From: Anaeromyxobacter diazotrophicus
Lineage (GTDB): Bacteria > Myxococcota > Myxococcia > Myxococcales > Anaeromyxobacteraceae
Reading direction: 5' to 3'
DNA: 64,000 nucleotides
Assembly (NCBI RefSeq): GCF_013340205.1
Contig: NZ_BJTG01000004.1
Span: forward strand, 1 to 64,000
Shown here: positions 1 through 64,000 of the stretch, one piece after another
Layout of the letters: each line of letters starts with the position of its first letter
Position numbering within the stretch: the first letter of the stretch is position 1
The notes under the pieces: generated by a model
Told to the model about the DNA's origin: nothing
The model's database searches: none
What the model saw: the letters and a program-made list of their open reading frames with translations, nothing else
Made by a program: the position numbers and the translations under genes

Positions 1-1
1 C

Positions 2-1023
2 GCCTCGCTCTTCCAGTACCTCGAGCGCGAGCTCCGGCTCACGAGCAGCGCCGCCGCCCGGCGCATGACGGCCGCCGCGCTCGTCCAGCGCTTCCCCGCC
101 GTCGTGGAGCCGCTCCGCGATGGGCGCTGTGCATGTCGGTCGTCTACGAGCTCTCGAAGGCGCTCACCCCTGAGAACGCGAGCGAGGTGCTGCCGCGCTT
201 CTACGGGCTCTCGAAGCGCGAGGCGGAGGCGCTCGTCGCCGAGCTCAGGCCGGTCGCGAACCCGCCGCGGCGCGAGGTGGTCACGGCGCTCGCGCGCACC
301 GCGCCGCCACTGCGCGCGAGCGCGCCCGCGGAGGCGCGCACCGCCTCGCCTGTACCCGAACGGACTTCGCCGGCGAAGTCCGAAAGGGTACAGCCAGACG
401 CAGACCTCTTCTCCGCGCCGGCTCGCCCGCGCGACGAGGTGGTGCCCCTCGACGCCGAGCTCCGCCGCTACCACGTCACCGTCTCGAAGGCGTTCCTCGC
501 CAAGCTCGACGCCGCGAAAGACGCGCTCTCCCACGCCATCCCCGACGGCGACACCGAGGCGGTGCTCACCGCCGCGCTCGACCTCCTCCTCGAGAAGGCC
601 GCCCGCCGGCGCGGCCTCGTGAAGCGGCCGCGGCCGGCGCCTCAGAAGCCCTCCGCTGACCCGCGCCACGTCCCGGCGGCGGTCGCGCGGGAGGTGTGGA
701 AGCGGGACGGCGGCCCCTGCAGCTTCCGCCTGCCGGACGGGAGCGTCTGCGGCTCGACCAAGCGGCTCGGGCTCGACCACATCCGGCCCGTAGCGCTCGG
801 CGGGCGCAGCACCGCCGACAAGCTGAGAGTGGCTTGCTGCGATCACAACTCCCTGCACGCGGAGCACGTCTTCGGCAGGGAGCACATGGAACAGTTCCGG
901 AAGAACGCGGGCCGGAGCGCTCCATCCACCGCCGCTGGCGGAAGCACTTCAGGGGCGTGCGGCGAGGGCGCTGAGGCCGCTGGCTCGACGCGGACGCAGG
1001 GACAGCGCTGTACCGGATCGTGA
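2..1023 (+). pseudogene. HNH endonuclease gene, frameshifted and cut by the left window edge
   Basis: Two adjacent frames each carry a consecutive part of one HNH-endonuclease family. Bases 2-127 read ASLFQYLERELRL, then QRFPAVVEPLRDG. The reading continues one frame over from about 128 (MSVVYELSKALTPENASEVL) to the stop at 1021-1023. Adding one base in the run gggcgctgtgc near 125-129 restores a single frame (RDGRLCMSVV). The C-terminal HNH domain is intact: LDHIRPVALGG, then CCDHNSLHAEHVFG. If translated alone, the downstream part could start at the ATG at 133 and give 296 residues. I remember this family as multi-copy in Anaeromyxobacter. The shift could be a true mutation or a sequencing error in GC-rich DNA. 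Real coding sequence is certain enough; the break is well supported by family logic but not by an alignment. Confidence 0.8.
351..392. repeat. 42-bp palindrome inside the HNH gene
   Basis: The outer arms TGTACCC (351-357) and GGGTACA (386-392) flank a perfect 22-bp palindrome (361-382, centre CGCCGGCG). Only the 3-base steps between the arms fail to pair. It occupies 14 codons without breaking the frame, in the linker between the N-terminal region and the HNH domain. This resembles a palindromic element tolerated inside a gene, or a very stable mRNA hairpin. Confidence 0.75.
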
Positions 1024-1377
1024 GCCGATCTCGCGGACGCCGCAGCGGACGTGGGGGGCGGCGCCTCGCCGGCGTCGCTCGCCGGACGGTGCCGCCCGGC
1101 TCGACGAGGCGGCGACCGCTGGACGCGCGACGACCCGCGCGCGGGCGCAGAGCGGCGGGGGAAACGGCGGGGGGGCCGCTCGCGGAGCCGCACCAGGCGA
1201 GTTGCCTCGAGCTCGACCGCGGCGGGGGACGAGGCCCCGCCCGACAGCCCGAGGAGATCCCGACCCCGACCGCGATCTCGACCCCGACCGTGGAGTCGAC
1301 GGCGACCTCGACCGCGACCCCGACCTCGTCCGCGGCCCCCACGACTGCTACTGCGACGCCGCGAGCGCCGGCCGATG
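1024..1377. other. Gene-free stretch with degenerate hexamer repeats
   Basis: This lies between the convergent HNH gene and motB. Open frames here have arginine/proline-rich or threonine/alanine-rich low-complexity translations and no recognisable domain, so I call no gene. Bases 1261-1335 consist of degenerate 6-base units of the type GACCCC/GACCGC/GATCTC/GACCTC. The same kind of repeat occurs inside two flagellar genes near 7021-7170 and 13363-13410. I see no clear terminator for motB. Confidence 0.6.
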
Positions 1378-2181
1378 TCAGTGCGGCAACGGATCGAGCG
1401 GGGGGGGGTCCTTGCGCGGGCGCGGGGGCGCCTTGAGCTCCAGCTCCACCACCATCTCGACGCGGCGGTTGAGCTCGCGCGCCTCGAGGGTGTCGCCCTG
1501 GGCGATGGGGCGGGTCGAGGCGAAGCCGGTGGCGGAGAGGCGGTGGGGGTCGGCGTGGTGGGCGCGCTCGAGGTAGCTCGCCACCGTCGCGGCGCGGGCC
1601 GCGGACAGCTCCCAGTTGTCGTGGAACCGGTCGCCGGCCACCGGGGTGTCGTCGGTGTGCCCCTCGATCCGGAGCGGGCGCTCGAGCGGGACCACCTCCT
1701 CGGCGATGGCGTCGAGCAGCGGCATGATCTGCGGGCGGAGCGCCGCCTGGCCGGCGTCGAAGAAGTCGGCGGCCGCGAGCCGCACCGTCACGCGCTGGCC
1801 CTCGACCGACACCGTGACCGCGGTCGGGCCCGGACGCTGCATGATGAACGGGCGGACCCGGTTCTCGATCTTGCGGCGGAAGTTCTCGATGGCCGCCCGC
1901 TGCGCCGCCGAGGTGCCGCCTCCGCCGGCGGGCGCCGAGACCACGTCGCCGCCGTCCGACGGCGGCCCGTCGAAGAGCGGGAGCTTGCCGACGCCGCCGG
2001 TGCCGTTCATGTGCAGGGCCCACTTGATCGACTCGGTCGCCTGGGAGAGCCGCTTGTTGTCGACGCGGCTCACCGAGTACATGACGACGAAGAAGGCGAA
2101 GAGCAGGGTGATGAAGTCGGCGTACGAGACCAGCCACCGCTCGTGGTTCTCGTGCTCCTCCTCGTGCTTCTTCTTCGCCAT
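1378..2181 (-). CDS. motB: Flagellar motor stator protein MotB
   Basis: Stator subunit that anchors the MotA/MotB proton channel to peptidoglycan and powers the flagellar motor. The 267-residue protein has a short charged cytoplasmic start. One membrane segment follows at about residues 17-37 (SYADFITLLFAFFVVMYS), with the aspartate of the proton path at its head. A C-terminal OmpA-type peptidoglycan-binding domain contains IEGHTDDTPV and NWELSAARA. A proline-rich tail follows the OmpA domain. It lies 18 bp after motA and is the last gene of the flagellar operon. The length and domain order are normal for the family. Confidence 0.95.
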   Translation of the reverse strand: MAKKKHEEEHENHERWLVSYADFITLLFAFFVVMYSVSRVDNKRLSQATESIKWALHMNGTGGVGKLPLFDGPPSDGGDVVSAPAGGGGTSAAQRAAIENFRRKIENRVRPFIMQRPGPTAVTVSVEGQRVTVRLAAADFFDAGQAALRPQIMPLLDAIAEEVVPLERPLRIEGHTDDTPVAGDRFHDNWELSAARAATVASYLERAHHADPHRLSATGFASTRPIAQGDTLEARELNRRVEMVVELELKAPPRPRKDPPPLDPLPH

Positions 2182-2199
2182 GGCGGTCCCGGGCGCGCG

Positions 2200-2979
2200 C
2201 TAGGCGGCCTTCTTGGCCTCGTCCTTGGGGGGCGGCGGCTCGCCGGTGAGCGCCCGCAGCTTCTCCTCCAGGACGCGCGGGTTGAGCCCCTCCTGGATGG
2301 CGAGCACGCCCTCGGTGATGACCACCTTGCGCTCCATCGCCAGCGCGAGCTTCCGCTTCAGCTTGTTGGCGATCGGGAGGTAGATGAGGTTCGCGGTGGC
2401 GACGCCGTACACCGTCGCCACGAAGGCGACCGCGATGCCGCCGCCGAGCTTGGAGGGGTCGGAGAGGTTCTCCATCACGTGGATGAGCCCCAGCACCGCG
2501 CCGATGATGCCGATCGTGGGCGAGTAGCCGCCGGCCGCCTCCCACACCTTGGCGCCCATCATGTTCTCGCCGTGCTCGGCCTCGATGGAGGCCTCGAGCG
2601 AGGAGCGGGTGACGCTGGCGTCGACGCCGTCCACCACGTACGTCAGGGCCTTCTTGAGGAACGGGTCCTCGATCTCGGCGAGCTTGCCCTCCAGCGCCAG
2701 CACGCCGTCGCGACGGGCCACGCTGGCGAGCTCGACGATCTGCTTCGTGACCGCCGGCAGGTCCTCCTTCTTCTCGGTGAACCCCATCTTGAACATCTTC
2801 AGCCCGCGGACGAAGTCCTTCCTCGGGAAGGACACCATGACCGCGCCGAAGGTGCCGCCGATCACGATGATGGCGGCGGTGTCCTGCATGATGGAGCCGA
2901 CGTGCCCACCCTCCAGCACCTGGCCGAGGAGGATGGCGCCGAAACCGAGGACGAGGCCGGCGACGGTGGTGAGGTCCAT
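2200..2979 (-). CDS. motA: Flagellar motor stator protein MotA
   Basis: Integral membrane stator subunit that, with MotB, conducts ions and pushes on FliG. The 259 residues show the MotA/TolQ/ExbB pattern. Hydrophobic segments lie near residues 3-25 and 33-50, a cytoplasmic loop follows, and the conserved pair of helices around EAAGGYSPTIGIIGAVLGLI and IAVAFVATVYGVATANLIYL lies at about 147-205. The C-terminal tail is charged and lysine-rich. It lies just downstream of flbD (6 bp) and just upstream of motB, in the usual motAB order. Confidence 0.96.
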   Translation of the reverse strand: MDLTTVAGLVLGFGAILLGQVLEGGHVGSIMQDTAAIIVIGGTFGAVMVSFPRKDFVRGLKMFKMGFTEKKEDLPAVTKQIVELASVARRDGVLALEGKLAEIEDPFLKKALTYVVDGVDASVTRSSLEASIEAEHGENMMGAKVWEAAGGYSPTIGIIGAVLGLIHVMENLSDPSKLGGGIAVAFVATVYGVATANLIYLPIANKLKRKLALAMERKVVITEGVLAIQEGLNPRVLEEKLRALTGEPPPPKDEAKKAA

Positions 2980-2985
2980 GAGGCG

Positions 2986-3222
2986 CTACTCCTGCGGCAC
3001 GCCGCGGGGGAAGGGGAGCACGGTGCCGCGCGCCTCGGGGGGGCCGTGGACGCGGCGCTGCCAGGCCGCCATCCGCTCCACCACCTCGCTCACCGGCTCG
3101 AGCACCATGAGCTTCAGGCCGGTGGTGAGGAGGAGCACCGTGTCGGGGGTGGCCTCGGCGGTGAGGATGTGGTCGGCGTTCACGACCAGCTCCTTTCCGT
3201 CGAGCCGCGTGAGCGCGATCAT
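2986..3222 (-). CDS. flbD: FlbD family flagellar protein
   Basis: A 78-residue protein starting MIALTRLDGKELVVNADHI, which is characteristic of the small FlbD family found between flgE and motA in many flagellar operons. The biochemical role of this small family is unclear. It should not be confused with the Caulobacter sigma54 activator of the same name. The ATG at 3220-3222 gives the family-typical N-terminus; longer readings upstream run into flgE DNA and are not credible. Confidence 0.9.
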   Translation of the reverse strand: MIALTRLDGKELVVNADHILTAEATPDTVLLLTTGLKLMVLEPVSEVVERMAAWQRRVHGPPEARGTVLPFPRGVPQE

Positions 3223-3272
3223 CGGCTGGTCCTCCGAGCGTTCATCGTCACGCGCGGCGCGGGCGATAAGGG

Positions 3273-4559
3273 CTAGCGCTTCATCTGGATGAGCTCGGAG
3301 AGGAGCTGGTCCGAGGTGGTGATGGTCTTCGAGTTCGCCTCGAAGGCGCGCTGGGCGGCGATCATCCGCACGAACTGCTCGGCGATGTCGACGTTCGACT
3401 GCTCCAGCGTGCCGGCCGAGATGTAGGCGCGGCCGCCGTCGCCCGCGGCGCCCATCACCGCGTCGCCCGAGCTCGGGGTGAGGGCGTAGAGGTTGCCCCC
3501 GACCCGCTCCAGCTGGTCCGGCGCCGCCACCCGGGCCACGCCCACCTGCCCGAGGGCGCGGGACTGGCCGTTGGTGAAGATGCCCATCACGGTGCCCTTC
3601 TTGTCGATCTGCACCGAGGTGAGCTCGCCCGGCGCGAAGCCGTCCTGGCCGACGAAGGTGGTGGCGCTGGCGCTCGCGAACTGCGTGATGCCGTCGAGCC
3701 CGCTGCCGCCGGCGCCGGTGGGCGTGCCGAAGTTGAAGGCGAGCGCCTGCGGGGCGGTGGCGTTGAGCGGGTTGAAGCTCGACGCCTGGGTCTGCGCGGT
3801 GAGGAGGCCGTTCGAGTCGAAGGTGAGCGTGCCCCCCGCGATCTCCGAGGGCACGCCGGCCGTGCCGCCGGCGACGGCGCTGCCGTCGGTCACGGCGTGC
3901 CACTCCCAGGTGCCGGCGCCGGAGCGGCGGAAGTAGACCTGCGCCTGGTCGGCCTTGCCGAGCGAGTCGTAGATGGTGACGCTGGTCGAGAAGTTGGAGG
4001 TCGCGGCGGGCTGGGTGGGGTCCCACGCCGCCGGGATGACCGCGTCGGACTGGAGGTTTGCCTTGAGGCTGATGGTGGTGGTCGGCTGGGGGGCGGAGCT
4101 GGCGTTGCCCACCTGGAGATCGCCCACCGCGCTCGTGACGTTGCCGGCGGCGTCGGCGCCGTAGCCCTGCACGCGGAGGCCGTCGAGGTTCACCAGGAAC
4201 CCGGTGCGGTCCACCGTGAACTGGCCGGCGCGGGTCACGTAGGTGCCGTTGCGGCCGTCGCCGGTGGTGCCGCGCACCTCGAAGAACCCGCCGCCCTGCA
4301 GCGCGAGGTCGGTCGAGACGCCGGTGTTGGAGAGCGCGCCCTGGGTGATCAGCTTCTGGACCGCCTGCAGGCGCGAGCCGAGGCCGATCTGGCCGGCGCC
4401 GCCGATGACGGTCTGGGCCAGCGCGTCCTCGAAGGCGGCGCGCTCGGCCTTGAAGCCGACGGTGTTGGAGTTGGCGATGTTGTCGCCGATGACGGCCAGC
4501 TCGGTGGAGGCGGAGGCGAGGCCGCTGGTGCCGGAGGCGAGGGAGGTGAGGAGGCTCAT
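3273..4559 (-). CDS. flgE: Flagellar hook protein FlgE
   Basis: Structural subunit of the hook, the flexible joint outside the cell. The 428 residues begin with the rod/hook signature (ELAVIGDNIANSNTVGFKAE), have a variable glycine/serine/threonine-rich middle domain and end with the family C-terminal helix (DIAEQFVRMIAAQRAFEANS). Such proteins have no Sec signal and leave through the flagellar type III apparatus. It is preceded by the scaffold gene flgD and followed by flbD. Its length is close to that of the usual FlgE. Confidence 0.96.
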   Translation of the reverse strand: MSLLTSLASGTSGLASASTELAVIGDNIANSNTVGFKAERAAFEDALAQTVIGGAGQIGLGSRLQAVQKLITQGALSNTGVSTDLALQGGGFFEVRGTTGDGRNGTYVTRAGQFTVDRTGFLVNLDGLRVQGYGADAAGNVTSAVGDLQVGNASSAPQPTTTISLKANLQSDAVIPAAWDPTQPAATSNFSTSVTIYDSLGKADQAQVYFRRSGAGTWEWHAVTDGSAVAGGTAGVPSEIAGGTLTFDSNGLLTAQTQASSFNPLNATAPQALAFNFGTPTGAGGSGLDGITQFASASATTFVGQDGFAPGELTSVQIDKKGTVMGIFTNGQSRALGQVGVARVAAPDQLERVGGNLYALTPSSGDAVMGAAGDGGRAYISAGTLEQSNVDIAEQFVRMIAAQRAFEANSKTITTSDQLLSELIQMKR

Positions 4560-4603
4560 GGCTGCGTTCCTTTCGTGCTCGTGCGCATCTGCCCGCCCGC
4601 GGG

Positions 4604-5269
4604 TCAGGCCTGGGTGATCTCGGAGACGTCGGAGAGCTTCACGTGGTCCTGGCCGATGAGGAGCTCGGCCGCGCCGCCGTCGAAGGTGATGCCGGTGACG
4701 CGGCCCTGACCGCGGGCCTCGACCGCCACGTCCTGGCCCTGCGCGTCGCGGGCCGAGAGCTGGAGGGTGTACTGGCCGGCCGGCAGCGGGGCCCCGGACG
4801 CGTCCCGCCCGTCGAAGCCCAGGTCGAACGTGCCGGCGTCGCGCGCGCCCAGGACCAGGCTGCGCACGGTGCGCCCGCTCGCGTCCTGGACCAGGCAGGT
4901 GACGCTGGCGTTCGCGTCGAGCTTCACGGACAGGCCCGGCGCGGTGGTGCCGTCGAGGGCGACCGAGCTGGTCTTGTAGGAGACGCTCTTCCCGACCAGC
5001 GAGGCGGTGCTGAGCTGGTTGTTGGAGGCGGTGGCGAGGAGGAGCGTGTCGAGCCTGGAGGTGACGTTCTGGAGCTGCTCCAGGCTGGAGAACTGCGCCA
5101 GCTGGGCGATGAACGCCTGGTTGTCGACCGGCTGCAGCGGGTCCTGGTTGGCCAGCTGCGCGGTGAGGAGCTTCAGGAAGTCGTCCTTCCCGAGCACGTT
5201 CTTGGCCGCGGCGCTGGCGCTGTCGCCCTGGGTCGCGCTGGAGCTGCTGGTGACGGCGGTGGTGTCCAT
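4604..5269 (-). CDS. flgD: Flagellar hook assembly scaffold FlgD
   Basis: Hook-cap protein that allows FlgE to polymerise. The 221-residue protein starts at the ATG at 5267-5269 ([11 protein letters not shown]). It shows the FlgD N-terminal signature [20 protein letters not shown] near residues 27-46. A C-terminal Ig-like/FlgD domain follows, with the pattern [13 protein letters not shown]. It lies 11 bp after fliK and 44 bp before flgE, a standard hook-gene cluster. Confidence 0.95.
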
Positions 5270-5280
5270 GGGTGTCCTCG

Positions 5281-6441
5281 CTAGGCCTCGACGTGCACGC
5301 CGCGGTCGCTCCTGGTCGGGGGCGCGCCCCGGCCGGCCGGGGCGGGCGGCGCCGCGGTGGGGCCCTGGCGGGCGTCGGCCGCCTCCTGCCACGCCTCGCG
5401 CCGCTCCTCGAAGCCGCGCCCGCCCTGACCGCCGAGCGAGGCGCCGGCGTCGCGCGCGCCGACCTCGATCGGCGCCAGCTCGAGGCCGTGCCCCGCCAGC
5501 GACCGCGAGAGCTCGCCCGCGTGCGACTCGACCGCGCGCGCGGCGTCGCCGTCCACGCGGAGCAGGACGGCGCCGTCGCGCACCCGCAGGTGCAGCTCGA
5601 TCGCGCCCAGGGCGCCGCCGGCGTCGACCTTGAGGTGGGCCGCGCTGTGCAGCACCGCGCCCTGGACGTCCTGTCCCGCCGGCGCCGCCGGGAGCGGCGC
5701 GGGAGCGGCGGCGGCGGGCGCCGCGGCGCGGCTGGCCGCCCGAGGCTCGGCCAGGGCCGGCGCCGGGGCCGTGAGCTCCGCGCGCGCCGGGGTGGCGACC
5801 TGCTCGGCGCGAGGCGCCTCGCGCTCGCGCGCCTTCTCGCGGGCGGGCGCGGCCTGGGCAGCGCCCTTGCCGGCGGCGTGGACCGGGTCGGCGGGTGCGG
5901 CCGTGCCGGGCGCCGCCAGGGGGCCCTTGGCGGCGGCGCGCGCGGCGAGCCGGCCCACCGCGGCGTCGACGCTCGCGAGCGGGGCCTTCACGCCGGCGGC
6001 GCCGGCCGCGGCGGCGGGCGTGCCGCCCTGCGGCGCGTCGCCGGCCCGGGCCGGAGCGCGGCGGGCGGCGGGGGTGCCCGCCAGCGCAGCGGCGGCCGCT
6101 GTCTGCGCGGCGGTGGGCGCGTCGCCGGCGGCCTTGGGCTCCGCCTCCTTCGGCTCGGCGCGCCGGCCGCGCCGCTCGCCCGCGGGGCCGGTCCGCTCGT
6201 CGCTGACCTCCGCCGCCGGGCGGGCGCGCGCGCCCGGGCCGGCGGCCTGGGCGCCGTGCGCGAAGGCGGCGGCGGCGTGCCCGGCGGCGTCGTCGGCCGA
6301 GAGCGCCCGGCCGAGCGCGGCGCCGAAGGCGGCGTGCCCTTCCTTGGAGCCGCGGCCGGGCTGGGCGGCGCGCGGGTCGCGGGCCGGGGAGGCCTCGCCG
6401 GCCGGCGCGGGGTCGAGGAGCTGCAGCGAGAGCGTCGTCAC
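5281..6441 (-). CDS. fliK: Flagellar hook-length control protein FliK
   Basis: A 386-residue protein with a long alanine/proline-rich, disordered N-terminal region (about 1-255). A compact C-terminal domain follows (about 265-360) with the FliK-type pattern [20 protein letters not shown]. FliK is the molecular ruler that switches secretion from hook to filament substrates. Sequence identity to known FliK proteins is likely low outside the C-terminal domain. The position immediately before flgD and flgE supports the call. It overlaps the upstream MotE-like gene by 4 bp (ATGA). Confidence 0.85.
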
Positions 6442-7265
6442 TTCGTGCCTCCAGCGAGGTTCGAGAACAGTTCGGCGGCCAGCTCCGGCTTCATCTTCTC
6501 GAGCACCGCGGCCGAGTCGCCGGGGCGCATCCGCCGCAGGAGCCCGACCGCCAGCGGCCGGTCGAGGCGCGCGAGCAGCGCCGCCGCCTGGTCCGGCTTC
6601 ATGCTCCTCAAGGTCTTCGCGAGCGCCTGCCCCTCCGCCTCGGCGGGGGCGCCCGGGCGCGGCGGGCCGCTCGGCCGGGCCGCGCCGGCCGCCTTCTCGG
6701 CGGCGGCCTTCTTCACCCGCTCGTCCAGCCGCGCCGTCTCCTCGCGCAGGGCGGCGCGCGCCGCGGCGAGGTCGGCGGTGAGCTTCTCCAGCCGCGCCCG
6801 CTCGCGCGCCAGCGCGGCCAGGTCCTCCTGCCGCTTGTGCGCGGAGGCGCGCAGCTCGTCGCGGAGCGCGGACCCGGTGAGGGCGGGCGGGAGCGTCGGC
6901 GGCTCCGCGATCGGCGGCCGCTGCGGCGCGGACAGCTCGAAAAGCGGCTCCTCCGCCGCCTTGCGCTCGGCGCGCGCCGCGCTCTTGTGCCCCCGCCCCC
7001 TGCCGCCCGCGGTCGGGTGCGACGTCGAGGTCGCAGTCGCAGCCGGGTTCGGGTTCGCGCTCGGGGTGGGGTTCGGGTTCGCCGTCGCGGGCGCGGGCGC
7101 GGGCGCGGTCGCCGTCGCCTTCGGGGTCGAGGTCGCGGTCGAAGTCGAACTCGGGCTCGCGCTCGCGGCCGGCCCCTCGACGACGGGCGCCACCGGCGCC
7201 GCCGGCGCGGCCGGCGCCTCGGGCGCGGCGGCGACGAGCAGCGCCGCGAGGATCAGGCTACCCAC
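6438..7265 (-). CDS. MotE-like flagellar coiled-coil protein
   Basis: A 275-residue protein with a hydrophobic N-terminus ([11 protein letters not shown]), so it is probably exported or membrane-anchored. Three parts follow: a Ser/Thr/Ala/Pro low-complexity stretch (about 35-85) encoded by degenerate hexamer repeats; a coiled coil (about 135-200, rich in A, L, R, E); and a C-terminal MgtE-N-like helical domain ([29 protein letters not shown]). This is the architecture of MotE, a chaperone of motor proteins. The gene sits where fliJ often lies, between fliI and fliK, and no separate fliJ is present. Whether it does the job of FliJ, MotE or both cannot be told from sequence. Confidence 0.75.
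7021..7170. repeat. Degenerate hexamer repeat tract in the MotE-like gene
   Basis: Units of the kind GTCGAG, GTCGCG, GTTCGGG and GCTCGG follow one another with a 6-base period. They encode alternating Ser/Thr/Ala/Pro/Asn on the minus strand. The period of 6 keeps the frame, so slippage would change only linker length. The tract is related in sequence to those at 1261-1335 and 13363-13410. Confidence 0.6.
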
Positions 7266-8580
7266 GGGCCACCTCCGCTCCGAGCGCGCGCTTCAGCCCG
7301 GCCAGCATCTCGGGCAGCGCCGTCCGCTCTCCCGGCTCCTGCCGCAGGAAGGCCTGCAGCGCCGGGAGGCAGCGCAGGGCGCGGTCCACGCGGGGGTTGG
7401 AGCCCGCGGCGTAGGCGCCCACCTCGATGAGGTCGGCCGCCTCGCGGTAGGCCGAGAGCGCCTCGCGCGCCTGGCGCGCCAGCTCCCGGTGCGCCGGCTC
7501 CACGATGTCGTTCATGACGCGCGAGATGGAGGCGAGGACGTCCACCGCCGGGAAGTGGCCCGACTCGGCCAGCTTGCGCGAGAGCACCACGTGCCCGTCG
7601 AGCGTCGCCTTGGCGGCGTCGGCGATGGGGTCGGTCTGGTCGTCGCCCTCGGCCAGCACCGAGTAGAAGGCGGTGATGCTGCCCGGGCCGGCGTCGTTGC
7701 CGGCGCGCTCCACCAGGCGCGGCAGGATGGCGAAGGCGGAGGGAGGGTAGCCCTTGGTGGTGGGCGGCTCGCCCGCGGCGAGGCCGATCTCGCGCTGCGC
7801 CTGGGCGATGCGTGAGAGCGAGTCCACCAGCAGCAGCACCCGCTTGCCCTGGGCCCGGAAGTGCTCGGCGAGGGTGGTGGCGACCATGCCGGCGCGGACG
7901 CGCTTGAGCGGCGACTCGTCGCTGGTCGCGACGACCACCACCGCCCGCCGCAGCCCGGCGCCGAGATCGCGCTCGATGAAGTCCCGGACCTCGCGGCCTC
8001 GCTCGCCGACCAGCCCGACCACCACCACGTCGGCGTCGGCCGAGCGCGCCAGCATCCCGAGCAGCACGCTCTTCCCGACGCCCGGGCCGGCCAGGATGGC
8101 GAGGCGCTGCCCCTCGCCGACGGTGAGGCACGCGTCGATGGAGCGGATGCCGAGGCCGAGGGGACGGGTGACGCGGCGCCGCTCCATGGCGGGCGGCGGC
8201 GTGGCGTGGAGGCGGGCGCGCCCGCGCAGCATGGGGGTGGGGCCGCCGTCCATGGGGTGCAGGGCGGCGTCCACCACCCGCCCGAGGAGGCCGTCGCCCA
8301 CCGCGATCTTGTCGGCGGAGGCGCGCGGGACGACCGTGCACCCCTCGCCGATGCCGTGGATGTCGGCGAGCGGCATGAGCCGGGCGGTCTGGCCGAAGAA
8401 GCCCACGACCTCCGCCATCACCGAGGCGCCGTCCACCGCGCGGATCTCGCAGGCCGTCCCCACCGGAACCCGGGGCAGCGCGGCCTCCAGGACGAGGCCG
8501 GCGGCGCGCACCACCGTCCCGGTCAGGGGGAGCGGGTCGGCCTCGGCGATGGCGCGGGTGATGGCGTCCATGGAGAGCAC
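7258..8580 (-). CDS. fliI: Flagellar export ATPase FliI
   Basis: Hexameric ATPase that powers or primes export of flagellar subunits at the cytoplasmic face of the basal body. The 440 residues contain the Walker A loop (LAGPGVGKSVLL, about 163-174), the F1-beta-like signature GERGREVRDFIE and the Walker B/arginine region LLLVDSLSRIAQAQREIGL. The conserved ATPase segment GYPPSAFAILPRLVERAG follows. Length is normal. It overlaps fliH by one base and the MotE-like gene by 8 bases, indicating a tightly coupled operon. Confidence 0.97.
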   Translation of the reverse strand: MLSMDAITRAIAEADPLPLTGTVVRAAGLVLEAALPRVPVGTACEIRAVDGASVMAEVVGFFGQTARLMPLADIHGIGEGCTVVPRASADKIAVGDGLLGRVVDAALHPMDGGPTPMLRGRARLHATPPPAMERRRVTRPLGLGIRSIDACLTVGEGQRLAILAGPGVGKSVLLGMLARSADADVVVVGLVGERGREVRDFIERDLGAGLRRAVVVVATSDESPLKRVRAGMVATTLAEHFRAQGKRVLLLVDSLSRIAQAQREIGLAAGEPPTTKGYPPSAFAILPRLVERAGNDAGPGSITAFYSVLAEGDDQTDPIADAAKATLDGHVVLSRKLAESGHFPAVDVLASISRVMNDIVEPAHRELARQAREALSAYREAADLIEVGAYAAGSNPRVDRALRCLPALQAFLRQEPGERTALPEMLAGLKRALGAEVARG

Positions 8581-9206
8581 TAGGCGGCCCCCTCGCTGGC
8601 GCCGTCCACCGCGCGCCGGACCTCGGCCAGCCGCGTCGAGAGCCGGCCGTCCACCTGCCCGAAGTCGGTGTCCACCACGCAGTCGCCCCGCTCCAGCGCG
8701 GCGTCGGCCAGGAACTCGACCCGGGCCGCGGTGACGCCGTCGAGCGCGGCCCGTCCGGCCTCCGACTGCAAGAGCGCAGCGTCGTCCGGCGCGAGGCGCA
8801 CCGCGATGCGGCGCGACTCGCCGGCGCGGCGGACCGCCGAGCGCACCAGCGCGAACAGCGCCTCCGGGCTCTGCCGCACCTCCAGCTCGAGGATCTTGCG
8901 CGCCACCTGGAACCCGATCTCGATGGCGTCGGCGCGCGCCTGCTCCGCCAGCCGGTCGGCCTGGGCCCGCAGGGTCTCGAGGGCGGCGTTCACCTTCTCC
9001 ATCGCGTCCCGCCGGATCTCCGCCAGCGGCACCTCGACCTCGACCCGCGCGGCCGGGAGCGCGCCGGCGGGAGGGGCGGGCGTCCTCGCGGGGCTCCCCG
9101 CGGCCGGGGCGCGGGCGGCGGCCGCCGGGAAGCGGGCCGGCTCGGCCGAGGGCACCTCGGGCAGGGAGGCGAGGAAGCGGGGGCGGCGGGCGAGGGGGGT
9201 CGTCAT
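8580..9206 (-). CDS. fliH: Flagellar export regulator FliH
   Basis: A 208-residue negative regulator/peripheral stalk of FliI. It has an alanine/proline-rich N-terminus, then a long helical region (about 55-110, with glycine/alanine-spaced heptads such as LRAQADRLAEQARADAIEIG), and the FliH/HrpE-like C-terminal domain (ARKILELEVRQSPEALFALV). Position between fliG and fliI, with near-zero spacing, matches the canonical fliFGHI order. Confidence 0.92.
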   Translation of the reverse strand: MTTPLARRPRFLASLPEVPSAEPARFPAAAARAPAAGSPARTPAPPAGALPAARVEVEVPLAEIRRDAMEKVNAALETLRAQADRLAEQARADAIEIGFQVARKILELEVRQSPEALFALVRSAVRRAGESRRIAVRLAPDDAALLQSEAGRAALDGVTAARVEFLADAALERGDCVVDTDFGQVDGRLSTRLAEVRRAVDGASEGAA

Positions 9207-9209
9207 GGG

Positions 9210-10250
9210 CTAGAGCATCGTCTCGTTGGCGCCGACGATCGTGATGCGGCCCTGCTGCGCCACTTCCTGGGTCAGCTTGGCGATCTCGCCCTGGGCCGTC
9301 TCGACCGTGGAGAGCTTCACCGGGCCCATCGCCTGGAGGTCGTCCTCCAGCATCTCGGCGGCGCGGGCGGAGAGGTTCGAGAGCAGCTTCTGCTTGAGCT
9401 CCGGCGTGGCGCCCTTGAGCGCGATGGCGAGCTTGGTGGTGTCGATCTCCCGGAGCAGGGTCTGGAGGTCGCGGTCGGAGAGCGTGCGCAGGTCGTCGAA
9501 GGTGAAGAGCCGGCCGCGCAGCTCGGCGGCGAGCTGGGAGGAGTCCTTCTCGATCTCGGCGATCACCTCGCCCTGCTGCTGCGCGCTGCAGCGGCGCAGG
9601 ATCTCGAGCGCCACCGCCTTGCCGTTCACCTTGCGCATCCCGCCCGCCACCAGCGCCTTGAGCTCGGAGGTGAGCGCCTGCCCGATCTCGCGCAGGACCT
9701 CGGGCGCCACCGCGTCGATGACCGCCATGCGGCGGAGGATGTCGGCCCGGTGCTGCTCCGGGATCCGCTCCACCACCGCCGCGGCCCGCGCGGGCTCGAG
9801 CGAGGAGAGGACCAGCGCCACCGTCTGCGGCTGCTCGTGCGAGAGGACCATCGCGAGCGACTCGGGGTCGGCGTGCGAGACGTGGCCGAGCGCCTCGTCC
9901 GGCGGCGGCGGGGGCTCGGTGCCGTCGAAGGCGCGGGCGGCGTCCGCCCCGAGCGCCTTCACGGCCGCCTCGCGCAGCAGGTGATCGGAGGCGAGCGTGT
10001 CGCCGCCGAGGGACTCCATGGCGTCCACGAAGGAGCGGAGCGCGTCCGGGACCGCGCCGGGCGACTGCTTGCGCAGCCCCTTGGCGCCGAGCGCCACCAG
10101 CCGCAGCTCCCCCTCGCCGAGCTGCCGGAAGAGCGAGCCGGCCGCCTCGGGGCCGAGCCCGAGCAGCACGGCCGCGGCGCGCGCCAGGCCCGGGCCGGGC
10201 TCCGGCGGCGGCGGGGCGTCGCCGGCGGGGGTGAGGGTCTCGTCAGGCAT
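9210..10250 (-). CDS. fliG: Flagellar motor switch protein FliG
   Basis: C-ring rotor protein that meets the MotA stator and sets rotation direction. The 346 residues hold the N-terminal FliF-binding domain, the middle-domain signature SHEQPQTVALVLSSLEP (about 133-149) and the C-terminal torque helix region (LREIDTTKLAIALKGAT, about 268-284). It overlaps fliF by 8 bp, so translation is probably coupled. The alanine/proline-rich first 25 residues are a modest extension. Confidence 0.97.
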   Translation of the reverse strand: MPDETLTPAGDAPPPPEPGPGLARAAAVLLGLGPEAAGSLFRQLGEGELRLVALGAKGLRKQSPGAVPDALRSFVDAMESLGGDTLASDHLLREAAVKALGADAARAFDGTEPPPPPDEALGHVSHADPESLAMVLSHEQPQTVALVLSSLEPARAAAVVERIPEQHRADILRRMAVIDAVAPEVLREIGQALTSELKALVAGGMRKVNGKAVALEILRRCSAQQQGEVIAEIEKDSSQLAAELRGRLFTFDDLRTLSDRDLQTLLREIDTTKLAIALKGATPELKQKLLSNLSARAAEMLEDDLQAMGPVKLSTVETAQGEIAKLTQEVAQQGRITIVGANETML

Positions 10251-11793
10251 TCGGGCCTCCCTCGCTCATCCAGGCCTTGAGGATGTGCGCCGCGCGCGCC
10301 GGGTCCTTGGCCGCGAGCAGGCGCGCCTTCTCGCGCAGCTCCTCCTGCGGGTCCCTGGGGGCGGCGGGGAGCGCGCCGGCCACGCCGGCCACGCGCGCCT
10401 CGAGCTGGGCGACGCTCTGGCCCGGCACGAGCTCCGGGCCGCCGCCGCGCGCCGGGGCCCGGCCGCGCGCCAGCAGCAGCACGAGGACCACCAGCGCCGC
10501 CAGCGCCGCGCCGCCGCCGATGAGCCAGCTCCGCGGCGGCAGCTTCGAGGCGGCCGGGGGCGGCGCCGGGGCCGCGGCGTCCTCGGCGCGGACGAAGGGG
10601 GCGCTCGAGATGTCGAGGTCGTCGCCCCGCGCCGCGTCGAAGCCGACCGCGCGCTTGGCGAGCTCGCCCAGGCGCGCCACCTCGGCGTCGGGCCGGGGCT
10701 TGCCGGCGACGCCGTCGAGCAGCACCGCCACCGACAGCTTCTTGAGGCGCGGCGCGCGCTGGACGGTGGTGGTGGTGGTGCGCGACACGTCGTAGTTCTT
10801 GATCTCGTCCTGCATCGAGGAGGAGCCGCGGTTGACGGCGCCCGCCGGCTGCGGCTGGGCGGCCAGCGGCTGGTTGGCGGCCGCGCCCGCCACGCCGGCC
10901 GGCGCGCTCGCGTCCTGGCTCTGCGACTGGGTCACGTGGCGCTCGCTGCGGAGCGCCGTCGCGTCGGGGTCCACCGTCTCGGAGCTGGTGCTCACCTCGG
11001 CCGCGTCCACCTGGGCGCTGACCTTCGCCACCACCGCGCCGGCGCCCACCGCCTGCTCCAGCAGCTCGCGGACGCGCGTCTCGAGGTCGCGCTCCAGCTT
11101 GCGCTGGAAGGCGTTCGCCTCGCCCCACGACGTCTCCGCGGAGAGCACGTTCCCCTTGCCGTCCACCACCGTCACCGCCCCCGGCGCGAGGCCGGGCACC
11201 GCCGAGGCGGTGAGGTGGCGGATGCCGGCCACCTCGCGGTCCTCGAGCGTGCGGCCCGGCTGCAGGTTCAGCACCACCGCCGCCGAGGCCTTGCGGTCGT
11301 CGTCGCGGAAGAGGCCCTTCTCAGGCAGCGTCAGGTGGACGCGGGCGGAGCGCACCGGCCCGAGCCGCGAGATGGTGCGGGCGAGCTCGCCCTCGATGGC
11401 GCGGCGCAGGTTCACCTTCTGGGTGAACTCGGAGACCCCCAGGTCCCCCTTGTCGAACAGCTCGAAGCCGACGCCGCCGCCGCGGGGCAGGCCCGAGGCC
11501 GCCAGCAGGAGCCGCGCGTCGTAGACCTTCTGCGACGGCACCGCCAGGGCCGTGCCCCCCGCCTCGAGCCGGAAGGGGACGCCGGCCGCCTTGAGCTGCG
11601 CCGCGGCCTCGCTCGAGTCCTCGGCGGTGAGGTTGGTGAAGGCGTACTGCCAGGTGTCCGCCGAGGAGAGCGACAGCGCCGCCGCCGCGGCGCCCAGGCC
11701 AACGAGGACCACGAGCAAGAGCGCCTTGGTGGCGGCGGGGAGGGCGCCGAGGCGGGACGGGAGCTGACCGAGCTGCTTGAGGAGAGGATCCAT
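10243..11793 (-). CDS. fliF: Flagellar MS-ring protein FliF
   Basis: Forms the MS ring in the inner membrane, the base for the rotor and export gate. The 516 residues show the first membrane segment (about 23-44), the ring-building motifs of the YscJ/FliF family (GLPRGGGVGFELFDK, FTQKVNLRRAIEGELARTI, RSARVHLTLPE) and the second membrane segment (about 418-440). A C-terminal FliG-binding tail follows. Gene order fliE-fliF-fliG is canonical. Confidence 0.97.
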   Translation of the reverse strand: MDPLLKQLGQLPSRLGALPAATKALLLVVLVGLGAAAAALSLSSADTWQYAFTNLTAEDSSEAAAQLKAAGVPFRLEAGGTALAVPSQKVYDARLLLAASGLPRGGGVGFELFDKGDLGVSEFTQKVNLRRAIEGELARTISRLGPVRSARVHLTLPEKGLFRDDDRKASAAVVLNLQPGRTLEDREVAGIRHLTASAVPGLAPGAVTVVDGKGNVLSAETSWGEANAFQRKLERDLETRVRELLEQAVGAGAVVAKVSAQVDAAEVSTSSETVDPDATALRSERHVTQSQSQDASAPAGVAGAAANQPLAAQPQPAGAVNRGSSSMQDEIKNYDVSRTTTTTVQRAPRLKKLSVAVLLDGVAGKPRPDAEVARLGELAKRAVGFDAARGDDLDISSAPFVRAEDAAAPAPPPAASKLPPRSWLIGGGAALAALVVLVLLLARGRAPARGGGPELVPGQSVAQLEARVAGVAGALPAAPRDPQEELREKARLLAAKDPARAAHILKAWMSEGGPNA

Positions 11794-11804
11794 GGGTCAA
11801 CCGC

Positions 11805-12119
11805 TCAGACGCTCATCCGCATGATGTCCTGGTACGCGTCGACGACCTTGTTGCGCACCTTCACCGCGAGGCGCATCGCCACGTCCGCCTTCTCCATCGC
11901 CAGCGCCGCCTCGTGCAGGTTGCCGCCGCCGAGCGCCACCTCCTGCGCGTTGCGATCGCCCTCCTGCTGGAGCTGCTCCGCCTTGCCGAGCGCGTCCGAG
12001 AGCGCGTCGGCGAAGCTGGCGCCGCCCTGCGGGCCGGCGGCGCCGGGCAGCGCGCGGGAGGGGTCGAGGGCCTCGGTGGGCCGGAGGACCGGCGGGAGGG
12101 TGACGGGCATGGGGGCCAT
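11805..12119 (-). CDS. fliE: Flagellar hook-basal body complex protein FliE
   Basis: A 104-residue adaptor between the MS ring and the rod, exported through the flagellar apparatus. The signature is at the C-terminus: LHEAALAMEKADVAMRLAVK followed by VRNKVVDAYQDIMRMSV. It sits 3 bp after flgC and 11 bp before fliF, the standard flgBC-fliEF order. The stop lies just outside the fliF start, so coupled translation is likely. Confidence 0.95.
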   Translation of the reverse strand: MAPMPVTLPPVLRPTEALDPSRALPGAAGPQGGASFADALSDALGKAEQLQQEGDRNAQEVALGGGNLHEAALAMEKADVAMRLAVKVRNKVVDAYQDIMRMSV

Positions 12120-12122
12120 CCG

Positions 12123-12551
12123 CTACCTCGCGATGTCGAGGGCCCGCTGGGCCATGGTCTTGAGGGTCTCGACCGCCGACGCGTTGGCGTCGTAGGCGCG
12201 CGAGGCCGACATGAGGTTGACGACCTCGTGGATCGGGTTCACGTCGGGCAGCGTCACGAACCCCTGGGCGTCGGCGTCGGGGTGCGACGGGTCGTAGACG
12301 CGGCGGCCGGCGGTCTCGGCCTGGCGCACCTGCGCCACCTGCACCCCCATGGCCTCGCCGCCCCCGGCCGCGCTGGCGAGCTGGTCGCCGAAGGGGACCG
12401 CCTGCAGCACCGGGTCGAGCCGCTTGTAGGGCTTGCCGTCCGGGCCGCGGGTGGACTCGGCGTTGGCGAGGTTGGAGGAGGCGAGGTTCACCCGCACGCG
12501 CTCGGCGGCGAGGCCTGAGGAGCTGATGCGGAGGGCGGAGAGGAAGTCCAT
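12123..12551 (-). CDS. flgC: Flagellar basal-body rod protein FlgC
   Basis: Proximal rod subunit of 142 residues. The N-terminal rod motif is RVNLASSNLANAESTRGPDG, and the C-terminal helix (DVNPIHEVVNLMSASRAYDA, then ETLKTMAQRALDIAR) is typical of FlgC. It lies 10 bp downstream of flgB. The middle domain includes the short conserved DPSHPDADAQGFVTLP stretch. Confidence 0.97.
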   Translation of the reverse strand: MDFLSALRISSSGLAAERVRVNLASSNLANAESTRGPDGKPYKRLDPVLQAVPFGDQLASAAGGGEAMGVQVAQVRQAETAGRRVYDPSHPDADAQGFVTLPDVNPIHEVVNLMSASRAYDANASAVETLKTMAQRALDIAR

Positions 12552-12561
12552 GCGTGCTCCT

Positions 12562-13034
12562 CTAGGCGGCGCCGTCGGAGGCGACGTAGCGCAGGATGGC
12601 GAGCTTCTTCCCGGCCGCCCGCGCGGCGGCGTTGTACTGGATGGCGTTCTCGGCCACGGCGGCGAGCGCCCGGTCCACGTCGACGGCGTTGCCGTCGAGC
12701 CCGGCGCCGGCCCCGCGGGCCGCGATCACCGGCGAGCCGGGCGCGCCCGGGGCGGCGGCGTCGAGGGCGCCGGCCGAGGCGAGCGGGATCTCCCCCGCGC
12801 CGCCCGCGCCCGCCACCGGGTGGCCGGCGCTGGCGAGGTCGAGCGGCGCGCGCGGGACGAGCGGAGCGCGGTCGAGCTCGCGGGCGCCCTCGCGCATGGC
12901 TGCGGCGAAGTCCACCTCCCGCGGCACGAAGCCGGGGGTGTCGGCGTTGGCGAGGTTGCCCGCCAGCACGTTGTGCCGGAGGAGCCGCGCGTCGAGCGCG
13001 CGCTCCAGGGTGCCGAGGGTCTGGTCGAAGATCT

Positions 13035-13038
<4 letters not shown>
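12562..13038 (-). CDS. flgB: Flagellar basal-body rod protein FlgB
   Basis: Proximal rod subunit of 158 residues starting [18 protein letters not shown]. The rod motif [20 protein letters not shown] lies near residues 25-44. The C-terminal helix contains [22 protein letters not shown] choose the GTG at 13036-13038. It overlaps the stop of the upstream regulator (GTGA) and has an AGGAG ribosome site about 5 bases upstream. An alanine/glycine-rich insertion (about 85-120) makes it slightly longer than usual. Confidence 0.93.
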
Positions 13039-14206
<1,168 letters not shown>

Positions 14207-14210
<4 letters not shown>

Positions 14211-15547
14211 GGGGTGCCTCCTTCCAGGGCGCGCGCCGCGCGCGTGGCCTGGTCGGCCGCGGCGAGCAGCGCGCTCACGTCTTCGGCGGGCGCGGCGGGG
14301 GGCGGGGTGCGGCTTGCGGTCCGCCGGGCGGCGGGCGTCAGGGCCCGGAGCACCGCAGCCCAGCGCGTCCCGGGGAGCGCCCTGCGAACGGCGCGGGCGC
14401 GCGCGAACTCGGCGACCACGCCGGCGCGGATGGGGTCGCCGGCGGCGAGGTACATCTCGGCGGTCCGGAGCAGGTGCTCCGGCAGGGCGGCGGCGGGCGC
14501 GCGCGCCGCGGCGGCGGCGAGGACGCTGGCGGCGAACCCCGGCGCGCCCTCGCGCTCGGCCACGGCGGCCGCGGCGAGCTCGGTCTCGTAGGCGGCGGGG
14601 CCGCGGTCGCGGGCCGGCAGCTCTACCCACACGGCGAGCGCCTCCACCGCCGCCGGCCCCGGCTCGCGCAGCGCGAGGAGGGCGAGGCGCTGGCAGACCG
14701 CGGGCGCGGAGGCGCAGGCGGAGGCGGCGTCGCCGGCGAGGGCGCGCAGCGCCTGGGACGGCTCGCCGGCGAAGGCGAGGGCGCGGGCGCGGCGGAAGGC
14801 GAGGTCGCGCGCGAGCGGCTCCGGCAGGCCGGTCGCGGAGGGCGCGGCCGCGAGGCTGGCGGCCCCGACGCAGGGGGCCGAGAGCTCGCACAGGCGCGCC
14901 GCCGCGGCGCGCTCCCAGGGTTGCCCGTGAGCCCGCGCCCAGTGGGTGGCGGCGCCGCGGAGGTCGCCGGCGGCGTAGGCGAGGTCGCCGAGGCGCAGCG
15001 CCGCGTGGCCGGCCGCGGGGTCGGCCGCGATCAGCTCCTCGGCCAGCGCGGCCCGCGCGGCGTCGAGGTCGCCGCGGGCGAGGGCGCACTCGCCGCGCCC
15101 GCCCGGCGTCGAGCCGGGGCAGCCGTGGCCGAGCCCGACGGCGGGCGGGTCGAACGGGAGCAGCGGGGGCGCGTCCTCCCCCTCCCACGGCAGCCCGCGC
15201 GTCTCCCAGATCTCGAGGAGCGCGCCGCGCGGGCGGTCCACCAGGCGCGCGACGATGCGGCGGGAGCGGCAGGTGAGGCGGAGCTCGCTGCCGCGCGCGC
15301 TGAGCCCCGGGCAGACCGCCCGCGGCGCGGCGCGCACCGCCCGCGCCACCTCGGCCGCGTCGCGCGGCGCCTCGAGCACGATGAGGCTCTCCAGGGCGCG
15401 GACGCGGAGCCGGACTGCGCTCCTCCCCACCGGCAGGGCGACGTGCTCGATGGCCTCGAGGCCGTCCACCGGCGCCGGCGCCGGCGGCGGAGGGGCGGGG
15501 GCGGCCGGGGCGGCGGCGAGCGTCAGGAGGGCGACGAGGAGCGTCAC
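14207..15547 (-). CDS. Secreted helical-repeat protein, first gene after the FleQ-like regulator; unknown function
   Basis: Not recognised. The 446 residues begin with a signal peptide ([19 protein letters not shown]). A small beta-rich part follows (about 28-130: [34 protein letters not shown]). The rest (about 150-420) is alanine-rich helices with TPR-like spacing ([33 protein letters not shown], given here only as a description of pairs of helices). The GTG start is at 15545-15547, and the stop overlaps the next regulator's start (GTGA). Its place inside a flagellar operon suggests a periplasmic role in flagellar assembly or in signalling to the adjacent receiver-less regulator. That is inference only. 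Confidence 0.7.
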
Positions 15548-15560
15548 GCGGCTGTCTCAC

Positions 15561-15577
15561 TGCAAGCCGCTTGCCGC
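15561..15577 (-). promoter_or_regulatory. Candidate sigma54 (-24/-12) promoter of the flagellar operon
   Basis: The minus strand reads CGGCAAGCGGCTTGCA, giving GG-N10-GC with a full TTGCA -12 box, in the 50-bp gap between the FleQ-like gene and the next gene. The start point would fall only a few bases before the GTG at 15547, so either the transcript is nearly leaderless or the match is chance. The same bases form a small inverted repeat (GCAAG/CTTGC). Confidence 0.4.
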
Positions 15578-15597
15578 GGGGCGGCGTCAGCGGCGCG

Positions 15598-16731
<1,134 letters not shown>

Positions 16732-16766
16732 GTCGATGCCGGACCTCGCAAGCTGGAGGCCAGCTC

Positions 16767-16780
16767 GTCAGCGCGCTGAC
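16767..16780. promoter_or_regulatory. 14-bp palindrome resembling a FleQ box
   Basis: The sequence GTCAGCGCGCTGAC is a perfect palindrome 36 bp upstream of the FleQ-like start. It has the GTCA-N6-TGAC shape reported for FleQ sites in Pseudomonas. It could be an autoregulatory operator. In DNA this GC-rich, short palindromes are frequent, so this is tentative. Confidence 0.4.
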
Positions 16781-16882
16781 GTCGGCGGAGAAAACGCGGG
16801 GTTATGCGTGCCGGGGGGCTGACACGGGTGGGAGTCGGGCCAGCCCCGGGGTCCTGGGCGGTATCCCAGGTCGGCGCGGGTG

Positions 16883-16906
16883 GGGCGGCGCCTCCGGGCG
16901 CCGCCC
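16883..16906 (-). terminator. Hairpin after the Yip1-family gene
   Basis: Perfect 10-bp arms GGGCGGCGCC (16883-16892) and GGCGCCGCCC (16897-16906) with a 4-base loop, 6 bp beyond the stop of the minus-strand gene. There is no T-run, as is common in GC-rich genomes. It lies between two co-directional genes and would separate the Yip1-family gene from the flagellar cluster. Confidence 0.55.
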
Positions 16907-16911
16907 ACCTG

Positions 16912-17511
16912 TCACGACAGCGGCGCCGGGATGCCGGGCCGGATGAAGGCGGCGGCGATCCAGCCGATGACGGCGAAGAGGACGACGGCGCAGATCATCA
17001 CCACCGCGGTGTACGCGAGCGCCTTCTCCTTCGGCACCTTCATCAGCACCGGCAGGCCGAGGTAGAGCAGGTACAGGCTGTAGAGCCCGAGGATGCCCAG
17101 GATCGCGAGCGCCGGGATGAGCGCGAACAGCCCGGCCAGCCAGGCCGCGGTGCTGGCGTAGGCCGCCACCTTGAGCGCCTGGATCCGGCTCCGCTGGCCG
17201 CCGAAGGAGGGCGCCAGCGCGTCGATGACGAGCGCCAGCACGAACACGCCGCCGAGCGCCAGCGCGTAACGCACCACGCCGCTCGCGAGCGCGCTGCCGA
17301 ACGGCGCGCGGTAGCGCCCGAAGAAGGGCAGCTCCACGCCGAAGAGCGACATGCCGATGAGCGTGGCGATGGGCCCGATGGCGGCCAGCGGGGCGATGTA
17401 CGTCCGGTAGAGGCCCGCCACGCTGGCGGGCTCGCGGTCGATCACCTCCCATTCCTGCTGCGGGTGGACGAGGATCTCGCGTGCGTGCACGACGAGGCTG
17501 TTCGCGCTCAT
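16912..17511 (-). CDS. Yip1-family integral membrane protein
   Basis: A 199-residue protein of the Yip1 domain family. The cytoplasmic N-terminus has the family-like pattern ILVHPQQEWEVIDREPAS. Five hydrophobic segments follow at about residues 38-58, 78-102, 118-140, 140-160 and 170-192. The function of bacterial members is not known. It stands alone: a hairpin follows it, and upstream it is divergent from metX-hom. Start ATG at 17509-17511. Confidence 0.85.
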   Translation of the reverse strand: MSANSLVVHAREILVHPQQEWEVIDREPASVAGLYRTYIAPLAAIGPIATLIGMSLFGVELPFFGRYRAPFGSALASGVVRYALALGGVFVLALVIDALAPSFGGQRSRIQALKVAAYASTAAWLAGLFALIPALAILGILGLYSLYLLYLGLPVLMKVPKEKALAYTAVVMICAVVLFAVIGWIAAAFIRPGIPAPLS

Positions 17512-17639
17512 GAAGCCCTCCCTGCGCCGGCGTCCGGCGGCTGGAACTCCAGTGCAGTATGTGGCCCGGGGGCGGCGGGGGTGACGGGTTCGGGCGGGGC
17601 GGGCGGCGGCCGCGGGGCCCCGCGCGGGCGTCCGCTATC

Positions 17640-17666
17640 TTGACGGGTGCGCGCGGCGGCGATTAA
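17640..17666 (+). promoter_or_regulatory. Candidate sigma70-type promoter of metX-hom
   Basis: TTGACG (17640-17645) and GATTAA (17661-17666) are separated by 15 bp, which is short. A start point near 17673 would favour the ATG at 17683 over the GTG at 17647. No methionine-related riboswitch fits in the short leader. Confidence 0.35.
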
Positions 17667-17682
17667 CGTCCGCCCCTTCCCG

Positions 17683-19920
17683 ATGGCCCTCTCCGAGACG
17701 CCAGCCGACCCCGGCGCGGCGGCGCGCGCCGCCTTCATCGCGCCCGAGACGCGCTTCGTCGAGCTCCGCGCCCCGCTCCCGCTCGAGCTGGGCGGCGAGC
17801 TGCCGGGCGTGCGCGTGGCCTACCGCAGCTGGGGCCGCCTGGCGCCGGCGGGCGACAACGCGGTGGTGGTCTGCCACGCGCTCACCGGCTCGGCCGACGC
17901 CGACCGGTGGTGGACCGGCATGTTCGGGCCCGGGCGGGCGCTCGATCCCGAGCAGGACTTCATCGTCTGCTCCAACATCCTGGGGAGCTGCTACGGGACC
18001 ACCGGCCCCGTGTCCCTCGACCCGGCCACCGGGCGCCCGTGGCTCGGCGACTTCCCCCTCGTCACCATCCGCGACATGGTGCGCGCGCAGCGGGAGCTCC
18101 TCCGGGCGCTGGGCGTCACCAGGGTGCGGCTGGTGGTGGGCGGCTCGCTGGGCGGCATGCAGGTGCTGGAGTGGGCGCTCACCTTCCCCGAGCTGGTGGA
18201 GGCGATCGCCCCCATCGCCACCAGCGCCCGCCACTCGGCCTGGGCCATCGGCCTCTCCGAGGCGCAGCGGCAGGCCATCTACGCCGACCCGCGCTGGCGG
18301 GGCGGCCGCTACGACCTCGCCGATCCGCCGGCGGGTGGGCTGTCGGCGGCGCGCACGATGGCGATGTGCACGTACCGTCACAAGGGCAGCTTCGAGGAGC
18401 GCTTCGGCCGGCGCCTGCAGGCGGCCGGGCTCTTCGCCATGGAGAGCTACCTCCGGTACCAGGGGCGCCAGTTCGTGGAGCGCTTCGACGCCGCCAGCTA
18501 CGTGGCGCTCACGCGCGCCATGGACACCCACGACGTGGCGCGCGGCCGGGGCGACTTCGACGAGGTGCTGCGCTCGGTGCGCTGCCCGGCGCTGGTGGTG
18601 TCGATCGACTCGGACGTCCTCTACCTGCCCGAGGAGCAGGAGGAGATCGCGCGCGGCATCCCGGGCGCGCGCCTCCTGCGCCTCGCCTCCAGGGACGGCC
18701 ACGACGCCTTCCTCATCGACGTGGACTGGCTCTCGGGCGCGGTGGCCGAGTTCCGCGGCCGCGCGCCGGCGCGCCGCGCCCCCATCCGCAGCCCCTCCCG
18801 CCCTGCGGTCGAGGGGGGCGAGCGACCCGAGGTGTCGCTCTTCGTGCTCGGCAAGGGCAAGGTGGGCGGGGAGCTGCTCGACCAGATCGCCCGCCAGCTC
18901 CCCACGCTGGAGCGCGACTACGACGTCGCGCTGCGGGTGGTGGGGCTGGCCGACCGCCGGCGGACGCTGGTGGACGAGGGCGGGGTGGACCTCGCGCGCT
19001 GGCGCGAGCTGCTCGCGGCGGCGCCCGAGACCGGGCCGTTCGGGCCGGCCACCGCGCGCCCGGCGCTGGAGCGGCTGGCGCGGGCCGCGCTGCCGGTGCT
19101 GGTGGACGTCACCGCCGCCGACGGCATGGAGCAGGTGTACGCGGAGGCGTTCCGGCGCGGCGTGCACGTGGTGGGCGCCAACAAGCGGCCGCTGGTGGTG
19201 CCCTGGGGCGCGCGCGAGGCGCTGGTCGCGGGGCGGCGCCAGGCGCACCGGCACTGGCGGTACGAGACGACGGTGGGCGCCAGCCTCCCGGTCCTCGACA
19301 CGCTGCGCGGCCTCGTCCGCGCCGGCGACCGGGTGCGCCGGGTGGAGGGCTCGCTCTCCGGCACCCTGGGCTTCGTCACCAGCGAGCTCACGAAGGGCTT
19401 CCCGCTCTCGCTCGTGGTGCGCTGGGCGCGTGAGCTCGGCCACACCGAGGAGGACCCGCGCGACGACCTGTCCGGCCTCGACGCCGCCCGCAAGGCGGTC
19501 ATCCTCGCCCGCGAGCTGGGGGTGGCGGCCGAGGTGGCGGACGTGGCCGTGGAGCCGCTCGTCCCGCGCGAGGCGCTCCCCGGCGGGTCGCTGCAGGAGC
19601 TCTACGAGGGGCTGCGCCGGCACGACGCCGGCTTCGCCGCCCGCTGCGCCGCGCTGCGCGATCGCGGCCTCGTGCTCCGGTACGTGGCGCGGCTCGACCT
19701 CTCCGGCGACCGGCCGGCGCTCTCGGTGGGCCCGGTGGAGGTCCCCGCCTCGCACCGTGCCGCCTCGCTGCAGGGGGTCGAGGCCTATGTCGCCTTCACG
19801 ACCGATCGGCACGCCGACCTGCCGCTGCTCGTCCAGGGCGCCGGCGTGGGCGGCGCGCTCACCGCCGGCGGCCTGCTGTCCGAGATCTTCGAGGTCGCGG
19901 CCGGGCACGGGGCGCGCTGA
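17683..19920 (+). CDS. Fused homoserine O-acetyltransferase (MetX) and homoserine dehydrogenase
   Basis: One 745-residue frame joins two consecutive enzymes of methionine synthesis. Residues about 1-360 are a MetX alpha/beta hydrolase: NILGSCYGTTGP, nucleophile motif GGSLGGMQ (Ser about 155), acid in SIDSDVLYLP and the DGHDAFL histidine (about 340). After a short Pro/Arg linker comes homoserine dehydrogenase: the nucleotide-binding loop VLGKGKVGGELLD (about 388-400), VDVTAADG, GANKRPLV, and the catalytic-domain stretch EGSLSGTLGFVTSEL. There is no aspartokinase or ACT domain. The dehydrogenase makes homoserine and the acyltransferase consumes it, so channelling or joint control is plausible. 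The ATG start at 17683 is preferred; an in-frame GTG at 17647 would add 12 residues. Confidence 0.92.
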   Translation: MALSETPADPGAAARAAFIAPETRFVELRAPLPLELGGELPGVRVAYRSWGRLAPAGDNAVVVCHALTGSADADRWWTGMFGPGRALDPEQDFIVCSNILGSCYGTTGPVSLDPATGRPWLGDFPLVTIRDMVRAQRELLRALGVTRVRLVVGGSLGGMQVLEWALTFPELVEAIAPIATSARHSAWAIGLSEAQRQAIYADPRWRGGRYDLADPPAGGLSAARTMAMCTYRHKGSFEERFGRRLQAAGLFAMESYLRYQGRQFVERFDAASYVALTRAMDTHDVARGRGDFDEVLRSVRCPALVVSIDSDVLYLPEEQEEIARGIPGARLLRLASRDGHDAFLIDVDWLSGAVAEFRGRAPARRAPIRSPSRPAVEGGERPEVSLFVLGKGKVGGELLDQIARQLPTLERDYDVALRVVGLADRRRTLVDEGGVDLARWRELLAAAPETGPFGPATARPALERLARAALPVLVDVTAADGMEQVYAEAFRRGVHVVGANKRPLVVPWGAREALVAGRRQAHRHWRYETTVGASLPVLDTLRGLVRAGDRVRRVEGSLSGTLGFVTSELTKGFPLSLVVRWARELGHTEEDPRDDLSGLDAARKAVILARELGVAAEVADVAVEPLVPREALPGGSLQELYEGLRRHDAGFAARCAALRDRGLVLRYVARLDLSGDRPALSVGPVEVPASHRAASLQGVEAYVAFTTDRHADLPLLVQGAGVGGALTAGGLLSEIFEVAAGHGAR

Positions 19921-19931
19921 GCCCCGCGACG

Positions 19932-21485
19932 CTACGGCGCCGCGACGCCGTACTTCTTGAGCTTCCCCTGCAGCGTGCTCGGCTTGAGCCCGAGCAGCGC
20001 CGCCGCACCCTGCGCGCCGTAGATGCGCCCCTCGCTGGCGGCCAGGGCGCGGGAGAGGAGGTCGCGCATCTCCTCGTCGAACCGGCGCGGCGGCCCCGCG
20101 GGCTGCTCCGCGCGGGGCGCGGCGTCGGCGGCGGCGGCGGGGGAGGGGAGCTCCGGCAGGCGCAGCTCCGGCCCCGGCGAGAGGATGAGCGCGCGCTGCA
20201 CGAAGTTCTCGAGCTCGCGCACGTTCCCTGGCCACGGGTAGCTGGCGAGCGCGCCCCAGGCCGCCTCGGGCACCAGCGGCGCCTTGCGGTGCATGAGGGC
20301 CGCCTCGCGGGTGAGGAAGTAGCTCGCCAGCGCCCGGATCTCCTCGCGCCGGTCGCGGAGCGGGGGCAGCTGGAGCGGGAAGACGGAGAGCCGGTAGTAG
20401 AGGTCCTGCCGGAAGGTGCCGCCGGCCACCATGGCCTCGAGGTCCCGGTTGGTGGCCGCCACCACCCGCACGTCCACCTTCAGGCTCTCGGTGCCGCCCA
20501 CGCGCTGGAGCTCGCGCTCCTGCAGCACGCGCAGGAGCCGTACCTGCACCGAGGGCGGCGCGTCGCCCACCTCGTCGAGGAAGATCGTCCCGCCCTCCGC
20601 CTGCTCGAACTTGCCCGGCCGGCGTCGTGCGGCGCCGGTGAAGGCGCCCTTCTCGTGCCCGAACAGCTCGCTCTCGATGAGGGTGTCGGGGAGCGCGCCC
20701 AGGTTCACCGTGACGAACGGAGCGTTGAACCGGGGCGAGAGGTCGTGGACCATCCGCGCCAGCCCCTCCTTGCCGGTCCCGGTCTCCCCCCGGACGAGGA
20801 CGGTGGTCTGCGAGGGCGCGACGAGCCGCACCCGCTCCAGCACCGCCTGCATGGCCGGGCTCTCCGCCACGTACCGCGCGTCGCGCTTGATCTGGCGGAG
20901 CTCGTCCTTGAGGAGCCGGTTCTCGCGGTCGAGCAGGCGGTTGAGGCGCTGCACCTCGTCCACCATGAGGCTGTTGTGGAGCGCGATCGCGACGAGGTGC
21001 GCCACCTGCCGCGCCACCTGGAAGCAGCAGTCGAGGAGCCCCTCCCGCGGCGGGTGGGCGATGTTGAGGACGCCCAGCGCCTGGTCCTCGAAGAGGAGGG
21101 GGAACGAGACGAGGGAGCCGTAGCCGAGCCCGGCGAGCCAGGTCTCCTCCCGGAAGCGCGGCCGATCGGGGTCGATGGGGTCCACCACCACCGGCTGCTT
21201 CGAGGCGAGCGCCTCGCCGGCGATCGACCCGGACAGCTCGAACCACTCGCCGAGCCGCGCCCCCGGGTGGAGCGGATCGGACACCAGCGCCACCTGGGCC
21301 CGGCCCGGGGCGTCCGGGAAGAGGCGGTGGATCGCGACGCGGGTCTGGCCGAACCGGTGGTTGAGCAGGCGCCCGGTGCGCTCGAGGACGGCCTGCAGGT
21401 CCACCGTCGAGAGGACCGCCTCGATGGCCTCCTCCACGATCTTCTCGTGGATGTCGTGCTGGGGAAGGACGGGCAAGACGGCCAT
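19932..21485 (-). CDS. NorR-like sigma54 activator (GAF-AAA+-HTH), probable NO sensor
   Basis: A 517-residue enhancer-binding protein. Residues about 30-175 form a GAF domain (FELSGSIAGEALASKQPVVV, SLVSFPLLFEDQALGVLNIA). A helical linker with heptads follows (about 176-200). The AAA+ domain has Walker A GETGTGKE (233-240) and the sigma54-contact loop GAFTGA (280-285). A C-terminal HTH (GAQGAAALLGLKPSTLQGKL) ends the protein. NorR has the same layout and senses NO through iron in its GAF domain; I cannot verify the iron ligands here. Context supports an NO role: divergent hemerythrin gene, nos operon and norB nearby, with matching 16-bp site arrays at both targets. Start ATG at 21483-21485 with AAGGAAG upstream. 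The segment VNLGALP replaces the common VNCAALP. Confidence 0.85.
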   Translation of the reverse strand: MAVLPVLPQHDIHEKIVEEAIEAVLSTVDLQAVLERTGRLLNHRFGQTRVAIHRLFPDAPGRAQVALVSDPLHPGARLGEWFELSGSIAGEALASKQPVVVDPIDPDRPRFREETWLAGLGYGSLVSFPLLFEDQALGVLNIAHPPREGLLDCCFQVARQVAHLVAIALHNSLMVDEVQRLNRLLDRENRLLKDELRQIKRDARYVAESPAMQAVLERVRLVAPSQTTVLVRGETGTGKEGLARMVHDLSPRFNAPFVTVNLGALPDTLIESELFGHEKGAFTGAARRRPGKFEQAEGGTIFLDEVGDAPPSVQVRLLRVLQERELQRVGGTESLKVDVRVVAATNRDLEAMVAGGTFRQDLYYRLSVFPLQLPPLRDRREEIRALASYFLTREAALMHRKAPLVPEAAWGALASYPWPGNVRELENFVQRALILSPGPELRLPELPSPAAAADAAPRAEQPAGPPRRFDEEMRDLLSRALAASEGRIYGAQGAAALLGLKPSTLQGKLKKYGVAAP

Positions 21486-21512
21486 GGCTTCCTTTCGACG
21501 CGTGCGCGCGGC

Positions 21513-21567
21513 TACCCAAATGCCGGTATTACCCATATCCCGGTGGACCTGCACCCGAATCGCGGTG
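21513..21567. promoter_or_regulatory. Array of three 16-bp activator sites upstream of the hemerythrin gene
   Basis: Three related sites: TACCCAAATGCCGGTA (21513-21528), TACCCATATCCCGGTG (21530-21545) and CACCCGAATCGCGGTG (21552-21567). Consensus is YACCCRWATSSCGGTR, with ACC at one end and GGT at the other. Start-to-start spacings are 17 and 22 bp. They lie between the divergent NorR-like gene and the sigma54 promoter at 21643, about 76 bp from it. The same site type in the same number and spacing occurs before norB (34181-34235). Proposed enhancer for the NorR-like protein and possibly for its own autoregulation. Confidence 0.75.
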
Positions 21568-21641
21568 GCGCCGCGCCCGCTTCGGGTGGGGCGCGTCGTG
21601 CAAGTGGCGGAATCACAGGCTGAAGTGGTGAGCGGGCCCCG

Positions 21642-21657
21642 TGGCACGCCCCTCGCT
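21642..21657 (+). promoter_or_regulatory. Sigma54 (-24/-12) promoter of the hemerythrin gene
   Basis: TGGCACGCCCCTCGCT carries a perfect TGGCACG -24 box. The -12 GC is exactly 10 bases after the GG (GG 21643-21644, GC 21655-21656); only the -12 TTGC is changed to TCGC. The start point would be near 21668, so the protein must start at the ATG at 21719 rather than further upstream. Confidence 0.75.
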
Positions 21658-21718
21658 CATGCAACTCGCTTTCCCCGAGCCGAGCCGACCGCGGGGTCGG
21701 CTCCGAAGGACGAGCGAG

Positions 21719-22330
21719 ATGGACGCCATCGAGACCCTGATGACCGAGCACCGGCTGATCGAGCGCGCCATCGGCGCGCTGGCCGGCTTCGCCGACGAGG
21801 TCCGCCGGAAGGACGGCGACGACAAGGAGGAGCTGGCGCGGTTCGTCACCTTCCTGCGCGAGTTCGCCGACACGCACCACCACGGCAAGGAGGAGGACAT
21901 CCTCTTCGCCGCGATGGTCGAGGCGGGGTTCCCCCGCCACGGCGGCCCGGTGGCCGTGATGCTCATGGAGCACGAGGCGGGGCGCGCCCACATCCGCGCG
22001 CTCGCGGAGCTCGCCGCCCAGCAGGCGCCCTGGAGCCCGGACGATCGCCAGCGCCTGGCCGACGCCGCCCACGGGTACGGCAACCTCCTGCGGGCCCACA
22101 TCCACAAGGAGGACGCCGTCCTCTACCCGATGGCGGAGCAGCGCCTGCCGCAGGAGAGCCTGGAGCGGGTCTCGGCCGAGTGCGCCGCGCACGACGCCGC
22201 CGGGGCCGACTCCGGCCGCCAGGACGAGCTGCACGCCCTCGCCCAGGCGCTCCTCGCCCGGCACGCTCCCCTCGACCGGGACGAGAGCTCGGCCAGGCCG
22301 CCGCCTCGCTCCCTCCAGGGCTGCTGCTGA
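21719..22330 (+). CDS. Hemerythrin-domain protein, probable NO/redox-stress protein
   Basis: A 203-residue cytoplasmic protein with a four-helix hemerythrin domain that should hold a di-iron centre. Candidate ligands are His11 (TEHRLIE), the HHHGKEED cluster at about 53-60, His85 (MLMEHEAGR) and the HIHKEDAVLYP segment at about 127-137. After about residue 160 the tail is variable and ends SLQGCC. Such proteins act in oxygen, NO or iron handling; Ric/YtfE-type members repair Fe-S centres after nitrosative stress. The sigma54 promoter and three-site array just upstream point to control by the NorR-like regulator. The ATG at 21719 has GAAGGA at a good distance; an upstream GTG lies inside the promoter and is rejected. 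Confidence 0.9.
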   Translation: MDAIETLMTEHRLIERAIGALAGFADEVRRKDGDDKEELARFVTFLREFADTHHHGKEEDILFAAMVEAGFPRHGGPVAVMLMEHEAGRAHIRALAELAAQQAPWSPDDRQRLADAAHGYGNLLRAHIHKEDAVLYPMAEQRLPQESLERVSAECAAHDAAGADSGRQDELHALAQALLARHAPLDRDESSARPPPRSLQGCC

Positions 22331-22370
22331 GGCCCCCCAGATGACCTCTCCTCTGAGTGGAGTTCACACC

Positions 22371-22397
22371 CGCGCAGGCGCTTGTCGCCCCTGCGCG
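22371..22397. promoter_or_regulatory. Inverted repeat in the leader of the nos operon
   Basis: CGCGCAGG (22371-22378) and CCTGCGCG (22390-22397) are separated by 11 bases, 21 bp before the first gene of the nos operon and 40 bp after the hemerythrin stop. It may be an operator or a hairpin limiting read-through. I see no FNR/CRP-like dyad and no copy of the 16-bp site here. Confidence 0.35.
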
Positions 22398-22418
22398 CGA
22401 GGGCTGTAGTCCCGGGCC

Positions 22419-24368
22419 ATGCCGATCAAGGCGCGCCTCCCGGAGCTCGGCGACTGGAAGGCCCAGGTGAAGTGCCAGATCGGCTGTCCGGTGACCACGG
22501 ACGCCGGCCGGTACGTGCAGCTCATCGCCGAGGGCCGGGACGAGGAGGCTTACCTCGTCGCGCGCGCGCCGAATCCGTTCGCGTCCGTGTGCGGCCGCGT
22601 CTGCGCCGCCCCCTGCGAGGACGCCTGCCGGCGCGGCTCCGTCGACGCGCCCATCGCGATCCGCGCGCTGAAGCGGACCGTCACCGAGAAGTTCGGCGTC
22701 GAGTCGATGCGGCCCGACACCCAGGACCGGCTGCTCGACGCCGGCTTCGGCGAGGGCAACCGGTACGTGGACCACCTCCCGGTGACGCCGTTCGGGCGCG
22801 CCCACGCCGCCGGTCGCAAGGTGGCGGTGGTGGGCGCCGGGCCGGCGGGCCTCTCGGCGGCCCACGACCTGGCCCTCCTCGGCTACGCCGTGACCGTCCT
22901 CGAGGCCTCCGAGGAGCCGGGCGGCATGATGCGCTTCGGCATCCCCGAGTACCGGCTCCCGCGCAGCCTCATCGCGGCGGAGATCGACAAGATCCGCGGG
23001 CTGGGCGTCACGCTGGAGCTCTCCTCGCCCCTGACCGCCGAGCGCGGGCTGGCGGCGCTCCGCGCCGAGGGGTTCGAGGCCGTCTTCCTCACCGTCGGCG
23101 TGCAGCGCGGCCGCGACCTGCAGATCCCCGGCGTCGAGCTCGACGGCGTGGTCAAGGCCGTCGACTACCTCCTCAACGCGAACCGCGGCTACCGGATGGA
23201 CCTCGGGCGGCGCGTGGTGATCATCGGCGGCGGGTTCGTCGCCTTCGACGCGGCCCGCACCGCGCTGCGGGTCGGCCGCGAGGACGAGCCTGCGCTCTCG
23301 CAGGCGGTGGGCGTGGGCGGCGAGCGCATGAAGGAGGCGTTCGACTCGGCGCGCGAGGCGCTCCGGGGCGGCGCGGCGGAGGTGACCATCGCCTCGCTGG
23401 AGTCGTTCGAGGAGATGCCGGTCCTCCGCACCACGCAGGGGCACGAGGAGTTCGAGGAGGCCCGGCGCGAGGGCGTGCGCTTCCAGCCCCGCCGCGGCCC
23501 CCGGCGCCTCCTGGGCGACGGGCGGCTGCGCGCGGTCGAGCTGCGGCGGGTCACCTCGGTCTTCGACGCCGCCGGCCGGTTCGCGCCGCAGTACGACGAC
23601 GCCGATCTCCTGACGGTGGAGGCGGACGCCTGCGTGCTCGCCATCGGCCAGCGCGCGGATCTGTCCTTCCTCCAGCCCGGGGACGGGGTCGCGCTGACGC
23701 CGGGGGGCACCATCCAGGTGGACCGGGAGACGCTCGCCACCACCGCGCCCGGCGTCTACGCCGGCGGCGACGTGGCGTTCGGGCCGCGCAACCTCATCGA
23801 GGCGGTCGCGAACGGCAAGCGGGCGGCGCGCTCCATCCACCGCTACCTGGCGCGCGACGCGGCGCGGCTGGAGGCGGTCGTCGACGTCGAGAAGATCCCG
23901 ACCCGCAGCTACCGGATGATCGCCGGGTTCGAGCTCCTCGATCGCGTGCCGCCGGACACCTTGCCGCTCGGGCGCCGCACCGGCATCGCGGAGGTGGAGA
24001 CGGGGTACGGCGAGGTGGAGGCGCGCCGGCAGGCCGCCCGCTGCCTCGTCTGCCACGTCCAGACCATCTACGACCCGGAGAAGTGCGTCCTCTGCAACCG
24101 GTGCGTCGACGTCTGCCCCGAGTACTGCCTGGCGCTGGTGCCGCTCGAGGAGCTCGACCTGCCCGAGGCCGAGCGGGCCGCCCTCGTCGCCGCCGCGGGG
24201 GCGAACGGGCTGCCGCTGTCGGCGATGGTGAAGGACGACACCGCCTGCATCCGTTGCGGCCTGTGCGCCATCCGCTGCCCGACCGACGCGATGACGATGG
24301 AGCGCTTCACGATCAGCGAGCGGTGGGCCCCGGCGCAGCCGGCCGCCCCCGGCGAGGAGAAGCGATGA
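22419..24368 (+). CDS. GltD-like FAD/NAD(P) oxidoreductase with iron-sulfur domains, head of the nos operon
   Basis: A 649-residue cytoplasmic flavoprotein. The N-terminal cysteine region is of GltD type (CQIGCPV, then CGRVCAAPCEDACRRG, about 22-80). An FAD loop (VVGAGPAGLSAAHDLA) lies near 135-150 and a second dinucleotide loop (VVIIGGGFVAFDAARTA) near 267-283. Two 4Fe-4S cluster motifs sit near the end (CVLCNRCVDVCP and CIRCGLCAIRCP). It could take electrons from NAD(P)H and pass them to the quinone pool or to the Rieske/cytochrome b proteins encoded next. The stop overlaps the Rieske start (ATGA). Its exact partner and direction of electron flow are inferred. Confidence 0.88.
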   Translation: MPIKARLPELGDWKAQVKCQIGCPVTTDAGRYVQLIAEGRDEEAYLVARAPNPFASVCGRVCAAPCEDACRRGSVDAPIAIRALKRTVTEKFGVESMRPDTQDRLLDAGFGEGNRYVDHLPVTPFGRAHAAGRKVAVVGAGPAGLSAAHDLALLGYAVTVLEASEEPGGMMRFGIPEYRLPRSLIAAEIDKIRGLGVTLELSSPLTAERGLAALRAEGFEAVFLTVGVQRGRDLQIPGVELDGVVKAVDYLLNANRGYRMDLGRRVVIIGGGFVAFDAARTALRVGREDEPALSQAVGVGGERMKEAFDSAREALRGGAAEVTIASLESFEEMPVLRTTQGHEEFEEARREGVRFQPRRGPRRLLGDGRLRAVELRRVTSVFDAAGRFAPQYDDADLLTVEADACVLAIGQRADLSFLQPGDGVALTPGGTIQVDRETLATTAPGVYAGGDVAFGPRNLIEAVANGKRAARSIHRYLARDAARLEAVVDVEKIPTRSYRMIAGFELLDRVPPDTLPLGRRTGIAEVETGYGEVEARRQAARCLVCHVQTIYDPEKCVLCNRCVDVCPEYCLALVPLEELDLPEAERAALVAAAGANGLPLSAMVKDDTACIRCGLCAIRCPTDAMTMERFTISERWAPAQPAAPGEEKR

Positions 24369-24871
24369 GCGACGGCTCGGATCGCAGGGAGTTCCTCAAG
24401 CGGCTCGGGATCGGGGCCGGCCTGGCCGCCGTCGCGTGCCAGGGCGCCGCCTCGCTGCGCTCGCTCGTGCCGAACGTCTCGTACGACGCGCCCACCACCG
24501 TCAAGCTGGGCCCCCCGGCCGAGTTCCCCGACGGGATGAAGTTCCTCCCCGAGCAGCGCCTGTTCGTGTTCCGGGAGAACCGGATCTTCCACGCCATCTC
24601 GGCGGTGTGCACGCACCTCGGCTGCACCGTCCGCGCCGAGGCGCTGGCGCACTACGAGGTGCGGAAGATCGGGGGGTCGGAGGTGAAGCTCACCCACCGC
24701 TTCCTCTGCCCGTGCCACGGCTCGCGCTACGAGGGCGACGGCACGAACGTGGCCGGCCCCGCGCCGAAGCCGCTCGCCTGGTACGAGCTGTCGATCGCGC
24801 CGGACGACGGGCAGCTGGTGGTGGACCTCGCGAAGCCGGTGGATCACGCGTTCCGGCTCACGATCGCGTAG
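24365..24871 (+). CDS. Rieske iron-sulfur protein of the nos operon
   Basis: A 168-residue exported 2Fe-2S protein. The twin-arginine signal DRREFLKRLGIGAGLAAVA is at residues 6-24. Rieske box I is CTHLGC (Cys82, His84, Cys87) and box II is CPCHGS (Cys115, Cys117, His118). It ends soon after the usual Rieske C-terminal strands. With the following cytochrome b and pentaheme c it forms a bc-like quinol oxidising module that can feed NosZ in the periplasm. Confidence 0.95.
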   Translation: MSDGSDRREFLKRLGIGAGLAAVACQGAASLRSLVPNVSYDAPTTVKLGPPAEFPDGMKFLPEQRLFVFRENRIFHAISAVCTHLGCTVRAEALAHYEVRKIGGSEVKLTHRFLCPCHGSRYEGDGTNVAGPAPKPLAWYELSIAPDDGQLVVDLAKPVDHAFRLTIA

Positions 24872-24880
24872 GAGCGCGCC

Positions 24881-26236
24881 ATGGCCATCTCCCCCGATCA
24901 ACCCGAGCGGCAGCCCACCAGCGCTCCCGGCGTCCACCCGCGCCCGGGGTGGAGCGTCGCGCCGGCCTCGGATCGCGAGGCGGGCGACGCGGTGGTGGCG
25001 AACTTCCTGCTGCACTGGTTCCCGGCGCGGGCGCTGAAGGACTCGCTCGCCTGGCGCTACTCGCTGTGGCTCGGGACCATCAGCACCGCGCTGCTCGCGC
25101 TGCTCGTCGCGTCGGGGATGCCGCTCCTCTTCCTCCACGTGCCGTCGGTGGAGCGCGCCTACGGCTCGGTGAAGGACATCGAGAACGTCGTCACCTTCGG
25201 CGCGTGGCTGAGGTCGGTCCACCGGCTCTCCGCCCACCTCATGGTGGCGCTCGTCTTCCTGCACCTCGCCCGGGTGTTCCTCACCGGGGCCTACAAGAAC
25301 GGGGTGGGCCGCGGGCAGCACCGCGAGTGGAACTGGGTCATCGGCGTCGCGATGTTCCTCGTGACGCTCTTCCTCAGCTTCACCGGCTACCTGCTGCCCT
25401 GGGACCAGCTCGCCTACTGGGCCGTCACCGTGGGCACCAACATCGCCTCGGCGGTCCCGCTGGTGGGCGACCAGGTGCGGGAGCTCATGCTGGGCGGCCG
25501 GACCATCGACCAGCCGACGCTGACCCGGTTCGAGATGCTGCACGTCATCGTGCTGCCCGCCGTGCTCGGCGTCCTCTTCGCGTATCACATGTGGCGCATC
25601 CGGAAGGACGGCGGGCTCGCCACCGCCGATCGCGCCGCGCTCCTCCCGGCGCGCGCGCCGGTGCCCGAGGCGGCCGGCCGGACGAAGACGTACACGCTGC
25701 TCGGGATCGCGCGCGGGCAGGGGCCGCTCATCCGGAGCGCGTCGCTGGAGCGCCCGGAGACGACGGTGAACGCGGTGCCGGACCTCACCCGGCGCATCGG
25801 CATCGTGATGCTGGGGACGGTGGCGCTCATCTCCATCCTGGCGGTGTTCGTCCACTCGCCGCTCGAGGAGCCGGCGAACCCGCTCGTCACGCCCAACCCG
25901 GCCAAGGCGCCCTGGTACTTCCTCTGGCTGCAGGAGATCGTGACCGACACCACGATCCGGATCGGCTCGTTCACGGTCAACGGCGCCTTCGTCGGCGGCG
26001 TGCTCCTGCCCGGGTTGCTCGTCGCGCTGATGGTCGTCTGGCCGTGGCTCGACCGGAGCACGGCGGCGGCCGCCGGTCGCTGGTTCCCGCGCAGCCGGCG
26101 CACGCAGAACGTCGTCTTCCTGGTGCTCGTCGCGGTCGTGATCCTCCTCACTCTCATCGGCACCTTCGTCCGCGGGCCCTTCTGGCGCATGTACTGGCCG
26201 TGGCAGGGCTGGCCCGAGATGCCGACCCGGTTCTGA
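24881..26236 (+). CDS. Cytochrome b of the nos-operon bc-like complex
   Basis: A 451-residue membrane protein. The b-type heme histidines are in VHRLSAHLMVALVFLHLARV and EMLHVIVLPAVLGVLFAYHM. The quinol-site motif appears as NPAKAPWYFLWLQE (APWY in place of PEWY) in the C-terminal half. About eight hydrophobic segments are visible. Thus the b6 and subunit-IV parts are joined in one chain. It lies 9 bp after the Rieske gene and is followed after 2 bp by the pentaheme cytochrome c gene. Confidence 0.93.
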   Translation: MAISPDQPERQPTSAPGVHPRPGWSVAPASDREAGDAVVANFLLHWFPARALKDSLAWRYSLWLGTISTALLALLVASGMPLLFLHVPSVERAYGSVKDIENVVTFGAWLRSVHRLSAHLMVALVFLHLARVFLTGAYKNGVGRGQHREWNWVIGVAMFLVTLFLSFTGYLLPWDQLAYWAVTVGTNIASAVPLVGDQVRELMLGGRTIDQPTLTRFEMLHVIVLPAVLGVLFAYHMWRIRKDGGLATADRAALLPARAPVPEAAGRTKTYTLLGIARGQGPLIRSASLERPETTVNAVPDLTRRIGIVMLGTVALISILAVFVHSPLEEPANPLVTPNPAKAPWYFLWLQEIVTDTTIRIGSFTVNGAFVGGVLLPGLLVALMVVWPWLDRSTAAAAGRWFPRSRRTQNVVFLVLVAVVILLTLIGTFVRGPFWRMYWPWQGWPEMPTRF

Positions 26237-26238
26237 CC

Positions 26239-27507
26239 ATGGAACGGCGCACGCTCTTCCCGCAGGCCCCGCGCGACCGGCTCATCCTGGGGATCGTCGG
26301 CGTCCTCCTCGTCGTCTCGACGGTGCTGTTCATCTGGAGCGACCGGGCGAAGGACTGGCGCTGGTACCAGGCCGAGTTCCGCCGGCGCGTCACCGAGAAG
26401 TACGGCGCGGAGAAGGCCGCCACGGTGCCGTCCGGCCTGAAGCAGCTCTGGATCGCCGACCTGCGCCGGGCCGATCGCTGCATCACCTGCCACCAGGCGG
26501 TGGCGTGGAAGGGGTTCGAGACGGCCGAGGAGCCGTTCCGCACCCACCCGCCGGAGCTCCTGCGGTCCCACCCGGTCGAGCGCTTCGGCTGCACCGCCTG
26601 CCACGGCGGCGAGGGCTACGCCATCGACGCCGAGGACGCGCACGGGCCGACGCCGCACTGGGAGGAGCCGGTCCTCGGCACCACGCTGGGCGAGGCCTAC
26701 TCGATCCAGGGCGACCAGGGCGCGCTCATCCAGATGAACTGCAACGTCTGCCACCGCTACGACCGCGAGACGAAGGGCGCCTCGGCCATCAACCTCGCGA
26801 AGCAGCTGGTGCGCGAGAAGGGGTGCCGGGCCTGCCACGTCGTGAACGGGCGCGGCGGGCAGATCGGGCCCGACCTCACCTACGTCGGCGACAAGGCGCC
26901 CGAGCAGTACGACTACTCGCGGCTCCTCGGCCAGAAGACCGCCTTCGCCTGGCACGTCGCGCACGTGAAGGAGCCGAAGGCGCTCGTGCCCGACACCGTC
27001 ATGCCGACCTTCGGCTTCTCCACCCAGGAGGCGCAGGCGCTGGCGATGCTGGTCATGTCGTGGCGCCGCGCCACGGTGCCGGCCGCCTACGTCTCGGGCG
27101 CGCCCCGGGGCGAGCCGCAGACGCCCCGGGAGGTCGCCGAGGAGGAGCGCATGAAGACCGGTCCCGGCGCCTGGTTCGTCAAGACCGGCTGCTACATCTG
27201 CCACAACATCTCCTCGCTCGGAGTGAAGAGCCCGGCGCAGATCGGCCCCGACCTCTCGGTGGCGGTCGAGGACGTCCAGAAGCGCTTCGGGCGCACGCTG
27301 GACGACTTCCTGCGCGAGCCGACCGGGACCATGTCGGTGGTGCTGTCCCGCCAGATCGTCCTCACCCCCGAGGAGAAGGCCGTCGCGGTGCAGAAGCTCC
27401 GCGAGGCGTTCGCCGAGTTCCAGAAGCAGAAGGCGGAGGGCGAGGGGGCCGGGGCGAAGCTGCGCAAGCCCGGCAACGAGCCTTCCAACGAAAGGAAGAC
27501 GCCATGA
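26239..27507 (+). CDS. Membrane-anchored pentaheme cytochrome c of the nos operon
   Basis: A 422-residue protein with one N-terminal membrane helix (LILGIVGVLLVVSTVLFIW, about 14-32) and five CXXCH heme sites: CITCH, CTACH, CNVCH, CRACH and CYICH. The last part (KTGCYICHNISSLGVKSPAQ) resembles a class I mono-heme domain. It probably links the Rieske/cytochrome b proteins to the copper site of NosZ. Its stop overlaps the nosZ start (ATGA). Confidence 0.93.
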   Translation: MERRTLFPQAPRDRLILGIVGVLLVVSTVLFIWSDRAKDWRWYQAEFRRRVTEKYGAEKAATVPSGLKQLWIADLRRADRCITCHQAVAWKGFETAEEPFRTHPPELLRSHPVERFGCTACHGGEGYAIDAEDAHGPTPHWEEPVLGTTLGEAYSIQGDQGALIQMNCNVCHRYDRETKGASAINLAKQLVREKGCRACHVVNGRGGQIGPDLTYVGDKAPEQYDYSRLLGQKTAFAWHVAHVKEPKALVPDTVMPTFGFSTQEAQALAMLVMSWRRATVPAAYVSGAPRGEPQTPREVAEEERMKTGPGAWFVKTGCYICHNISSLGVKSPAQIGPDLSVAVEDVQKRFGRTLDDFLREPTGTMSVVLSRQIVLTPEEKAVAVQKLREAFAEFQKQKAEGEGAGAKLRKPGNEPSNERKTP

Positions 27508-29360
27508 CGAACCGGATCGGTGGCTCCCTCGCCCTCGCCGCCGCCGCGGCGCTGCTCGCGGCCGGCTGCGCCCCCTCGAAGCCGAAGGGCGCCCAGCGCC
27601 AGCAGCGCGGCGCGTCCGACCTCGCCGTCGCGGCGGAGAAGACCTACGTCGCGCCAGGGGATCTCGACGAGTACTACATGTTCTCGTCGGGCGGGCACTC
27701 CGGGCAGGTCTTCGTCTACGGCATCCCGTCGATGCGCCACATCACGACCATCCCGGTCTTCACCCCCTACCCGGGCGTCGGGTACGGCTTCGACGACGAC
27801 ACGAAGAAGATGCTGGGCGAGTACACCTGGGGTGATGCCCACCACCCGGCGCTCTCGGAGACGAACGGCGACTACGACGGCCGCTGGCTCTTCATCAACG
27901 AGATGAACGGCCGGATCGCGCGCATCGACCTGCGCGACTTCAAGACGAAGCAGATCCTGGGGCCCATCGCGAACATCTCGGGGAACCACGGCTCGTCCTT
28001 CGTCACGCCCAACACCGAGTACGCGATGATGTCCACGCGCTTCTCGGCCCCCATCCCGAACGGCACCTACGCGCCGATCGAGAAGTACGCCACCGACTAC
28101 AAGGGCGTCATCGCCGGCATCAAGATCGACCCGAAGTCGGGCGAGATGTCGCTCGGCTGGGAGGTGGTGACCCCGCCCTTCGACTGGGACCTGGGCGACG
28201 CGGGGAAGGGCCCCTCCGACGGCTGGATGTTCTTCACCTGCTACAACTCGGAGCGCGGCACCGGCAAGCTCGAGGTGACCGCGTCGCAGCGCGATCGCGA
28301 CTACATCGGCGCGGTGAACTGGAAGCTCGCCGAGAAGGCGATCCAGGAGGGCAAGGGGAAGCTCATCGGCGGGGTGAAGGTGCTCGACCCGCGCGACGTG
28401 CCCGGCCTCATGTACCTCATGCCCTGCGGCAAGTCCCCCCACGGCGTCGACGTGTCTCCCGACGGGAAGTGGATCGTCGGCTCCGGGAAGCTGCAGGGCG
28501 TGACGACCGTCTTCAACTTCGAGAAGGTCCAGACCGCCATCCGGAACAAGGAGTTCACCGGGGACGAGGACGGCATCCCGGTGCTGCGCTACGAGGCGAT
28601 CAAGGACGCCGAGGTGCCGGTCGGGCTCGGGCCGCTCCACACCCAGTTCGGCGGCGACGGCTACGCCTACACCTCGCTCTTCGTCGACAGCGCCATCGCC
28701 AAGTGGAAGCTCGGCACCTGGGAGGTCATCGACAAGATCCCCGTCTCCTACTCGGTCGGCCACCTGGCGGTGGCCGGCGGCGACAGCGCCCACCCCTGGG
28801 GCAAGTACCTCGTCTCGCTCAACAAGCTCTCCCACGGCCGGCACCTGTCGGTCGGCCCCTCTCAGCCGGAGAGCTCGCAGCTCATCGACATCAGCGGCGA
28901 GAAGATGAAGCTGCTCTACGACGCCTTCACCGAGCCCGAGCCGCACTACGCCCAGATCATCAAGGCGGACAAGGTCCACCCCATCGAGATCTATCCGAAG
29001 GAGGAGAACCACCACCCGCTCGCCATCTGGGACGTGAAGGAGGCCGGCCCGACGCGGCAGGGCGACAAGGTGGTGGTGAAGACGGTGGTGGTGCGCTCCA
29101 CCATCACGCCCACGAGCGTGGAGGTGAACCAGGGCGACACCGTGACCTTCGCCATCACCAACATCGAGCAGACCACCGACGAGCTGCACGGGTTCGGCCT
29201 GCTCGGCTACAACAAGAACATCGTCATCGACCCGGGCGAGACGAAGACGGTCACCATCAAGGCCGACAAGCCGGGCGTCTTCCCCTACTACTGCACGAAC
29301 TTCTGCTCGGCGCTCCACCAGGAGATGCAGGGCTACCTCATCGTGAAGCCGAGGAAGTGA
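27504..29360 (+). CDS. nosZ: Nitrous-oxide reductase NosZ, clade II
   Basis: Terminal reductase converting N2O to N2 in the periplasm. The 618 residues begin with a Sec/lipoprotein-type signal (LAAGC, Cys22) rather than a twin-arginine signal, a hallmark of clade II enzymes. CuZ-ligand region GDAHHPAL (His113, His114) and further histidines in CGKSPHGVDVSPDG and EPEPHYAQI are present. The C-terminal cupredoxin domain has the CuA motif CTNFCSALHQEM (Cys597, Cys601, His605, Met608). Start ATG at 27504 with AAAGGAAG upstream. The following nosB and nosDFLY genes confirm the assignment. Confidence 0.98.
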   Translation: MTNRIGGSLALAAAAALLAAGCAPSKPKGAQRQQRGASDLAVAAEKTYVAPGDLDEYYMFSSGGHSGQVFVYGIPSMRHITTIPVFTPYPGVGYGFDDDTKKMLGEYTWGDAHHPALSETNGDYDGRWLFINEMNGRIARIDLRDFKTKQILGPIANISGNHGSSFVTPNTEYAMMSTRFSAPIPNGTYAPIEKYATDYKGVIAGIKIDPKSGEMSLGWEVVTPPFDWDLGDAGKGPSDGWMFFTCYNSERGTGKLEVTASQRDRDYIGAVNWKLAEKAIQEGKGKLIGGVKVLDPRDVPGLMYLMPCGKSPHGVDVSPDGKWIVGSGKLQGVTTVFNFEKVQTAIRNKEFTGDEDGIPVLRYEAIKDAEVPVGLGPLHTQFGGDGYAYTSLFVDSAIAKWKLGTWEVIDKIPVSYSVGHLAVAGGDSAHPWGKYLVSLNKLSHGRHLSVGPSQPESSQLIDISGEKMKLLYDAFTEPEPHYAQIIKADKVHPIEIYPKEENHHPLAIWDVKEAGPTRQGDKVVVKTVVVRSTITPTSVEVNQGDTVTFAITNIEQTTDELHGFGLLGYNKNIVIDPGETKTVTIKADKPGVFPYYCTNFCSALHQEMQGYLIVKPRK

Positions 29361-29367
29361 GGGAACC

Positions 29368-30030
29368 GTGAGCGGGATCTTCGAGCGGGAGGGCCGGGTC
29401 CTCCAGTCGACGGCGGGGTGGGCGCCGCGCGCGCTCCTCGTCGCGGCGGCCGTGCTCGTGGCCGTGGCCGGCACCACCTCGCTCTGGGACATGACGATGT
29501 TCGCGCCCCAGTACGGGGATGGCCTCCGGCTGCACATCCACAGCTCCCGGCTGGAGGGCGGCAACCGCGGCCAGGACCTGAAGGAGATCAACCTCCTCAA
29601 CCACTACATCGGGATGCACGAGCTCTCGCAGGAGAGCTTCACCGAGTTCCAGTGGATGCCGTTCATGATGGGCGCGCTGGCGCTGCTCTTCCTGCGCGCC
29701 GCCTTCTTCGGCACCGTCGGGCACCTCGTGGACGTGGCGGTGCTCTTCCTCTACTGCAGCCTGTTCTCGCTCTGGTCGTTCGCCCACAAGCTGTGGGCGT
29801 ACGGGCACGAGCTCGCGCCGACCGCGCCGGTCAAGGTGCCCGGCTTCATGCCGCCCATGTTCGGGCGCTCGCAGCTCGCGAACTTCGAGGTCTACTCGTA
29901 CCCCGGGCCGGGCAGCTACGCCTTCGCCGCGGTGGCGCTCGCGCTCGCGGCGGCGCTCTTCCTCGGGCTGCGCGGCGCGCGCACCGCCTCCGTCGCTCAC
30001 CCGCGGGGAGCCTCGGCCACGGGGTCCTGA
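29368..30030 (+). CDS. nosB: NosB-type membrane protein
   Basis: A 220-residue membrane protein placed directly after nosZ, as NosB is in clade II nos operons. About four hydrophobic segments: 23-42, 92-110, 114-138 and a C-terminal one near 188-205. Conserved-looking motifs are WDMTMFAPQYGDGLRLHIHS and WAYGHELAPTAPV. NosB is needed for N2O respiration in Wolinella, but its chemistry is unknown. GTG start at 29368 with GAGGGAA upstream. Confidence 0.85.
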   Translation: MSGIFEREGRVLQSTAGWAPRALLVAAAVLVAVAGTTSLWDMTMFAPQYGDGLRLHIHSSRLEGGNRGQDLKEINLLNHYIGMHELSQESFTEFQWMPFMMGALALLFLRAAFFGTVGHLVDVAVLFLYCSLFSLWSFAHKLWAYGHELAPTAPVKVPGFMPPMFGRSQLANFEVYSYPGPGSYAFAAVALALAAALFLGLRGARTASVAHPRGASATGS

Positions 30031-30033
30031 GCC

Positions 30034-31416
30034 ATGGCGTCCGGGGCCGCGCTCCTCGCGCTCGTCGCCGCGGCCGGTGGGGTCGGCGACATGGCGAGCA
30101 TCCAGCCGGGCGGGCTCGAGGGGCGGCCCCCGCCGTCCGAGGCCTCGCCGCTGCAGGCGCTCGTGGACGCGGCGGCGCAGGGCGCGACCGTGACCATCCC
30201 GGCCGGCACCTACCGGGGCGATCTGATCGTCGATCGTCCGCTGCGCCTCACCGGCGTCGGCCGGCCCCGGCTGGTGGGGTCGGGCCAGGGCAGCGTGGTG
30301 CGCATCCGCGCCCCGGACGTCACGGTGGAGGGCCTCGACGTGGACGGGGTGGGCGGGGGCGACCTGGGGCGCGACAGCTCGGGCGTCCACGTGGCCGCGC
30401 CGCGCGCCACCGTCCGCGACGTCCGGATCGAGCGCTCGCTGTTCGGCGTCTACCTGCGCGAGGCGCCGGGCGCCGTGGTCGAGCGCTGCGTCGTCCACGG
30501 CATCCCGGGGAAGGACGCCGGCGAGAAGGGCTCGGGCATCCACGTCTGGAACACCGAAGGGTTCACGCTCACCGGCAACGACCTCTCCGACGTCCGGGAC
30601 GGGCTCTACATCCAGTCCTCCTCGCACGGGCTCATCCGGGGCAACGCCGCGCGCGACCTCCGCTACGGCATCCACTACATGTACTCGGACGACAACGTGT
30701 TCGAGGACAACGTGTTCGAGCGCTCGGCGGCGGGCGGCGTGCTCATGCACTCGCGCCGCATCGTCTTCCGCCGCAACCAGTTCCTCCACAACCGCGGGTA
30801 CGCCTCGGTGGGCCTGCTCTTCAAGTCCTGCGACGACTCGCTGGCGGAGGACAACCTCATCGCCGACAACGCCCGCGGCGTCTTCCTCGAGGGCTCCTAC
30901 CGCGACGTGCTGCGCCGCAACGTCGTGGCCCGGTCGGACGTCGCGCTCGTCCTGTTCGACTCGTGCGGCGACGTGCGCGTCGAGGGGAACGCGTTCCTGG
31001 GCAACCTCGCGCCGCTGGAGCTCGTCGGGCGGCGCACCGACACCCGCCTCGACGGCAACTACTGGTCCGACCACGACGCCCCGGACCTCGACGGCGACGG
31101 GGTGAGCGACGCCCCCTTCGTCATCTCGAGCCTCTTCGACCACCTGCGCGGGAACGTCCTCGCCGCCGACCTGGTGGCGCAGAGCCCGGCGGCGGCCGCG
31201 CTGGGCGCGGCCGAGCGCGCCTTCCCGGTGCTGCGGCCGATCGAGGCGGTGGATCACCGGCCCCTGGCCCGCCGCCCGGCGCTGCCGGACGTCCCGCGCC
31301 CGGCGCGGCCCGGCCGCGGCGCCGATCCCGCCGGCCTGGCGCTGGCGCTGGGGACGCTCGCCGCGGGGGTGGCGGTCCTCGCGGGCGCGGGCCGCGGCGC
31401 GGGGGGGCGGGCGTGA
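30034..31416 (+). CDS. nosD: NosD, periplasmic copper-site maturation protein
   Basis: A 460-residue protein of the right-handed beta-helix (CASH) family required for copper-site (CuZ) maturation of NosZ together with the NosFY transporter. It has a short signal-like N-terminus and repeated parallel-helix turns (IPAGTYRGDLIVDRPLRLTG, DGLYIQSSSHGLIRGN, GIHYMYSDDNVFEDN). A C-terminal hydrophobic helix (about 434-452) may anchor it. Its stop overlaps the nosF GTG. Confidence 0.93.
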   Translation: MASGAALLALVAAAGGVGDMASIQPGGLEGRPPPSEASPLQALVDAAAQGATVTIPAGTYRGDLIVDRPLRLTGVGRPRLVGSGQGSVVRIRAPDVTVEGLDVDGVGGGDLGRDSSGVHVAAPRATVRDVRIERSLFGVYLREAPGAVVERCVVHGIPGKDAGEKGSGIHVWNTEGFTLTGNDLSDVRDGLYIQSSSHGLIRGNAARDLRYGIHYMYSDDNVFEDNVFERSAAGGVLMHSRRIVFRRNQFLHNRGYASVGLLFKSCDDSLAEDNLIADNARGVFLEGSYRDVLRRNVVARSDVALVLFDSCGDVRVEGNAFLGNLAPLELVGRRTDTRLDGNYWSDHDAPDLDGDGVSDAPFVISSLFDHLRGNVLAADLVAQSPAAAALGAAERAFPVLRPIEAVDHRPLARRPALPDVPRPARPGRGADPAGLALALGTLAAGVAVLAGAGRGAGGRA

Positions 31417-32312
31417 TCCGGTTCGAGCGCGTGTCGAAGCGGTACGGGCGGCACGTGGCGCTCTCCGGCCTCTCGCTCGAGGTCCGGCGCGGCGAGGTGG
31501 TGGCGCTGCTCGGCCCCAACGGCTCGGGCAAGACCACCACGCTCAAGGCGGCGGCGGGCCTGGTCCACCCCAGCGAGGGGACGGTGATGCTCGGGGAGCC
31601 GCCGCGGCCCGCGGCCGAGCCCGACGCGCGGCGGACGCTCTCCTACCTGCCGCAGAAGGTCGCCTTCCCGGAGGCGCTCACCGGGCGCGAGGTGGTCGAG
31701 TTCTACCGGCGGCTGCGCGGCCTCGGCGCGGCGCGGACCGACGAGGCGCTGCACGTGGCCGCGCTGAACGGCGCCGGCGCTCGCCAGGTGGGCACCTACT
31801 CCGGCGGGATGGTGCAGCGGCTCGGGCTCGCCGTGGCGGCGCTGCCGGACGCGCCGGTGCTGCTGCTCGACGAGCCGACGTCGTCCCTCGACACGGCGGG
31901 GCTGGGAGCGGTGTACGCGCTGGCGGTGCGGGCGCGGCGCGAGGGGCGGGCGGTCCTGTTCACCTCGCACCAGCCCGCGGACGTGGAGCGGCTGGCCGAT
32001 CGGGTGGCGGTCCTGGTGGGCGGCCGCCTCGTGGCGCTGCTCGGGCGGGGGGAGCTGGCCGAGCGGCTCGCCGCGCGCGGCGTGCTGCGCGCGCGCGTCG
32101 AGCGGGTCCCGCCCGGCCTCGGCGAGCGGCTGGCCTCGCTCGCGCCGGGCGCGGCGGTCGAGGGAGACCAGGTGGTGGTGCCGGGCGACGCGCGGACGCG
32201 CGCGGCGGCCCTGCAGCTGCTGGCCGAGGCGGGCGCCCGCGTCCGCCAGCTCGCGGCGGAGGAGGGGCGCCTGGATCTCCTCTACCAGGAGCTCGCCGGA
32301 GGGGACGCGTGA
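31413..32312 (+). CDS. nosF: NosF, ABC transporter ATP-binding subunit
   Basis: A 299-residue ATPase that works with NosY to support NosD in copper-centre assembly. It has Walker A GPNGSGKTT (about 35-43), ABC signature YSGGMVQRL, Walker B VLLLDEPTSSLD and the switch histidine in FTSHQ. A C-terminal extension of about 85 residues follows, as in other NosF proteins. GTG start at 31413 overlaps the nosD stop by 4 bp. Confidence 0.94.
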   Translation: MIRFERVSKRYGRHVALSGLSLEVRRGEVVALLGPNGSGKTTTLKAAAGLVHPSEGTVMLGEPPRPAAEPDARRTLSYLPQKVAFPEALTGREVVEFYRRLRGLGAARTDEALHVAALNGAGARQVGTYSGGMVQRLGLAVAALPDAPVLLLDEPTSSLDTAGLGAVYALAVRARREGRAVLFTSHQPADVERLADRVAVLVGGRLVALLGRGELAERLAARGVLRARVERVPPGLGERLASLAPGAAVEGDQVVVPGDARTRAAALQLLAEAGARVRQLAAEEGRLDLLYQELAGGDA

Positions 32313-32761
32313 CCGCCCCGCGCACCGCGGTCGCGCTGCTGGTGCTGGCCGCCTGCTCCCGCGGCCCCGCGGGGCCGGCCCCCCTGGACACGCGCGCGGA
32401 GACCTGCGCGTCCTGCAGGATGGCCGTCTCGGACGCGCGCTTCGCCGCGCAGCTCGACGCCCCCTCGGAGGAGCCGCGCTTCTTCGACGACGTCGGCTGC
32501 CTGCGCGACTGGCTCGCCGCCCACCCGCGCCTGCCGCGCGGGGCGGTGGCGTGGGTGGCGGACCACCGCACGAAGGCGTGGGCGCGCGCCGCGCGCGCCG
32601 CCTACGCCGAGGCGCCCGCCGTCGAGACCCCGATGGCCTCCCACCTCCTCGCCTTCGCCGACGCGGCGTCGCGGGCCGCCGATCCCGCGGCCGCCGGCGC
32701 GCGCCCGCTCGGACCGAGCGAGGTCTTCGGACCCCACGGTCCGCCGGACGGCGCTCCGTGA
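32309..32761 (+). CDS. nosL: NosL copper lipoprotein
   Basis: A 150-residue outer- or inner-membrane lipoprotein (lipobox VLAACS) of the NosL family, a copper(I) carrier for NosZ. The copper-binding motif is CASCRMAVSD, followed by the conserved FFDDVGCLRDWL. GTG start at 32309 overlaps the nosF stop. The last 20 residues are proline- and glycine-rich. Confidence 0.93.
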   Translation: MTAPRTAVALLVLAACSRGPAGPAPLDTRAETCASCRMAVSDARFAAQLDAPSEEPRFFDDVGCLRDWLAAHPRLPRGAVAWVADHRTKAWARAARAAYAEAPAVETPMASHLLAFADAASRAADPAAAGARPLGPSEVFGPHGPPDGAP

Positions 32762-33597
32762 AGCGCGCCACGCCGCTCCTGCTGGTCGCGCGCGAGGAGC
32801 TGCTCCTCGCCGTCCGCTCGCGCTGGACGCTCATCTTCGCGGGCGTCTTCGCGGTCCTCGCCACCGGCGTGGCCGCCGCGGGCTACGTCCTGTCCGGCGG
32901 CAGCGGGCTGCAGGACCTGGCGCGGACGAGCGCCTCGCTGGTGCAGCTCGTCGTGCTGGTGGTGCCGCTCGCGGCGCTGCTCATGGGGGTGCTCTCCATC
33001 GCGCCGGAGCGGAGCACCTCCGAGCTGCTGTTCGCGCAGCCGGTCTCGCGGCGGGCCATCCTGCTCGGCCGCGCGGCCGGCCTGTTCGCCGCCCTCGCCG
33101 CCGCCGAGGCGGTCGGGTTCGGCGCCGCCGGGCTGCTCGTCTTCGCCCGCGCCGGCGACGAGGGGGCGGCCGGGTTCGCGCAGCTCGTCGGGTTCGCGCT
33201 GCTCCTCACGGCCATCTTCGTCTCGCTCGCGGCGCTCATCGCCTCCACGGCCACCGGGCGGCGCCGCGGGCGGGCGCTGGCGGTGGCGCTCGTGGTCTGG
33301 TTCGCGGCCGTCATCCTGGTCGACCTGGCGGCGCTGGGCCTCGCGTCGCTGCTGCCGTCAGGCCCCGCCTCGCGGGTGCTGGTCGTGGCCGTGCTCGCGA
33401 ACCCCGCCGCCGCGGTGCGCACCGGCGCGCTCCTCGGCATCGAGGGCACGGCGGCCTTCGGCGCGGGGTCGCTGGCGCTGCTGCGCGCGACGCACGGGCC
33501 GCTCGGCGCCGCGCTCGCCATCGCCGCGTCGAGCGCGCTGTGGGTGTGTGTCCCGCTCGCGTGGGCCGACCGCCGCCTCCAGCGTGTCGACCTATAG
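32758..33597 (+). CDS. nosY: NosY, ABC-2 type permease
   Basis: A 279-residue membrane protein with six predicted helices, partner of NosF. The N-terminal motif is LLLVAREELLLAVRSRWTLI. A family-typical loop is SIAPERSTSELLFAQPVSRR. GTG start at 32758 overlaps the nosL stop by 4 bp. It is the last gene of the nos operon; the next 760 bp hold no gene. Confidence 0.93.
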   Translation: MKRATPLLLVAREELLLAVRSRWTLIFAGVFAVLATGVAAAGYVLSGGSGLQDLARTSASLVQLVVLVVPLAALLMGVLSIAPERSTSELLFAQPVSRRAILLGRAAGLFAALAAAEAVGFGAAGLLVFARAGDEGAAGFAQLVGFALLLTAIFVSLAALIASTATGRRRGRALAVALVVWFAAVILVDLAALGLASLLPSGPASRVLVVAVLANPAAAVRTGALLGIEGTAAFGAGSLALLRATHGPLGAALAIAASSALWVCVPLAWADRRLQRVDL

Positions 33598-33614
33598 GCA
33601 GAGAGGGTCCGAGC

Positions 33615-33839
33615 GGGGGCGGCGGGGTGGCCCTCCGGCGGTGCTCGGCAAACGACCTGCCGGGCGGGATCCGGCGGCCGGTGCAGAAACGCTCGGCGGC
33701 TTGCACCGCAACGTGCCGCGCCGCGGAGGCGCGAGAGGAACGCGCGCCGGCGCGGCACCGGCGGTGCAGCGCCCGTTCATCGGGAGTGGTCTTCCGCAGG
33801 TCGGCCTGCGCTCCGGCGGAGGGCCACCCCGCCGCCCCC
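33615..33839 (+). repeat. MITE-like element, copy 1
   Basis: A 225-bp non-coding segment bounded by perfect 23-bp terminal inverted repeats at 33615-33637 and 33817-33839, starting GGGGGCGGCGGGGTGGCCCT. Its interior is similar, in reverse orientation, to the element at 33894-34107; for example GTGCTCGGCAAACGACCTGC here against GTGCTCGCCAACGACCTGC on the other strand there. No transposase is encoded. It may be a non-autonomous element or a large structured RNA. Confidence 0.7.
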
Positions 33840-33893
33840 CTGGCGGACGGGATCACGCGATCCCGCCGAGCGGTCGGACCCCAATGCGCGGGA

Positions 33894-34107
33894 GTCGGGG
33901 TGGCCACTCGCCGGAGCGCAGCCAGACCTGCGGACGGACCCGCCCGCCCTACGCCCGGCCAGCAACGCCGGTGCCACGCCGACCCGCGCGCCGCGCGTAC
34001 CGCGGCGGCGTGGCACGTTGCGTTGCCCGGCCTGGAGCGTTTCCGCCGACGCCCGCCTACCCAGCCCGGCAGGTCGTTGGCGAGCACCGCCGAGTGGCCA
34101 CCCCGAC
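33894..34107 (-). repeat. MITE-like element, copy 2, inverted
   Basis: A 214-bp non-coding segment with perfect 17-bp terminal inverted repeats (33894-33910 and 34091-34107, GTCGGGGTGGCCACTCG). On the minus strand it parallels copy 1 in order: GTGGCC, GGCGGTGCTCG, ACGACCTGCC, GAAACGCTC, GCAACGTGCC, GGCACCGGCG, GCAGGTC. The two copies face each other across a 54-bp spacer. Together they could form a very large hairpin. Confidence 0.7.
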
Positions 34108-34180
34108 GCACGCAAACCGGAACCGATCTTGCGGGGGCGAAGGGGAACTCCCCCGAAGCCGCTCCCGCGCCGCGCTGCGG

Positions 34181-34235
34181 CACCCAAATCGCGTCGCCCA
34201 CCGGGATATGGGTGCGGGGCACCCGCATATGGGTG
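34181..34235. promoter_or_regulatory. Array of three 16-bp activator sites upstream of norB
   Basis: Sites at 34181-34196 (CACCCAAATCGCGTCG, weaker right half), 34199-34214 (CACCGGGATATGGGTG, whose complement is CACCCATATCCCGGTG) and 34220-34235 (CACCCGCATATGGGTG). Spacings are 18 and 21 bp, against 17 and 22 bp in the array at 21513-21567. The middle site differs by one base from the middle site of that array. The -24 element lies about 42 bp downstream. Proposed binding sites for the NorR-like regulator encoded at 19932-21485. Confidence 0.75.
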
Positions 34236-34275
34236 ACCCCGCCCGAAATCCCTCGTGTTGTCGCGGCGGGGCCGC

Positions 34276-34291
34276 TGGCCGCTCTCTTGCT
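34276..34291 (+). promoter_or_regulatory. Sigma54 (-24/-12) promoter of norB
   Basis: TGGCCGCTCTCTTGCT matches the sigma54 pattern: GG at 34277-34278 and GC at 34289-34290 with 10 bases between, and a full TTGCT -12 box. The start point near 34302 lies 56 bp before the chosen GTG of norB. Confidence 0.75.
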
Positions 34292-34357
34292 CTTGGGGCG
34301 CGCGCACCGAGAGCTTCGGCCGGGGTCGACCCCGCCGTGAGCCGGAAAGGACTCAGC

Positions 34358-36643
34358 GTGAACAACCAGCGTTCCAAGGCGATCCTCCTGTTCGTCCTGG
34401 TGGCCGCCTTCAGCGTGCTGATCTTCGGCGGCGCCAAGATCAACCAGCACAAGCCGCCCATGCCGGCGAAGATCGTCGACGCGCAGGGCCAGGTCGTCTT
34501 CACCTACGACGACCTCATGGCCGGCCAGCGCTTCTACCTGGCCCACGGCGGTCAGCACATCGGCTCGATCTGGGGCCACGGCGCCTACCTCGCGGCCGAC
34601 TGGTCGGCCGACGCGCTCCACCGCACCGGCCTCGTCGCCGCCGGCCTCGCGCACGGGCTCGCGGCGGACGCCGCCCGCGGCTTCCAGCAGGCGGACCTCG
34701 ACGCGCTCGACGCCGGCGAGAAGGGCCGGGTCCAGGCGCTCGTCGCGCAGGAGCTCCGGCAGAACCGGTACGACGCCGCGAGCGACACGCTCGTCCTCTC
34801 CACCGGGCAGGCCGCGGCCGTCCCGTCGCTGGTCGCGTACTACACGCAGCTCTGGCAGGGCGGCTCCGACGCGATGTCGATCCCGCCCGGCGTCGTGAAG
34901 ACCGCCGAGGAGGGCCGGCAGCTCACCGCCTTCTTCTGGTGGACCGCCTGGGCCGCCGGCACGAACCGCCCCGGCGAGACCTACACCTACACCGCGAACT
35001 GGCCGTATGACCCGCTCGTCGGCAACGGCCCGCTCCCGTCGGCGCTGGTGTGGTCGATCGCGTCGGTGCTCCTGCTCATCGCCGGCACCGGGCTCGCCAT
35101 CTACCTCTACATGAAGGGCCGCGAGGGCGACGACGAGAAGCCCGAGTTCGCGAAGTTCTCCGAGCCGAACCCCACCCCCAGCCAGCGCGCCACGCTGCCC
35201 TACTTCCTCGTCGCGCTCGTCCTCTTCATCCTGCAGGCCGCGCTCGGCTCGATGACCGGCCACTACGCCGTCGAGGGCAACAAGGTCTTCGGCGTGGACC
35301 TCACCCACCTCCTGCCGTACGCCGCCAGCCGGACCTGGCACCTGCAGCTCGCCGTCTTCTGGATCGCCACCTGCTGGCTCGCGACCGGCCTCGTCATCGG
35401 CCCGGCGGTGGGCGGCAAGGAGCCGAAGGGCCAGAAGGCGCTCGTGCTGACCCTGCTCGGCGCGCTGGTGGTGGTCGTCCTGGGCGCGCTCTTCGGCACC
35501 TGGGCCGGCATCCAGGGCAAGCTCGGGAACGACTACCTCTTCGGCACGCAGGGCTACGAGTACATCGAGCTCGGCCGCGTCTGGCAGGTGGCGCTCATCG
35601 CCGGGATGCTGCTCTGGCTCGCGCTCGTCTACCGCGCCATCCAGCCGGCCCTGCGGCAGGAGAAGGACGCGGGCGGCCTCACCCACCTGCTCCTCTACGC
35701 CGCGGTCTCCATCCCGCTCTTCTACGCGGTCGGCCTGTTCTACACGCCGGGCAGCCACATCTCGAACGCCGACTACTGGCGCTGGTGGGTGGTGCACCTC
35801 TGGGTGGAGAACTTCTTCGAGGTGTTCGCCACCGTCGCGCTCGCCTTCGTGCTCTCCCGCGTCGGCGCCGTGAAGCAGGCCTCCGCCACCCGCGCCACCT
35901 ACTTCTCGATCATCCTCTACCTGGGCTCGGGCATCATCGGGACCTTCCACCACCTCTACTTCACCGGCTCGCCGCTCTTCATCACCGCGCTCGGCGCGAG
36001 CTTCTCGGCGCTGGAGGTGGTGCCGCTCACGCTGCTCGGCTTCGAGGTCTACCAGACCCTCAAGCTCGCGAAGCTGGGCGGGGACGCCGCGCCCTACAAG
36101 TGGCCGCTCTACTTCTTCACCGCGGTCGCCTTCTGGAACATGGTCGGCGCGGGCGTGTTCGGGTTCCTCATCAACCCGCCCATCGTCCTCTACTACGCGC
36201 AGGGCCTCAACACGACGCCCATCCACTCGCACGGCGCGCTCTTCGGCGTGTACGGCTTCCTCGCCATCGCGCTCATGCTCTTCTCGGTGCGCAACATCGT
36301 GAAGCAGGCCGCCTGGTCCGACACGCTCCTGAAGTACGCGTTCTGGGGCCTCAACCTCGGGCTGGCCGGCATGATGGTGATGTCGCTCATCCCGGCGGGC
36401 TTCTACCAGTTCGCCATCGCCATCAAGCACGGCATCTGGTACGCGCGCAGCCCGGCGGTCACCGGCAGCGACTTCATCCACACCGTGACCTGGCTGCGCG
36501 TCATCCCGGACGTGGTCTTCGACCTGGGCGCCTTCGCCCTGGTCGGCTTCCTCGGGCGGGCCATCGCGGTGGACGTTAGGCTCCGCCGTGCCGAGCGGAA
36601 CGCGACCCCGAGCCAGAGCGCGCCCGGCCGCCGCGCCGCCTAG
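34358..36643 (+). CDS. norB: Quinol-dependent nitric-oxide reductase (qNor)
   Basis: A 761-residue membrane enzyme that reduces 2 NO to N2O with electrons from quinol. The N-terminal extension of about 220 residues (one helix, then a periplasmic cytochrome-c-like fold without a CXXCH) marks the qNor type. Twelve or so further helices follow. Signatures are WRWWVVHLWVENFFEVFA, GTFHHLYFTGSP and NTTPIHSHGALFGVYG, which carry the heme b, heme b3 and FeB histidines. The start is the GTG at 34358 with AAAGGA about 8 bases upstream; the sigma54 promoter at 34277 excludes longer readings. Its product N2O is the substrate of the nos operon just upstream. Confidence 0.95.
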   Translation: MNNQRSKAILLFVLVAAFSVLIFGGAKINQHKPPMPAKIVDAQGQVVFTYDDLMAGQRFYLAHGGQHIGSIWGHGAYLAADWSADALHRTGLVAAGLAHGLAADAARGFQQADLDALDAGEKGRVQALVAQELRQNRYDAASDTLVLSTGQAAAVPSLVAYYTQLWQGGSDAMSIPPGVVKTAEEGRQLTAFFWWTAWAAGTNRPGETYTYTANWPYDPLVGNGPLPSALVWSIASVLLLIAGTGLAIYLYMKGREGDDEKPEFAKFSEPNPTPSQRATLPYFLVALVLFILQAALGSMTGHYAVEGNKVFGVDLTHLLPYAASRTWHLQLAVFWIATCWLATGLVIGPAVGGKEPKGQKALVLTLLGALVVVVLGALFGTWAGIQGKLGNDYLFGTQGYEYIELGRVWQVALIAGMLLWLALVYRAIQPALRQEKDAGGLTHLLLYAAVSIPLFYAVGLFYTPGSHISNADYWRWWVVHLWVENFFEVFATVALAFVLSRVGAVKQASATRATYFSIILYLGSGIIGTFHHLYFTGSPLFITALGASFSALEVVPLTLLGFEVYQTLKLAKLGGDAAPYKWPLYFFTAVAFWNMVGAGVFGFLINPPIVLYYAQGLNTTPIHSHGALFGVYGFLAIALMLFSVRNIVKQAAWSDTLLKYAFWGLNLGLAGMMVMSLIPAGFYQFAIAIKHGIWYARSPAVTGSDFIHTVTWLRVIPDVVFDLGAFALVGFLGRAIAVDVRLRRAERNATPSQSAPGRRAA

Positions 36644-36667
36644 CACCCGAGCCGAAAGGAGTCCCAC

Positions 36668-38299
36668 GTGACGCACCCGCGCACGCTGGCCCTCCTCGCG
36701 GTCCTGACCCTCGCCCCCGCCGCCGCCCTGGCGGCGGGGGGCGAGGCGCGCCCGAAGAAGGCCGCCCCGGCGAAGCCCGCCGCGGCGGCCGTCGCCGTTC
36801 CGGCGCGCTCGCAGGGCTGCGTGGAGTGCCATCAGACGTCCAGCCCCGCCCTCGTGACGCAGTGGCACGACAGCACGCACGCCCGGAAGGGCGTCGCCTG
36901 CCTCGACTGCCACCAGCGCCAGGCCGGCGCCGCCGACGCGTTCCAGCACGGCGACGCGCTCATCGCCACCGTCGTGACGCCGCGCGACTGCGGCCGCTGC
37001 CACCAGAAGGAGGCGGAGGAGTTCGGCCGGAGCCACCACGCCAAGGCCGGCAACATCCTCGCCTCGCTCGACAACTACGTGGCGGAGACGGTGGAGGGCG
37101 CGCGCGTCCCGTTCAACCCCCACGGCACCACCCCCGGCTCCTCGCCGATCATGGTGAACGGGATGGCCAGCGCCGAGTCGGGCTGCCAGCAGTGCCACGG
37201 CACCAAGGTGGCGCTCCGGGCGAAGGACGGGGGGAAGCCCATCACGGTCGACGACCTGAAGCCGGGCGCCGACGGCAGGCCCACCGACCAGGCGGCGCTG
37301 GCGCGCGTGGCGCGCGACGCCGACGGCAAGCCCGCGCTGGTCGAGGCGACCTGGCCCAACACCGGGATCGGCCGCATCAACCTGGACGGCTCGCTCGGCT
37401 CCTGCTCCGCCTGCCACAGCCGGCACGACTTCGCGCCCCGCCGCGCCCGCCAGCCGGAGAACTGCGGGAAGTGCCACCTCGGCCCGGACCACCCGCAGAA
37501 GGAGATCTACGAAGAGTCGAAGCACGGCATCGCCTACCGCGACCAGCGCGACAAGATGAACCTGGACGCGAAGAAGTGGGTGCTGGGCGAGGACTACGCC
37601 GCGGCGCCGACCTGCGCCTCGTGCCACATGTCCGCCAACGCGAACGGCGGGAAGGTGACGCACGACCCCGGCGAGCGCCTCTCCTGGACGAACCGCCCCC
37701 CCATCTCGCTCCGCATGGACACCGACGCCCAGCACCGGGTGGTCACCGAGCAGGACCCCGCCAAGCGCCAGGCGCTGGTGGCCGACACCGCCGCGCAGAA
37801 ACGCGACCGGATGAAGGGGGCCTGCACCACCTGCCACGCCTCGTCCTACGTCGACGCCTTCTACAAGCAGTACGACGACTTCCAGGCCCTCTACGCCGAG
37901 AAGTTCGCGAAGCCCGGGCAGGAGCTCATGAAGGCGCTCCACGACAACGGGCTGCTCACCAAGATCGACTTCGACGAGAAGCTCGAGTGGGACTGGTTCT
38001 ACCTCTGGCACCACGAGGGCCGGCGCGCGCGGATGGGCGTCAGCATGAACGCCCCCGACTACGCGCACTGGCACGGGATGTACGAGGTGGCGGAGGACTT
38101 CTACCAGAAGATCGTACCCGAGGCGCGCGCCCTCATCGACGAGGCGGCCCGGCACGGGAAGGCGGCGCAGGCGAAGGCCGCCGGCGCCGTGCTCGACGCC
38201 ATCCTCGCCCGCCCGGAGCACGCCTGGTACCTCGAGCAGCGGGCGCAGAACCCGCCGGTGCAGGGCGAGTCCGTTCGCCCGCCGGCGCGGGCGAACTGA
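36668..38299 (+). CDS. Octaheme cytochrome c of the hydroxylamine-oxidoreductase family
   Basis: A 543-residue periplasmic cytochrome with a cleavable signal (LALLAVLTLAPAAALAA). It has eight CXXCH sites: CVECH, CLDCH, CGRCH, CQQCH, CSACH, CGKCH, CASCH and CTTCH. The stretch EIYEESKHGIAY and the tail segment WFYLWHHEGRRARMGVSMNA are typical of the HAO/octaheme family. Members either oxidise hydroxylamine or, in epsilonproteobacteria, reduce nitrite. The tyrosine that crosslinks to the active heme in true oxidases should be checked near DYAHWHG. Only 24 bp separate it from norB, so it shares that sigma54 transcript. GTG start with AAAGGAGT upstream. Confidence 0.88.
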   Translation: MTHPRTLALLAVLTLAPAAALAAGGEARPKKAAPAKPAAAAVAVPARSQGCVECHQTSSPALVTQWHDSTHARKGVACLDCHQRQAGAADAFQHGDALIATVVTPRDCGRCHQKEAEEFGRSHHAKAGNILASLDNYVAETVEGARVPFNPHGTTPGSSPIMVNGMASAESGCQQCHGTKVALRAKDGGKPITVDDLKPGADGRPTDQAALARVARDADGKPALVEATWPNTGIGRINLDGSLGSCSACHSRHDFAPRRARQPENCGKCHLGPDHPQKEIYEESKHGIAYRDQRDKMNLDAKKWVLGEDYAAAPTCASCHMSANANGGKVTHDPGERLSWTNRPPISLRMDTDAQHRVVTEQDPAKRQALVADTAAQKRDRMKGACTTCHASSYVDAFYKQYDDFQALYAEKFAKPGQELMKALHDNGLLTKIDFDEKLEWDWFYLWHHEGRRARMGVSMNAPDYAHWHGMYEVAEDFYQKIVPEARALIDEAARHGKAAQAKAAGAVLDAILARPEHAWYLEQRAQNPPVQGESVRPPARAN

Positions 38300-38306
38300 G
38301 GAGCGC

Positions 38307-40091
38307 TCACACCTCCAGCCCGACCGCCCGCATGAGCGCGAGCGCGTTCGACCTCGTCACCACCCCCGGCCGCAGGCGGTAGTCGAACACCACCTCGCCG
38401 CCGTGCACCTCGTCCTCGAAGTGGGCGTTCGCCGCCTCGCCGAGCGCGGTGGCGGCCTCGGAGAGCGCCAGGTCGTGGGTGGTCACGAGGCCCACCGCGC
38501 CGCGGGCGAGGAGGGTGCGCAGCACCGCCTCGGCGCCGATGCGGCGGTCGCGCGAGTTGGTCCCGGCGAGCAGCTCGTCGAGCAGGAACAGGAGCGGCGG
38601 CGTCCCGGCGGCGAGGTCGAGCAGCGCCCGCAGGCGCGTGATCTCGGCGTAGAAGCGCGAGCGCCCCTCGGCCAGCGAGTCCTGGATGCGCAGCGTGGCG
38701 CCGGCCTGCAGCGGGGTGAGCGCGAGCCGCCGCGCCCGCACCGGCGCGCCCGCCAGCGCCAGCGCGGTGTTCACGCCCACGGTGCGGAGGAGCGTGCTCT
38801 TCCCGGACATGTTGGAGCCGGACACGATGAGCAGGCGCGCGCCCGCGCCGAGCCGGACGTCGTTGCGGACCGCGCGCCCCTCGTGGAGGAGCGGGTGGGC
38901 GAGGCCCTCCGCCTCGAAGCGCGCGCCGCCGGCCGGCTCGAGGAGCTCCGGGTACGGGTCGCCCGGGTGCAGGAAGGCGTGGGCGCCGAGCGCGGAGAGC
39001 GCCTCGAGCTCGGCCGCGGCCCCGAGCCAGGCGCGCACCTGCCGCCCGTGCGCCGCGCGCCAGCGCTCGACGGCGAGCGCCGCCTGGAGCCGCCACAGGA
39101 GCAGGAACGCGACCGGGGCGAAGACCTGGTTGTCCGCCCAGCCGCCGCGGTCGACGATCCGCCCGAGCTGCCGGATGCGAGCCGAGGCCGCCTCGCGCCC
39201 GGTCCCGAGGGCGGCGCCCAGGTCGCGCAGCCGGGCATCCTCGAGCGGCTCGCGCTCCAGCCGCGCCAGGAGGTCGGCGAGCAGGAGCAGCTCCGCGCCG
39301 GGCCGCTCGACGCCGCCGAGGATCTCCGCCAGGGTCCCCTGCGCGGCGCGCAGCGCCAGCCACTCCACCGCCGCGACGCCCACCACCGCCAGGCCCGGCA
39401 CCGCCCCCGCGAACCAGCCCACCAGCGCCGCCAGCGCGACCCCGCCGGCGAGGAGCGCGGGCAGGGCGAGCCAGCCGGGCAGGGCGCGCGGCAGCTCGGC
39501 CCAGGCGGCGAGCCGGTCCGGGTGGAGCTCGGCGCGGGCGTCGCCGCCCAGCACCGCCAGGTCCTCGCGCAGGTCGAGCCGGGGCGCGAGGTCGGCAGCC
39601 GCCCCCTGGCGCGCGCGCACCTGGGCGACCGGGGCCGGCGCGAGGAGCCAGCGCGCGAGCAGGTCGGCGCCGGGGCGCGTCCGCGCGGTGCAGAGGAGCT
39701 CGAAGACCGAGCCCCGGCCGAAGAGGTCGAGGTCCTTCGCGTAGGGGTGGTCGTCCGCCGCGTACCGCTCGCCGCCGTCGCCGCGGCCGGCCCACGAGCC
39801 GTCGAGCCGCGCCAGCCCCTCCTGGTGGAAGGCGACCGCCCGGCGGGCGCGGGTGAGCCGGCGCAGCGTGCGGTCGTGCCATACGACGAGCGCGAGGAAG
39901 AGCGCGCCGGGCGCGAGGAGCCACCAGGCCGAGAGCCGGTGGAGCGCGAGCGAGAGGACCGCCACCGCCGTCAGCGCCGCGAAGCCGAGGAGCCGCAGGA
40001 AGGCGATGCGCGCGTCGCGCCGCTCCCACGCCGCCACGGCGCCGCGCCGCGCGCCGAGCCGCGCCTCGAGGATCGCCCGGGGATCGTGCAT
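38307..40091 (-). CDS. Membrane-anchored MutS-family ATPase
   Basis: A 594-residue protein with the MutS ATPase core at the C-terminus: Walker A SGSNMSGKST (about 426-435), LLFLLDELLAGTNSRDR (Walker B) and VGLVTTHDLALSE. The N-terminal half lacks the mismatch-recognition domain. It has hydrophobic helices near residues 31-50, 53-70 and 205-250. Such MutS-related membrane proteins are widespread but have no settled role; classical mismatch repair is unlikely. Start ATG at 40089-40091. It converges with the octaheme gene with only 7 bp between stops. Confidence 0.88.
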   Translation of the reverse strand: MHDPRAILEARLGARRGAVAAWERRDARIAFLRLLGFAALTAVAVLSLALHRLSAWWLLAPGALFLALVVWHDRTLRRLTRARRAVAFHQEGLARLDGSWAGRGDGGERYAADDHPYAKDLDLFGRGSVFELLCTARTRPGADLLARWLLAPAPVAQVRARQGAAADLAPRLDLREDLAVLGGDARAELHPDRLAAWAELPRALPGWLALPALLAGGVALAALVGWFAGAVPGLAVVGVAAVEWLALRAAQGTLAEILGGVERPGAELLLLADLLARLEREPLEDARLRDLGAALGTGREAASARIRQLGRIVDRGGWADNQVFAPVAFLLLWRLQAALAVERWRAAHGRQVRAWLGAAAELEALSALGAHAFLHPGDPYPELLEPAGGARFEAEGLAHPLLHEGRAVRNDVRLGAGARLLIVSGSNMSGKSTLLRTVGVNTALALAGAPVRARRLALTPLQAGATLRIQDSLAEGRSRFYAEITRLRALLDLAAGTPPLLFLLDELLAGTNSRDRRIGAEAVLRTLLARGAVGLVTTHDLALSEAATALGEAANAHFEDEVHGGEVVFDYRLRPGVVTRSNALALMRAVGLEV

Positions 40092-40158
40092 GGCGCGACA
40101 GGGTAACCCGCGACCGGGCGCGGCGGCTGCGCTAAGTAGGTGGCCCGAGGAGAAGCCC

Positions 40159-41654
<1,496 letters not shown>

Positions 41655-41658
<4 letters not shown>

Positions 41659-42641
41659 GGAGGGGAGGCGCGCGTCGCGAGGAGCCCGCTGGCGCTCGAG
41701 GGCCCCTCCGCCTGGGAGTCTCGGCCTGCCTGCTCGGGCAGAACGTGCGCTACGACGGCGGGCACAAGCGGAACGACTTCCTCACCGGGCTCCTCGCGCG
41801 CTTCGTCGAGTTCGTGCCGGTGTGCCCCGAGGTGGAGCTCGGGCTCGGCACGCCGCGCGAGGCGATCCGGCTCGTGCGCGACGGAGGCCTGGTGCGGCTC
41901 GTGGGTCGCGCGACCGGCGCCGACCACACCGCCGCCATGCGGCGGCTGGCGGAGCGGCGCGTGGCCGAGCTCGCCCGCCTGGACCTCGACGGCTACGTCC
42001 TCAAGAAGGACTCGCCGTCCTGTGGAATGGAGCGGGTCAAGGTGTACGGCGGCGCGGTGGCGACGAAGGACGGCCGCGGCGCCTTCGCCGCCGTGCTGCT
42101 CGACCGGTTGCCGCTCCTGCCGGTGGAGGAGGAGGGTCGCCTCCAGGATCTGCCGCTGCGCGAGGCCTTCGTCGAGCGCCTCTTCGCCTACCGGCGGCTC
42201 AAGGCCCTCTTCGCCGGCCGCTGGGCGCTGGGCGAGCTGGTGGCCTTCCACGCGGCCGAGAAGCTCCTCCTGCTAGCCCACGAGCCGGCGGCGTACCAGC
42301 AGCTCGGGCGGCTCGTCGCGGGCGCGAAGGGGATCCCGCGCGCCGAGCTCGCCCGCCGCTACGGCGAGCGCTACCTCCGCGCGCTCGCGAAGCCGGCCAC
42401 CCGCGGCCGCCACGTCAACGTGCTGCAGCACATGGCGGGCTACCTGAAGGACCTGGCCGCCCCCGGCGAGCGGCAGGAGCTGCAGGAGGCCATCGCCGAC
42501 TATCGCCAGGGCCTGGTGCCGCTCGTCGTCCCGGTGACGCTCCTCCGCCACCACGTCCGGCGGCACGGGATCGCGTACCTCGCCGGGCAGCGCTACCTCG
42601 AGCCCCACCCCAAGGAGCTCATGCTGCGGAACCACGCCTGA
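41655..42641 (+). CDS. DUF523-DUF1722 (YbgA-like) protein
   Basis: A 328-residue protein. The N-terminal DUF523 part has the cysteine motif VSACLLGQNVRYDGGHKRN and DSPSCGMERVKVY. The C-terminal YbgA/DUF1722 part runs from about 185 (FVERLFAYRRLKALFAG). The fusion is common in bacteria; E. coli ybgA lies beside its photolyase gene, and here a photolyase gene is also close by. The exact function is unknown. The start is the GTG at 41655 that overlaps the previous stop (GTGA). Confidence 0.88.
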
Positions 42642-42649
42642 GGGTGGCG

Positions 42650-43135
42650 CTACCGCGCGCTCGCCTTCACGTAGCGCAGCCCCGCGGCGGTGGTGAGCGG
42701 CTGGCCGTCGCCGAGGATCCCGGCGTCGACCACGTTCCCCACCACGAGGACGTGGTCGCCCGACTCGTAGATCGCCGCCACCTCGCAGTCGAGGTACGAC
42801 AGCGCGTCCTTCAGGATGGCCGCGCCGGAGTCGCCCTCGCGGGTCGCCACCGCGTCGAGCTTGTCCTCCTCCGCCATCGCCTGGCGAGAGAAGTGGGCGG
42901 CCAGGCGCTGCTGGCCCTCGCGCAGCACGTTCACGGCGAAGTTCTTCGTGCTGCGCAGGAAGTCCACGCTGTAGTGGTGGCGGTCGGCCGCGAACACGAC
43001 CTGCGGCGGGTCGAACGAGGCCGGCGCCACCCAGGAGACGGTGAGGGCGTTCTCCGCGCCGCCGCGCCCCACCGTCACCACCGTCACCGGCAGCGGGAAC
43101 TTCTGCAGCACCTGCGTGAAGGCGTTCTTGTCCAT
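42650..43135 (-). CDS. Flavin reductase-like FMN-binding protein
   Basis: A 161-residue protein of the flavin reductase/FMN-binding split-barrel family: FPLPVTVVTVGRGGAENALT at the start, VSWVAPASFDPPQVVFAA, FAVNVLREGQ, and a closing GDGQPLTTAAGLRYV. It may supply reduced flavin or act as a small oxidoreductase. It follows the photolyase gene in the same direction after 75 bp. The start ATG at 43133-43135 has an AGGGACC stretch upstream. Confidence 0.88.
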   Translation of the reverse strand: MDKNAFTQVLQKFPLPVTVVTVGRGGAENALTVSWVAPASFDPPQVVFAADRHHYSVDFLRSTKNFAVNVLREGQQRLAAHFSRQAMAEEDKLDAVATREGDSGAAILKDALSYLDCEVAAIYESGDHVLVVGNVVDAGILGDGQPLTTAAGLRYVKASAR

Positions 43136-43210
43136 GAGGGACCTTTCGCCTCGCTGGGACGCTCCGTCAACGCCGGGCGCCGAGGACGCCCCCTCCGAGA
43201 CGGACCGGGA

Positions 43211-44719
43211 TCAACCCCGGGGCTCGGGGCCCGCCCTCGGCTCGGCCGGGGCCCGGTCCTCGCCCCAGCGCGCGAGGTACCGCGCGAGCCGCAGCTTGCG
43301 CGCCGTGTTCGCGCTCGTCATGTAGCGCACCGTCCCGAAGACGGGCCGCTCCGGGCCCCACGGCCGGTCGTAGCGGCCGAAGCACCACAGGATGCCCGCG
43401 TACGAGCACGGGTCGCGGCCGTCGAGCGCCCAGCGGTCGTTCAGCGCCACGGCCGTCTCGAGCGCCTCCTCCGGCGAGCGGGACCACTCGAGGATCTTCT
43501 TTCCCCACAGCATGCGCAGGTAGCCGTGGATGCGCCCCTCGCCGCGGAGCTGGCGCTGGGCGGCGTTCCAGAGCGGGTCGCCGGTGCGCGCCTCCTCCAG
43601 CGCGGCCCGGCCGTACACGGCCGGCCGCGGGTCGGCGGCGTGCTTCGCGAGCGTCGCGCGCGCCCAGCCCGGCAAGGAGCCGTACGCCGCGTGGTCCTCG
43701 CGCTTCGCGGCCATGTTGAAGCCGAGCTCGCGCCAGGTGACGAGCTGGTCGAGGAAAGCCTCGGCCGAGGGGCTCGTCCCCCACCACCCCTCCCGCTGGC
43801 CCCGGGGGCGCGCGCCGAGCCGCGCGGGGGTCCATCGCTCCGCCTCGGCGACGGCGCGGAAGACCTCGTGGGCCGAGAGGTGCCCGAAGTGGAGCCACGG
43901 CGAGAGGCCGCTGCCGGCGTCGAGGTCCGGGTGGTTGCGATCCCGGGCGTAGCGCGCGAGCCGCTCCTCGACGAACCGGCGCAGGGCGGCCCTCGCCGCG
44001 CGGGTCCCGCCGGGGATGGGCGAGGGTGGCACCGCGTGGTCGATGGGGAGCCGCGCCAAGTGGGCGGCGTCGCCGGCGAGGAGCGCCGGGGTCGCCGCGG
44101 GCCAGCGGCGGAGGAGCTCGGGCGGGAGCGGCGGCGCCTCCGGCAGCGGCTGGCCGCGGAAGGGGTGGGGGGAGGGGGAGGCGGTGAGGTGCTCCGGCAG
44201 CTCGGACTGCAGGAAGCGGCGGAACGCGTGGGCGGTGGGGAAGACGCGCGTCGCCGCCGCCACCGGGAGGAGCCCGTTCCCGTCCACCGCCTCCAGGCGT
44301 ACCGCGAGCCTCGCCCCGGCGGCGGCGAGCATGCGCGGGAGGAAGAAGGTGGGGAAGTCGTCGGTGACGACCGCGCAGGCCTCCGCCGCGAGCGCCTCGA
44401 GGAGCCCCCGGCCGTCGCCCGCGCGCGCCTCGACGTAGGGGTGGTAGACGACGCGAGCGCGGGCGAAGGCGGCGGCCTGCTCGGCCATCCCCTGCAGGAC
44501 GAAGCGGTGCAGCCGGTCGCTCGCGTGCGGGTACCCGGCCCGGAGCGCCTCCAGCACGACGAGCGGCCGCGCGAGCTCGCGCGCGAGCCCGATCGCCCGG
44601 TCGAGCGCGAAAGAGTGCGAGGCGCGCCGCGCGGCGACCATCCAGTACACCACGTACCGACCGTCCGGCCGGAGCGGGGCGGCGTTCAGGGCGCGGAGGC
44701 GCGCGGTGGGCACCTTCAC
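43211..44719 (-). CDS. phr: Class II CPD photolyase
   Basis: Blue-light DNA repair enzyme using FAD. The 502 residues show the class II pattern: YWMVAARRASHSFALDRAI near the start, WRELGFNMA, GRIHGYLRMLWGKKILEWS, and WCFGRYDRPWGPERPVFG near the C-terminus. The start GTG at 44717-44719 overlaps the stop of the upstream SDR gene (GTGA), so the two are coupled. Class II enzymes are known in several bacteria, including myxobacteria. Confidence 0.94.
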   Translation of the reverse strand: MKVPTARLRALNAAPLRPDGRYVVYWMVAARRASHSFALDRAIGLARELARPLVVLEALRAGYPHASDRLHRFVLQGMAEQAAAFARARVVYHPYVEARAGDGRGLLEALAAEACAVVTDDFPTFFLPRMLAAAGARLAVRLEAVDGNGLLPVAAATRVFPTAHAFRRFLQSELPEHLTASPSPHPFRGQPLPEAPPLPPELLRRWPAATPALLAGDAAHLARLPIDHAVPPSPIPGGTRAARAALRRFVEERLARYARDRNHPDLDAGSGLSPWLHFGHLSAHEVFRAVAEAERWTPARLGARPRGQREGWWGTSPSAEAFLDQLVTWRELGFNMAAKREDHAAYGSLPGWARATLAKHAADPRPAVYGRAALEEARTGDPLWNAAQRQLRGEGRIHGYLRMLWGKKILEWSRSPEEALETAVALNDRWALDGRDPCSYAGILWCFGRYDRPWGPERPVFGTVRYMTSANTARKLRLARYLARWGEDRAPAEPRAGPEPRG

Positions 44720-46176
44720 CCGGGGCGCTCCGCGGCCGCCGCGCTGGCGCTCGCGCCGACGCGCTCGATCAGGTGACGGAAGATGAGGGCGTGGATGGGG
44801 TAGAGCAGGTACCAGTAGGCGAGGCCGGCGAGGCCCCGCGGCGCGAAGAAGGCGGTCTGCACCAGCCGCGTCGCCCCGCCGGCCGCCGGGTGGACCTCGA
44901 ACTGCAACCAGGCCCGGCCGGGCACCTTCATCTCGGCGCGCAGCCGCAGGAGCCGGGCCGGCTGGACCTCCTCCACGCGCCAGAAGTCGAGGGCGTCGCC
45001 GGCGCGCAGCTCGTCGCGATCCCGCCGGCCGCGGCGCAGGCCCACCCCGCCGAGGAGGCGGTCGAGCGCGCCGCGGAGCCGCCACGCCCAGCCCGCGTAC
45101 AGCCAGCCCCGGTCGCCCCCCAGGCCGGAGAAGGCGCGGAACACGTCCGCCGGCGCCGCCGCCACCTCGCGCTGGCGCCGCTCGACGATGAGCCCCGCGC
45201 CCTGCGCCAGCGTCACCGGCGCGCGGTCGCCCTGGCTGGTGGCGAGCGCGTCGCTCCAGCTCGCCTGGACGTCGCCCCGGTCGAGCCCGGAGAGCGCCTC
45301 GGCGAGGGCCTCGCGGTAGCCGAGCGGGACGATCTCCGGGAAGAGCCGCCGGGCCAGGTCGTCGCGCACCACCACCTCGCTCCGCAGCCCCTCGATGAGC
45401 GGCCGCGCCAGCCCCCGCGGTACCGGGGTCATCCAGTGGACCCAGTGCGAGGAGAGGCCCGGCGAGAGCACCGGCACGGGCACGAGGACGCGCCGCAGCC
45501 CGCGCAGCGCCGCATAGCCCAGCATGAGCTCGCGGTAGGTGAGGGCGTCGGCGCCGCCGATCTCGATCACGCGGCCGGCGGCCGCCGGCGAGGTCAGGGC
45601 GGCGACGAGGTAGGCGAGCACGTCCCGGACGGCGATGGGCTGGACCCGCTGGAACACCCACCGCGGGCAGATCATGACGGGGAGCCGCTCGGTGAGGCAG
45701 CGCACCATCTCGAAGGAGATCGAGCCCGCGCCCACCACGATGGCCGCGCGCAGCTCGGCGACCGGCACCGCGCCCTCACGCAGCCGGTGGCCGGTGGCGT
45801 GGCGCGAGGCGAGGTGCTCGGAGAGCGGCCCGCGCTCGTCGCCGAGCGCCCCCAGGTACACGATCCGGCCGAGCCGGGCCGCCTCGGCCGCCTCCGCGAA
45901 GTGTCCCGCGGCCGCGCGATCGCGCTCGTCGAAGCGCGCGTGCGGGCCCATGCTGTGGACGAGGTAGTAGGCCGCGTCGCAGCCGGCCAGCGCGGGCCGC
46001 AGCGTCTCGGGCGCGAGCACGTCGCCGCGCGCGATCTCCACCTGGGGAGCCCAGCGGCGTCCCGCCACCCGCGCCGGGTCGCGCGCGAGCACCCGGACCT
46101 GGTGCCCCGCCTCGAGGAGGCGCGGCACGAGCGACCCCCCGATGTAGCCGGTCGCTCCGGTGACGAGGACGCGCAT
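44716..46176 (-). CDS. NAD(P)-binding SDR protein with C-terminal DUF2867
   Basis: A 486-residue protein. Residues about 1-300 are an atypical short-chain dehydrogenase with the nucleotide loop VTGATGYIGGSLVPRL and YYLVHSMG. Residues about 330-480 form a DUF2867 domain (FRAFSGLGGDRGWLYAGWAW, LDFWRVEEVQPARLLRLRAE, AYWYLLYPIHALIF). The combination is known in bacteria, but the substrate is not. It leads a three-gene unit with photolyase and flavin reductase, which may suggest a light- or stress-related role. Confidence 0.88.
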   Translation of the reverse strand: MRVLVTGATGYIGGSLVPRLLEAGHQVRVLARDPARVAGRRWAPQVEIARGDVLAPETLRPALAGCDAAYYLVHSMGPHARFDERDRAAAGHFAEAAEAARLGRIVYLGALGDERGPLSEHLASRHATGHRLREGAVPVAELRAAIVVGAGSISFEMVRCLTERLPVMICPRWVFQRVQPIAVRDVLAYLVAALTSPAAAGRVIEIGGADALTYRELMLGYAALRGLRRVLVPVPVLSPGLSSHWVHWMTPVPRGLARPLIEGLRSEVVVRDDLARRLFPEIVPLGYREALAEALSGLDRGDVQASWSDALATSQGDRAPVTLAQGAGLIVERRQREVAAAPADVFRAFSGLGGDRGWLYAGWAWRLRGALDRLLGGVGLRRGRRDRDELRAGDALDFWRVEEVQPARLLRLRAEMKVPGRAWLQFEVHPAAGGATRLVQTAFFAPRGLAGLAYWYLLYPIHALIFRHLIERVGASASAAAAERPG

Positions 46177-46348
46177 GCCCTCTCTTAAGCCGTCCCGCGC
46201 GAGCGCGCGGAGGGTCAGCGGGGAACCGCCCGGATCGCCCTCGCAAAAGCCCCGTGGCGAGGTGCGCCCGGGCGGGCCCCCTCCCAGGCGGACCCAGACC
46301 GGCGGCCGGTTGCGAGGCCGGCTGAGGCACCGCAGCTTGCGGGGAGCG

Positions 46349-47644
46349 ATGGACGCCTCCGCCCAGCCGAGCCACGCGCCGCCCGCCCGCCCGTCGCCCG
46401 CTCCGGGTACGCCGGCCGCGGCGCGCTATCGCGCGGTGCGGGCCCGCACGGAGGCGCTCTGCGCGCCGCTCGGGCCGGAGGACATGGTGGTGCAGTCGAT
46501 GCCCGACGCGAGCCCCGCCAAGTGGCACCTCGCGCACACCACCTGGTTCTTCGAGACGTTCCTCCTCGGGCCGCGCGAGCCTGGGTTCGAGCCGTTCCAC
46601 CCGAAGTACGGGTTCCTCTTCAACTCCTACTACGACACCGTCGGCCCGCGCCACGCGCGCGCCAAGCGCGGCCTCCTGACGCGGCCGCCGCTCCCCGAGG
46701 TGCGCGCCTACCGGCGCCAGGTGGACGATCGCGTGCTGGCGCTCCTCGAGCGCGGGCTCGATCCGGAGGGCGCGGCGGTGCTGGAGGTCGGCCTCCACCA
46801 CGAGCAGCAGCACCAGGAGCTGCTCCTCACCGACATCAAGCACGCCTTCTCGGAGAACCCGCTCCGCCCGGCCTACGCGCCGCCGCTCGCGCCGTCGCGC
46901 CGGTCCGCGCCGCGGCTCGCCTGGGTGGAGCACGAGGGCGGCCTGTGCGAGCTCGGGCACGGCGGCGGCGGCTTCGCCTTCGACAACGAGGGGCCGCGGC
47001 ACCGGGCGTGGCTCGAGCCCTTCGCGCTCGCCTCGCGGGCGGTGACCTGCGGCGAGTACCTCGGCTTCCTCGAGGACGGCGGCTACCGCCGCCCCGGGCT
47101 GTGGCTCTCCGACGGCTTCGCCGCGGCGGCCCGGGCCGGCTGGGAGGCGCCGCTGTACTGGGAGCGCGACGGCGCGGGCTGGAGCGTGTTCACCCTCCAC
47201 GGGCCGCGGCCGCTCGATCCCGCCGAGCCGGTGGTCCACCTGTCGTACTACGAGGCGGACGCCTACGCCCGCTGGGCGGGGGCGCGGCTCCCCACCGAGG
47301 CGGAGTGGGAGGTGGTCGCGAGGGGCGCCGCCGAGGACGGGGCGCTGGCCGACGGCGGTCGCTACCACCCGGCGGCGGCGGGGGAGCAGCGCCCGGCCCA
47401 GCTCCTGGGCGACGTCTGGGAGTGGACGGCGAGCGCGTACGCGGCGTATCCGGGGTACCGCCCCGCCCCCGGCGCGCTCGGCGAGTACAACGGCAAGTTC
47501 ATGGTGAACCAGCTCGTGCTGCGCGGGGGCTCCTGCGCCACGCCGGCCGGGCACGTGCGCCCCACCTACCGCAACTTCTTCTACCCGGAGGCCCGCTGGC
47601 AGTTCTCGGGCCTCCGCCTGTGCCGGGAGGCGCGCCGATGCTGA
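46349..47644 (+). CDS. egtB: Ergothioneine synthesis sulfoxide synthase EgtB
   Basis: Iron enzyme joining hercynine and a thiol (gamma-glutamylcysteine or cysteine) through oxygen. The 431 residues have an N-terminal DinB-like domain with the metal histidines (WHLAHTTWFFETF and GLHHEQQHQELLL). An FGE-sulfatase fold follows (RLPTEAEWEVVARG, GDVWEWTASAY, RGGSCATPAGHVRPTYRNFF). The start ATG at 46349 has GGGGAG upstream. It overlaps egtD by 7 bp. No EgtA or EgtC gene is adjacent. Confidence 0.94.
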   Translation: MDASAQPSHAPPARPSPAPGTPAAARYRAVRARTEALCAPLGPEDMVVQSMPDASPAKWHLAHTTWFFETFLLGPREPGFEPFHPKYGFLFNSYYDTVGPRHARAKRGLLTRPPLPEVRAYRRQVDDRVLALLERGLDPEGAAVLEVGLHHEQQHQELLLTDIKHAFSENPLRPAYAPPLAPSRRSAPRLAWVEHEGGLCELGHGGGGFAFDNEGPRHRAWLEPFALASRAVTCGEYLGFLEDGGYRRPGLWLSDGFAAAARAGWEAPLYWERDGAGWSVFTLHGPRPLDPAEPVVHLSYYEADAYARWAGARLPTEAEWEVVARGAAEDGALADGGRYHPAAAGEQRPAQLLGDVWEWTASAYAAYPGYRPAPGALGEYNGKFMVNQLVLRGGSCATPAGHVRPTYRNFFYPEARWQFSGLRLCREARRC

Positions 47645-48612
47645 CCACCACCGAGGGGCTGTTCGAGGTCCGCCCGCTCGCCCGCGAGAGCCGCGCCGAG
47701 TTCCTGGAGGACGTCCTGTGCGGCCTCGCCCGCGCGCAGAAGGAGCTCCCCTGCAAGTGGCTCTACGACGCGCGCGGGTCGGCGCTGTTCGAGCGCATCT
47801 GCCAGCTCGAGGAGTACTACCCGACGCGGGTCGAGCTCGCGATCATGGAGCACCACGCGCGGGAGATGGCGGCGCTGCTGGGACCGGACTGCGCGCTCGT
47901 CGAGTACGGCTCGGGGTCGAGCCTCAAGACGCGGCTGCTCCTGCAGCACCTCCGGCCGGCCGCCTACGTGCCGGTCGACATCTCGGGCCCGGCGCTGACC
48001 GAGGCCAGCGACCGGCTGGCGCGCGCCTTCCCGCAGCTCCCGGTGCTGCCGGTCTGCGGCGACTTCACGAAGCCGCTCCTGCTCCCGCTGGACGGCGTCG
48101 CCGCGGGGCGGCGCTGCGTCTACTTCCCCGGCTCCACCATCGGCAACTTCCACAAGCCCGAGATGGTCGGGTTCCTGGCCTCGGTGGCCCGCCAGTGCGG
48201 CCCCGGCGGCGGGTTACTCCTCGGCGTGGACCTGCGCAAGGAGCGTGACGTGCTGGAGCGCGCCTACGACGACGCGCAGGGGGTGACGGCGTCGTTCGAC
48301 CTCAACGTGCTGGTGCGCGCCAACCGCGAGCTCGGGGCCGACTTCCGCCTCGACAGCTTCCGCCACGAGGCGCGCTGGGACGAGCGGCAAGGGCGGATGG
48401 AGATGCACCTCGTCTCCACCCGGGAGCAGACGGTCCACGTGGGCGGCGAGGCGTTCCGCTTCGACGAGGGCGAGAGCATCTGGACGGAGTCCTCGTACAA
48501 GTACGACCTGCGCGAGTTCGCCGTGCTGGCTGCGCTGGCGGGGTGGCGCTCCGAGTCGGTGTGGACCGACCACCGCGCCTGGTTCAGCGTCCAGTACCTC
48601 ACGTGCGCCTGA
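47638..48612 (+). CDS. egtD: Histidine N-methyltransferase EgtD
   Basis: SAM-dependent enzyme making hercynine (trimethyl-histidine), the first step of ergothioneine synthesis. The 324 residues contain the opening pattern PCKWLYDARGSALFERICQL, the SAM loop LVEYGSGSSLKTRLLL and YFPGSTIGNFHKPE. The closing segment is WTDHRAWFSVQYLT. It overlaps egtB, giving a compact two-gene pathway unit. Confidence 0.95.
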   Translation: MLTTTEGLFEVRPLARESRAEFLEDVLCGLARAQKELPCKWLYDARGSALFERICQLEEYYPTRVELAIMEHHAREMAALLGPDCALVEYGSGSSLKTRLLLQHLRPAAYVPVDISGPALTEASDRLARAFPQLPVLPVCGDFTKPLLLPLDGVAAGRRCVYFPGSTIGNFHKPEMVGFLASVARQCGPGGGLLLGVDLRKERDVLERAYDDAQGVTASFDLNVLVRANRELGADFRLDSFRHEARWDERQGRMEMHLVSTREQTVHVGGEAFRFDEGESIWTESSYKYDLREFAVLAALAGWRSESVWTDHRAWFSVQYLTCA

Positions 48613-48637
48613 CCCCGGGGGCGGTTAAGCCCCCGCC

Positions 48638-49135
48638 ATGATCTCTCCCGAGATGCAGGAGGCGCTCTCCGAGCACGCCTCGCAGGAGGTGTACTCGGCG
48701 TACCTGTACCTGGCGATGGGCGCCTGGTGCGACACCAAGGCCTACAAGGGCTTCGGTCGCTGGCTGCGCGTCCAGCACGGCGAGGAGCTCGAGCACGCGC
48801 GCAAGTTCGTGGACTACGTGCTCGACCGCGGCGGCCACCCCAGCTTCGCCGCGGTGGCGGCGCCGCCGCGCGAGTTCGGCACCATCACGCAGGTCTTCGA
48901 GGCGGTGCTGGCGCACGAGCAGCAGGTCACGCGGCGGATCCACGGGCTCTATCAGGCGGCGCTGGCCGGGAAGGACACGGCGGCGCAGGTCTTCCTGCAG
49001 TGGTTCGTGGGCGAGCAGGTCGAGGAGGAGGCCGCGGCCCAGGAGATCGTCGACAAGCTCCGGCTCGTCGGCGAGCGCCCCGGCGCCGCGCTCTACCTCG
49101 ACAAGGAGTACGGTAAGCGCGGGAAGAGCGGGTAG
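48638..49135 (+). CDS. ftnA: Bacterial ferritin
   Basis: A 165-residue non-heme ferritin that stores iron. The ferroxidase residues are in EVYSAYLYLAMGAW, HGEELEHARKFVDYV and LQWFVGEQVEEEAAAQEIVD. Length and motifs fit the FtnA family. It lies 25 bp after egtD but may have its own promoter; the gap is short and shows no obvious Fur box. Confidence 0.94.
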   Translation: MISPEMQEALSEHASQEVYSAYLYLAMGAWCDTKAYKGFGRWLRVQHGEELEHARKFVDYVLDRGGHPSFAAVAAPPREFGTITQVFEAVLAHEQQVTRRIHGLYQAALAGKDTAAQVFLQWFVGEQVEEEAAAQEIVDKLRLVGERPGAALYLDKEYGKRGKSG

Positions 49136-49181
49136 GGCGCGGGGTCCTCCCCTCCACCCCCTCTCCCCCCCCGGAGCGCCC

Positions 49182-51731
49182 GTGCCCCACGCCACCGACG
49201 ACCGCAACTACCGCCTCCCCACCTCCGTCCGCCCCGCCCGCTACCAGCTGACGCTCTCGCTCGACCCCGGGCGGCGCGTCTTCGCGGGCGAGGGTCAGGT
49301 CGGGCTCGAGCTGGCGGCGCCCACCGGCGAGCTCGTGCTGCACGCGGCGGCGCTCGACCTCACGCGCGCCGAGCTCCGGACCGCCGACGGCCCGCGGGCG
49401 GTGCGGGTGGTGCCCGCGCCGGCCAGCGAGACGGTCCGGCTCGTCCTCGAACGGCCGGCGCCGGCCGGCGCGGCGACGCTCGAGCTCGCCTGGAACGGCC
49501 ACGTCAGCGACGGCCTGCGGGGGCTCTACCAGGCCGCGGGGGTGGCGGTGACGCAGTTCGAGGCGGCCGACGCCCGCCGCGTCTTCCCGTGCTTCGACGA
49601 GCCGGGCTTCAAGGCGCCCTGGGCGCTCACCGTCGAGGCGCCCGCCGGGCTGGCGCTCCTCTCGAACGGCGCGCCGGAGCGGACCACCGAGGCGGCCGGC
49701 CGGCAGCGCGTCGCCTTCCGCGAGACGCCGCCGCTCCCCACCTACCTCGTCGCGCTCGCCTGCGGCGCCCTCGAGGCGCGGCCGGCCGGCGCGGCGCGCG
49801 GCGTCCCGGTGCGGACCTGGGCCGTCCCGGAGAAGCTCGCGCTGACCGCCTTCGCGCAGGAGGTCGCGCTCGAGGTGCTCCCGCGCCTGGAGGACTACTT
49901 CGGCCTCCCCTACGCCTTCGGGAAGCTCGACCAGGTGGGCGTGCCGGAGTTCGAGGCGGGCGCGATGGAGAACGCCGGCCTCGTCACCTACCGCGAGGCG
50001 GCGCTCCTGCTCGACCCCGCCACCGCCGCGCTGCCGGTGAAGAAGCGCGTCGCCGAGGTCATCACCCACGAGCTGGCGCACCAGTGGTTCGGCAACTGGG
50101 TCACCATGCAGTGGTGGGACGACCTGTGGCTGAACGAGTCGTTCGCCACCTGGATGGCGGCCAAGATCGTCGACGGCTGGCGGCCGGAGTGGCGGGTCTG
50201 GCTCGACTTCGACGCCGGCAAGGCGGCCGCGCTCCACCTCGACGCGCTCCGCTCGACGCACCCGGTCCGGGCCGAGGTGAAGAACCCCGAGGACATGACC
50301 GAGAGCTTCGACGTCATCACCTACGAGAAGGGCGGCGCGGTGCTCCGGATGATCGAGGGGTACCTGGGCGAGGGCCCGTTCCGCGACGGCATCCGCCTCT
50401 ACATGCGGCGCCACGCGAAGGCGAACGCGGTGGCCGGCCAGCTGTGGGCGGCGCTGGCGGAGGCCTCGGGCCAGCCGGTGCCGGAGCTGGCCGACGCGTG
50501 GATCGGAGGGCCCGGCTACCCGGTGGTGGAGGTGCGGCGCGAGGGGCGCCGGGTGGCGCTGGGCCAGCGGAGGTTCTACTCGGAGCCGGGCGTGGCCGAA
50601 GCCGGCGAGCGCTGGCCAGTGCCGCTCGTGCTGCGGTACGAGGACGCGGGCGGGGTGAAGGAGGCGCGCCACCTCCTGCGCGGCGCGGCGGGCGAGCTCA
50701 CGCTCCCGGGCGAGGGCGAGGTGCGCTGGCTCGTCGCCAACGGGGGCTCGACCGGCTTCTACCGCGTCGCCTACGACGCCGCGTCGGCGGCCGCGCTGGC
50801 GCGCCACCTGCCTCGGCTGGCGCCCTCCGAGCGCATCGGGCTCATCGCCGACCAGTGGGCGCTCGTCCGCGCCGGCGCGCGCGAGCCGGCCGACTTCCTC
50901 GACCTGCTGGCGGCCTTCGGCGGGGAGGAGGACTACGCCGTCCTCGACGAGCTCGTCGGGCGGCTGGCGGGCCTCGAGGCGCGCCTCGCCGACGAGCCGG
51001 TCCGCCAGCGCTTCCAGCGCTTCGTGGCGAACCTGGTCGGCCCCGCCTTCGCCCGCGCCGGCTGGGATCCCGCGCCGGGCGAGCCCGACGCCTTGCGCAT
51101 GCGGCGCGCCGCCCTGCTGCGCGCGCTGGCGCTGGTGGCGCGCGAGCCGGCGGCGGTGGCGGAGGGGGCGCGCCGCCTCGACCGGTTCCTCGGCGGCGAC
51201 GCCGCCGCCCTCGAGCCGAACCTGCACGACGCGGCGGTGGCGATGGCGGCGCGGGCGGGCGACGAGCGCCGGTTCGAGGCGCTGCGCGCGCGCTTCAAGG
51301 TCGAGCCGGACCCGGCCCTCAAGCGCCGCTACCTGACCGGCCTGGCGCTCTTCGAGGACCCGGCGCTGGCGGCGCGCGCCGAGGCGCTCGCCTTCGGCGA
51401 CGAGATCCCGCTCCAGGACGCGGCCTCGTACATGGGCGCGCTGCTCGCGAACCGCACCGCGCGCGAGGGCTTCTGGGGCGCGCTGCGGCAGCGCTGGGAC
51501 GCGGTGCAGCAGCGCGTCGGCGGCGCCCCCATGCTGCTCCGCCGGGTGGTGGAGGCGGTGGGCCAGCTCCCCGAGCGCCGCCACCTGGAGGAGGCGACCG
51601 CGTTCTTCGCCGCGCACCCGGTCCCGGCGGCGCGGCAGGCCATCGCCCAGACCCTGGAGCGGATGCGCCAGGACGTCGCGCTGTGGGAGCGCCTCGGTCC
51701 GGCCGTCGCCCGGTGGCTCGCGGCGCGGTAG
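49182..51731 (+). CDS. M1-family zinc aminopeptidase
   Basis: An 849-residue metallopeptidase removing N-terminal residues from peptides. The exopeptidase motif is GAMEN (260-264). The zinc site HELAH (296-300) with the third ligand Glu319 (WLNESF) is intact. The C-terminal ERAP1-like helical domain runs from about 525. There is no signal peptide, so it should be cytoplasmic. GTG start at 49182 with GGAG upstream. The protein resembles the puromycin-sensitive/ERAP subgroup more than E. coli PepN, judging by the C-terminal domain. Confidence 0.94.
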   Translation: MPHATDDRNYRLPTSVRPARYQLTLSLDPGRRVFAGEGQVGLELAAPTGELVLHAAALDLTRAELRTADGPRAVRVVPAPASETVRLVLERPAPAGAATLELAWNGHVSDGLRGLYQAAGVAVTQFEAADARRVFPCFDEPGFKAPWALTVEAPAGLALLSNGAPERTTEAAGRQRVAFRETPPLPTYLVALACGALEARPAGAARGVPVRTWAVPEKLALTAFAQEVALEVLPRLEDYFGLPYAFGKLDQVGVPEFEAGAMENAGLVTYREAALLLDPATAALPVKKRVAEVITHELAHQWFGNWVTMQWWDDLWLNESFATWMAAKIVDGWRPEWRVWLDFDAGKAAALHLDALRSTHPVRAEVKNPEDMTESFDVITYEKGGAVLRMIEGYLGEGPFRDGIRLYMRRHAKANAVAGQLWAALAEASGQPVPELADAWIGGPGYPVVEVRREGRRVALGQRRFYSEPGVAEAGERWPVPLVLRYEDAGGVKEARHLLRGAAGELTLPGEGEVRWLVANGGSTGFYRVAYDAASAAALARHLPRLAPSERIGLIADQWALVRAGAREPADFLDLLAAFGGEEDYAVLDELVGRLAGLEARLADEPVRQRFQRFVANLVGPAFARAGWDPAPGEPDALRMRRAALLRALALVAREPAAVAEGARRLDRFLGGDAAALEPNLHDAAVAMAARAGDERRFEALRARFKVEPDPALKRRYLTGLALFEDPALAARAEALAFGDEIPLQDAASYMGALLANRTAREGFWGALRQRWDAVQQRVGGAPMLLRRVVEAVGQLPERRHLEEATAFFAAHPVPAARQAIAQTLERMRQDVALWERLGPAVARWLAAR

Positions 51732-51763
51732 GTCCGGCGGGGGGTTCGGGGTAGATTCCGGCC

Positions 51764-53014
51764 GTGACCGAAGCCCGCCCCTCGCCCCCCTGGATCTTCT
51801 CGCTCACCATCCTGCCCTTCGCGGCCGCCATCGGCTACGTCACCATCGCGGCGCCGTTCTGGCTCGCGACGCGGGGGGTGTCGCTCGTCGCCATCGGGGC
51901 CATGAGCGCCACGGCGCTCGCGCCGCACGCCTTCAAGTTCCTGTGGGCGCCGCTGCTCGACCTGGGGGCGCGCCGGCGCGCCTGGTTCGCCGCGACCAGC
52001 CTGCTCAGCGCCGCGCTGCTCGGCGCGCTGGCGCTCCTGCCCGCGCCCGAGGCGCACCTCGGCGCCTTCACCGCGCTGGCGTTCGCCGCCAACGTCGCCG
52101 CCACCACCGCCTGCGCCGCCGCGGACGGGCTCATGGCCATCACCACCGCGCCCGAGCGCAAGGGCGCCGCCGCGGCCTGGCGCATGGCGGGCAACGTCGG
52201 CGGCACGAACGTGCTCGGCGCGCTCGTGCTGTGGGTCTCGAAGTACAGCTCGGTCGGCGTGGCGGGCGGGGCCCTGGCGGCGCTCACCGCCGGGTCGGCG
52301 GTCGCGGCGCTCTTCATCCACGAGCCGCGCGCCGCCGCGTCCGCGCCCGGCGCCCGGCTCCTCGCCGCGGCGGGCCGCAGCCTCGCGGCCATCGGGCGGG
52401 ACCTGTGGGGGATGGTGCGGAGCCGCGAGGGCTGGACCGGCATCGTCATCTGCGCCGTGCCGGTGGGGGCCGGGGCGCTCACCAACATCTTCAGCGCCAT
52501 GGCGCCGGAGTACGGCGCCAGCGAGGACGTGGTGGCGATGGTCAACGGGCTCTGGGGCGGCCTGGTGGGCGCGGGCGGCTCGTTCCTGGGCGGGTGGCTC
52601 GCCGACCGGATGAACCGGCGCATCGCCTACGCCATCTCGGGCGTCCTCATCGCCGCGAGCGCCCTCGCCATGATGGCCGGGCCGATGACCCCGGCCACCT
52701 ACACCTGGGGCACGCTCCTCTACAACTTCGCGACCGGGATCTCCTTCGCGGCGCTGGCCGCCTTCGTGCTGGAGATGGTGGGCCACAGCGTGGCGGCCGC
52801 GACGAAGTACACCCTCTTCATCGCGGTGGCGAACCTGGCCGGCTCCTACGTGACCGCGCTCGACGGGTGGGCCTCCGAGTTCCGCCACCTCGGCGCCCGC
52901 GGCGCGCTGGCCGCCGACGCCGCGCTCACCGTGGCGGGGATCGCGGTGCTGGCGGCCATGGTGTGGGTCACGCGGCGGCCGCGCGCCGCGACGCCGGAGG
53001 CGGTGCAGGCGTGA
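51764..53014 (+). CDS. MFS transporter, AmpG/PAT-like
   Basis: A 416-residue membrane protein with about twelve helices. The first helices (IFSLTILPFAAAIGYVTIAA) and the segment LAPHAFKFLWAPLLDLGARR resemble AmpG/PAT-type transporters (muropeptide or acetyl-CoA carriers). The loop GGWLADRMNRR is the MFS motif of the second half. The substrate cannot be told. GTG start; the stop overlaps the next MFS gene (GTGA). Confidence 0.85.
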   Translation: MTEARPSPPWIFSLTILPFAAAIGYVTIAAPFWLATRGVSLVAIGAMSATALAPHAFKFLWAPLLDLGARRRAWFAATSLLSAALLGALALLPAPEAHLGAFTALAFAANVAATTACAAADGLMAITTAPERKGAAAAWRMAGNVGGTNVLGALVLWVSKYSSVGVAGGALAALTAGSAVAALFIHEPRAAASAPGARLLAAAGRSLAAIGRDLWGMVRSREGWTGIVICAVPVGAGALTNIFSAMAPEYGASEDVVAMVNGLWGGLVGAGGSFLGGWLADRMNRRIAYAISGVLIAASALAMMAGPMTPATYTWGTLLYNFATGISFAALAAFVLEMVGHSVAAATKYTLFIAVANLAGSYVTALDGWASEFRHLGARGALAADAALTVAGIAVLAAMVWVTRRPRAATPEAVQA

Positions 53015-54258
53015 GCCACGACCCGGGGCGCGGCGCGCCCTCCTCGCTGACCGCCCGCTTCCCCGCGCTCCGCCACCGCGACCTCGCGCTGCTCCTCGGT
53101 GGCCAGCTCGTCTCGCTCACCGGCACCCAGATGCAGCAGGTGGCGGTGGTGTGGCAGCTCTACCTGTTCACCCGCTCGCCCTGGGCGCTCGGGCTGCTCG
53201 GGCTCTTCCGCGTCCTCCCGCTCATCGTGTTCGCGCTGGGGGGCGGGGTGGTGGCCGACGTCTTCGACCGGCGCCGCCTCATGATCGCGACCCAGTCCAC
53301 CCTGGCGCTCGTCTCGGTGGCGCTGGCGGTGCTCTCGGCCACCGGCGCCGCCGGCGCCTGGGCGCTCTACGCCGCCGCCGCGCTCACCGGGGCGGCCGCC
53401 GCCTTCGACGGCCCCGCGCGGCAGGCGCTGCTCCCGCTGCTGGTGCCGCGCGAGGACCTGCCGTCGGCGCTGGCGCTCTCCGCGTTCGTCTGGCAGATCG
53501 CGACCGTGGTGGGACCGGCGGTGGGCGGGGTGGTGCTGGCCTGGACCGGCGTCGTGCCCATCTACGCCCTCGACGCCGCCTCCTTCCTGGCGGTGATCGG
53601 CGCGCTCCTCGCCATGCGCCACCGGGCGCCGCCGCGGAGCGGCGCGGCGGTGGGGCTCTCGGCGGTGCTGGAGGGCCTGCGCTTCATGCGGCGCGCCCCC
53701 ATCATCCGCACCACCATGCTGCTCGACTTCGTCGCCACCTTCTTCGGCGGGTCGATGCTGCTCATGCCGATCTTCGCCGACCAGCTCCTGGCGGTCGGGC
53801 CGCGCGGGCTGGGGCTGCTCTACGCGGCGCAGCCGGCCGGCGCCGCCCTGGCCGGGCTGGTCCTCTCCTCCCGGGGCGTGCCGCGGCGCCAGGGCCTGGC
53901 GGTGCTCGTCTCGGTGGCGGCCTACGGCCTCGCGGTGGCGGTGTTCGGCGCCTCGCGCTGGTTCCCGCTCTCGCTGCTCGCGCTCGCCGCCTCGGGCGCG
54001 GCCGACACGGTGAGCATGGTGATCCGCCAGACGCTGCGGCAGCTCCTCACGCCCGACGCGCTGCGCGGCAGGATGACGTCCATCAACATGATCTTCTTCG
54101 CCGGCGGCCCGCAGCTCGGCGAGGTCGAGGCCGGGGCGGTGGCGCGCGCGTTCGGGGCGCGCGTCTCGGTGGCGTCGGGCGGGCTCCTGTGCGTCGTCGC
54201 GGTGGCCGCCACCGCGCTGCTCGCCCCGTCCCTGCGCCGTTACGAAAGCGCGCGCTGA
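53011..54258 (+). CDS. MFS exporter, EntS-like
   Basis: A 415-residue protein with about eleven or twelve helices: LALLLGGQLVSLTGTQMQQV near the start, the loop VVADVFDRRRLM (MFS motif A) and GPARQALLPLLVPREDLPSA. This resembles the EntS/DHA3 drug- or siderophore-export group. Coupled to the previous MFS gene by a 4-bp overlap, so the two are likely produced together. The substrate is unknown. Confidence 0.85.
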   Translation: MSHDPGRGAPSSLTARFPALRHRDLALLLGGQLVSLTGTQMQQVAVVWQLYLFTRSPWALGLLGLFRVLPLIVFALGGGVVADVFDRRRLMIATQSTLALVSVALAVLSATGAAGAWALYAAAALTGAAAAFDGPARQALLPLLVPREDLPSALALSAFVWQIATVVGPAVGGVVLAWTGVVPIYALDAASFLAVIGALLAMRHRAPPRSGAAVGLSAVLEGLRFMRRAPIIRTTMLLDFVATFFGGSMLLMPIFADQLLAVGPRGLGLLYAAQPAGAALAGLVLSSRGVPRRQGLAVLVSVAAYGLAVAVFGASRWFPLSLLALAASGAADTVSMVIRQTLRQLLTPDALRGRMTSINMIFFAGGPQLGEVEAGAVARAFGARVSVASGGLLCVVAVAATALLAPSLRRYESAR

Positions 54259-54306
54259 GCACCTCTCGGAAGGCGCGCCGGGCCTCCGCGCGGCTTACCT
54301 TCCGAG

Positions 54307-56130
54307 GTGCGAGCGCGCCCTGCGCGGGCGCTCGACCAGGCACCCACGGTGTTCCGCCGCGACACCAGAACGCCGGACGATCCGGCCAACGGGACGGCTG
54401 CCGAGCAGCCGGTCTTCTACCGTTCGGTCCGCGAGTTCCTGGGGCAGCTCCCCGGGGTCGCGCAGCGGTTCTGGCTCCTCGTGGTCGCCACCGGCGTCAT
54501 CTCGGGGCTGGGGGCGGTGGCGCTCCTCGAGCTGCTCGCGCTGGTGAAGCGGCTCGCCTGGGACGGCGGGCCCACCTTCCTGGCCGCGTTCCAGCACGCG
54601 TCGCCCGCCCGGCGGGTGATCGTGCCGACGCTCGGCGGGCTGCTCGTGCTCCTGGCGATGCTGGGAGTGAAGCGGCGCCTCGGCGGGCACGGCACCTCCG
54701 GCATCATCGAGGCCATCTGGGTCCACCAGGGACGGCTGCAGCTCGGCCGCGCGCTCCTGCGCGGCGCCCTGGCCATCGTGTCGGTGGGGATGGGCGCCTC
54801 CCTGGGGCGAGAGGGCGCGCTCCTGCAGACCGGCGCCGCGGCCGGCTCCTGGCTCGCCGACCGCTTCGGCGTGACGCGCCGCCAGGCGCGCCTCCTCGTC
54901 GCCTGCGGGGCCGCCTCCGGGCTGGCGGCCGCCTACAACGTGCCGATCGGCGGCGCGCTCTTCGGGCTGGAGGTGCTCCTCGGCAGCTTCGCGCTCGAGC
55001 TGTTCGGCCCGGTGGTGGTGAGCTGCGTGACCGCCACCATCATCGCGCGCATCGCCCAGGGGCCCTCGCCGAGCTACGTCATCCCCGCGTACGAGCTCAT
55101 GCGCCCGCGCGAGGTGCTGGTGGGGCTCCTGCTCGCGCCGGTGCTCGGCCTCGCCGCGGCGGTGTTCGTGAAGGTTATGGGCTGGGTGGAGGTGCAGCTC
55201 TACCGCGTGAAGCCCGGGCCGGCGCGGCTCCTCCCCCCGCTCGCCATGGCGCTCCTGGGCCTGGTCGCGGTCCGCTTCCCGGACCTCCTCGGCAACGGCT
55301 ACGACACGGTCAAGTCGGCGCTGCTGGGCGAGGTGCCGCTGGCGCTCCTGCTGGCGCTGCCGTTCCTGAAGCTCGCGGCGAGCGCGCTCTGCGCCGGGGC
55401 CGGGGTGCCGGGCGGCCTCTTCACGCCCTCGCTCTTCTACGGCGCGCTCCTCGGAGGCGGGCTGGGCGAGCTCCTGCAGCGGGCCTTCCCGTCGCTGCAC
55501 GCCGCGCCGGGGGCGTTCGCGCTGGTGGGCATGGCGGGGGTGCTGGCGGGCACGACCCACGCGGCGGTCTCGGCGGTGCTCATCATCTTCGAGCTCACCG
55601 GCGACTACGGCGTCATCCTGCCGCTCATGCTCTCGTCGGCGGTGGCGGCGGCGACGAGCCGCGCGATCGAGCCCGACTCGCTCTACACCGCCCCGCTGCA
55701 GCGCCGCGGGGTGAAGCTGCCGGAGCTGCCGCGCCCGGAGTGGCTGCGCGCGACGCCGGTCTCGGCGCTCCTCTCGCGCGACGCCGAGCGGTGCGGCCCC
55801 GAGACGCCCTTCCGGACGCTCTTGCCGCGCCTGCTCGCGCTGCCGCCCGGGCACGACCTGTACGTCGTGGGGCCGGGGGGCGAGCTGCTCGGGATCCTGG
55901 CGCTCGACGCGCTCAAGGGCACCATCTCGGACGAGGCGCTGCTGTCCATGATCGTCGCCGCCGACGTGATGGACGAGGGCGCGGCGCCCATCACCAGCCA
56001 CATGACCCTGGCCGAGGTCGCCGCCCGCTTCGCCGAGGCCGACCTGGAGCGGCTGCCGGTGGTGGACGACCAGCACCGCCTCATCGGGACGGTGTCGAAG
56101 CGCGACCTCCTGAAGCACGGGAGGTTCTGA
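54307..56130 (+). CDS. CLC-family chloride channel/antiporter with CBS domains
   Basis: A 607-residue protein. The CLC membrane domain spans about residues 50-450, with the gating-glutamate motif GREG (Glu169, followed by Ala where many have Pro) and GAGVPGGLFTPSLF, the second filter motif. A C-terminal CBS pair lies at about 475-605 (LERLPVVDDQHRLIGTVSKR). The gating glutamate is kept; transport mode cannot be assigned by sequence alone. The first 35 residues are poorly conserved, so the start (GTG at 54307) may be too long. Confidence 0.92.
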   Translation: MRARPARALDQAPTVFRRDTRTPDDPANGTAAEQPVFYRSVREFLGQLPGVAQRFWLLVVATGVISGLGAVALLELLALVKRLAWDGGPTFLAAFQHASPARRVIVPTLGGLLVLLAMLGVKRRLGGHGTSGIIEAIWVHQGRLQLGRALLRGALAIVSVGMGASLGREGALLQTGAAAGSWLADRFGVTRRQARLLVACGAASGLAAAYNVPIGGALFGLEVLLGSFALELFGPVVVSCVTATIIARIAQGPSPSYVIPAYELMRPREVLVGLLLAPVLGLAAAVFVKVMGWVEVQLYRVKPGPARLLPPLAMALLGLVAVRFPDLLGNGYDTVKSALLGEVPLALLLALPFLKLAASALCAGAGVPGGLFTPSLFYGALLGGGLGELLQRAFPSLHAAPGAFALVGMAGVLAGTTHAAVSAVLIIFELTGDYGVILPLMLSSAVAAATSRAIEPDSLYTAPLQRRGVKLPELPRPEWLRATPVSALLSRDAERCGPETPFRTLLPRLLALPPGHDLYVVGPGGELLGILALDALKGTISDEALLSMIVAADVMDEGAAPITSHMTLAEVAARFAEADLERLPVVDDQHRLIGTVSKRDLLKHGRF

Positions 56131-56171
56131 CCGGGGCGGAGCCCGAGGGGTCGCGCTGCCGCGTTCGCCAG

Positions 56172-56837
56172 CTACCGCAGCGCCACCACCGCCCCCGCCA
56201 CCACGACGTAGTGGCACACCGCCGCGATCACCACCAGCGCGTGGAACACCTCGTGGTACCCGAACACGCGCGGCGCGGGATCGGGGCGCCGGAGGGCGTA
56301 GACGGCTGCGCCGGCGGTGTACGCGAGGCCGCCGGCGAGGAGCAGCAGGACGCCGCCGAGCCCGACCGCCGCCCGCAGCTCCGGGAGGAGCGGGAAGATG
56401 ATCCAGCCGAGCCCGACGCACAGCGCCGCCAGGAGCGCCTTCGGCGCGTGGAGCCAGAACACCGCCTGCACGACCCCGAGCGCGGCCCCCGCCCAGACCG
56501 CCACCAGCAGCCAGAGGCCGCGGCTCCCGCCCAGCAGGAGGCAGAACGGGGTGTAGGTGCCGGCGATGAGCAGGAAGATGGCCGAGTGGTCGAGGCGCCG
56601 CATGAAGGCGCGCGCCGGCGGCCGCCAGGTGGGGCGGTGGTAGAGCGCGCTCACCGCGAACAGCGCCGTGAGCGTCACCCCGTAGACCGCCGCCGCCAGC
56701 GCGGCGCGCGGCGTCGGGGCGGCGCGGACCAGGGCCAGCGCGCCGGCCGCCGCGGCGAACGCCGCGATCTCGTGCGAGACGCCGCGCAGGAGCGGCTTCT
56801 CGCGCGCGGGGAGGGCCTGGCTGCTCATGTCCACCAT
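56172..56837 (-). CDS. Hemolysin III/YqfA family membrane protein
   Basis: A 221-residue protein with seven helices of the HlyIII/PAQR-like family: ISHE-type start (GVSHEIAAFAAAAGALALV), SALYHRPTW, RRLDHSAIFLLIAGTYTPFC, and FGYHEVFHALVVIAAVCHYV. The conserved His and Asp residues may bind zinc. The true role is unknown; the hemolysin name is historical. Confidence 0.92.
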   Translation of the reverse strand: MVDMSSQALPAREKPLLRGVSHEIAAFAAAAGALALVRAAPTPRAALAAAVYGVTLTALFAVSALYHRPTWRPPARAFMRRLDHSAIFLLIAGTYTPFCLLLGGSRGLWLLVAVWAGAALGVVQAVFWLHAPKALLAALCVGLGWIIFPLLPELRAAVGLGGVLLLLAGGLAYTAGAAVYALRRPDPAPRVFGYHEVFHALVVIAAVCHYVVVAGAVVALR

Positions 56838-56903
56838 GCTGCGCGCCCGCTGTCACGTGCGTGTCACGGCGGGCGCGGCCGGTGAGGGGAGGGTGCGCTC
56901 AGC

Positions 56904-57425
56904 TCAGCGGAGCAGCCCCAGCGAGCGCAGCGCGCTCACCACCGCGGCCCGCTCGGGCTGGCCCGACCCGCGCGCCGCGCCCTGCGCCAGCTGGTCGACG
57001 ATCTCGTTCACCGCGTGCCCGTCGTGGCCGCGCACCCAGCGATACTGGACGCCCAGCTCCCGGGAGCGCGCGTCGAGCGCCTCGATGAGATCCCGGTTCA
57101 GCACCGGGCTGCCGGACGAGGTGACCCAGCTCTTCTTGCGCCAGCCGTGGATCCACTTCGTCATCGCGTCGACGACGTAGCGCGAGTCGGAGACGACCTC
57201 GATGCCGGCCGCCGCGGGGAGGCCGTCGAGCGCCTCGAGCGCGGCGCGCAGCTCCATCCGGTTGTTGGTGATGGGGTATGGCCCGTCCACCTCCCAGCGC
57301 GTGCCGCCGAAGCGGAGCGCGTGACAGGCGCGGTCGACCACCACGAACCCGGTGCCTCCCGGGCCGCCGGGGTTCACGAGGGCGGAGCCGTCGCAGAAGG
57401 CGACGAACCTGGCGTCAGGAGGCAT
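56904..57425 (-). CDS. rnhA: Ribonuclease HI
   Basis: A 173-residue enzyme cleaving RNA in RNA-DNA hybrids. The acidic catalytic residues are visible in order: Asp in [12 protein letters not shown], Glu in [13 protein letters not shown], Asp in [12 protein letters not shown] and Asp in [12 protein letters not shown]. The conserved histidine is in [11 protein letters not shown]. The C-terminus is extended by about 20 residues. Confidence 0.95.
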
Positions 57426-57469
57426 GCGGCGCGCAGCCTAGACGACGGGGCTGACGCCGGCGGGGCGGC

Positions 57470-57658
57470 TCACCGGCCGCGCTGGCTGCTGCGGGCCGCG
57501 GGCTGGTGCGCGACGAACGGGTTCTTCGGCTTGCCCGCCTTCATGACCGGGTGCGACGGGTGTCCCTCGGGGTGCTCGGTCGACGCCTGGGCGCCGCTCG
57601 ACGGGGCCTGGCGCTGCACCGGCTTGCCGGCCTTCTTCCGCTTCTTGCTGACGGGCAT
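57470..57658 (-). CDS. Small basic protein, unknown
   Basis: A 62-residue lysine/proline/glutamine-rich protein (MPVSKKRKKAGKPVQRQ at the start, KAGKPKNPFVAHQP later). It has no membrane segment or cysteine. Such short basic proteins are found next to rnhA in relatives as I remember. A GAGAGGGAGA ribosome site lies just upstream. Possibly nucleic-acid binding; not more can be said. Confidence 0.6.
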   Translation of the reverse strand: MPVSKKRKKAGKPVQRQAPSSGAQASTEHPEGHPSHPVMKAGKPKNPFVAHQPAARSSQRGR

Positions 57659-57707
57659 GTCGTCTCCCTCTCCGTGGCCCGATGGATGCGCCCGGTCCGG
57701 GCGGTTG

Positions 57708-58676
57708 TCAACGGCGAAGCGCCTCGTCCAGGAAGGTCGCGGCGCGCGCCTCGGCGAAGAACTCGAAACGCCAGGGCCGGCCCGAGACGAAGCCGACGTG
57801 GCCGCCCGCCGGGTAGGTCTCGAGCCTGAGCGCCGGGGTGTGGCGCGCGACCTCGAGCGGCAGGCTCTCGCGCGGCACGATGGGGTCGTCCTCCGCGGCG
57901 ATGGCGAGGAGCGGCCGCGCGAGCCCGGGGAGCGCGCGGCCGGACGAGCAGCGCGTCCAGTAGTCGCGCGCGCCCGCGAACCCGTGGAGGCGCGAGGTGA
58001 CGGCGTCGTCGAAGCGAGCGAACGTGTCGCAGGCGCGCACCTCGGCGGCGGTGAAGGGGAGCCCCTCGAACCGCCGCGTCTTGTCCAGCGCCTTCGCCCG
58101 GAGCGTGCGGAGGAAGCGCGCCCGGTAGAGCCGCGCCATGCCGCCCGAGCCGTCGATGGCGTCGGCGCAGCGGGCGAGGTCGAAGGGCACGGAGATGACG
58201 GCGCCGGCGCGCACCTCGGGGGGGAGGCGCTCGCCGCCCTCGCCCAGCCACTTCGCGACCACGTTGCCGCCGAGGGAGAAGCCCGCCACGCCGAGCGGGC
58301 GCCCGGGGCGCTCCGCGACGAGCCGCGCCACCACCCGGTCGAGGTCCGTCGTCTCGCCGGAGTGGTAGAGGCGCGGCAGGCGGTTGCGCTCGCCCGAGCA
58401 GCCGCGGAAGTTCACCGCCACGCTGGAGAGCCCGCGAGCCGCGCACGCGGCGACGAGGCGCAGGACGTAGGGCGCCCGGCTCGAGCCCTCCAGGCCGTGC
58501 AGGATCACCACCGCCGGCGCCCCCGGCTCGCCGTGCCGGTCCACGTCGAGGAAGTCGCCGTCGTCGAGCTCCCAGCGCTCGCGCCGCGGCGCGAGGCCGG
58601 CCGGCCCGCGCGCGAGGCGGGCGAAGATGGTCATGAGGTGCGGGCCGGGGAGCCAGCGCGCCGGGGCGTAGCTCAC
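57708..58676 (-). CDS. YheT-like alpha/beta hydrolase
   Basis: A 322-residue hydrolase of the YheT/ABHD group. Motifs are ILHGLEGSSRAPYVLRL, SVAVNFRGCSGERNRLPRLY, the nucleophile GFSLGGNVVAKWLGE, the acid in AAEDDPIVP and the histidine in PAGGHVGFV. The substrate is unknown, perhaps an ester or lipid. The GTG start at 58674-58676 overlaps the stop of the DTW gene (GTGA). Confidence 0.9.
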   Translation of the reverse strand: MSYAPARWLPGPHLMTIFARLARGPAGLAPRRERWELDDGDFLDVDRHGEPGAPAVVILHGLEGSSRAPYVLRLVAACAARGLSSVAVNFRGCSGERNRLPRLYHSGETTDLDRVVARLVAERPGRPLGVAGFSLGGNVVAKWLGEGGERLPPEVRAGAVISVPFDLARCADAIDGSGGMARLYRARFLRTLRAKALDKTRRFEGLPFTAAEVRACDTFARFDDAVTSRLHGFAGARDYWTRCSSGRALPGLARPLLAIAAEDDPIVPRESLPLEVARHTPALRLETYPAGGHVGFVSGRPWRFEFFAEARAATFLDEALRR

Positions 58677-59275
58677 GCGCACCTCGCCGCCGGGCCCGCG
58701 GAGGGGCGCCGGAGCCGCCAGCTCCGCTCCAGCGCGGCGGCGTGGAGCGCGTCGAGCGCGCGTGCCGCCTCGGCCTCGCCGAGCAGGTGGAGCGCCCCCG
58801 CCATCGCCTCGAGGGTGCAGCGCCCGCCCGCGACCGTCGGGCGACGGATGGGGTCGGCCCCGCCGGCGGCGGCGCGCTCCGGGAGCGCCAGCCTGGGCAG
58901 GGTCTGGAGCGCCGGGACGCGCTGGATCATGCGGCGCGCCTGGGCCCAGGTGGCGTCGAGCACCACCACCTGCCGCGGCGGCGGGACGAGCGGCGCGGGG
59001 TGAGGGGAGGGGAAGAGCACCACCGTGCCCGGCTCCGCCAGCGCCGAGAGGTCCGGCTCCTCGCCGGGCAGGGCGTAGTCGACGAGGCGCAGGCCCGGCA
59101 GCGCGAGCGCCGCCCAGCGGCCGGAGTTGGTGGGGCGGTTGAGCTCGCTCGCGTGGCGCAGGACGAGGAACCGCGTGCGCGTCGCGACCGGGCGGACGTC
59201 GGGGCAGAGGCACGCCTCGGGCGGGAAGAGGCACCGCGCGCAGCGGCGGGCGAGGTCGACGGGGCCGCGGGCCAT
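58673..59275 (-). CDS. DTW-domain protein (tRNA-uridine aminocarboxypropyltransferase)
   Basis: A 200-residue member of the DTW family, which puts the acp group on uridine in tRNA using SAM. The zinc-like cysteine set is CARCLFPPEACLCPD. RHASELNRPTNSGRW and the DTW motif, here VLDATWAQARRMI, are present. PIRRPTVAGGRCTLEAMA is near the end. Start ATG at 59273-59275. Confidence 0.88.
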   Translation of the reverse strand: MARGPVDLARRCARCLFPPEACLCPDVRPVATRTRFLVLRHASELNRPTNSGRWAALALPGLRLVDYALPGEEPDLSALAEPGTVVLFPSPHPAPLVPPPRQVVVLDATWAQARRMIQRVPALQTLPRLALPERAAAGGADPIRRPTVAGGRCTLEAMAGALHLLGEAEAARALDALHAAALERSWRLRRPSAGPAARCA

Positions 59276-59332
59276 CGAGGAGCAAGAAACAGCGCCGGGG
59301 CCGGTCAGGTCAACCCCGACTATGCTCCTGGC

Positions 59333-60184
59333 ATGGCGCCGCGGCGGGGGGCCAGGGAGCTGGAGCTCGAGGCGGCGGCCCGGCCGGCGGCTCCCGCCGC
59401 GCCCGCGGCCGCGGCCGGGGCCGCTGGAAACGAGGCGCTCGCCATGCTGGCGCGGCGAGGGCTGCGCCCGCGGGTCGCGCGGCCCGACGTCCCGTTCCCC
59501 CGCGAGCTCGACGGGGCGCTGGCCGACGCGCTCGCGGCGCGGCTCGGCCACTACGGATTCCGCCTCTTCCTGCGCGGGGCGATCGCGGGCCAGGGGCCCT
59601 TCCGGCCGGCCGAGGTGACGCGGTACCTCACCCCGGCGCAGGCGGAGCGCGCCGCCGAGGAGCTCGTGGACCTCGGCCTCGCCGCCCGCGTGGACGGCGG
59701 CCTCGTGCGCCTGCGCTGGCGGGCGCGCAGCTTCGGGGGCACGCTCGAGTGGTGGGTGGCGCGCGAGCTGCGGCGGCGGCTCGCGGCGGACGTGGCCGCC
59801 TGCGTCCGCTCCGGCGCGCCGGGCGTGGGGGGCGACCTCGACGTGGTGGCCGCGGTGGAGGGGAAGCTCGTCTACGTCGAGCTCAAGTCGTCGCCGCCGA
59901 AGCACCTCATGCCCGCCGAGGTGGCGGCCTTCCTGCGGCGGGTGCGGTCGCTCCGGCCCCACCTCTCCCTCTTCGCCGTGGACACCGCGCTCCGGCTCCC
60001 GGACAAGGTGCTGCCCATGCTGCTCGAGGCCGCTGGCCGGTCCGGGCCGCCGCGGCGCCTCCAGCGCGACTGCTGGGAGGTGGCGCCCCGGCTGTACGCG
60101 GTGAACGCGCGGCCGGACCTGGTGGCGAACCTGTGCCTCGCCATCGCGGATGGGCTCCACCAGCTCGCGCCCGAGCCGCCGTGA
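59333..60184 (+). CDS. Unknown protein with PD-(D/E)XK nuclease-like motif
   Basis: Not recognised. The 283 residues have an alanine-rich N-terminal part (about 1-40), a helical winged-helix-like middle (about 60-125: FRPAEVTRYLTPAQAERAAE) and a C-terminal domain. That domain contains GVGGDLDVVAAVEGKLVYVELKSSP (a D, then E-x-K arrangement), the pattern of PD-(D/E)XK nuclease folds. The remaining C-terminus has ALRLPDKVLPMLLEAAG. Divergent from the DTW gene across 57 bp. Start ATG at 59333. Nuclease activity is a guess from the motif alone. Confidence 0.7.
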   Translation: MAPRRGARELELEAAARPAAPAAPAAAAGAAGNEALAMLARRGLRPRVARPDVPFPRELDGALADALAARLGHYGFRLFLRGAIAGQGPFRPAEVTRYLTPAQAERAAEELVDLGLAARVDGGLVRLRWRARSFGGTLEWWVARELRRRLAADVAACVRSGAPGVGGDLDVVAAVEGKLVYVELKSSPPKHLMPAEVAAFLRRVRSLRPHLSLFAVDTALRLPDKVLPMLLEAAGRSGPPRRLQRDCWEVAPRLYAVNARPDLVANLCLAIADGLHQLAPEPP

Positions 60185-60218
60185 CGCGCGGCCCTCCCGC
60201 GCCGGCTACACTTCCCCC

Positions 60219-61202
60219 ATGCGCGCCATGGTCCTCGACCGTCCCGGCCAGCCGCTCCGGCTGCGCGACCTGCCGCTCCCCACGCCCGGCCCGGGACAGC
60301 TCCGCGTCCGCGTCCGCGCCTGCGGGGTCTGCCGCACCGACCTGCACGTCGTGGACGGCGAGCTGCCCGACCTCGGCCGGCCGGTCGTCCCGGGGCACGA
60401 GGTGGTCGGCCTGGTGGAGGCGCTGGGGGAGGGCGTGCAGGGGTTCGCCCTGGGCGCGCGCGTCGGCGTCCCCTGGCTGGGCTGGACCTGCGGCGCCTGC
60501 GAGTACTGCCGGTCCGGCCGCGAGAACCTGTGCGACCGGGCGCGCTTCACCGGCTACACCCTCGACGGCGGGTACGCGGAGGCGATGGTCGCCGACGCGC
60601 GCTACTGCTTCCCGCTCGCGCCCGGGCCCAGCGACGCGGAGGCCGCGCCGCTGCTCTGCGCCGGCCTCATCGGCTACCGCGCCTGGCGGCTCGCGCGCGG
60701 CGCGCGGCGGCTCGGGCTGTACGGCTTCGGCGCCGCCGCCCACCTGGCGGTGCAGGTCGCGCGCCACGCCGGCCAGGAGGTGTTCGCCTTCACGCGGCCC
60801 GGCGACGAGGCCGGACAGGCGTTCGCGCGCGAGCTGGGCGCCGCCTGGGCGGGCGACTCCACCGCTCGGCCGCCCCGGCCGCTCGACGCCGCGATTCTGT
60901 TCGCGCCCGTCGGCGCGCTCGTGCCGCTCGCGCTCGCCGCCGTGACGAAGGGCGGCACCGTGGTCTGCGCCGGGATCCACATGAGCGACATCCCGTCCTT
61001 CCCGTACGCGCTCCTCTGGGGCGAGCGGACCGTCTGCTCGGTGGCGAACCTCACCCGGCGGGACGGAGACGAGCTCCTGGCGCTCGCGCCCGCGATCCCG
61101 CTGCGGACCGAGGTGGAGACGTTCCCGCTCGCGGAGGCGAGCGAGGCGCTGGCGCGGCTGCGCGGCGGAAGGATCCGCGGCGCGGCCGTGCTGGTGCCCT
61201 GA
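60219..61202 (+). CDS. Zinc-dependent alcohol dehydrogenase
   Basis: A 327-residue medium-chain dehydrogenase. The catalytic-zinc ligands are in CGVCRTDLHVVDGEL and GHEVVGLVEALG. The structural-zinc cysteines are in TCGACEYCRSGRENLCDRA. The nucleotide loop is reduced to GLYGFGAAAHLAVQVA. It resembles the AdhA/YogA-like group that recognises short alcohols or aldehydes. Start ATG at 60219. A strong convergent hairpin follows 7 bp after the stop. Confidence 0.92.
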   Translation: MRAMVLDRPGQPLRLRDLPLPTPGPGQLRVRVRACGVCRTDLHVVDGELPDLGRPVVPGHEVVGLVEALGEGVQGFALGARVGVPWLGWTCGACEYCRSGRENLCDRARFTGYTLDGGYAEAMVADARYCFPLAPGPSDAEAAPLLCAGLIGYRAWRLARGARRLGLYGFGAAAHLAVQVARHAGQEVFAFTRPGDEAGQAFARELGAAWAGDSTARPPRPLDAAILFAPVGALVPLALAAVTKGGTVVCAGIHMSDIPSFPYALLWGERTVCSVANLTRRDGDELLALAPAIPLRTEVETFPLAEASEALARLRGGRIRGAAVLVP

Positions 61203-61208
61203 AGCCTG

Positions 61209-61234
61209 GCGGGCGCGCCGGGAGGCGCGCCCGC
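61209..61234. terminator. Bidirectional hairpin terminator
   Basis: Perfect 11-bp arms GCGGGCGCGCC (61209-61219) and GGCGCGCCCGC (61224-61234) around a GGGA loop. It lies between the convergent alcohol dehydrogenase and 12-heme cytochrome genes, 6 bp from one stop and 4 bp from the other. No T-run. Confidence 0.75.
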
Positions 61235-61238
61235 GCGC

Positions 61239-62387
61239 TCACCCGGCCGTGTGGCAGGCCAGGCACATCCCGTTCTTCCGGATGTCGGCGCGGCTGTGCT
61301 TCAGGCGGAAGTCGCCCGGGTGCGGATTGCCGCCGAGACCCGGCTGGCCGGGGCCGAAGGAGCGGTGGCAGGTGGTGCAGATCGAGGCCGCGCCCTGATC
61401 GTGGCAGCCGGCGCAGGCGATGATGTTGTTGCGCGCGGCATTGCCGTGGAACGCGGAGCCCTTGCTCTTGTCGTTGGCCCAGCCGAGCGGGTGCGGGTTG
61501 TTCGGGTTACCGCCGGCGACGAGGTTCGAGGAGAGGTTCTGCGCCCGGTGGCAGCTGTCGCAGAAGAAGGAGCCGTGGCACTTGCGGCAGCTGGCCGGGT
61601 CGGCCGCGGCCTCCATCTGGTGGCGCGAGACGTAGTCGCCGCGGTGGATGAAGTCGGCCTCGACGCGCTCGGGGAAGCGGATCTCGGGGCGGAAGGGCAC
61701 GGTCGCGGCCGTGTGGCAGGTCGCGCAGTAGGTCTGGTCGTGGCACTGGGCGCAGGTTTCGGCGCCGTTCTTGGCGGCGCCGCCGTGGCCGCGGATCCAG
61801 TTGCCCTGGTGCGATATGGCCGCCAGCGCCTCGATGGGCTTCAGCGGGTAGCGGCGCAGGCTCACGTGGCAGGGCGAGCACCTCGCCAGGGCCACGTCCT
61901 GCTGGTGGTGGTGACAGGAGGTGCAGGTCGCCATGGTCGGCGTGACGTCGCGGACCACCCCGGCCTCGGGCAGGTCCTTGTGGCACCGGGCGCAGGCCTG
62001 GTTCACATCCTTCGCCTGGAGCCGCTTGAGGTGGCCTTCGTGGTCGAAGGTGAGCTGGTAGTCGCGCGCCGGGCGGTGGGCGAGCGACGCGGCGGCCGCC
62101 GCGGCGTTGCGGGTGGTGTCGTCGGTGGGGTTCGCGAGGTCCGGGTGGCACTCCTCGCACTTCGACACCGGCGGCAGCTTCGCCTCGCCGAGCCGCTTCG
62201 CCTGCGCGATCTCGGTGTGGCAGTCGACGCAGTCGACGCTGCTGTGCTTCTCGTGGGTGAAGAGGCTCGGGCGCGCCTCCTCGTGCGTGTCGCCGGAGAT
62301 GCGCCTGGCGCTCTTGCACCCGGCGGCGAGGCCGCCGGCGAGGGCGGCGATCAGGGCGAAGCGAAGGCAGGTCGTCGTGGTGGTCAT
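61239..62387 (-). CDS. Twelve-heme c-type cytochrome lipoprotein
   Basis: A 382-residue lipoprotein (lipobox LAAGC) with twelve CXXCH sites: CVDCH, CEECH, CARCH, CTSCH, CSPCH, CAQCH, CATCH, CRKCH, CDSCH, CAGCH, CTTCH and CLACH. It is about one heme per 30 residues, as in Geobacter/Anaeromyxobacter metal-reduction cytochromes. Location in the outer or inner membrane cannot be decided. It probably serves extracellular or periplasmic electron transfer. Start ATG; there is a 160-bp gap upstream that should hold its promoter. Confidence 0.93.
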   Translation of the reverse strand: MTTTTTCLRFALIAALAGGLAAGCKSARRISGDTHEEARPSLFTHEKHSSVDCVDCHTEIAQAKRLGEAKLPPVSKCEECHPDLANPTDDTTRNAAAAAASLAHRPARDYQLTFDHEGHLKRLQAKDVNQACARCHKDLPEAGVVRDVTPTMATCTSCHHHQQDVALARCSPCHVSLRRYPLKPIEALAAISHQGNWIRGHGGAAKNGAETCAQCHDQTYCATCHTAATVPFRPEIRFPERVEADFIHRGDYVSRHQMEAAADPASCRKCHGSFFCDSCHRAQNLSSNLVAGGNPNNPHPLGWANDKSKGSAFHGNAARNNIIACAGCHDQGAASICTTCHRSFGPGQPGLGGNPHPGDFRLKHSRADIRKNGMCLACHTAG

Positions 62388-62547
62388 GAGGCGCGGGTCC
62401 GTGCTCGGCCGTTGCTGCGAGCCAGCCGCCAGGCAGCGCGGGGGGCCGAGGGGGCGGCCGATTGTAGCCCTTCGCGGGCCCGGCGTGGGGGCGAGAGCGC
62501 CGGTGAGGCGGGATCACAGCGACCCACCTCGTGCGCCCGGCCCGGCG

Positions 62548-63438
62548 CTACGCCTCGAGGAACTCCAGCACCACCCGCGCCACCGCCTCCGGCCGGTGGC
62601 GCATCATCATGTGGCCGGCGCCCTCCACCACCACCCGGCGCGCGTCGGGGAAGGCGGCGAGCCGTTGCGGGTAATCGATGGGGACGCGCTCCGAGAGCGC
62701 GCCTTCCACGAGCAGCACCGGGCAGCGGGCCGCCTGCCAGAAGGCGCGGGCGTGGTCGGTGCGGAAGGCGTACGGCGCGCGGGTGACGTGGAGGGGGTCG
62801 TGGAGCCAGGCGACGCCGCCCGGCACCGGGCGCGTGCCGCGCTCGGCGATGAAGCGCGCCTCCGCCTCCGGGCAGAGCGGGTCGTGCAGCCGGATGCGCG
62901 CCGCGGCCTCCTCGAGCGAGCGGTACACCTTCTGGCCGTGGGCCCGGGCGCGGCGCACGCCGTGGATCCACTCCTCCACCCGGTGCGGCATCGACTCGGG
63001 CGCCACCTCGGGGATGCGGATGCCCTCCATGATCACCCCCCGCCAGACGCGCTCCGGGAAGGCGCCGGCGAAGTAGCCGGTGATGGAGCCGCCCATGGAG
63101 TGCCCGACCAGCGCCAGCCGCTCGCGCCCGAGGGCGTCGGCGAGGTCCGCCACGTCGAGCAGGTAGTCCATGAAGTGGTAGTAGCCGCCCGCGCCGACGC
63201 GCTCCGTCTCGCCGTGCCCGCGCAGGTCGGGCGCGACGACGTGGTAGCCGCGCGCGGCCAGCGCGGGCGCGACCTGGTGGAAGGCCCAGGCCAGATCGAG
63301 GAAGCCGTGGAGGCAGAGCAGGGTGGTGCGGCCGCCGCCGTCCCACTCGAGGACGTGGTGGCGCAGGCCGTTCGCGAGCAGGGTGCGGGAGGTGGGCTGC
63401 ACCTTCGACCTGTACCAGGCGAGCGGGCGACGCGCCAC
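62548..63438 (-). CDS. Alpha/beta hydrolase
   Basis: A 296-residue alpha/beta hydrolase: oxyanion-hole region CLHGFLDLAWAFHQV, DLRGHGETERVGAG, nucleophile VGHSMGGSITGYFAG, and a histidine in VEGAGHMMMRHRPEAVA. Similar to epoxide hydrolase/lipase-like enzymes; no substrate can be assigned. Confidence 0.92.
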   Translation of the reverse strand: MARRPLAWYRSKVQPTSRTLLANGLRHHVLEWDGGGRTTLLCLHGFLDLAWAFHQVAPALAARGYHVVAPDLRGHGETERVGAGGYYHFMDYLLDVADLADALGRERLALVGHSMGGSITGYFAGAFPERVWRGVIMEGIRIPEVAPESMPHRVEEWIHGVRRARAHGQKVYRSLEEAAARIRLHDPLCPEAEARFIAERGTRPVPGGVAWLHDPLHVTRAPYAFRTDHARAFWQAARCPVLLVEGALSERVPIDYPQRLAAFPDARRVVVEGAGHMMMRHRPEAVARVVLEFLEA

Positions 63439-63530
63439 GGCAACGCGGCCGCGGACGCGCCCTGCGGCGGGCCGCCGCCGCCCGTGCTGCTTGACGGGTC
63501 ACGAGCACTCGTACGACGTTGCTCCCCGGC

Positions 63531-64000
63531 ATGACGGGAGCCGGGACGGAGGAGCGAACGGAGGTGACGGCGCGCGGCGCGCCCGCCGGAGCGCGGGCTC
63601 AGGACCGCGGCGGCCCCGAGCGTCGTGGCCCGTGGTGGGCCCCGCCCGCGATCGGCCTCGGCCTGTACGTGCCCGCGGCCGTCCTGCTCGTGGCGGTGCT
63701 CGGCTTCGCGGGCCTCTGGTACGGGCTGTTCGACATCTCCGACATCCCCCTGTACCACTCGTACGCGACGGCGATGGACCGCGGCCTCCGCCCGTTCCTG
63801 GACTTCCCGGCCGAGTACCCGCCGCTGGCCTTGCGCCTGTTCGCGTACCCCGGTCACCCCGCGGAGCTCGAAGCCTACGCCGCCTGCTTCTTTCTCCTGA
63901 TGCTGCTGGCGCTGGCGGTGGGCGCGGTGGTCACCGCCGCCGCCGCCGCCCGGCTCTGGGCCGGCCAGCGCCGGGTGGCGACCGTCGCCGCGACCTACGG
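63531..64000 (+). CDS. Polytopic membrane glycosyltransferase-like protein, cut by the right edge
   Basis: The first 156 residues of a membrane protein. After a charged N-terminus come a helix (GLGLYVPAAVLLVAVLGFAG), then a periplasmic loop HSYATAMDRGLRPFLDFPAE YPP, and a second helix (CFFLLMLLALAVGAVVTAAA). The YPP loop is typical of GT87/GT39-type polyprenol-phosphate-sugar transferases. Start ATG at 63531; a GTG at 63564 in the same frame with GGAG nearby is an alternative. The gene continues beyond the window. Confidence 0.75.
   Translation, partial: MTGAGTEERTEVTARGAPAGARAQDRGGPERRGPWWAPPAIGLGLYVPAAVLLVAVLGFAGLWYGLFDISDIPLYHSYATAMDRGLRPFLDFPAEYPPLALRLFAYPGHPAELEAYAACFFLLMLLALAVGAVVTAAAAARLWAGQRRVATVAATY

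Follow-up and report, generated by a model that had tools for sequence, protein, structure and literature searches.

The locus raises the question of how electrons reach nitrous oxide reductase (NosZ) in Anaeromyxobacter diazotrophicus, and in which direction they pass through a flavoprotein encoded beside it. We analyzed a window of 64,000 nucleotides (contig NZ_BJTG01000004.1, positions 1 to 64,000), in which four genes lie directly ahead of nosZ, all on the forward strand, as are nosZ and the nos genes that follow it. The first (22419..24368) encodes an Nfn/GltD-type FAD/Fe-S oxidoreductase of 649 amino acids, soluble and with neither a signal sequence nor a transmembrane helix. It overlaps by 4 bp the gene for a Rieske [2Fe-2S] protein with a Tat-type N terminus (RRxF; 24365..24871). 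After a 9-bp gap comes a cytochrome b (24881..26236) that joins a b6-like N-terminal half and a subunit-IV-like C-terminal half in a single chain, and 2 bp further on a cytochrome c (26239..27507) with five CxxCH motifs, anchored to the membrane by an N-terminal transmembrane helix. The cytochrome c gene overlaps nosZ (27504..29360) by 4 bp. The coordinates bear out the tight run described in the initial annotation, with overlaps or gaps below 10 bp throughout. When the regions ahead of the flavoprotein gene and the hemerythrin gene were searched for a sigma-54-like promoter motif, no strict -24/-12 match emerged.

NosZ belongs to clade II (Sec-type), scoring 914 bits in a profile search against TIGR04246 (cut-off 625). 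Directly 3' of its gene, in the nosB position, is a 220-amino acid membrane protein with about four helices (29368..30030), which is kept in nos loci of other phyla. It is followed by nosD (30034..31416; family matches), nosF for an ABC ATPase (31413..32312; place in the operon and sequence search), nosL (32309..32761; PF05573), and a nosY-like ABC permease gene (32758..33597) that we assign by its place in the operon, a family search having returned no match. Clade I N2O respiration depends on NosR, whereas NosR is missing here: its FMN-binding domain (PF04205) has no match anywhere in the genome. Furthermore, nosG, nosH, and nosC are not among the operon genes, so that the absence of all four from the operon, noted earlier, holds. 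A stand-alone protein resembling NapH and the NosR C terminus is encoded on another contig.

Several phyla share the gene order FAD-Rieske-b-c5-nosZ, which we observed at 46 examined loci, and the five genes share one strand and one order in all 43 complete nos loci examined. Phyla with the operon include at least Myxococcota, Acidobacteriota, Bacteroidota/Ignavibacteriota, and Planctomycetota. An accident of assembly or of one genome is ruled out by this recurrence in many independent assemblies. Within the Anaeromyxobacter family, the module is present in nine of nine genomes with nosZ, and a close ortholog in none of the 15 genomes without it. Of 396 genomes of Acidobacteriota, 26 carry the nos-type flavoprotein, and every one of these also has nosZ (Fisher test, P = 1.7e-30). 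When only flavoproteins whose contig reached far enough were counted, those at least 54% identical lay in nos operons in 46 cases and outside them in two (L089 and L068). The orthologs are therefore not found mostly outside nos operons, and the comparison with other phyla proposed in the initial annotation reveals the same module in several of them. The nos-linked flavoproteins form a single clade, bar one member without nosZ. Divergence is strongly correlated among the four subunits (r = 0.91 to 0.95), the flavoprotein following the Rieske protein and cytochromes b and c at r = 0.94 to 0.95, and is also correlated between these subunits and NosZ (r = 0.74 to 0.84); the largest permuted value was 0.23. 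Together, these results support the four genes as a module dedicated to NosZ.

Nevertheless, the module is no innovation of nos operons, because more distant versions lack nosZ and one (L036) adjoins a cbb3 oxidase. Around these distant cassettes, Pfam searches found porins, cupredoxins, small cytochromes, and a cytochrome c assembly protein, with no clear terminal reductase except the oxidase at L036. The flavoprotein accompanies the Rieske protein and both cytochromes in almost all related cassettes, including those without nosZ.

What the flavoprotein could contribute is suggested by its architecture. Monomer structure models give it the fold of NfnABC/StnABC across residues 9-631 (VIA-align Z 33.8 against 9bov), and it is built to couple a nicotinamide nucleotide to Fe-S clusters. 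A Fer4_20 domain is present in addition at the N terminus. Of the 18 cysteines, 17 are conserved without exception among 46 nos-linked sequences, which would be enough for about four clusters. The initial description of an FAD protein with two 4Fe-4S clusters thus counted too few sites. The NAD site reads GGG-x-V-A-x-D with Glu328. NADH is suggested as a likelier nucleotide than NADPH, because Leu-Glu (SLE) replaces the Arg-Arg of NADPH-type proteins; this preference rests on a single motif. We also considered a stray glutamate synthase subunit and rejected it, given the extra C-terminal clusters, the co-divergence with the Rieske protein and both cytochromes, and the lack of an adjacent glutamate synthase gene.

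Cofactor ligands are conserved in the remaining subunits as well. The best PDB matches of the Rieske protein are two Rieske proteins of Kuenenia, 9rk4 (E = 2.8e-18) and 9rk3 (E = 2.8e-17), which outrank all those of b6f and bc1 complexes. Ser120 is present in 46 of 46 nos-linked sequences and Tyr122 in 36 of 46, the other 10 having Phe; the pair is associated with high potential, and Kuste4569, with the same Ser/Tyr pair, has a potential of +303 mV. In cytochrome b, all four bis-His ligands (H114, H128, H221, and H236) are kept, as are the Qo region and its APWY motif. H45, invariant in 83 of 83 sequences, aligns with His43 of Kuste4571 and His62 of Kustd1481 and would be the counterpart of the proposed ligand of a putative interface heme. 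Trp or Tyr (W63 here) occupies the position of the heme-cN cysteine in 46 of 46 nos-linked cytochromes b. A genome search found no Rieske-type cytochrome b other than the one in the nos operon. In canonical bc1 and b6f complexes, the Rieske protein passes electrons to cytochrome c1 or f, whereas here a pentaheme c adjoins instead; it has no cytochrome c1 or f family match in profile searches, and its CxxCH motifs number exactly five in every one of the 43 complete nos loci that we examined.

We propose, with a likelihood that we place close to even, that these proteins form a NosZ-dedicated complex of the Kuenenia type, in which a cytoplasmic NADH-linked flavoprotein allows menaquinol bifurcation to NosZ and NAD+. 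Menaquinol, presumably the quinone of this family, would be oxidized at the periplasmic (P) side of the cytochrome b complex. The first electron would pass through the Rieske protein and the pentaheme c to NosZ and N2O. The second would travel from heme bL to heme bH and, probably by way of an interface heme held by H45, enter the flavoprotein, crossing its Fe-S clusters and FAD to reach NAD+. The large drop to N2O would thereby pull menaquinol electrons uphill onto NAD+, and the resulting NADH could be reoxidized by complex I with proton pumping. With textbook potentials of -74 mV for menaquinone and -320 mV for NAD, we calculate that the split is favorable once the Rieske potential exceeds about +172 mV. 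The broader claim, that N2O reduction is the high-potential branch driving NAD+ reduction and that the operon is an N2O-powered NADH generator in at least four phylum groups, is more tentative. Against bifurcation stand the Phe in 10 of 46 Rieske proteins, the absence of heme cN, and the single motif behind the NADH preference. Note also that carriers are mostly heterotrophs, which make NADH anyway.

The same anatomy permits reverse flow, with NADH passing electrons through the flavoprotein and its Fe-S chain to the cytoplasmic face of cytochrome b, where quinone would be reduced, giving an NADH:quinone:NosZ conduit. Glu328 suggests NADH, the catabolic nucleotide, of which mostly heterotrophic carriers should have ample supply. 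However, complex I genes are already present in the genome, and simple NADH oxidation by the module would therefore be wasteful. It would also leave unexplained why the flavoprotein is joined to a Rieske complex instead of working as a simple NADH dehydrogenase, and Hauser et al. disfavored, for energetic reasons, NADH-to-quinone flow in Kuenenia (PMC12954380). We regard this conduit as unlikely, although it is close to what the initial annotation envisaged, namely, a flavoprotein linking NAD(P)H to a dedicated bc-like complex for NosZ. Dedication to NosZ and a nucleotide-linked flavoprotein both stand, with NAD(H) likelier than NADP(H) by the nucleotide motif; the direction is only one of two readings, given that the opposite was proposed for the Kuenenia relatives and that complex I is present.

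Less probable still is an ordinary Q-cycle menaquinol:NosZ oxidoreductase of Rieske, b, and c5 subunits, with the flavoprotein merely co-transcribed, for example for redox maintenance of NosZ or under NO stress. Of the two routes to NosZ that have been proposed, one runs through a Rieske/cytochrome bc complex (PMC11539149), and the intact b-heme ligands and Qo region would suit it, but the flavoprotein co-diverges with the other subunits and occurs in nearly all related cassettes, with or without nosZ. Comigration of the homologous subunits has, moreover, been reported in Kuenenia (PMC12954380). We consider it very improbable that bifurcation is flavin-based, as in NfnABC/StnABC, with the FAD sending one electron of a pair to cytochrome b or quinone and the other to a second nucleotide or a soluble ferredoxin. 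These bifurcating transhydrogenases are the closest fold and sequence matches, yet the operon has no second nucleotide- or ferredoxin-binding subunit, and the Rieske protein would already serve quinone bifurcation.

The proposal of an NAD(P)H-making Rieske/b complex has so far rested on anammox bacteria. These are difficult to work with experimentally, and one of their two complexes has no known high-potential acceptor. Here, the same architecture has a known acceptor (N2O, via NosZ) and carriers that include isolated Anaeromyxobacter strains; the hypothesis is therefore directly testable. It bears on energy conservation and growth yield in widespread soil N2O sinks (Acidobacteriota and Anaeromyxobacter). 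In this soil bacterium, respiration of a greenhouse gas may be wired directly to cellular NADH.

Figure legends for published clade II nos clusters already include genes labeled Fe-S, Rieske (S), Cyb, and Cyc; these types match those found here, and they are very probably the genes of this module (PMC11237620, PMC13122619). Within the limited literature searched, the Fe-S gene is not identified as an NAD-linked Nfn-type flavoprotein or tied to the Kuenenia complexes, nor is nosZ tied to bifurcation or a GltD-like protein. The Wolinella-type clade II module, as far as secondary accounts describe it, combines NosG/C1/C2/H with a Rieske/cytochrome bc complex (Hein et al. 2017, via PMC11409646, PMC11539149). 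On that description, both systems share quinol-derived electrons for a Sec-type NosZ, a Rieske/bc complex, and a protein at the nosB position, whereas the operon here lacks NosG, NosH, and NosC and encodes its own Rieske complex with a flavoprotein. NfnABC, StnABC, NfnAB, and GltD have the same fold and cofactor layout as that flavoprotein but are soluble and lack a cytochrome b, and those aligned carry the NADPH-type Arg-Arg. For the cytochrome b halves, the best named NCBIfam families are the ExtP/ExtQ/ExtS group of a selenite/tellurite operon, at 225 and 78.5 bits, both below the curated cut-offs of 290 and 150; those cytochromes are separate chains without nosZ.

By sequence, the closest known kin are the Rieske/cytochrome b complexes of Kuenenia (anammox), Kuste4569-4574 and Kustd1480-1485, which have an NAD(P) oxidoreductase subunit; electron flow from quinol to NAD(P)+ was proposed for them, NAD(P) reduction not being demonstrated, and Kuste4570 was likewise related to NfnABC (PMC12954380). 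We found homologs of all five Kuenenia subunits. The flavoprotein scores 350 bits against Kustd1483 and 296 bits against Kuste4570, and the c subunit 105 bits against Kustd1485 and a weak 20 bits against Kuste4573. Shared features include the interface-heme His, a basic residue pair past the last b-heme ligand, and APWY. Differences are the fusion of cytochrome b and subunit IV, which are separate in Kuenenia; the five hemes of the c subunit and the FAD-Rieske-b-c order; SLE in place of YRR, favoring NADH over NADPH; and Trp or Tyr in place of the heme-cN Cys of both Kuenenia models, which we treat as a variable rather than a defining trait. The partner enzyme also differs, being NosZ and not an HAO-like protein, but the layout is alike in that Kuste4569-4574 is followed by the gene for a terminal multiheme enzyme, just as nosZ comes next here.

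The window carries a nos operon in which genes for an FAD/Fe-S flavoprotein (22419-24368; Fer4_20, Pyr_redox_2 and two Fer4 domains), a Rieske protein (24365-24871; Rieske), a single-chain cytochrome b (24881-26236; Cytochrome_B N and C domains) and a cytochrome c (26239-27507; Cytochrom_C) precede nosZ (27504-29360; TIGR04246, clade II NosZ, 914 bits). All five are + strand genes; two neighbouring pairs overlap by 4 bp, and the other two are 9 and 2 bp apart. The positions given in the initial annotation are correct, and Pfam and NCBIfam support its names. The absence of nosR is likewise borne out, as the FMN-binding NosR domain has no match in the whole genome. After nosZ the operon encodes a 220-aa membrane protein in the nosB position, followed by nosD, nosF, nosL and nosY. 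The window's Rieske-type cytochrome b is the genome's only copy; for complex I NuoH there are two strong matches and one weaker relative. A hemerythrin (HHE/RIC-like) gene (21719-22330, +) lies immediately 5' of the flavoprotein gene, and a divergent GAF/sigma-54 activator (19932-21647, -) resembles NifA/NorR-type regulators; both genes suggest NO or redox control. Downstream of the nos genes, a 761-aa multi-helix protein (34358-36643, +) resembles quinol-dependent nitric oxide reductase, with no NCBIfam match at E 1e-10. Distant from the operon, on another contig (L123:1171-2280), a stand-alone 369-aa NapH/NosR-C-terminus-like polyferredoxin could offer an alternative quinol route.

Within the family, 9/9 nosZ-positive genomes have a flavoprotein ortholog (76-79% identity in the eight relatives) just ahead of nosZ, together with the Rieske, b and c genes; it is found in 0/15 genomes without nosZ. 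Among 84,980 species genomes scanned, 80 loci were recovered; once duplicates had been dropped and the window with its eight relatives included, the four genes stood together with nosZ at 46 loci. In all 43 complete nos loci, the five genes share strand and order, and the c subunit has exactly five CxxCH motifs. Carriers, MAGs or isolates, are labelled Myxococcota, Acidobacteriota, Actinomycetota, Ignavibacteriota, Bacteroidota, Chlorobiota, Kryptonia and Planctomycetota; the single Actinomycetota MAG nests within an acidobacterial clade, perhaps through misbinning. Among 396 Acidobacteriota genomes, 26 encode the nos-type flavoprotein (identity at least 56%), all with nosZ; 23 have both genes on one contig, no more than about 6 kb apart; in the other three (G821, G848, G612) the two are on separate contigs, through contig breaks or genuine separation. 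A further 15 are nosZ-positive above the cut-off and lack this flavoprotein, which therefore marks a subset of clade II.

Below about 54% flavoprotein identity, the cassette occurs without nosZ, also in two relatives of the window genome. One of these, G002, has two cassettes (L035 and L036); in L036 (8943-16261), FAD, Rieske, b, subunit IV and multiheme c genes run directly into cbb3-type oxidase genes, so that the module can apparently be swapped from one terminal reductase to another. All nos-linked flavoproteins fall in one clade of 56 (SH-aLRT 93, quick search), comprising 46 nos loci, nine cut by contig ends and one without nosZ; nosZ-free Planctomycetota cassettes fall outside it. That one, from Chloracidobacterium (L089:8992-17529), has a shortened c subunit followed by a cytochrome c assembly protein, possibly reflecting decay or a partner switch. 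In a second exception, L068, an unrelated gene follows the nos-type flavoprotein. A nosZ-free Neomarinimicrobiota cassette (L120:5548-8831) is preceded by CuA/COX2-like cupredoxin, diheme c and Fer4_5 protein genes.

The flavoprotein has no signal and no membrane segments; the N terminus of the Rieske protein is of the Tat type, and that of the c subunit is an anchor. The flavoprotein and Rieske/c/NosZ therefore probably lie on opposite membrane faces, and contact would be through cytochrome b only. Of the two structure models, that of cytochrome b (pLDDT 80) matches bc1 cytochrome b, and that of the flavoprotein (pLDDT 86) aligns with NfnABC over residues 9-631 (Z 33.8, 2.6 Å over 449 residues). 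The initial annotation suggested that electrons from NAD(P)H could enter the complex through the flavoprotein, a direction we consider rather unlikely. An ordinary Q-cycle complex with the flavoprotein as bystander is less probable still. Flavin-based bifurcation is the least probable of the readings, and we give it little weight.

Over these three we favour, tentatively and at close to even probability, menaquinol bifurcation to NAD+. Menaquinol electrons would split, one branch going to Rieske and the other reducing NAD+ to NADH, and NosZ with N2O would draw the Rieske branch far downhill. Calculated from textbook potentials, conversion of two MKH2 to NADH plus two electrons on Rieske is favourable above +172 mV and yields about 25 kJ/mol at +303 mV; this threshold and the downhill N2O branch are among our reasons for favouring bifurcation. 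The window's Qo motif is APWY in place of PEWY, and its second residue tracks quinone type and potential (PMC9162462).

Published drawings of clade II nos clusters (PMC11237620 and PMC13122619) already include Rieske, cytochrome b, cytochrome c and Fe-S genes, which makes the gene set itself a known one. None of the papers we searched ties these genes to bifurcation or to the complexes that generate NAD(P)H in anammox bacteria. The closest solved relatives of the window's Rieske protein are 9rk4 (Kuste4569) and 9rk3 (Kustd1480) of the anammox bacterium Kuenenia stuttgartiensis, ahead of b6f. We located the Kuenenia genome by an exact Kuste4569 match and read both loci, which encode homologues of the window's proteins throughout: a flavoprotein, a Rieske protein, a cytochrome b, a subunit IV and a multiheme c. 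For the c subunit the homology is clear with Kustd1485 and weak with Kuste4573. The Kuenenia Rieske potentials were measured at +303 and +335 mV (Hauser et al. 2025, PMC12954380). From AlphaFold3 models, that study proposed an additional heme b where the two halves of the dimer meet (ligand Kuste4571 His43 or Kustd1481 His62) and an electron path via Fe-S clusters to FAD/NAD(P), in support of an earlier proposal that the complexes generate NAD(P)H by bifurcation from quinol. Our coordinates reproduce its residue numbers. The equivalent histidine, H45 of the window cytochrome b, is invariant in 83/83 sequences, and the Arg-Lys pair that follows the last b-heme ligand is kept as in Kuenenia. In contrast, all 46 nos-linked members have Trp or Tyr in place of the heme-cN cysteine, and the Kuenenia nucleotide motif YRRTREEMP becomes SLESFEEMP in the window. 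This puts Glu at position 328, as in 46/46, which usually signals a preference for NADH over NADPH and probably does so here. We file the nos-linked set as a NosZ-dedicated version of the Kuenenia-type complex.

Follow-up and report, generated by a model that had tools for sequence, protein, structure and literature searches.

The adjacent norB and octaheme cytochrome c genes on the window, the 64-kb stretch of DNA that was analysed, probably form one sigma54-dependent unit of Anaeromyxobacteraceae that answers nitrosative (NO) stress, and in which the octaheme enzyme works reductively. In the proposed mechanism, tandem palindromes located about 55-110 bp ahead of the -24 box would be bound by an activator, for which the GAF-AAA+ protein listed in Table 1 is the most likely candidate. 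Binding would switch on both a quinol-type NO reductase (qNor) and the octaheme enzyme. qNor would reduce NO to N2O, and the octaheme enzyme, putatively a cross-link-free HAO-family member that resides in the periplasm and works reductively, would remove nitrite, NO or hydroxylamine, its product most likely being ammonium formed by reduction. The sequence itself shows what the genes are, how they are spaced, the element they share with other loci, the gene context of the family, and the absence of the tyrosine, whereas we infer NO as the signal, the identity of the activator, co-transcription of both genes, and the substrate, product, and electron donor of the octaheme enzyme. We read this protein as a reductive HAO-family enzyme recruited to nitrosative defence, and not as an oxidative HAO. 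If true, induction of such an enzyme together with an NO reductase would open a second disposal path for NO, nitrite or hydroxylamine, and the balance of ammonium versus N2O in soil could shift. In addition, a family that is otherwise tied to nitrate respiration (Nap, Rieske/cytochrome b) would be placed into stress defence.

The norB-octaheme gene pair and its predicted promoter

Gene calls were made with a home-made codon-score caller, not a published one, and the features of the region are summarized in Table 1. The norB product contains the Pfam domains NorB_cytochrome_c-like and COX1, and it matches solved qNor chains over its full length (E 1e-198). The features of the qNor class are present, i.e., a COX1-type core and an N-terminal cytochrome-c-like domain without heme c, and no CXXCH motif was found in the protein. 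The octaheme protein carries eight CXXCH motifs, at residues 51, 78, 108, 173, 246, 266, 316, and 386. Both genes are on the same strand with a gap of 24 bp, which includes a ribosome-binding-like AAAGGAG from position 36655. The coordinates and the motif count thus confirmed the first-pass annotation of an eight-heme HAO-family gene 24 bp behind norB. An independent promoter in the gap, which had been named as a case against a common transcript, was not found, and promoter-like elements were seen neither in the gap nor in the 3'-end of norB. Adjacency of norB and the octaheme gene was seen in G000, G008, and G003, with gaps of 24, 33, and 37 bp, respectively.

Table 1. Features of the norB-octaheme unit and its surroundings (positions in the window)
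Feature	Position	Strand	Details and basis
GAF - sigma54-activator (AAA+) protein, norR position, candidate activator of the element	19932..21485	-	Pfam
Three tandem palindromic sites (21514, 21531, 21553) upstream of the ytfE-like gene	21514..21566	+	
Sigma54-like site before the ytfE-like gene (TGGCACGCCCCTCGCT)	21642..21657	+	-12 box with one departure
Hemerythrin-domain protein, YtfE/RIC-like	21719..22330	+	Pfam Hemerythrin
nos cluster between the ytfE-like gene and norB	22419..33597	+	FAD/FeS, Rieske, cytochrome b, 5-heme cytochrome, Sec-dependent NosZ, NosD, F/L/Y-like genes
Palindromic site 1 (ACCGGGATATGGGT)	34200..34213	+	sequence scan
Palindromic site 2 (ACCCGCATATGGGT)	34221..34234	+	sequence scan
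Predicted sigma54-type -24/-12 promoter of the norB-octaheme unit	34276..34291	+	pattern match, conserved upstream sites
norB, quinol-type NO reductase (qNor)	34358..36643	+	GTG start, 761 aa; Pfam, solved-chain match
Octaheme cytochrome c, HAO family, without cross-linking tyrosine	36668..38299	+	GTG start, 543 aa
Codon of Trp468, aligned with HAO Tyr467	38069..38071	+	profile alignment

The predicted sigma54 promoter of norB has GG at -24, GC at -12, the appropriate spacing, and conserved upstream sites. The pattern TGGCN7TTGCW occurred twice in the 64-kb window, compared to 0.29 expected occurrences, and two or more copies were found in 4 of 100 shuffles. The -24/-12 match alone is insufficient, because, of 400 stretches of 400 bp drawn at random from the window, 42 contained a site scoring at least as high as the norB site (19). 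The site is raised above chance by the tandem palindromes upstream of it and by their conservation in relatives, so that the sigma54 promoter claimed earlier ahead of norB holds as a prediction. The two palindromes, which are new in this analysis, follow the consensus ACC[CG]N6[CG]GGT, and a half-site (ACCCAAATCGCGTC) lies beside them at 34182-34195. Within the window, palindrome pairs spaced by 15-30 bp occurred only before the ytfE-like gene and before norB, while the backward control yielded one pair. Two further candidates were dropped: a TGGCAC...TTGC match in the repeat region near 34013, with a spacing that is off by one when read by eye, and a terminator-like match at 34268, which overlaps the promoter and is at chance level (1 found versus 1.5 expected).

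The candidate activator contains the domains GAF, Sigma54_activat, and AAA lid (Pfam), and thus the GAF and AAA+ combination of NorR. However, it scored below the NCBIfam equivalog cut-off for NorR (338.3 versus 476 bits) and also below that for NifA (372.2 versus 528.85). Orthologues with 68-77% identity are encoded near ytfE/norB in five relatives, and a Cys153-Cys154 pair as well as His144 are invariant among six orthologues. The residues described for the non-haem iron of the E. coli NorR GAF domain are R75, Y98, D99, H111, and C113 (PMC2941729). The ytfE-like product stayed below the NCBIfam RIC cut-off (38.4 versus 204.7 bits), whereas NosZ of the intervening nos cluster exceeded its own (914 versus 625 bits). 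The names NosF/L/Y are presumed, in part from gene position.

The shared element in Anaeromyxobacteraceae

The combination of palindromes and sigma54-type site was searched for in 34 stretches (the window and 33 loci; 1.14 Mb with both strands included). One or more palindromes were located 20-180 bp upstream of 16 of 33 promoter-like sites, versus 0 of 14 when these sequences were read backward; two of the 16, which precede a gene for a flagellar-type regulator (G004 and G016), appear to be chance matches. The element precedes the ytfE-like gene in G001, G003, G004, G016, and G022, and it precedes norB in the window, G014, and G017. In G004, G016, G019, and G021, it stands before the octaheme gene itself (427 bp upstream in G021), and norB is not adjacent. 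A composite pattern with a single palindromic site yielded 111 matches in 24 genomes of the family, many of them in coding sequence, versus 20 matches backward. Among the targets inspected were norCB (four genomes), YwiC-like genes, a DUF2249 gene, and a cupin gene with a DUF438-hemerythrin gene behind it; the genome of the window contributed a FIST-PAS-kinase gene.

Because four genomes carry the element at a non-adjacent octaheme gene, control of this gene by an NO-type sigma54 regulon probably preceded its adjacency to norB. In these four relatives, the octaheme gene is likely, judged from its promoter region, to be expressed without norB. Such expression had been named in advance as a refutation of the operon proposal, but a copy of the element of its own strengthens the link of the octaheme gene to NO and does not weaken it. 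The nitrosative-stress half of the earlier proposal therefore gains from an element that norB shares with norCB, ytfE-like genes, further NO-linked genes, and the octaheme gene of four relatives, whereas the half that concerned HAO-like chemistry needs correcting. Several results speak against the preferred reading. The activator misses the NorR cut-off, and the palindrome is unlike the published NorR consensus. The element was not found before the long octaheme gene in G002, G007, G012, and G014 (G008 lies outside this judgement), and the genome G001 of the same genus has a norR-ytfE-norB locus but no octaheme gene.

Structure and likely chemistry of the octaheme protein

The archaeal protein 4qo5, which we take to be the octaheme cytochrome of Ignicoccus hospitalis, was the best match among solved structures by sequence (E 2.3e-40). 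It was also the best match by fold (Z 21.0, 411 residues), with HAO chains at Z 17.3-17.6, when a single-chain model without heme was used (mean pLDDT 84). Thus, eight CXXCH hemes and the HAO fold are both present. The alignment of the region near DYAHWHG, in which the cross-linking tyrosine had been suspected, did not bear out this expectation: the profile alignment places Trp468, and not the tyrosine of DYAHWHG, opposite HAO Tyr467. Owing to an insertion of one residue in HAO, His467 is the near alternative, which is also not a tyrosine. In an alignment of 89 rows, from which L136, L140, and G033 were omitted and in which three duplicate rows were counted, Trp468 and Arg343 were found in 89 of 89 rows, and residue 467 was His or Gln. 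HAO Tyr334 aligns with Arg343, and D274-H275 aligns with a DH pair of HAO. The active-site region is conserved across phyla. At the sequence level, the protein is thus an HAO-family member without the cross-linking tyrosine, as is characteristic of the reductive HAOr/eHao/4qo5 type. A CXXCK-type octaheme nitrite reductase or NrfA was rejected, as all eight motifs are CXXCH and none is CXXCK; some NrfA proteins carry five CXXCH motifs (PMC12285233).

The octaheme family (DYxxWHG) is widespread and elsewhere follows Rieske/cytochrome b genes, often ahead of NapA. Among the best-scoring 80 of at least 581 relatives, to which all neighbourhood counts apply, 55 of the 71 named loci with sufficient flanking sequence had cytochrome b directly upstream, 18 of 69 had NapA directly downstream, and none of the 80 loci had qNor in the available flanks. 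Genes for a quinol-linked donor or Nap, which are common in relatives but not defining, are not directly beside the octaheme gene of the window. The cytochrome b of the window, which matches those beside octaheme genes elsewhere with 29-41%, belongs to the nos cluster. Cross-link-free HAOs have been predicted to be reductive (PMC12758564), and the eHao of Caldithrix, which occurs with Nap and Rieske/cytochrome b, was proposed to form ammonium (PMC5317091). Because Trp468 is at the Tyr467 position, 4qo5 is the nearest structure, and the family elsewhere resides beside Rieske/cytochrome b and NapA, reduction is favoured over hydroxylamine oxidation. Against the preferred reading, no gene for an electron donor lies directly next to the octaheme gene, and the window's genome has NrfA, which already provides for the conversion of nitrite to ammonium. 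The octaheme gene does not appear to be a stand-in for NrfA, as 8 of the 11 genomes with a long octaheme gene also have a strong NrfA match (G000, G002, G003, G004, G008, G016, G019, and G021). G007 and G012 have none, and the weak match in G014 falls on its octaheme gene, but these three genomes show nothing on this point because they are 79-87% complete.

One alternative, which we regard as unlikely, is that the octaheme enzyme is an HAOr-like nitrite reductase that forms NO and feeds qNor, which together with NosZ would give a route from nitrite to N2 without NirS and NirK. Profile searches of the 17-contig assembly of the window's genome yielded no NirS match and no NirK above cut-off (NirK: 0 of 41 genomes), the genes for NosZ, qNor, and the octaheme protein lie in one same-strand stretch, and the Kuenenia HAOr, a protein without the cross-link, reduces nitrite to NO (PMC12485887). 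However, most lineages combine the family with Rieske/cytochrome b and NapA and, as counted above, not with qNor, which fits reduction of nitrite to ammonium. Furthermore, the four relatives described above have their octaheme gene under the element and away from norB, and the nos adjacency is confined to the window's genome: ytfE and norB are neighbours in G001, G003, G004, G016, and G022, where nosZ is elsewhere or not over the cut-off. Somewhat more doubtful still is the view that the whole locus is a nitrite-to-N2 island without NirS/NirK, with NO from the octaheme enzyme, N2O from qNor on the same transcript, N2 from a Sec-dependent NosZ, and a non-NorR activator with its enhancer motif. 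It would mean Nir-free denitrification in bacteria that are counted as ammonifiers and N2O reducers; Anaeromyxobacter-type bacteria are described as reducing nitrite to ammonium and consuming N2O without nirS and nirK (PMC10653820).

It is similarly improbable that the octaheme protein occupies the operon by chance and serves to carry electrons or to reduce another substrate. Its activity is a prediction and Anaeromyxobacteraceae genomes encode many multiheme cytochromes, but the element precedes the octaheme gene also where norB is not adjacent, and conservation of the active-site region extends across phyla. An oxidative HAO that forms NO or nitrite from hydroxylamine, with qNor removing the NO, would agree with the eight motifs, the fold, and the aligned D274-H275, but was set aside as highly improbable, as the test for the cross-linking tyrosine failed at Trp468, Arg343 replaces Tyr334, and 4qo5 is nearest in both sequence and fold.

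Relationship to characterized systems

The preferred reading, a reductive enzyme under NO-type control, places the protein beside the Kuenenia HAOr (kustc0458, 6h5l), kuste4574 of a Rieske/cytochrome b complex, and the eHao proteins of Caldithrix and epsilonproteobacteria, which are likewise octaheme proteins without the cross-linking tyrosine. Many of its homologues share with this group a location downstream of Rieske/cytochrome b genes and next to NapA. In contrast, the window gene lacks these direct neighbours and is combined with qNor behind a sigma54 element. 4qo5, although the top match, is only 24-29% identical over the structural alignments and has D-V in place of D274-H275. Nitrosomonas HAO (1fgj, 4fas) agrees in its fold and in the order of its heme motifs, but has Tyr467 where Trp468 is found here. 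In a quick tree with SH-aLRT values only, the window protein grouped with those of G003 and G008 (support 85, not starred), and G033 and one short-paralogue row had long branches. L078, L079, and L082 (the same genes as G016, G012, and G007) and the incomplete L136 and L140 were dropped from this tree, which also excludes G007 and G016.

In gamma- and betaproteobacteria, the NorR regulon is described with two or three tandem palindromes of the consensus GT-N7-AC, a sigma54 promoter, and norB and dnrN as targets (PMC1274295). The element shares with that description the sigma54 promoter behind tandem palindromes, norB as a target, and a regulator that is usually encoded adjacently. It differs from it in the palindrome, in a regulator below the NorR cut-off, and in having the octaheme gene as a target, and thus represents a testable regulon with a motif unlike that of NorR. 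The octaheme nitrite reductases of Trichlorobacter (TaNiR) and Thioalkalivibrio also have eight hemes, but they carry an active-site CXXCK, and their fold match is far weaker (Foldseek E 0.18-0.39). A homologue of TaNiR works with Nap in Desulfurivibrio.

The norB–octaheme gene pair and its promoter region

The first-pass annotation had paired norB with an octaheme gene of the hydroxylamine oxidoreductase (HAO) family located 24 bp downstream, and this pairing proved sound by gene calling, DNA reading, CXXCH counting and family matches. The norB product is a full-length qNor without any CXXCH motif, and the octaheme protein contains a hydrophobic N-terminus and eight such motifs. Both genes have a GTG start preceded by a purine-rich stretch, and the next gene (38307-40091) is encoded on the opposite strand. 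Pfam assigned the octaheme protein to multiheme families, and an NCBIfam search yielded only sub-threshold matches. When it was used as a query, it was its own sole match in the window's genome. Several relatives carry a separate, shorter octaheme paralogue from the HAO family (about 420-460 aa; L065, L066, L067, L068, L069, L070) within or close to their nap/nrf clusters; the query did not find one in the window's genome.

The sigma54-type site that had been placed ahead of norB is present at 34276 (TGGCCGCTCTCTTGCT), with the correct spacing and with tandem palindromes upstream. Taken alone, this match is weak evidence, because the window contains two pattern matches versus 0.29 expected and a score at least as high was reached in 42 of 400 random stretches of the window. 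The palindromes were spotted when the upstream regions of relatives were printed side by side, and they were then formalised as ACC[CG]N6[CG]GGT. In the window, palindrome pairs with a spacing of 15-30 bp are confined to the upstream regions of norB and of a ytfE-like (hemerythrin-domain) gene; the backward control of the window contained one pair. Two copies of a palindromic repeat of about 240 bp lie between nosY and norB (33600-34120) and belong to a dispersed family (69 match rows genome-wide, both orientations counted).

Features of the norB and ytfE-like upstream regions and the gene pair
Feature	Window position	Strand or symmetry	Basis
norB (qNor)	34358-36643	+	gene calling and DNA reading
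Octaheme cytochrome gene	36668-38299	+	gene calling and DNA reading
Palindromes before norB	34200 and 34221, 21 bp apart	alike on both strands	pattern scan
Half-site before norB	34182		pattern scan
Three palindromes before ytfE-like gene	21514, 21531, 21553		pattern scan

The protein encoded at 19932-21485 combines a GAF domain with a sigma54-activator domain, and its close orthologues in relatives are encoded near ytfE/norB. From its position, it may bind the palindromes and sense NO. The name NorR was withheld because the protein scores below the cut-off, as it does for NifA.

The element in relatives and the history of the gene pair

The window and a set of 33 further loci contained 33 promoter-like sites, of which 16 have at least one palindrome 20-180 bp upstream, versus 0 of 14 when the same DNA was read backwards; the distances group near 55-68, 87-92 and 110 bp. 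This element, palindromes upstream of a sigma54-type promoter, lies ahead of ytfE-like genes in five relatives in which norB is a neighbour (G001, G003, G004, G016, G022), ahead of norB in the window, G014 and G017, ahead of the octaheme gene in G004, G016, G019 (promoter about 80 bp upstream) and G021 (427 bp upstream), and ahead of a DUF2249 gene adjoining the octaheme gene in G002. One element is found at a contig end in G017, its downstream gene lying beyond the sequence end. In G004 and G016, element-like matches ahead of the gene for a flagellar-type regulator are probably due to chance.

A pattern search of 24 family genomes yielded 111 matches, many inside genes, versus 20 for the backward pattern. 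Twelve matched regions were fetched for inspection, and some of the elements in them deviate at the final -12 box position. Here the element preceded norCB (G005, G007, G010, G012), YwiC-like genes (G004, G021, G022), norB in a second G017 case, a cupin gene with a DUF438-hemerythrin gene behind it (G022) and, on contig C8 of the window's own genome, a FIST-PAS-histidine-kinase gene. It was doubtful in the G011 region and not found in the G009 region. Genes of the DUF2249, DUF438, YwiC and FIST types belong to known NO-response regulons. For norB, hmp and dnrN, membership in such regulons is described in PMC1274295. In three relatives, the YwiC-like gene lies 30-56 bp behind the element (L188 4534, L189 5005, L190 5006; the L188 gene was named from its Pfam match, the other two from likeness). 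The product of the C8 gene (L196 1273-4119) is a FIST-PAS-histidine kinase-receiver protein and a possible NO sensor of the same regulon; ahead of the gene lies a sigma54-like site, preceded at 65 bp by one palindrome.

The long octaheme gene (at least 65% identity to that of the window) occurs in 11 of 41 genomes. It lies behind the element, directly or via norB/ytfE, in six (the window's genome G000, G003, G004, G016, G019, G021); G003 was counted on assumed read-through, its element lying before ytfE, 147 bp ahead of norB. No element was found ahead of the octaheme gene in four (G002, G007, G012, G014), and in G008 the contig ends 216 bp before norB. Adjacency with norB is confined to three of the 11, namely G000, G003 (gap of 37 bp) and G008 (33 bp). 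In a quick tree, these three form a subgroup (support 85) within a clade that also contains G004, G019 and G021 (support 99). The simplest history would be that the octaheme gene was first recruited to the regulon and later united with norB, the second step being modestly supported. The nos cluster (22419-33597) separates the ytfE-like gene from norB in the window, and its position should not be read as ancestral because the two genes are neighbours in the five relatives. NosZ genes exceeded the cut-off in 9 of the 24 family genomes.

Active site and predicted function

By phmmer, profile and fold, the octaheme protein is nearer to the octaheme cytochrome structure 4qo5 than to HAO: 4qo5 was ranked top by phmmer (E 2.3e-40), profile (1.7e-56) and Foldseek (1.2e-18), and the fold comparison gave Z 21.0 versus 17.6 for HAO. 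An alignment at the cross-linking tyrosine region near DYAHWHG had been suggested; the tyrosine of this motif (DYAHW468HG) is not at the cross-link position. At the level of sequence, the known cross-linking tyrosine of HAO, residue 467 (a number that agrees with that of the chain), aligns with Trp468 when the C-terminal parts are compared by profile. All 89 long-family rows have this tryptophan, and 88 of them have Tyr465. The fourth CXXCH (C173-H177) presumably binds the catalytic heme, going by the order in HAO. Of the HAO positions presumed relevant to the active site, the Asp-His pair 267-268 aligns with D274-H275 (His275 is replaced by Arg in G004), and Y334 aligns with R343. Absence of the cross-link accompanies reductive catalysis in the cases described in PMC12758564 and PMC12485887.

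In the window's genome, the NrfA gene has neighbours that resemble NrfH and a molybdopterin nitrate reductase (L073), and three qNor genes and NosZ are also present; profile searches yielded no NirS match and no NirK above the cut-off. A minus-strand gene at 61239-62387 encodes a product with twelve CXXCH motifs.

Judged from sequence, a reductive HAO-family enzyme was rather probably recruited, together with qNor, to a sigma54-controlled nitrosative-stress regulon. The nitrosative-stress link of the first-pass annotation is upheld by the element ahead of norB, norCB, ytfE-like and octaheme genes; its HAO-like chemistry is not, given Trp468 at the cross-link position and 4qo5 as the nearest structure. 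That the octaheme enzyme would instead form NO seems unlikely. In the open-licence papers searched, no octaheme gene of the HAO family was found reported alongside norB or as a member of such a regulon.

One scan of named genomes yielded at least 581 coding relatives, and the best 80 were retained for neighbourhood counts. Among these 80, identities were mostly 57-69% in Planctomycetota, Acidobacteriota, Gemmatimonadota and others (one 53%), and 44-49% in Vibrio, Grimontia, Calditrichaeota and others. Of the 71 loci in this set with room upstream, 55 have a cytochrome b gene immediately before the octaheme gene, and of the 69 with room downstream, 18 have NapA immediately after it; 15 of the 80 loci have both, and none of the 80 has qNor in its flanks. 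Clustering of their neighbour genes revealed a Rieske family in 28 loci, a tetraheme family behind NapA in seven and, in five loci from gammaproteobacteria, a different tetraheme gene directly behind the octaheme gene. Upstream sequence of at least 200 bp was available at 77 of the 80 loci; a sigma54-like site occurs in three of them, and the palindromes occur in the Anaeromyxobacter locus (L078) alone. The Rieske-cytochrome b-octaheme order, in many cases joined by NapA and a tetraheme gene, was observed in several phyla (L080-L156) and is wider than the single nap case seen in print. A published Caldithrix cluster combines Rieske/cytochrome b, Nap and eHao (PMC5317091), and Kuenenia kuste4574 is described as part of a Rieske/cytochrome b complex (PMC12485887).
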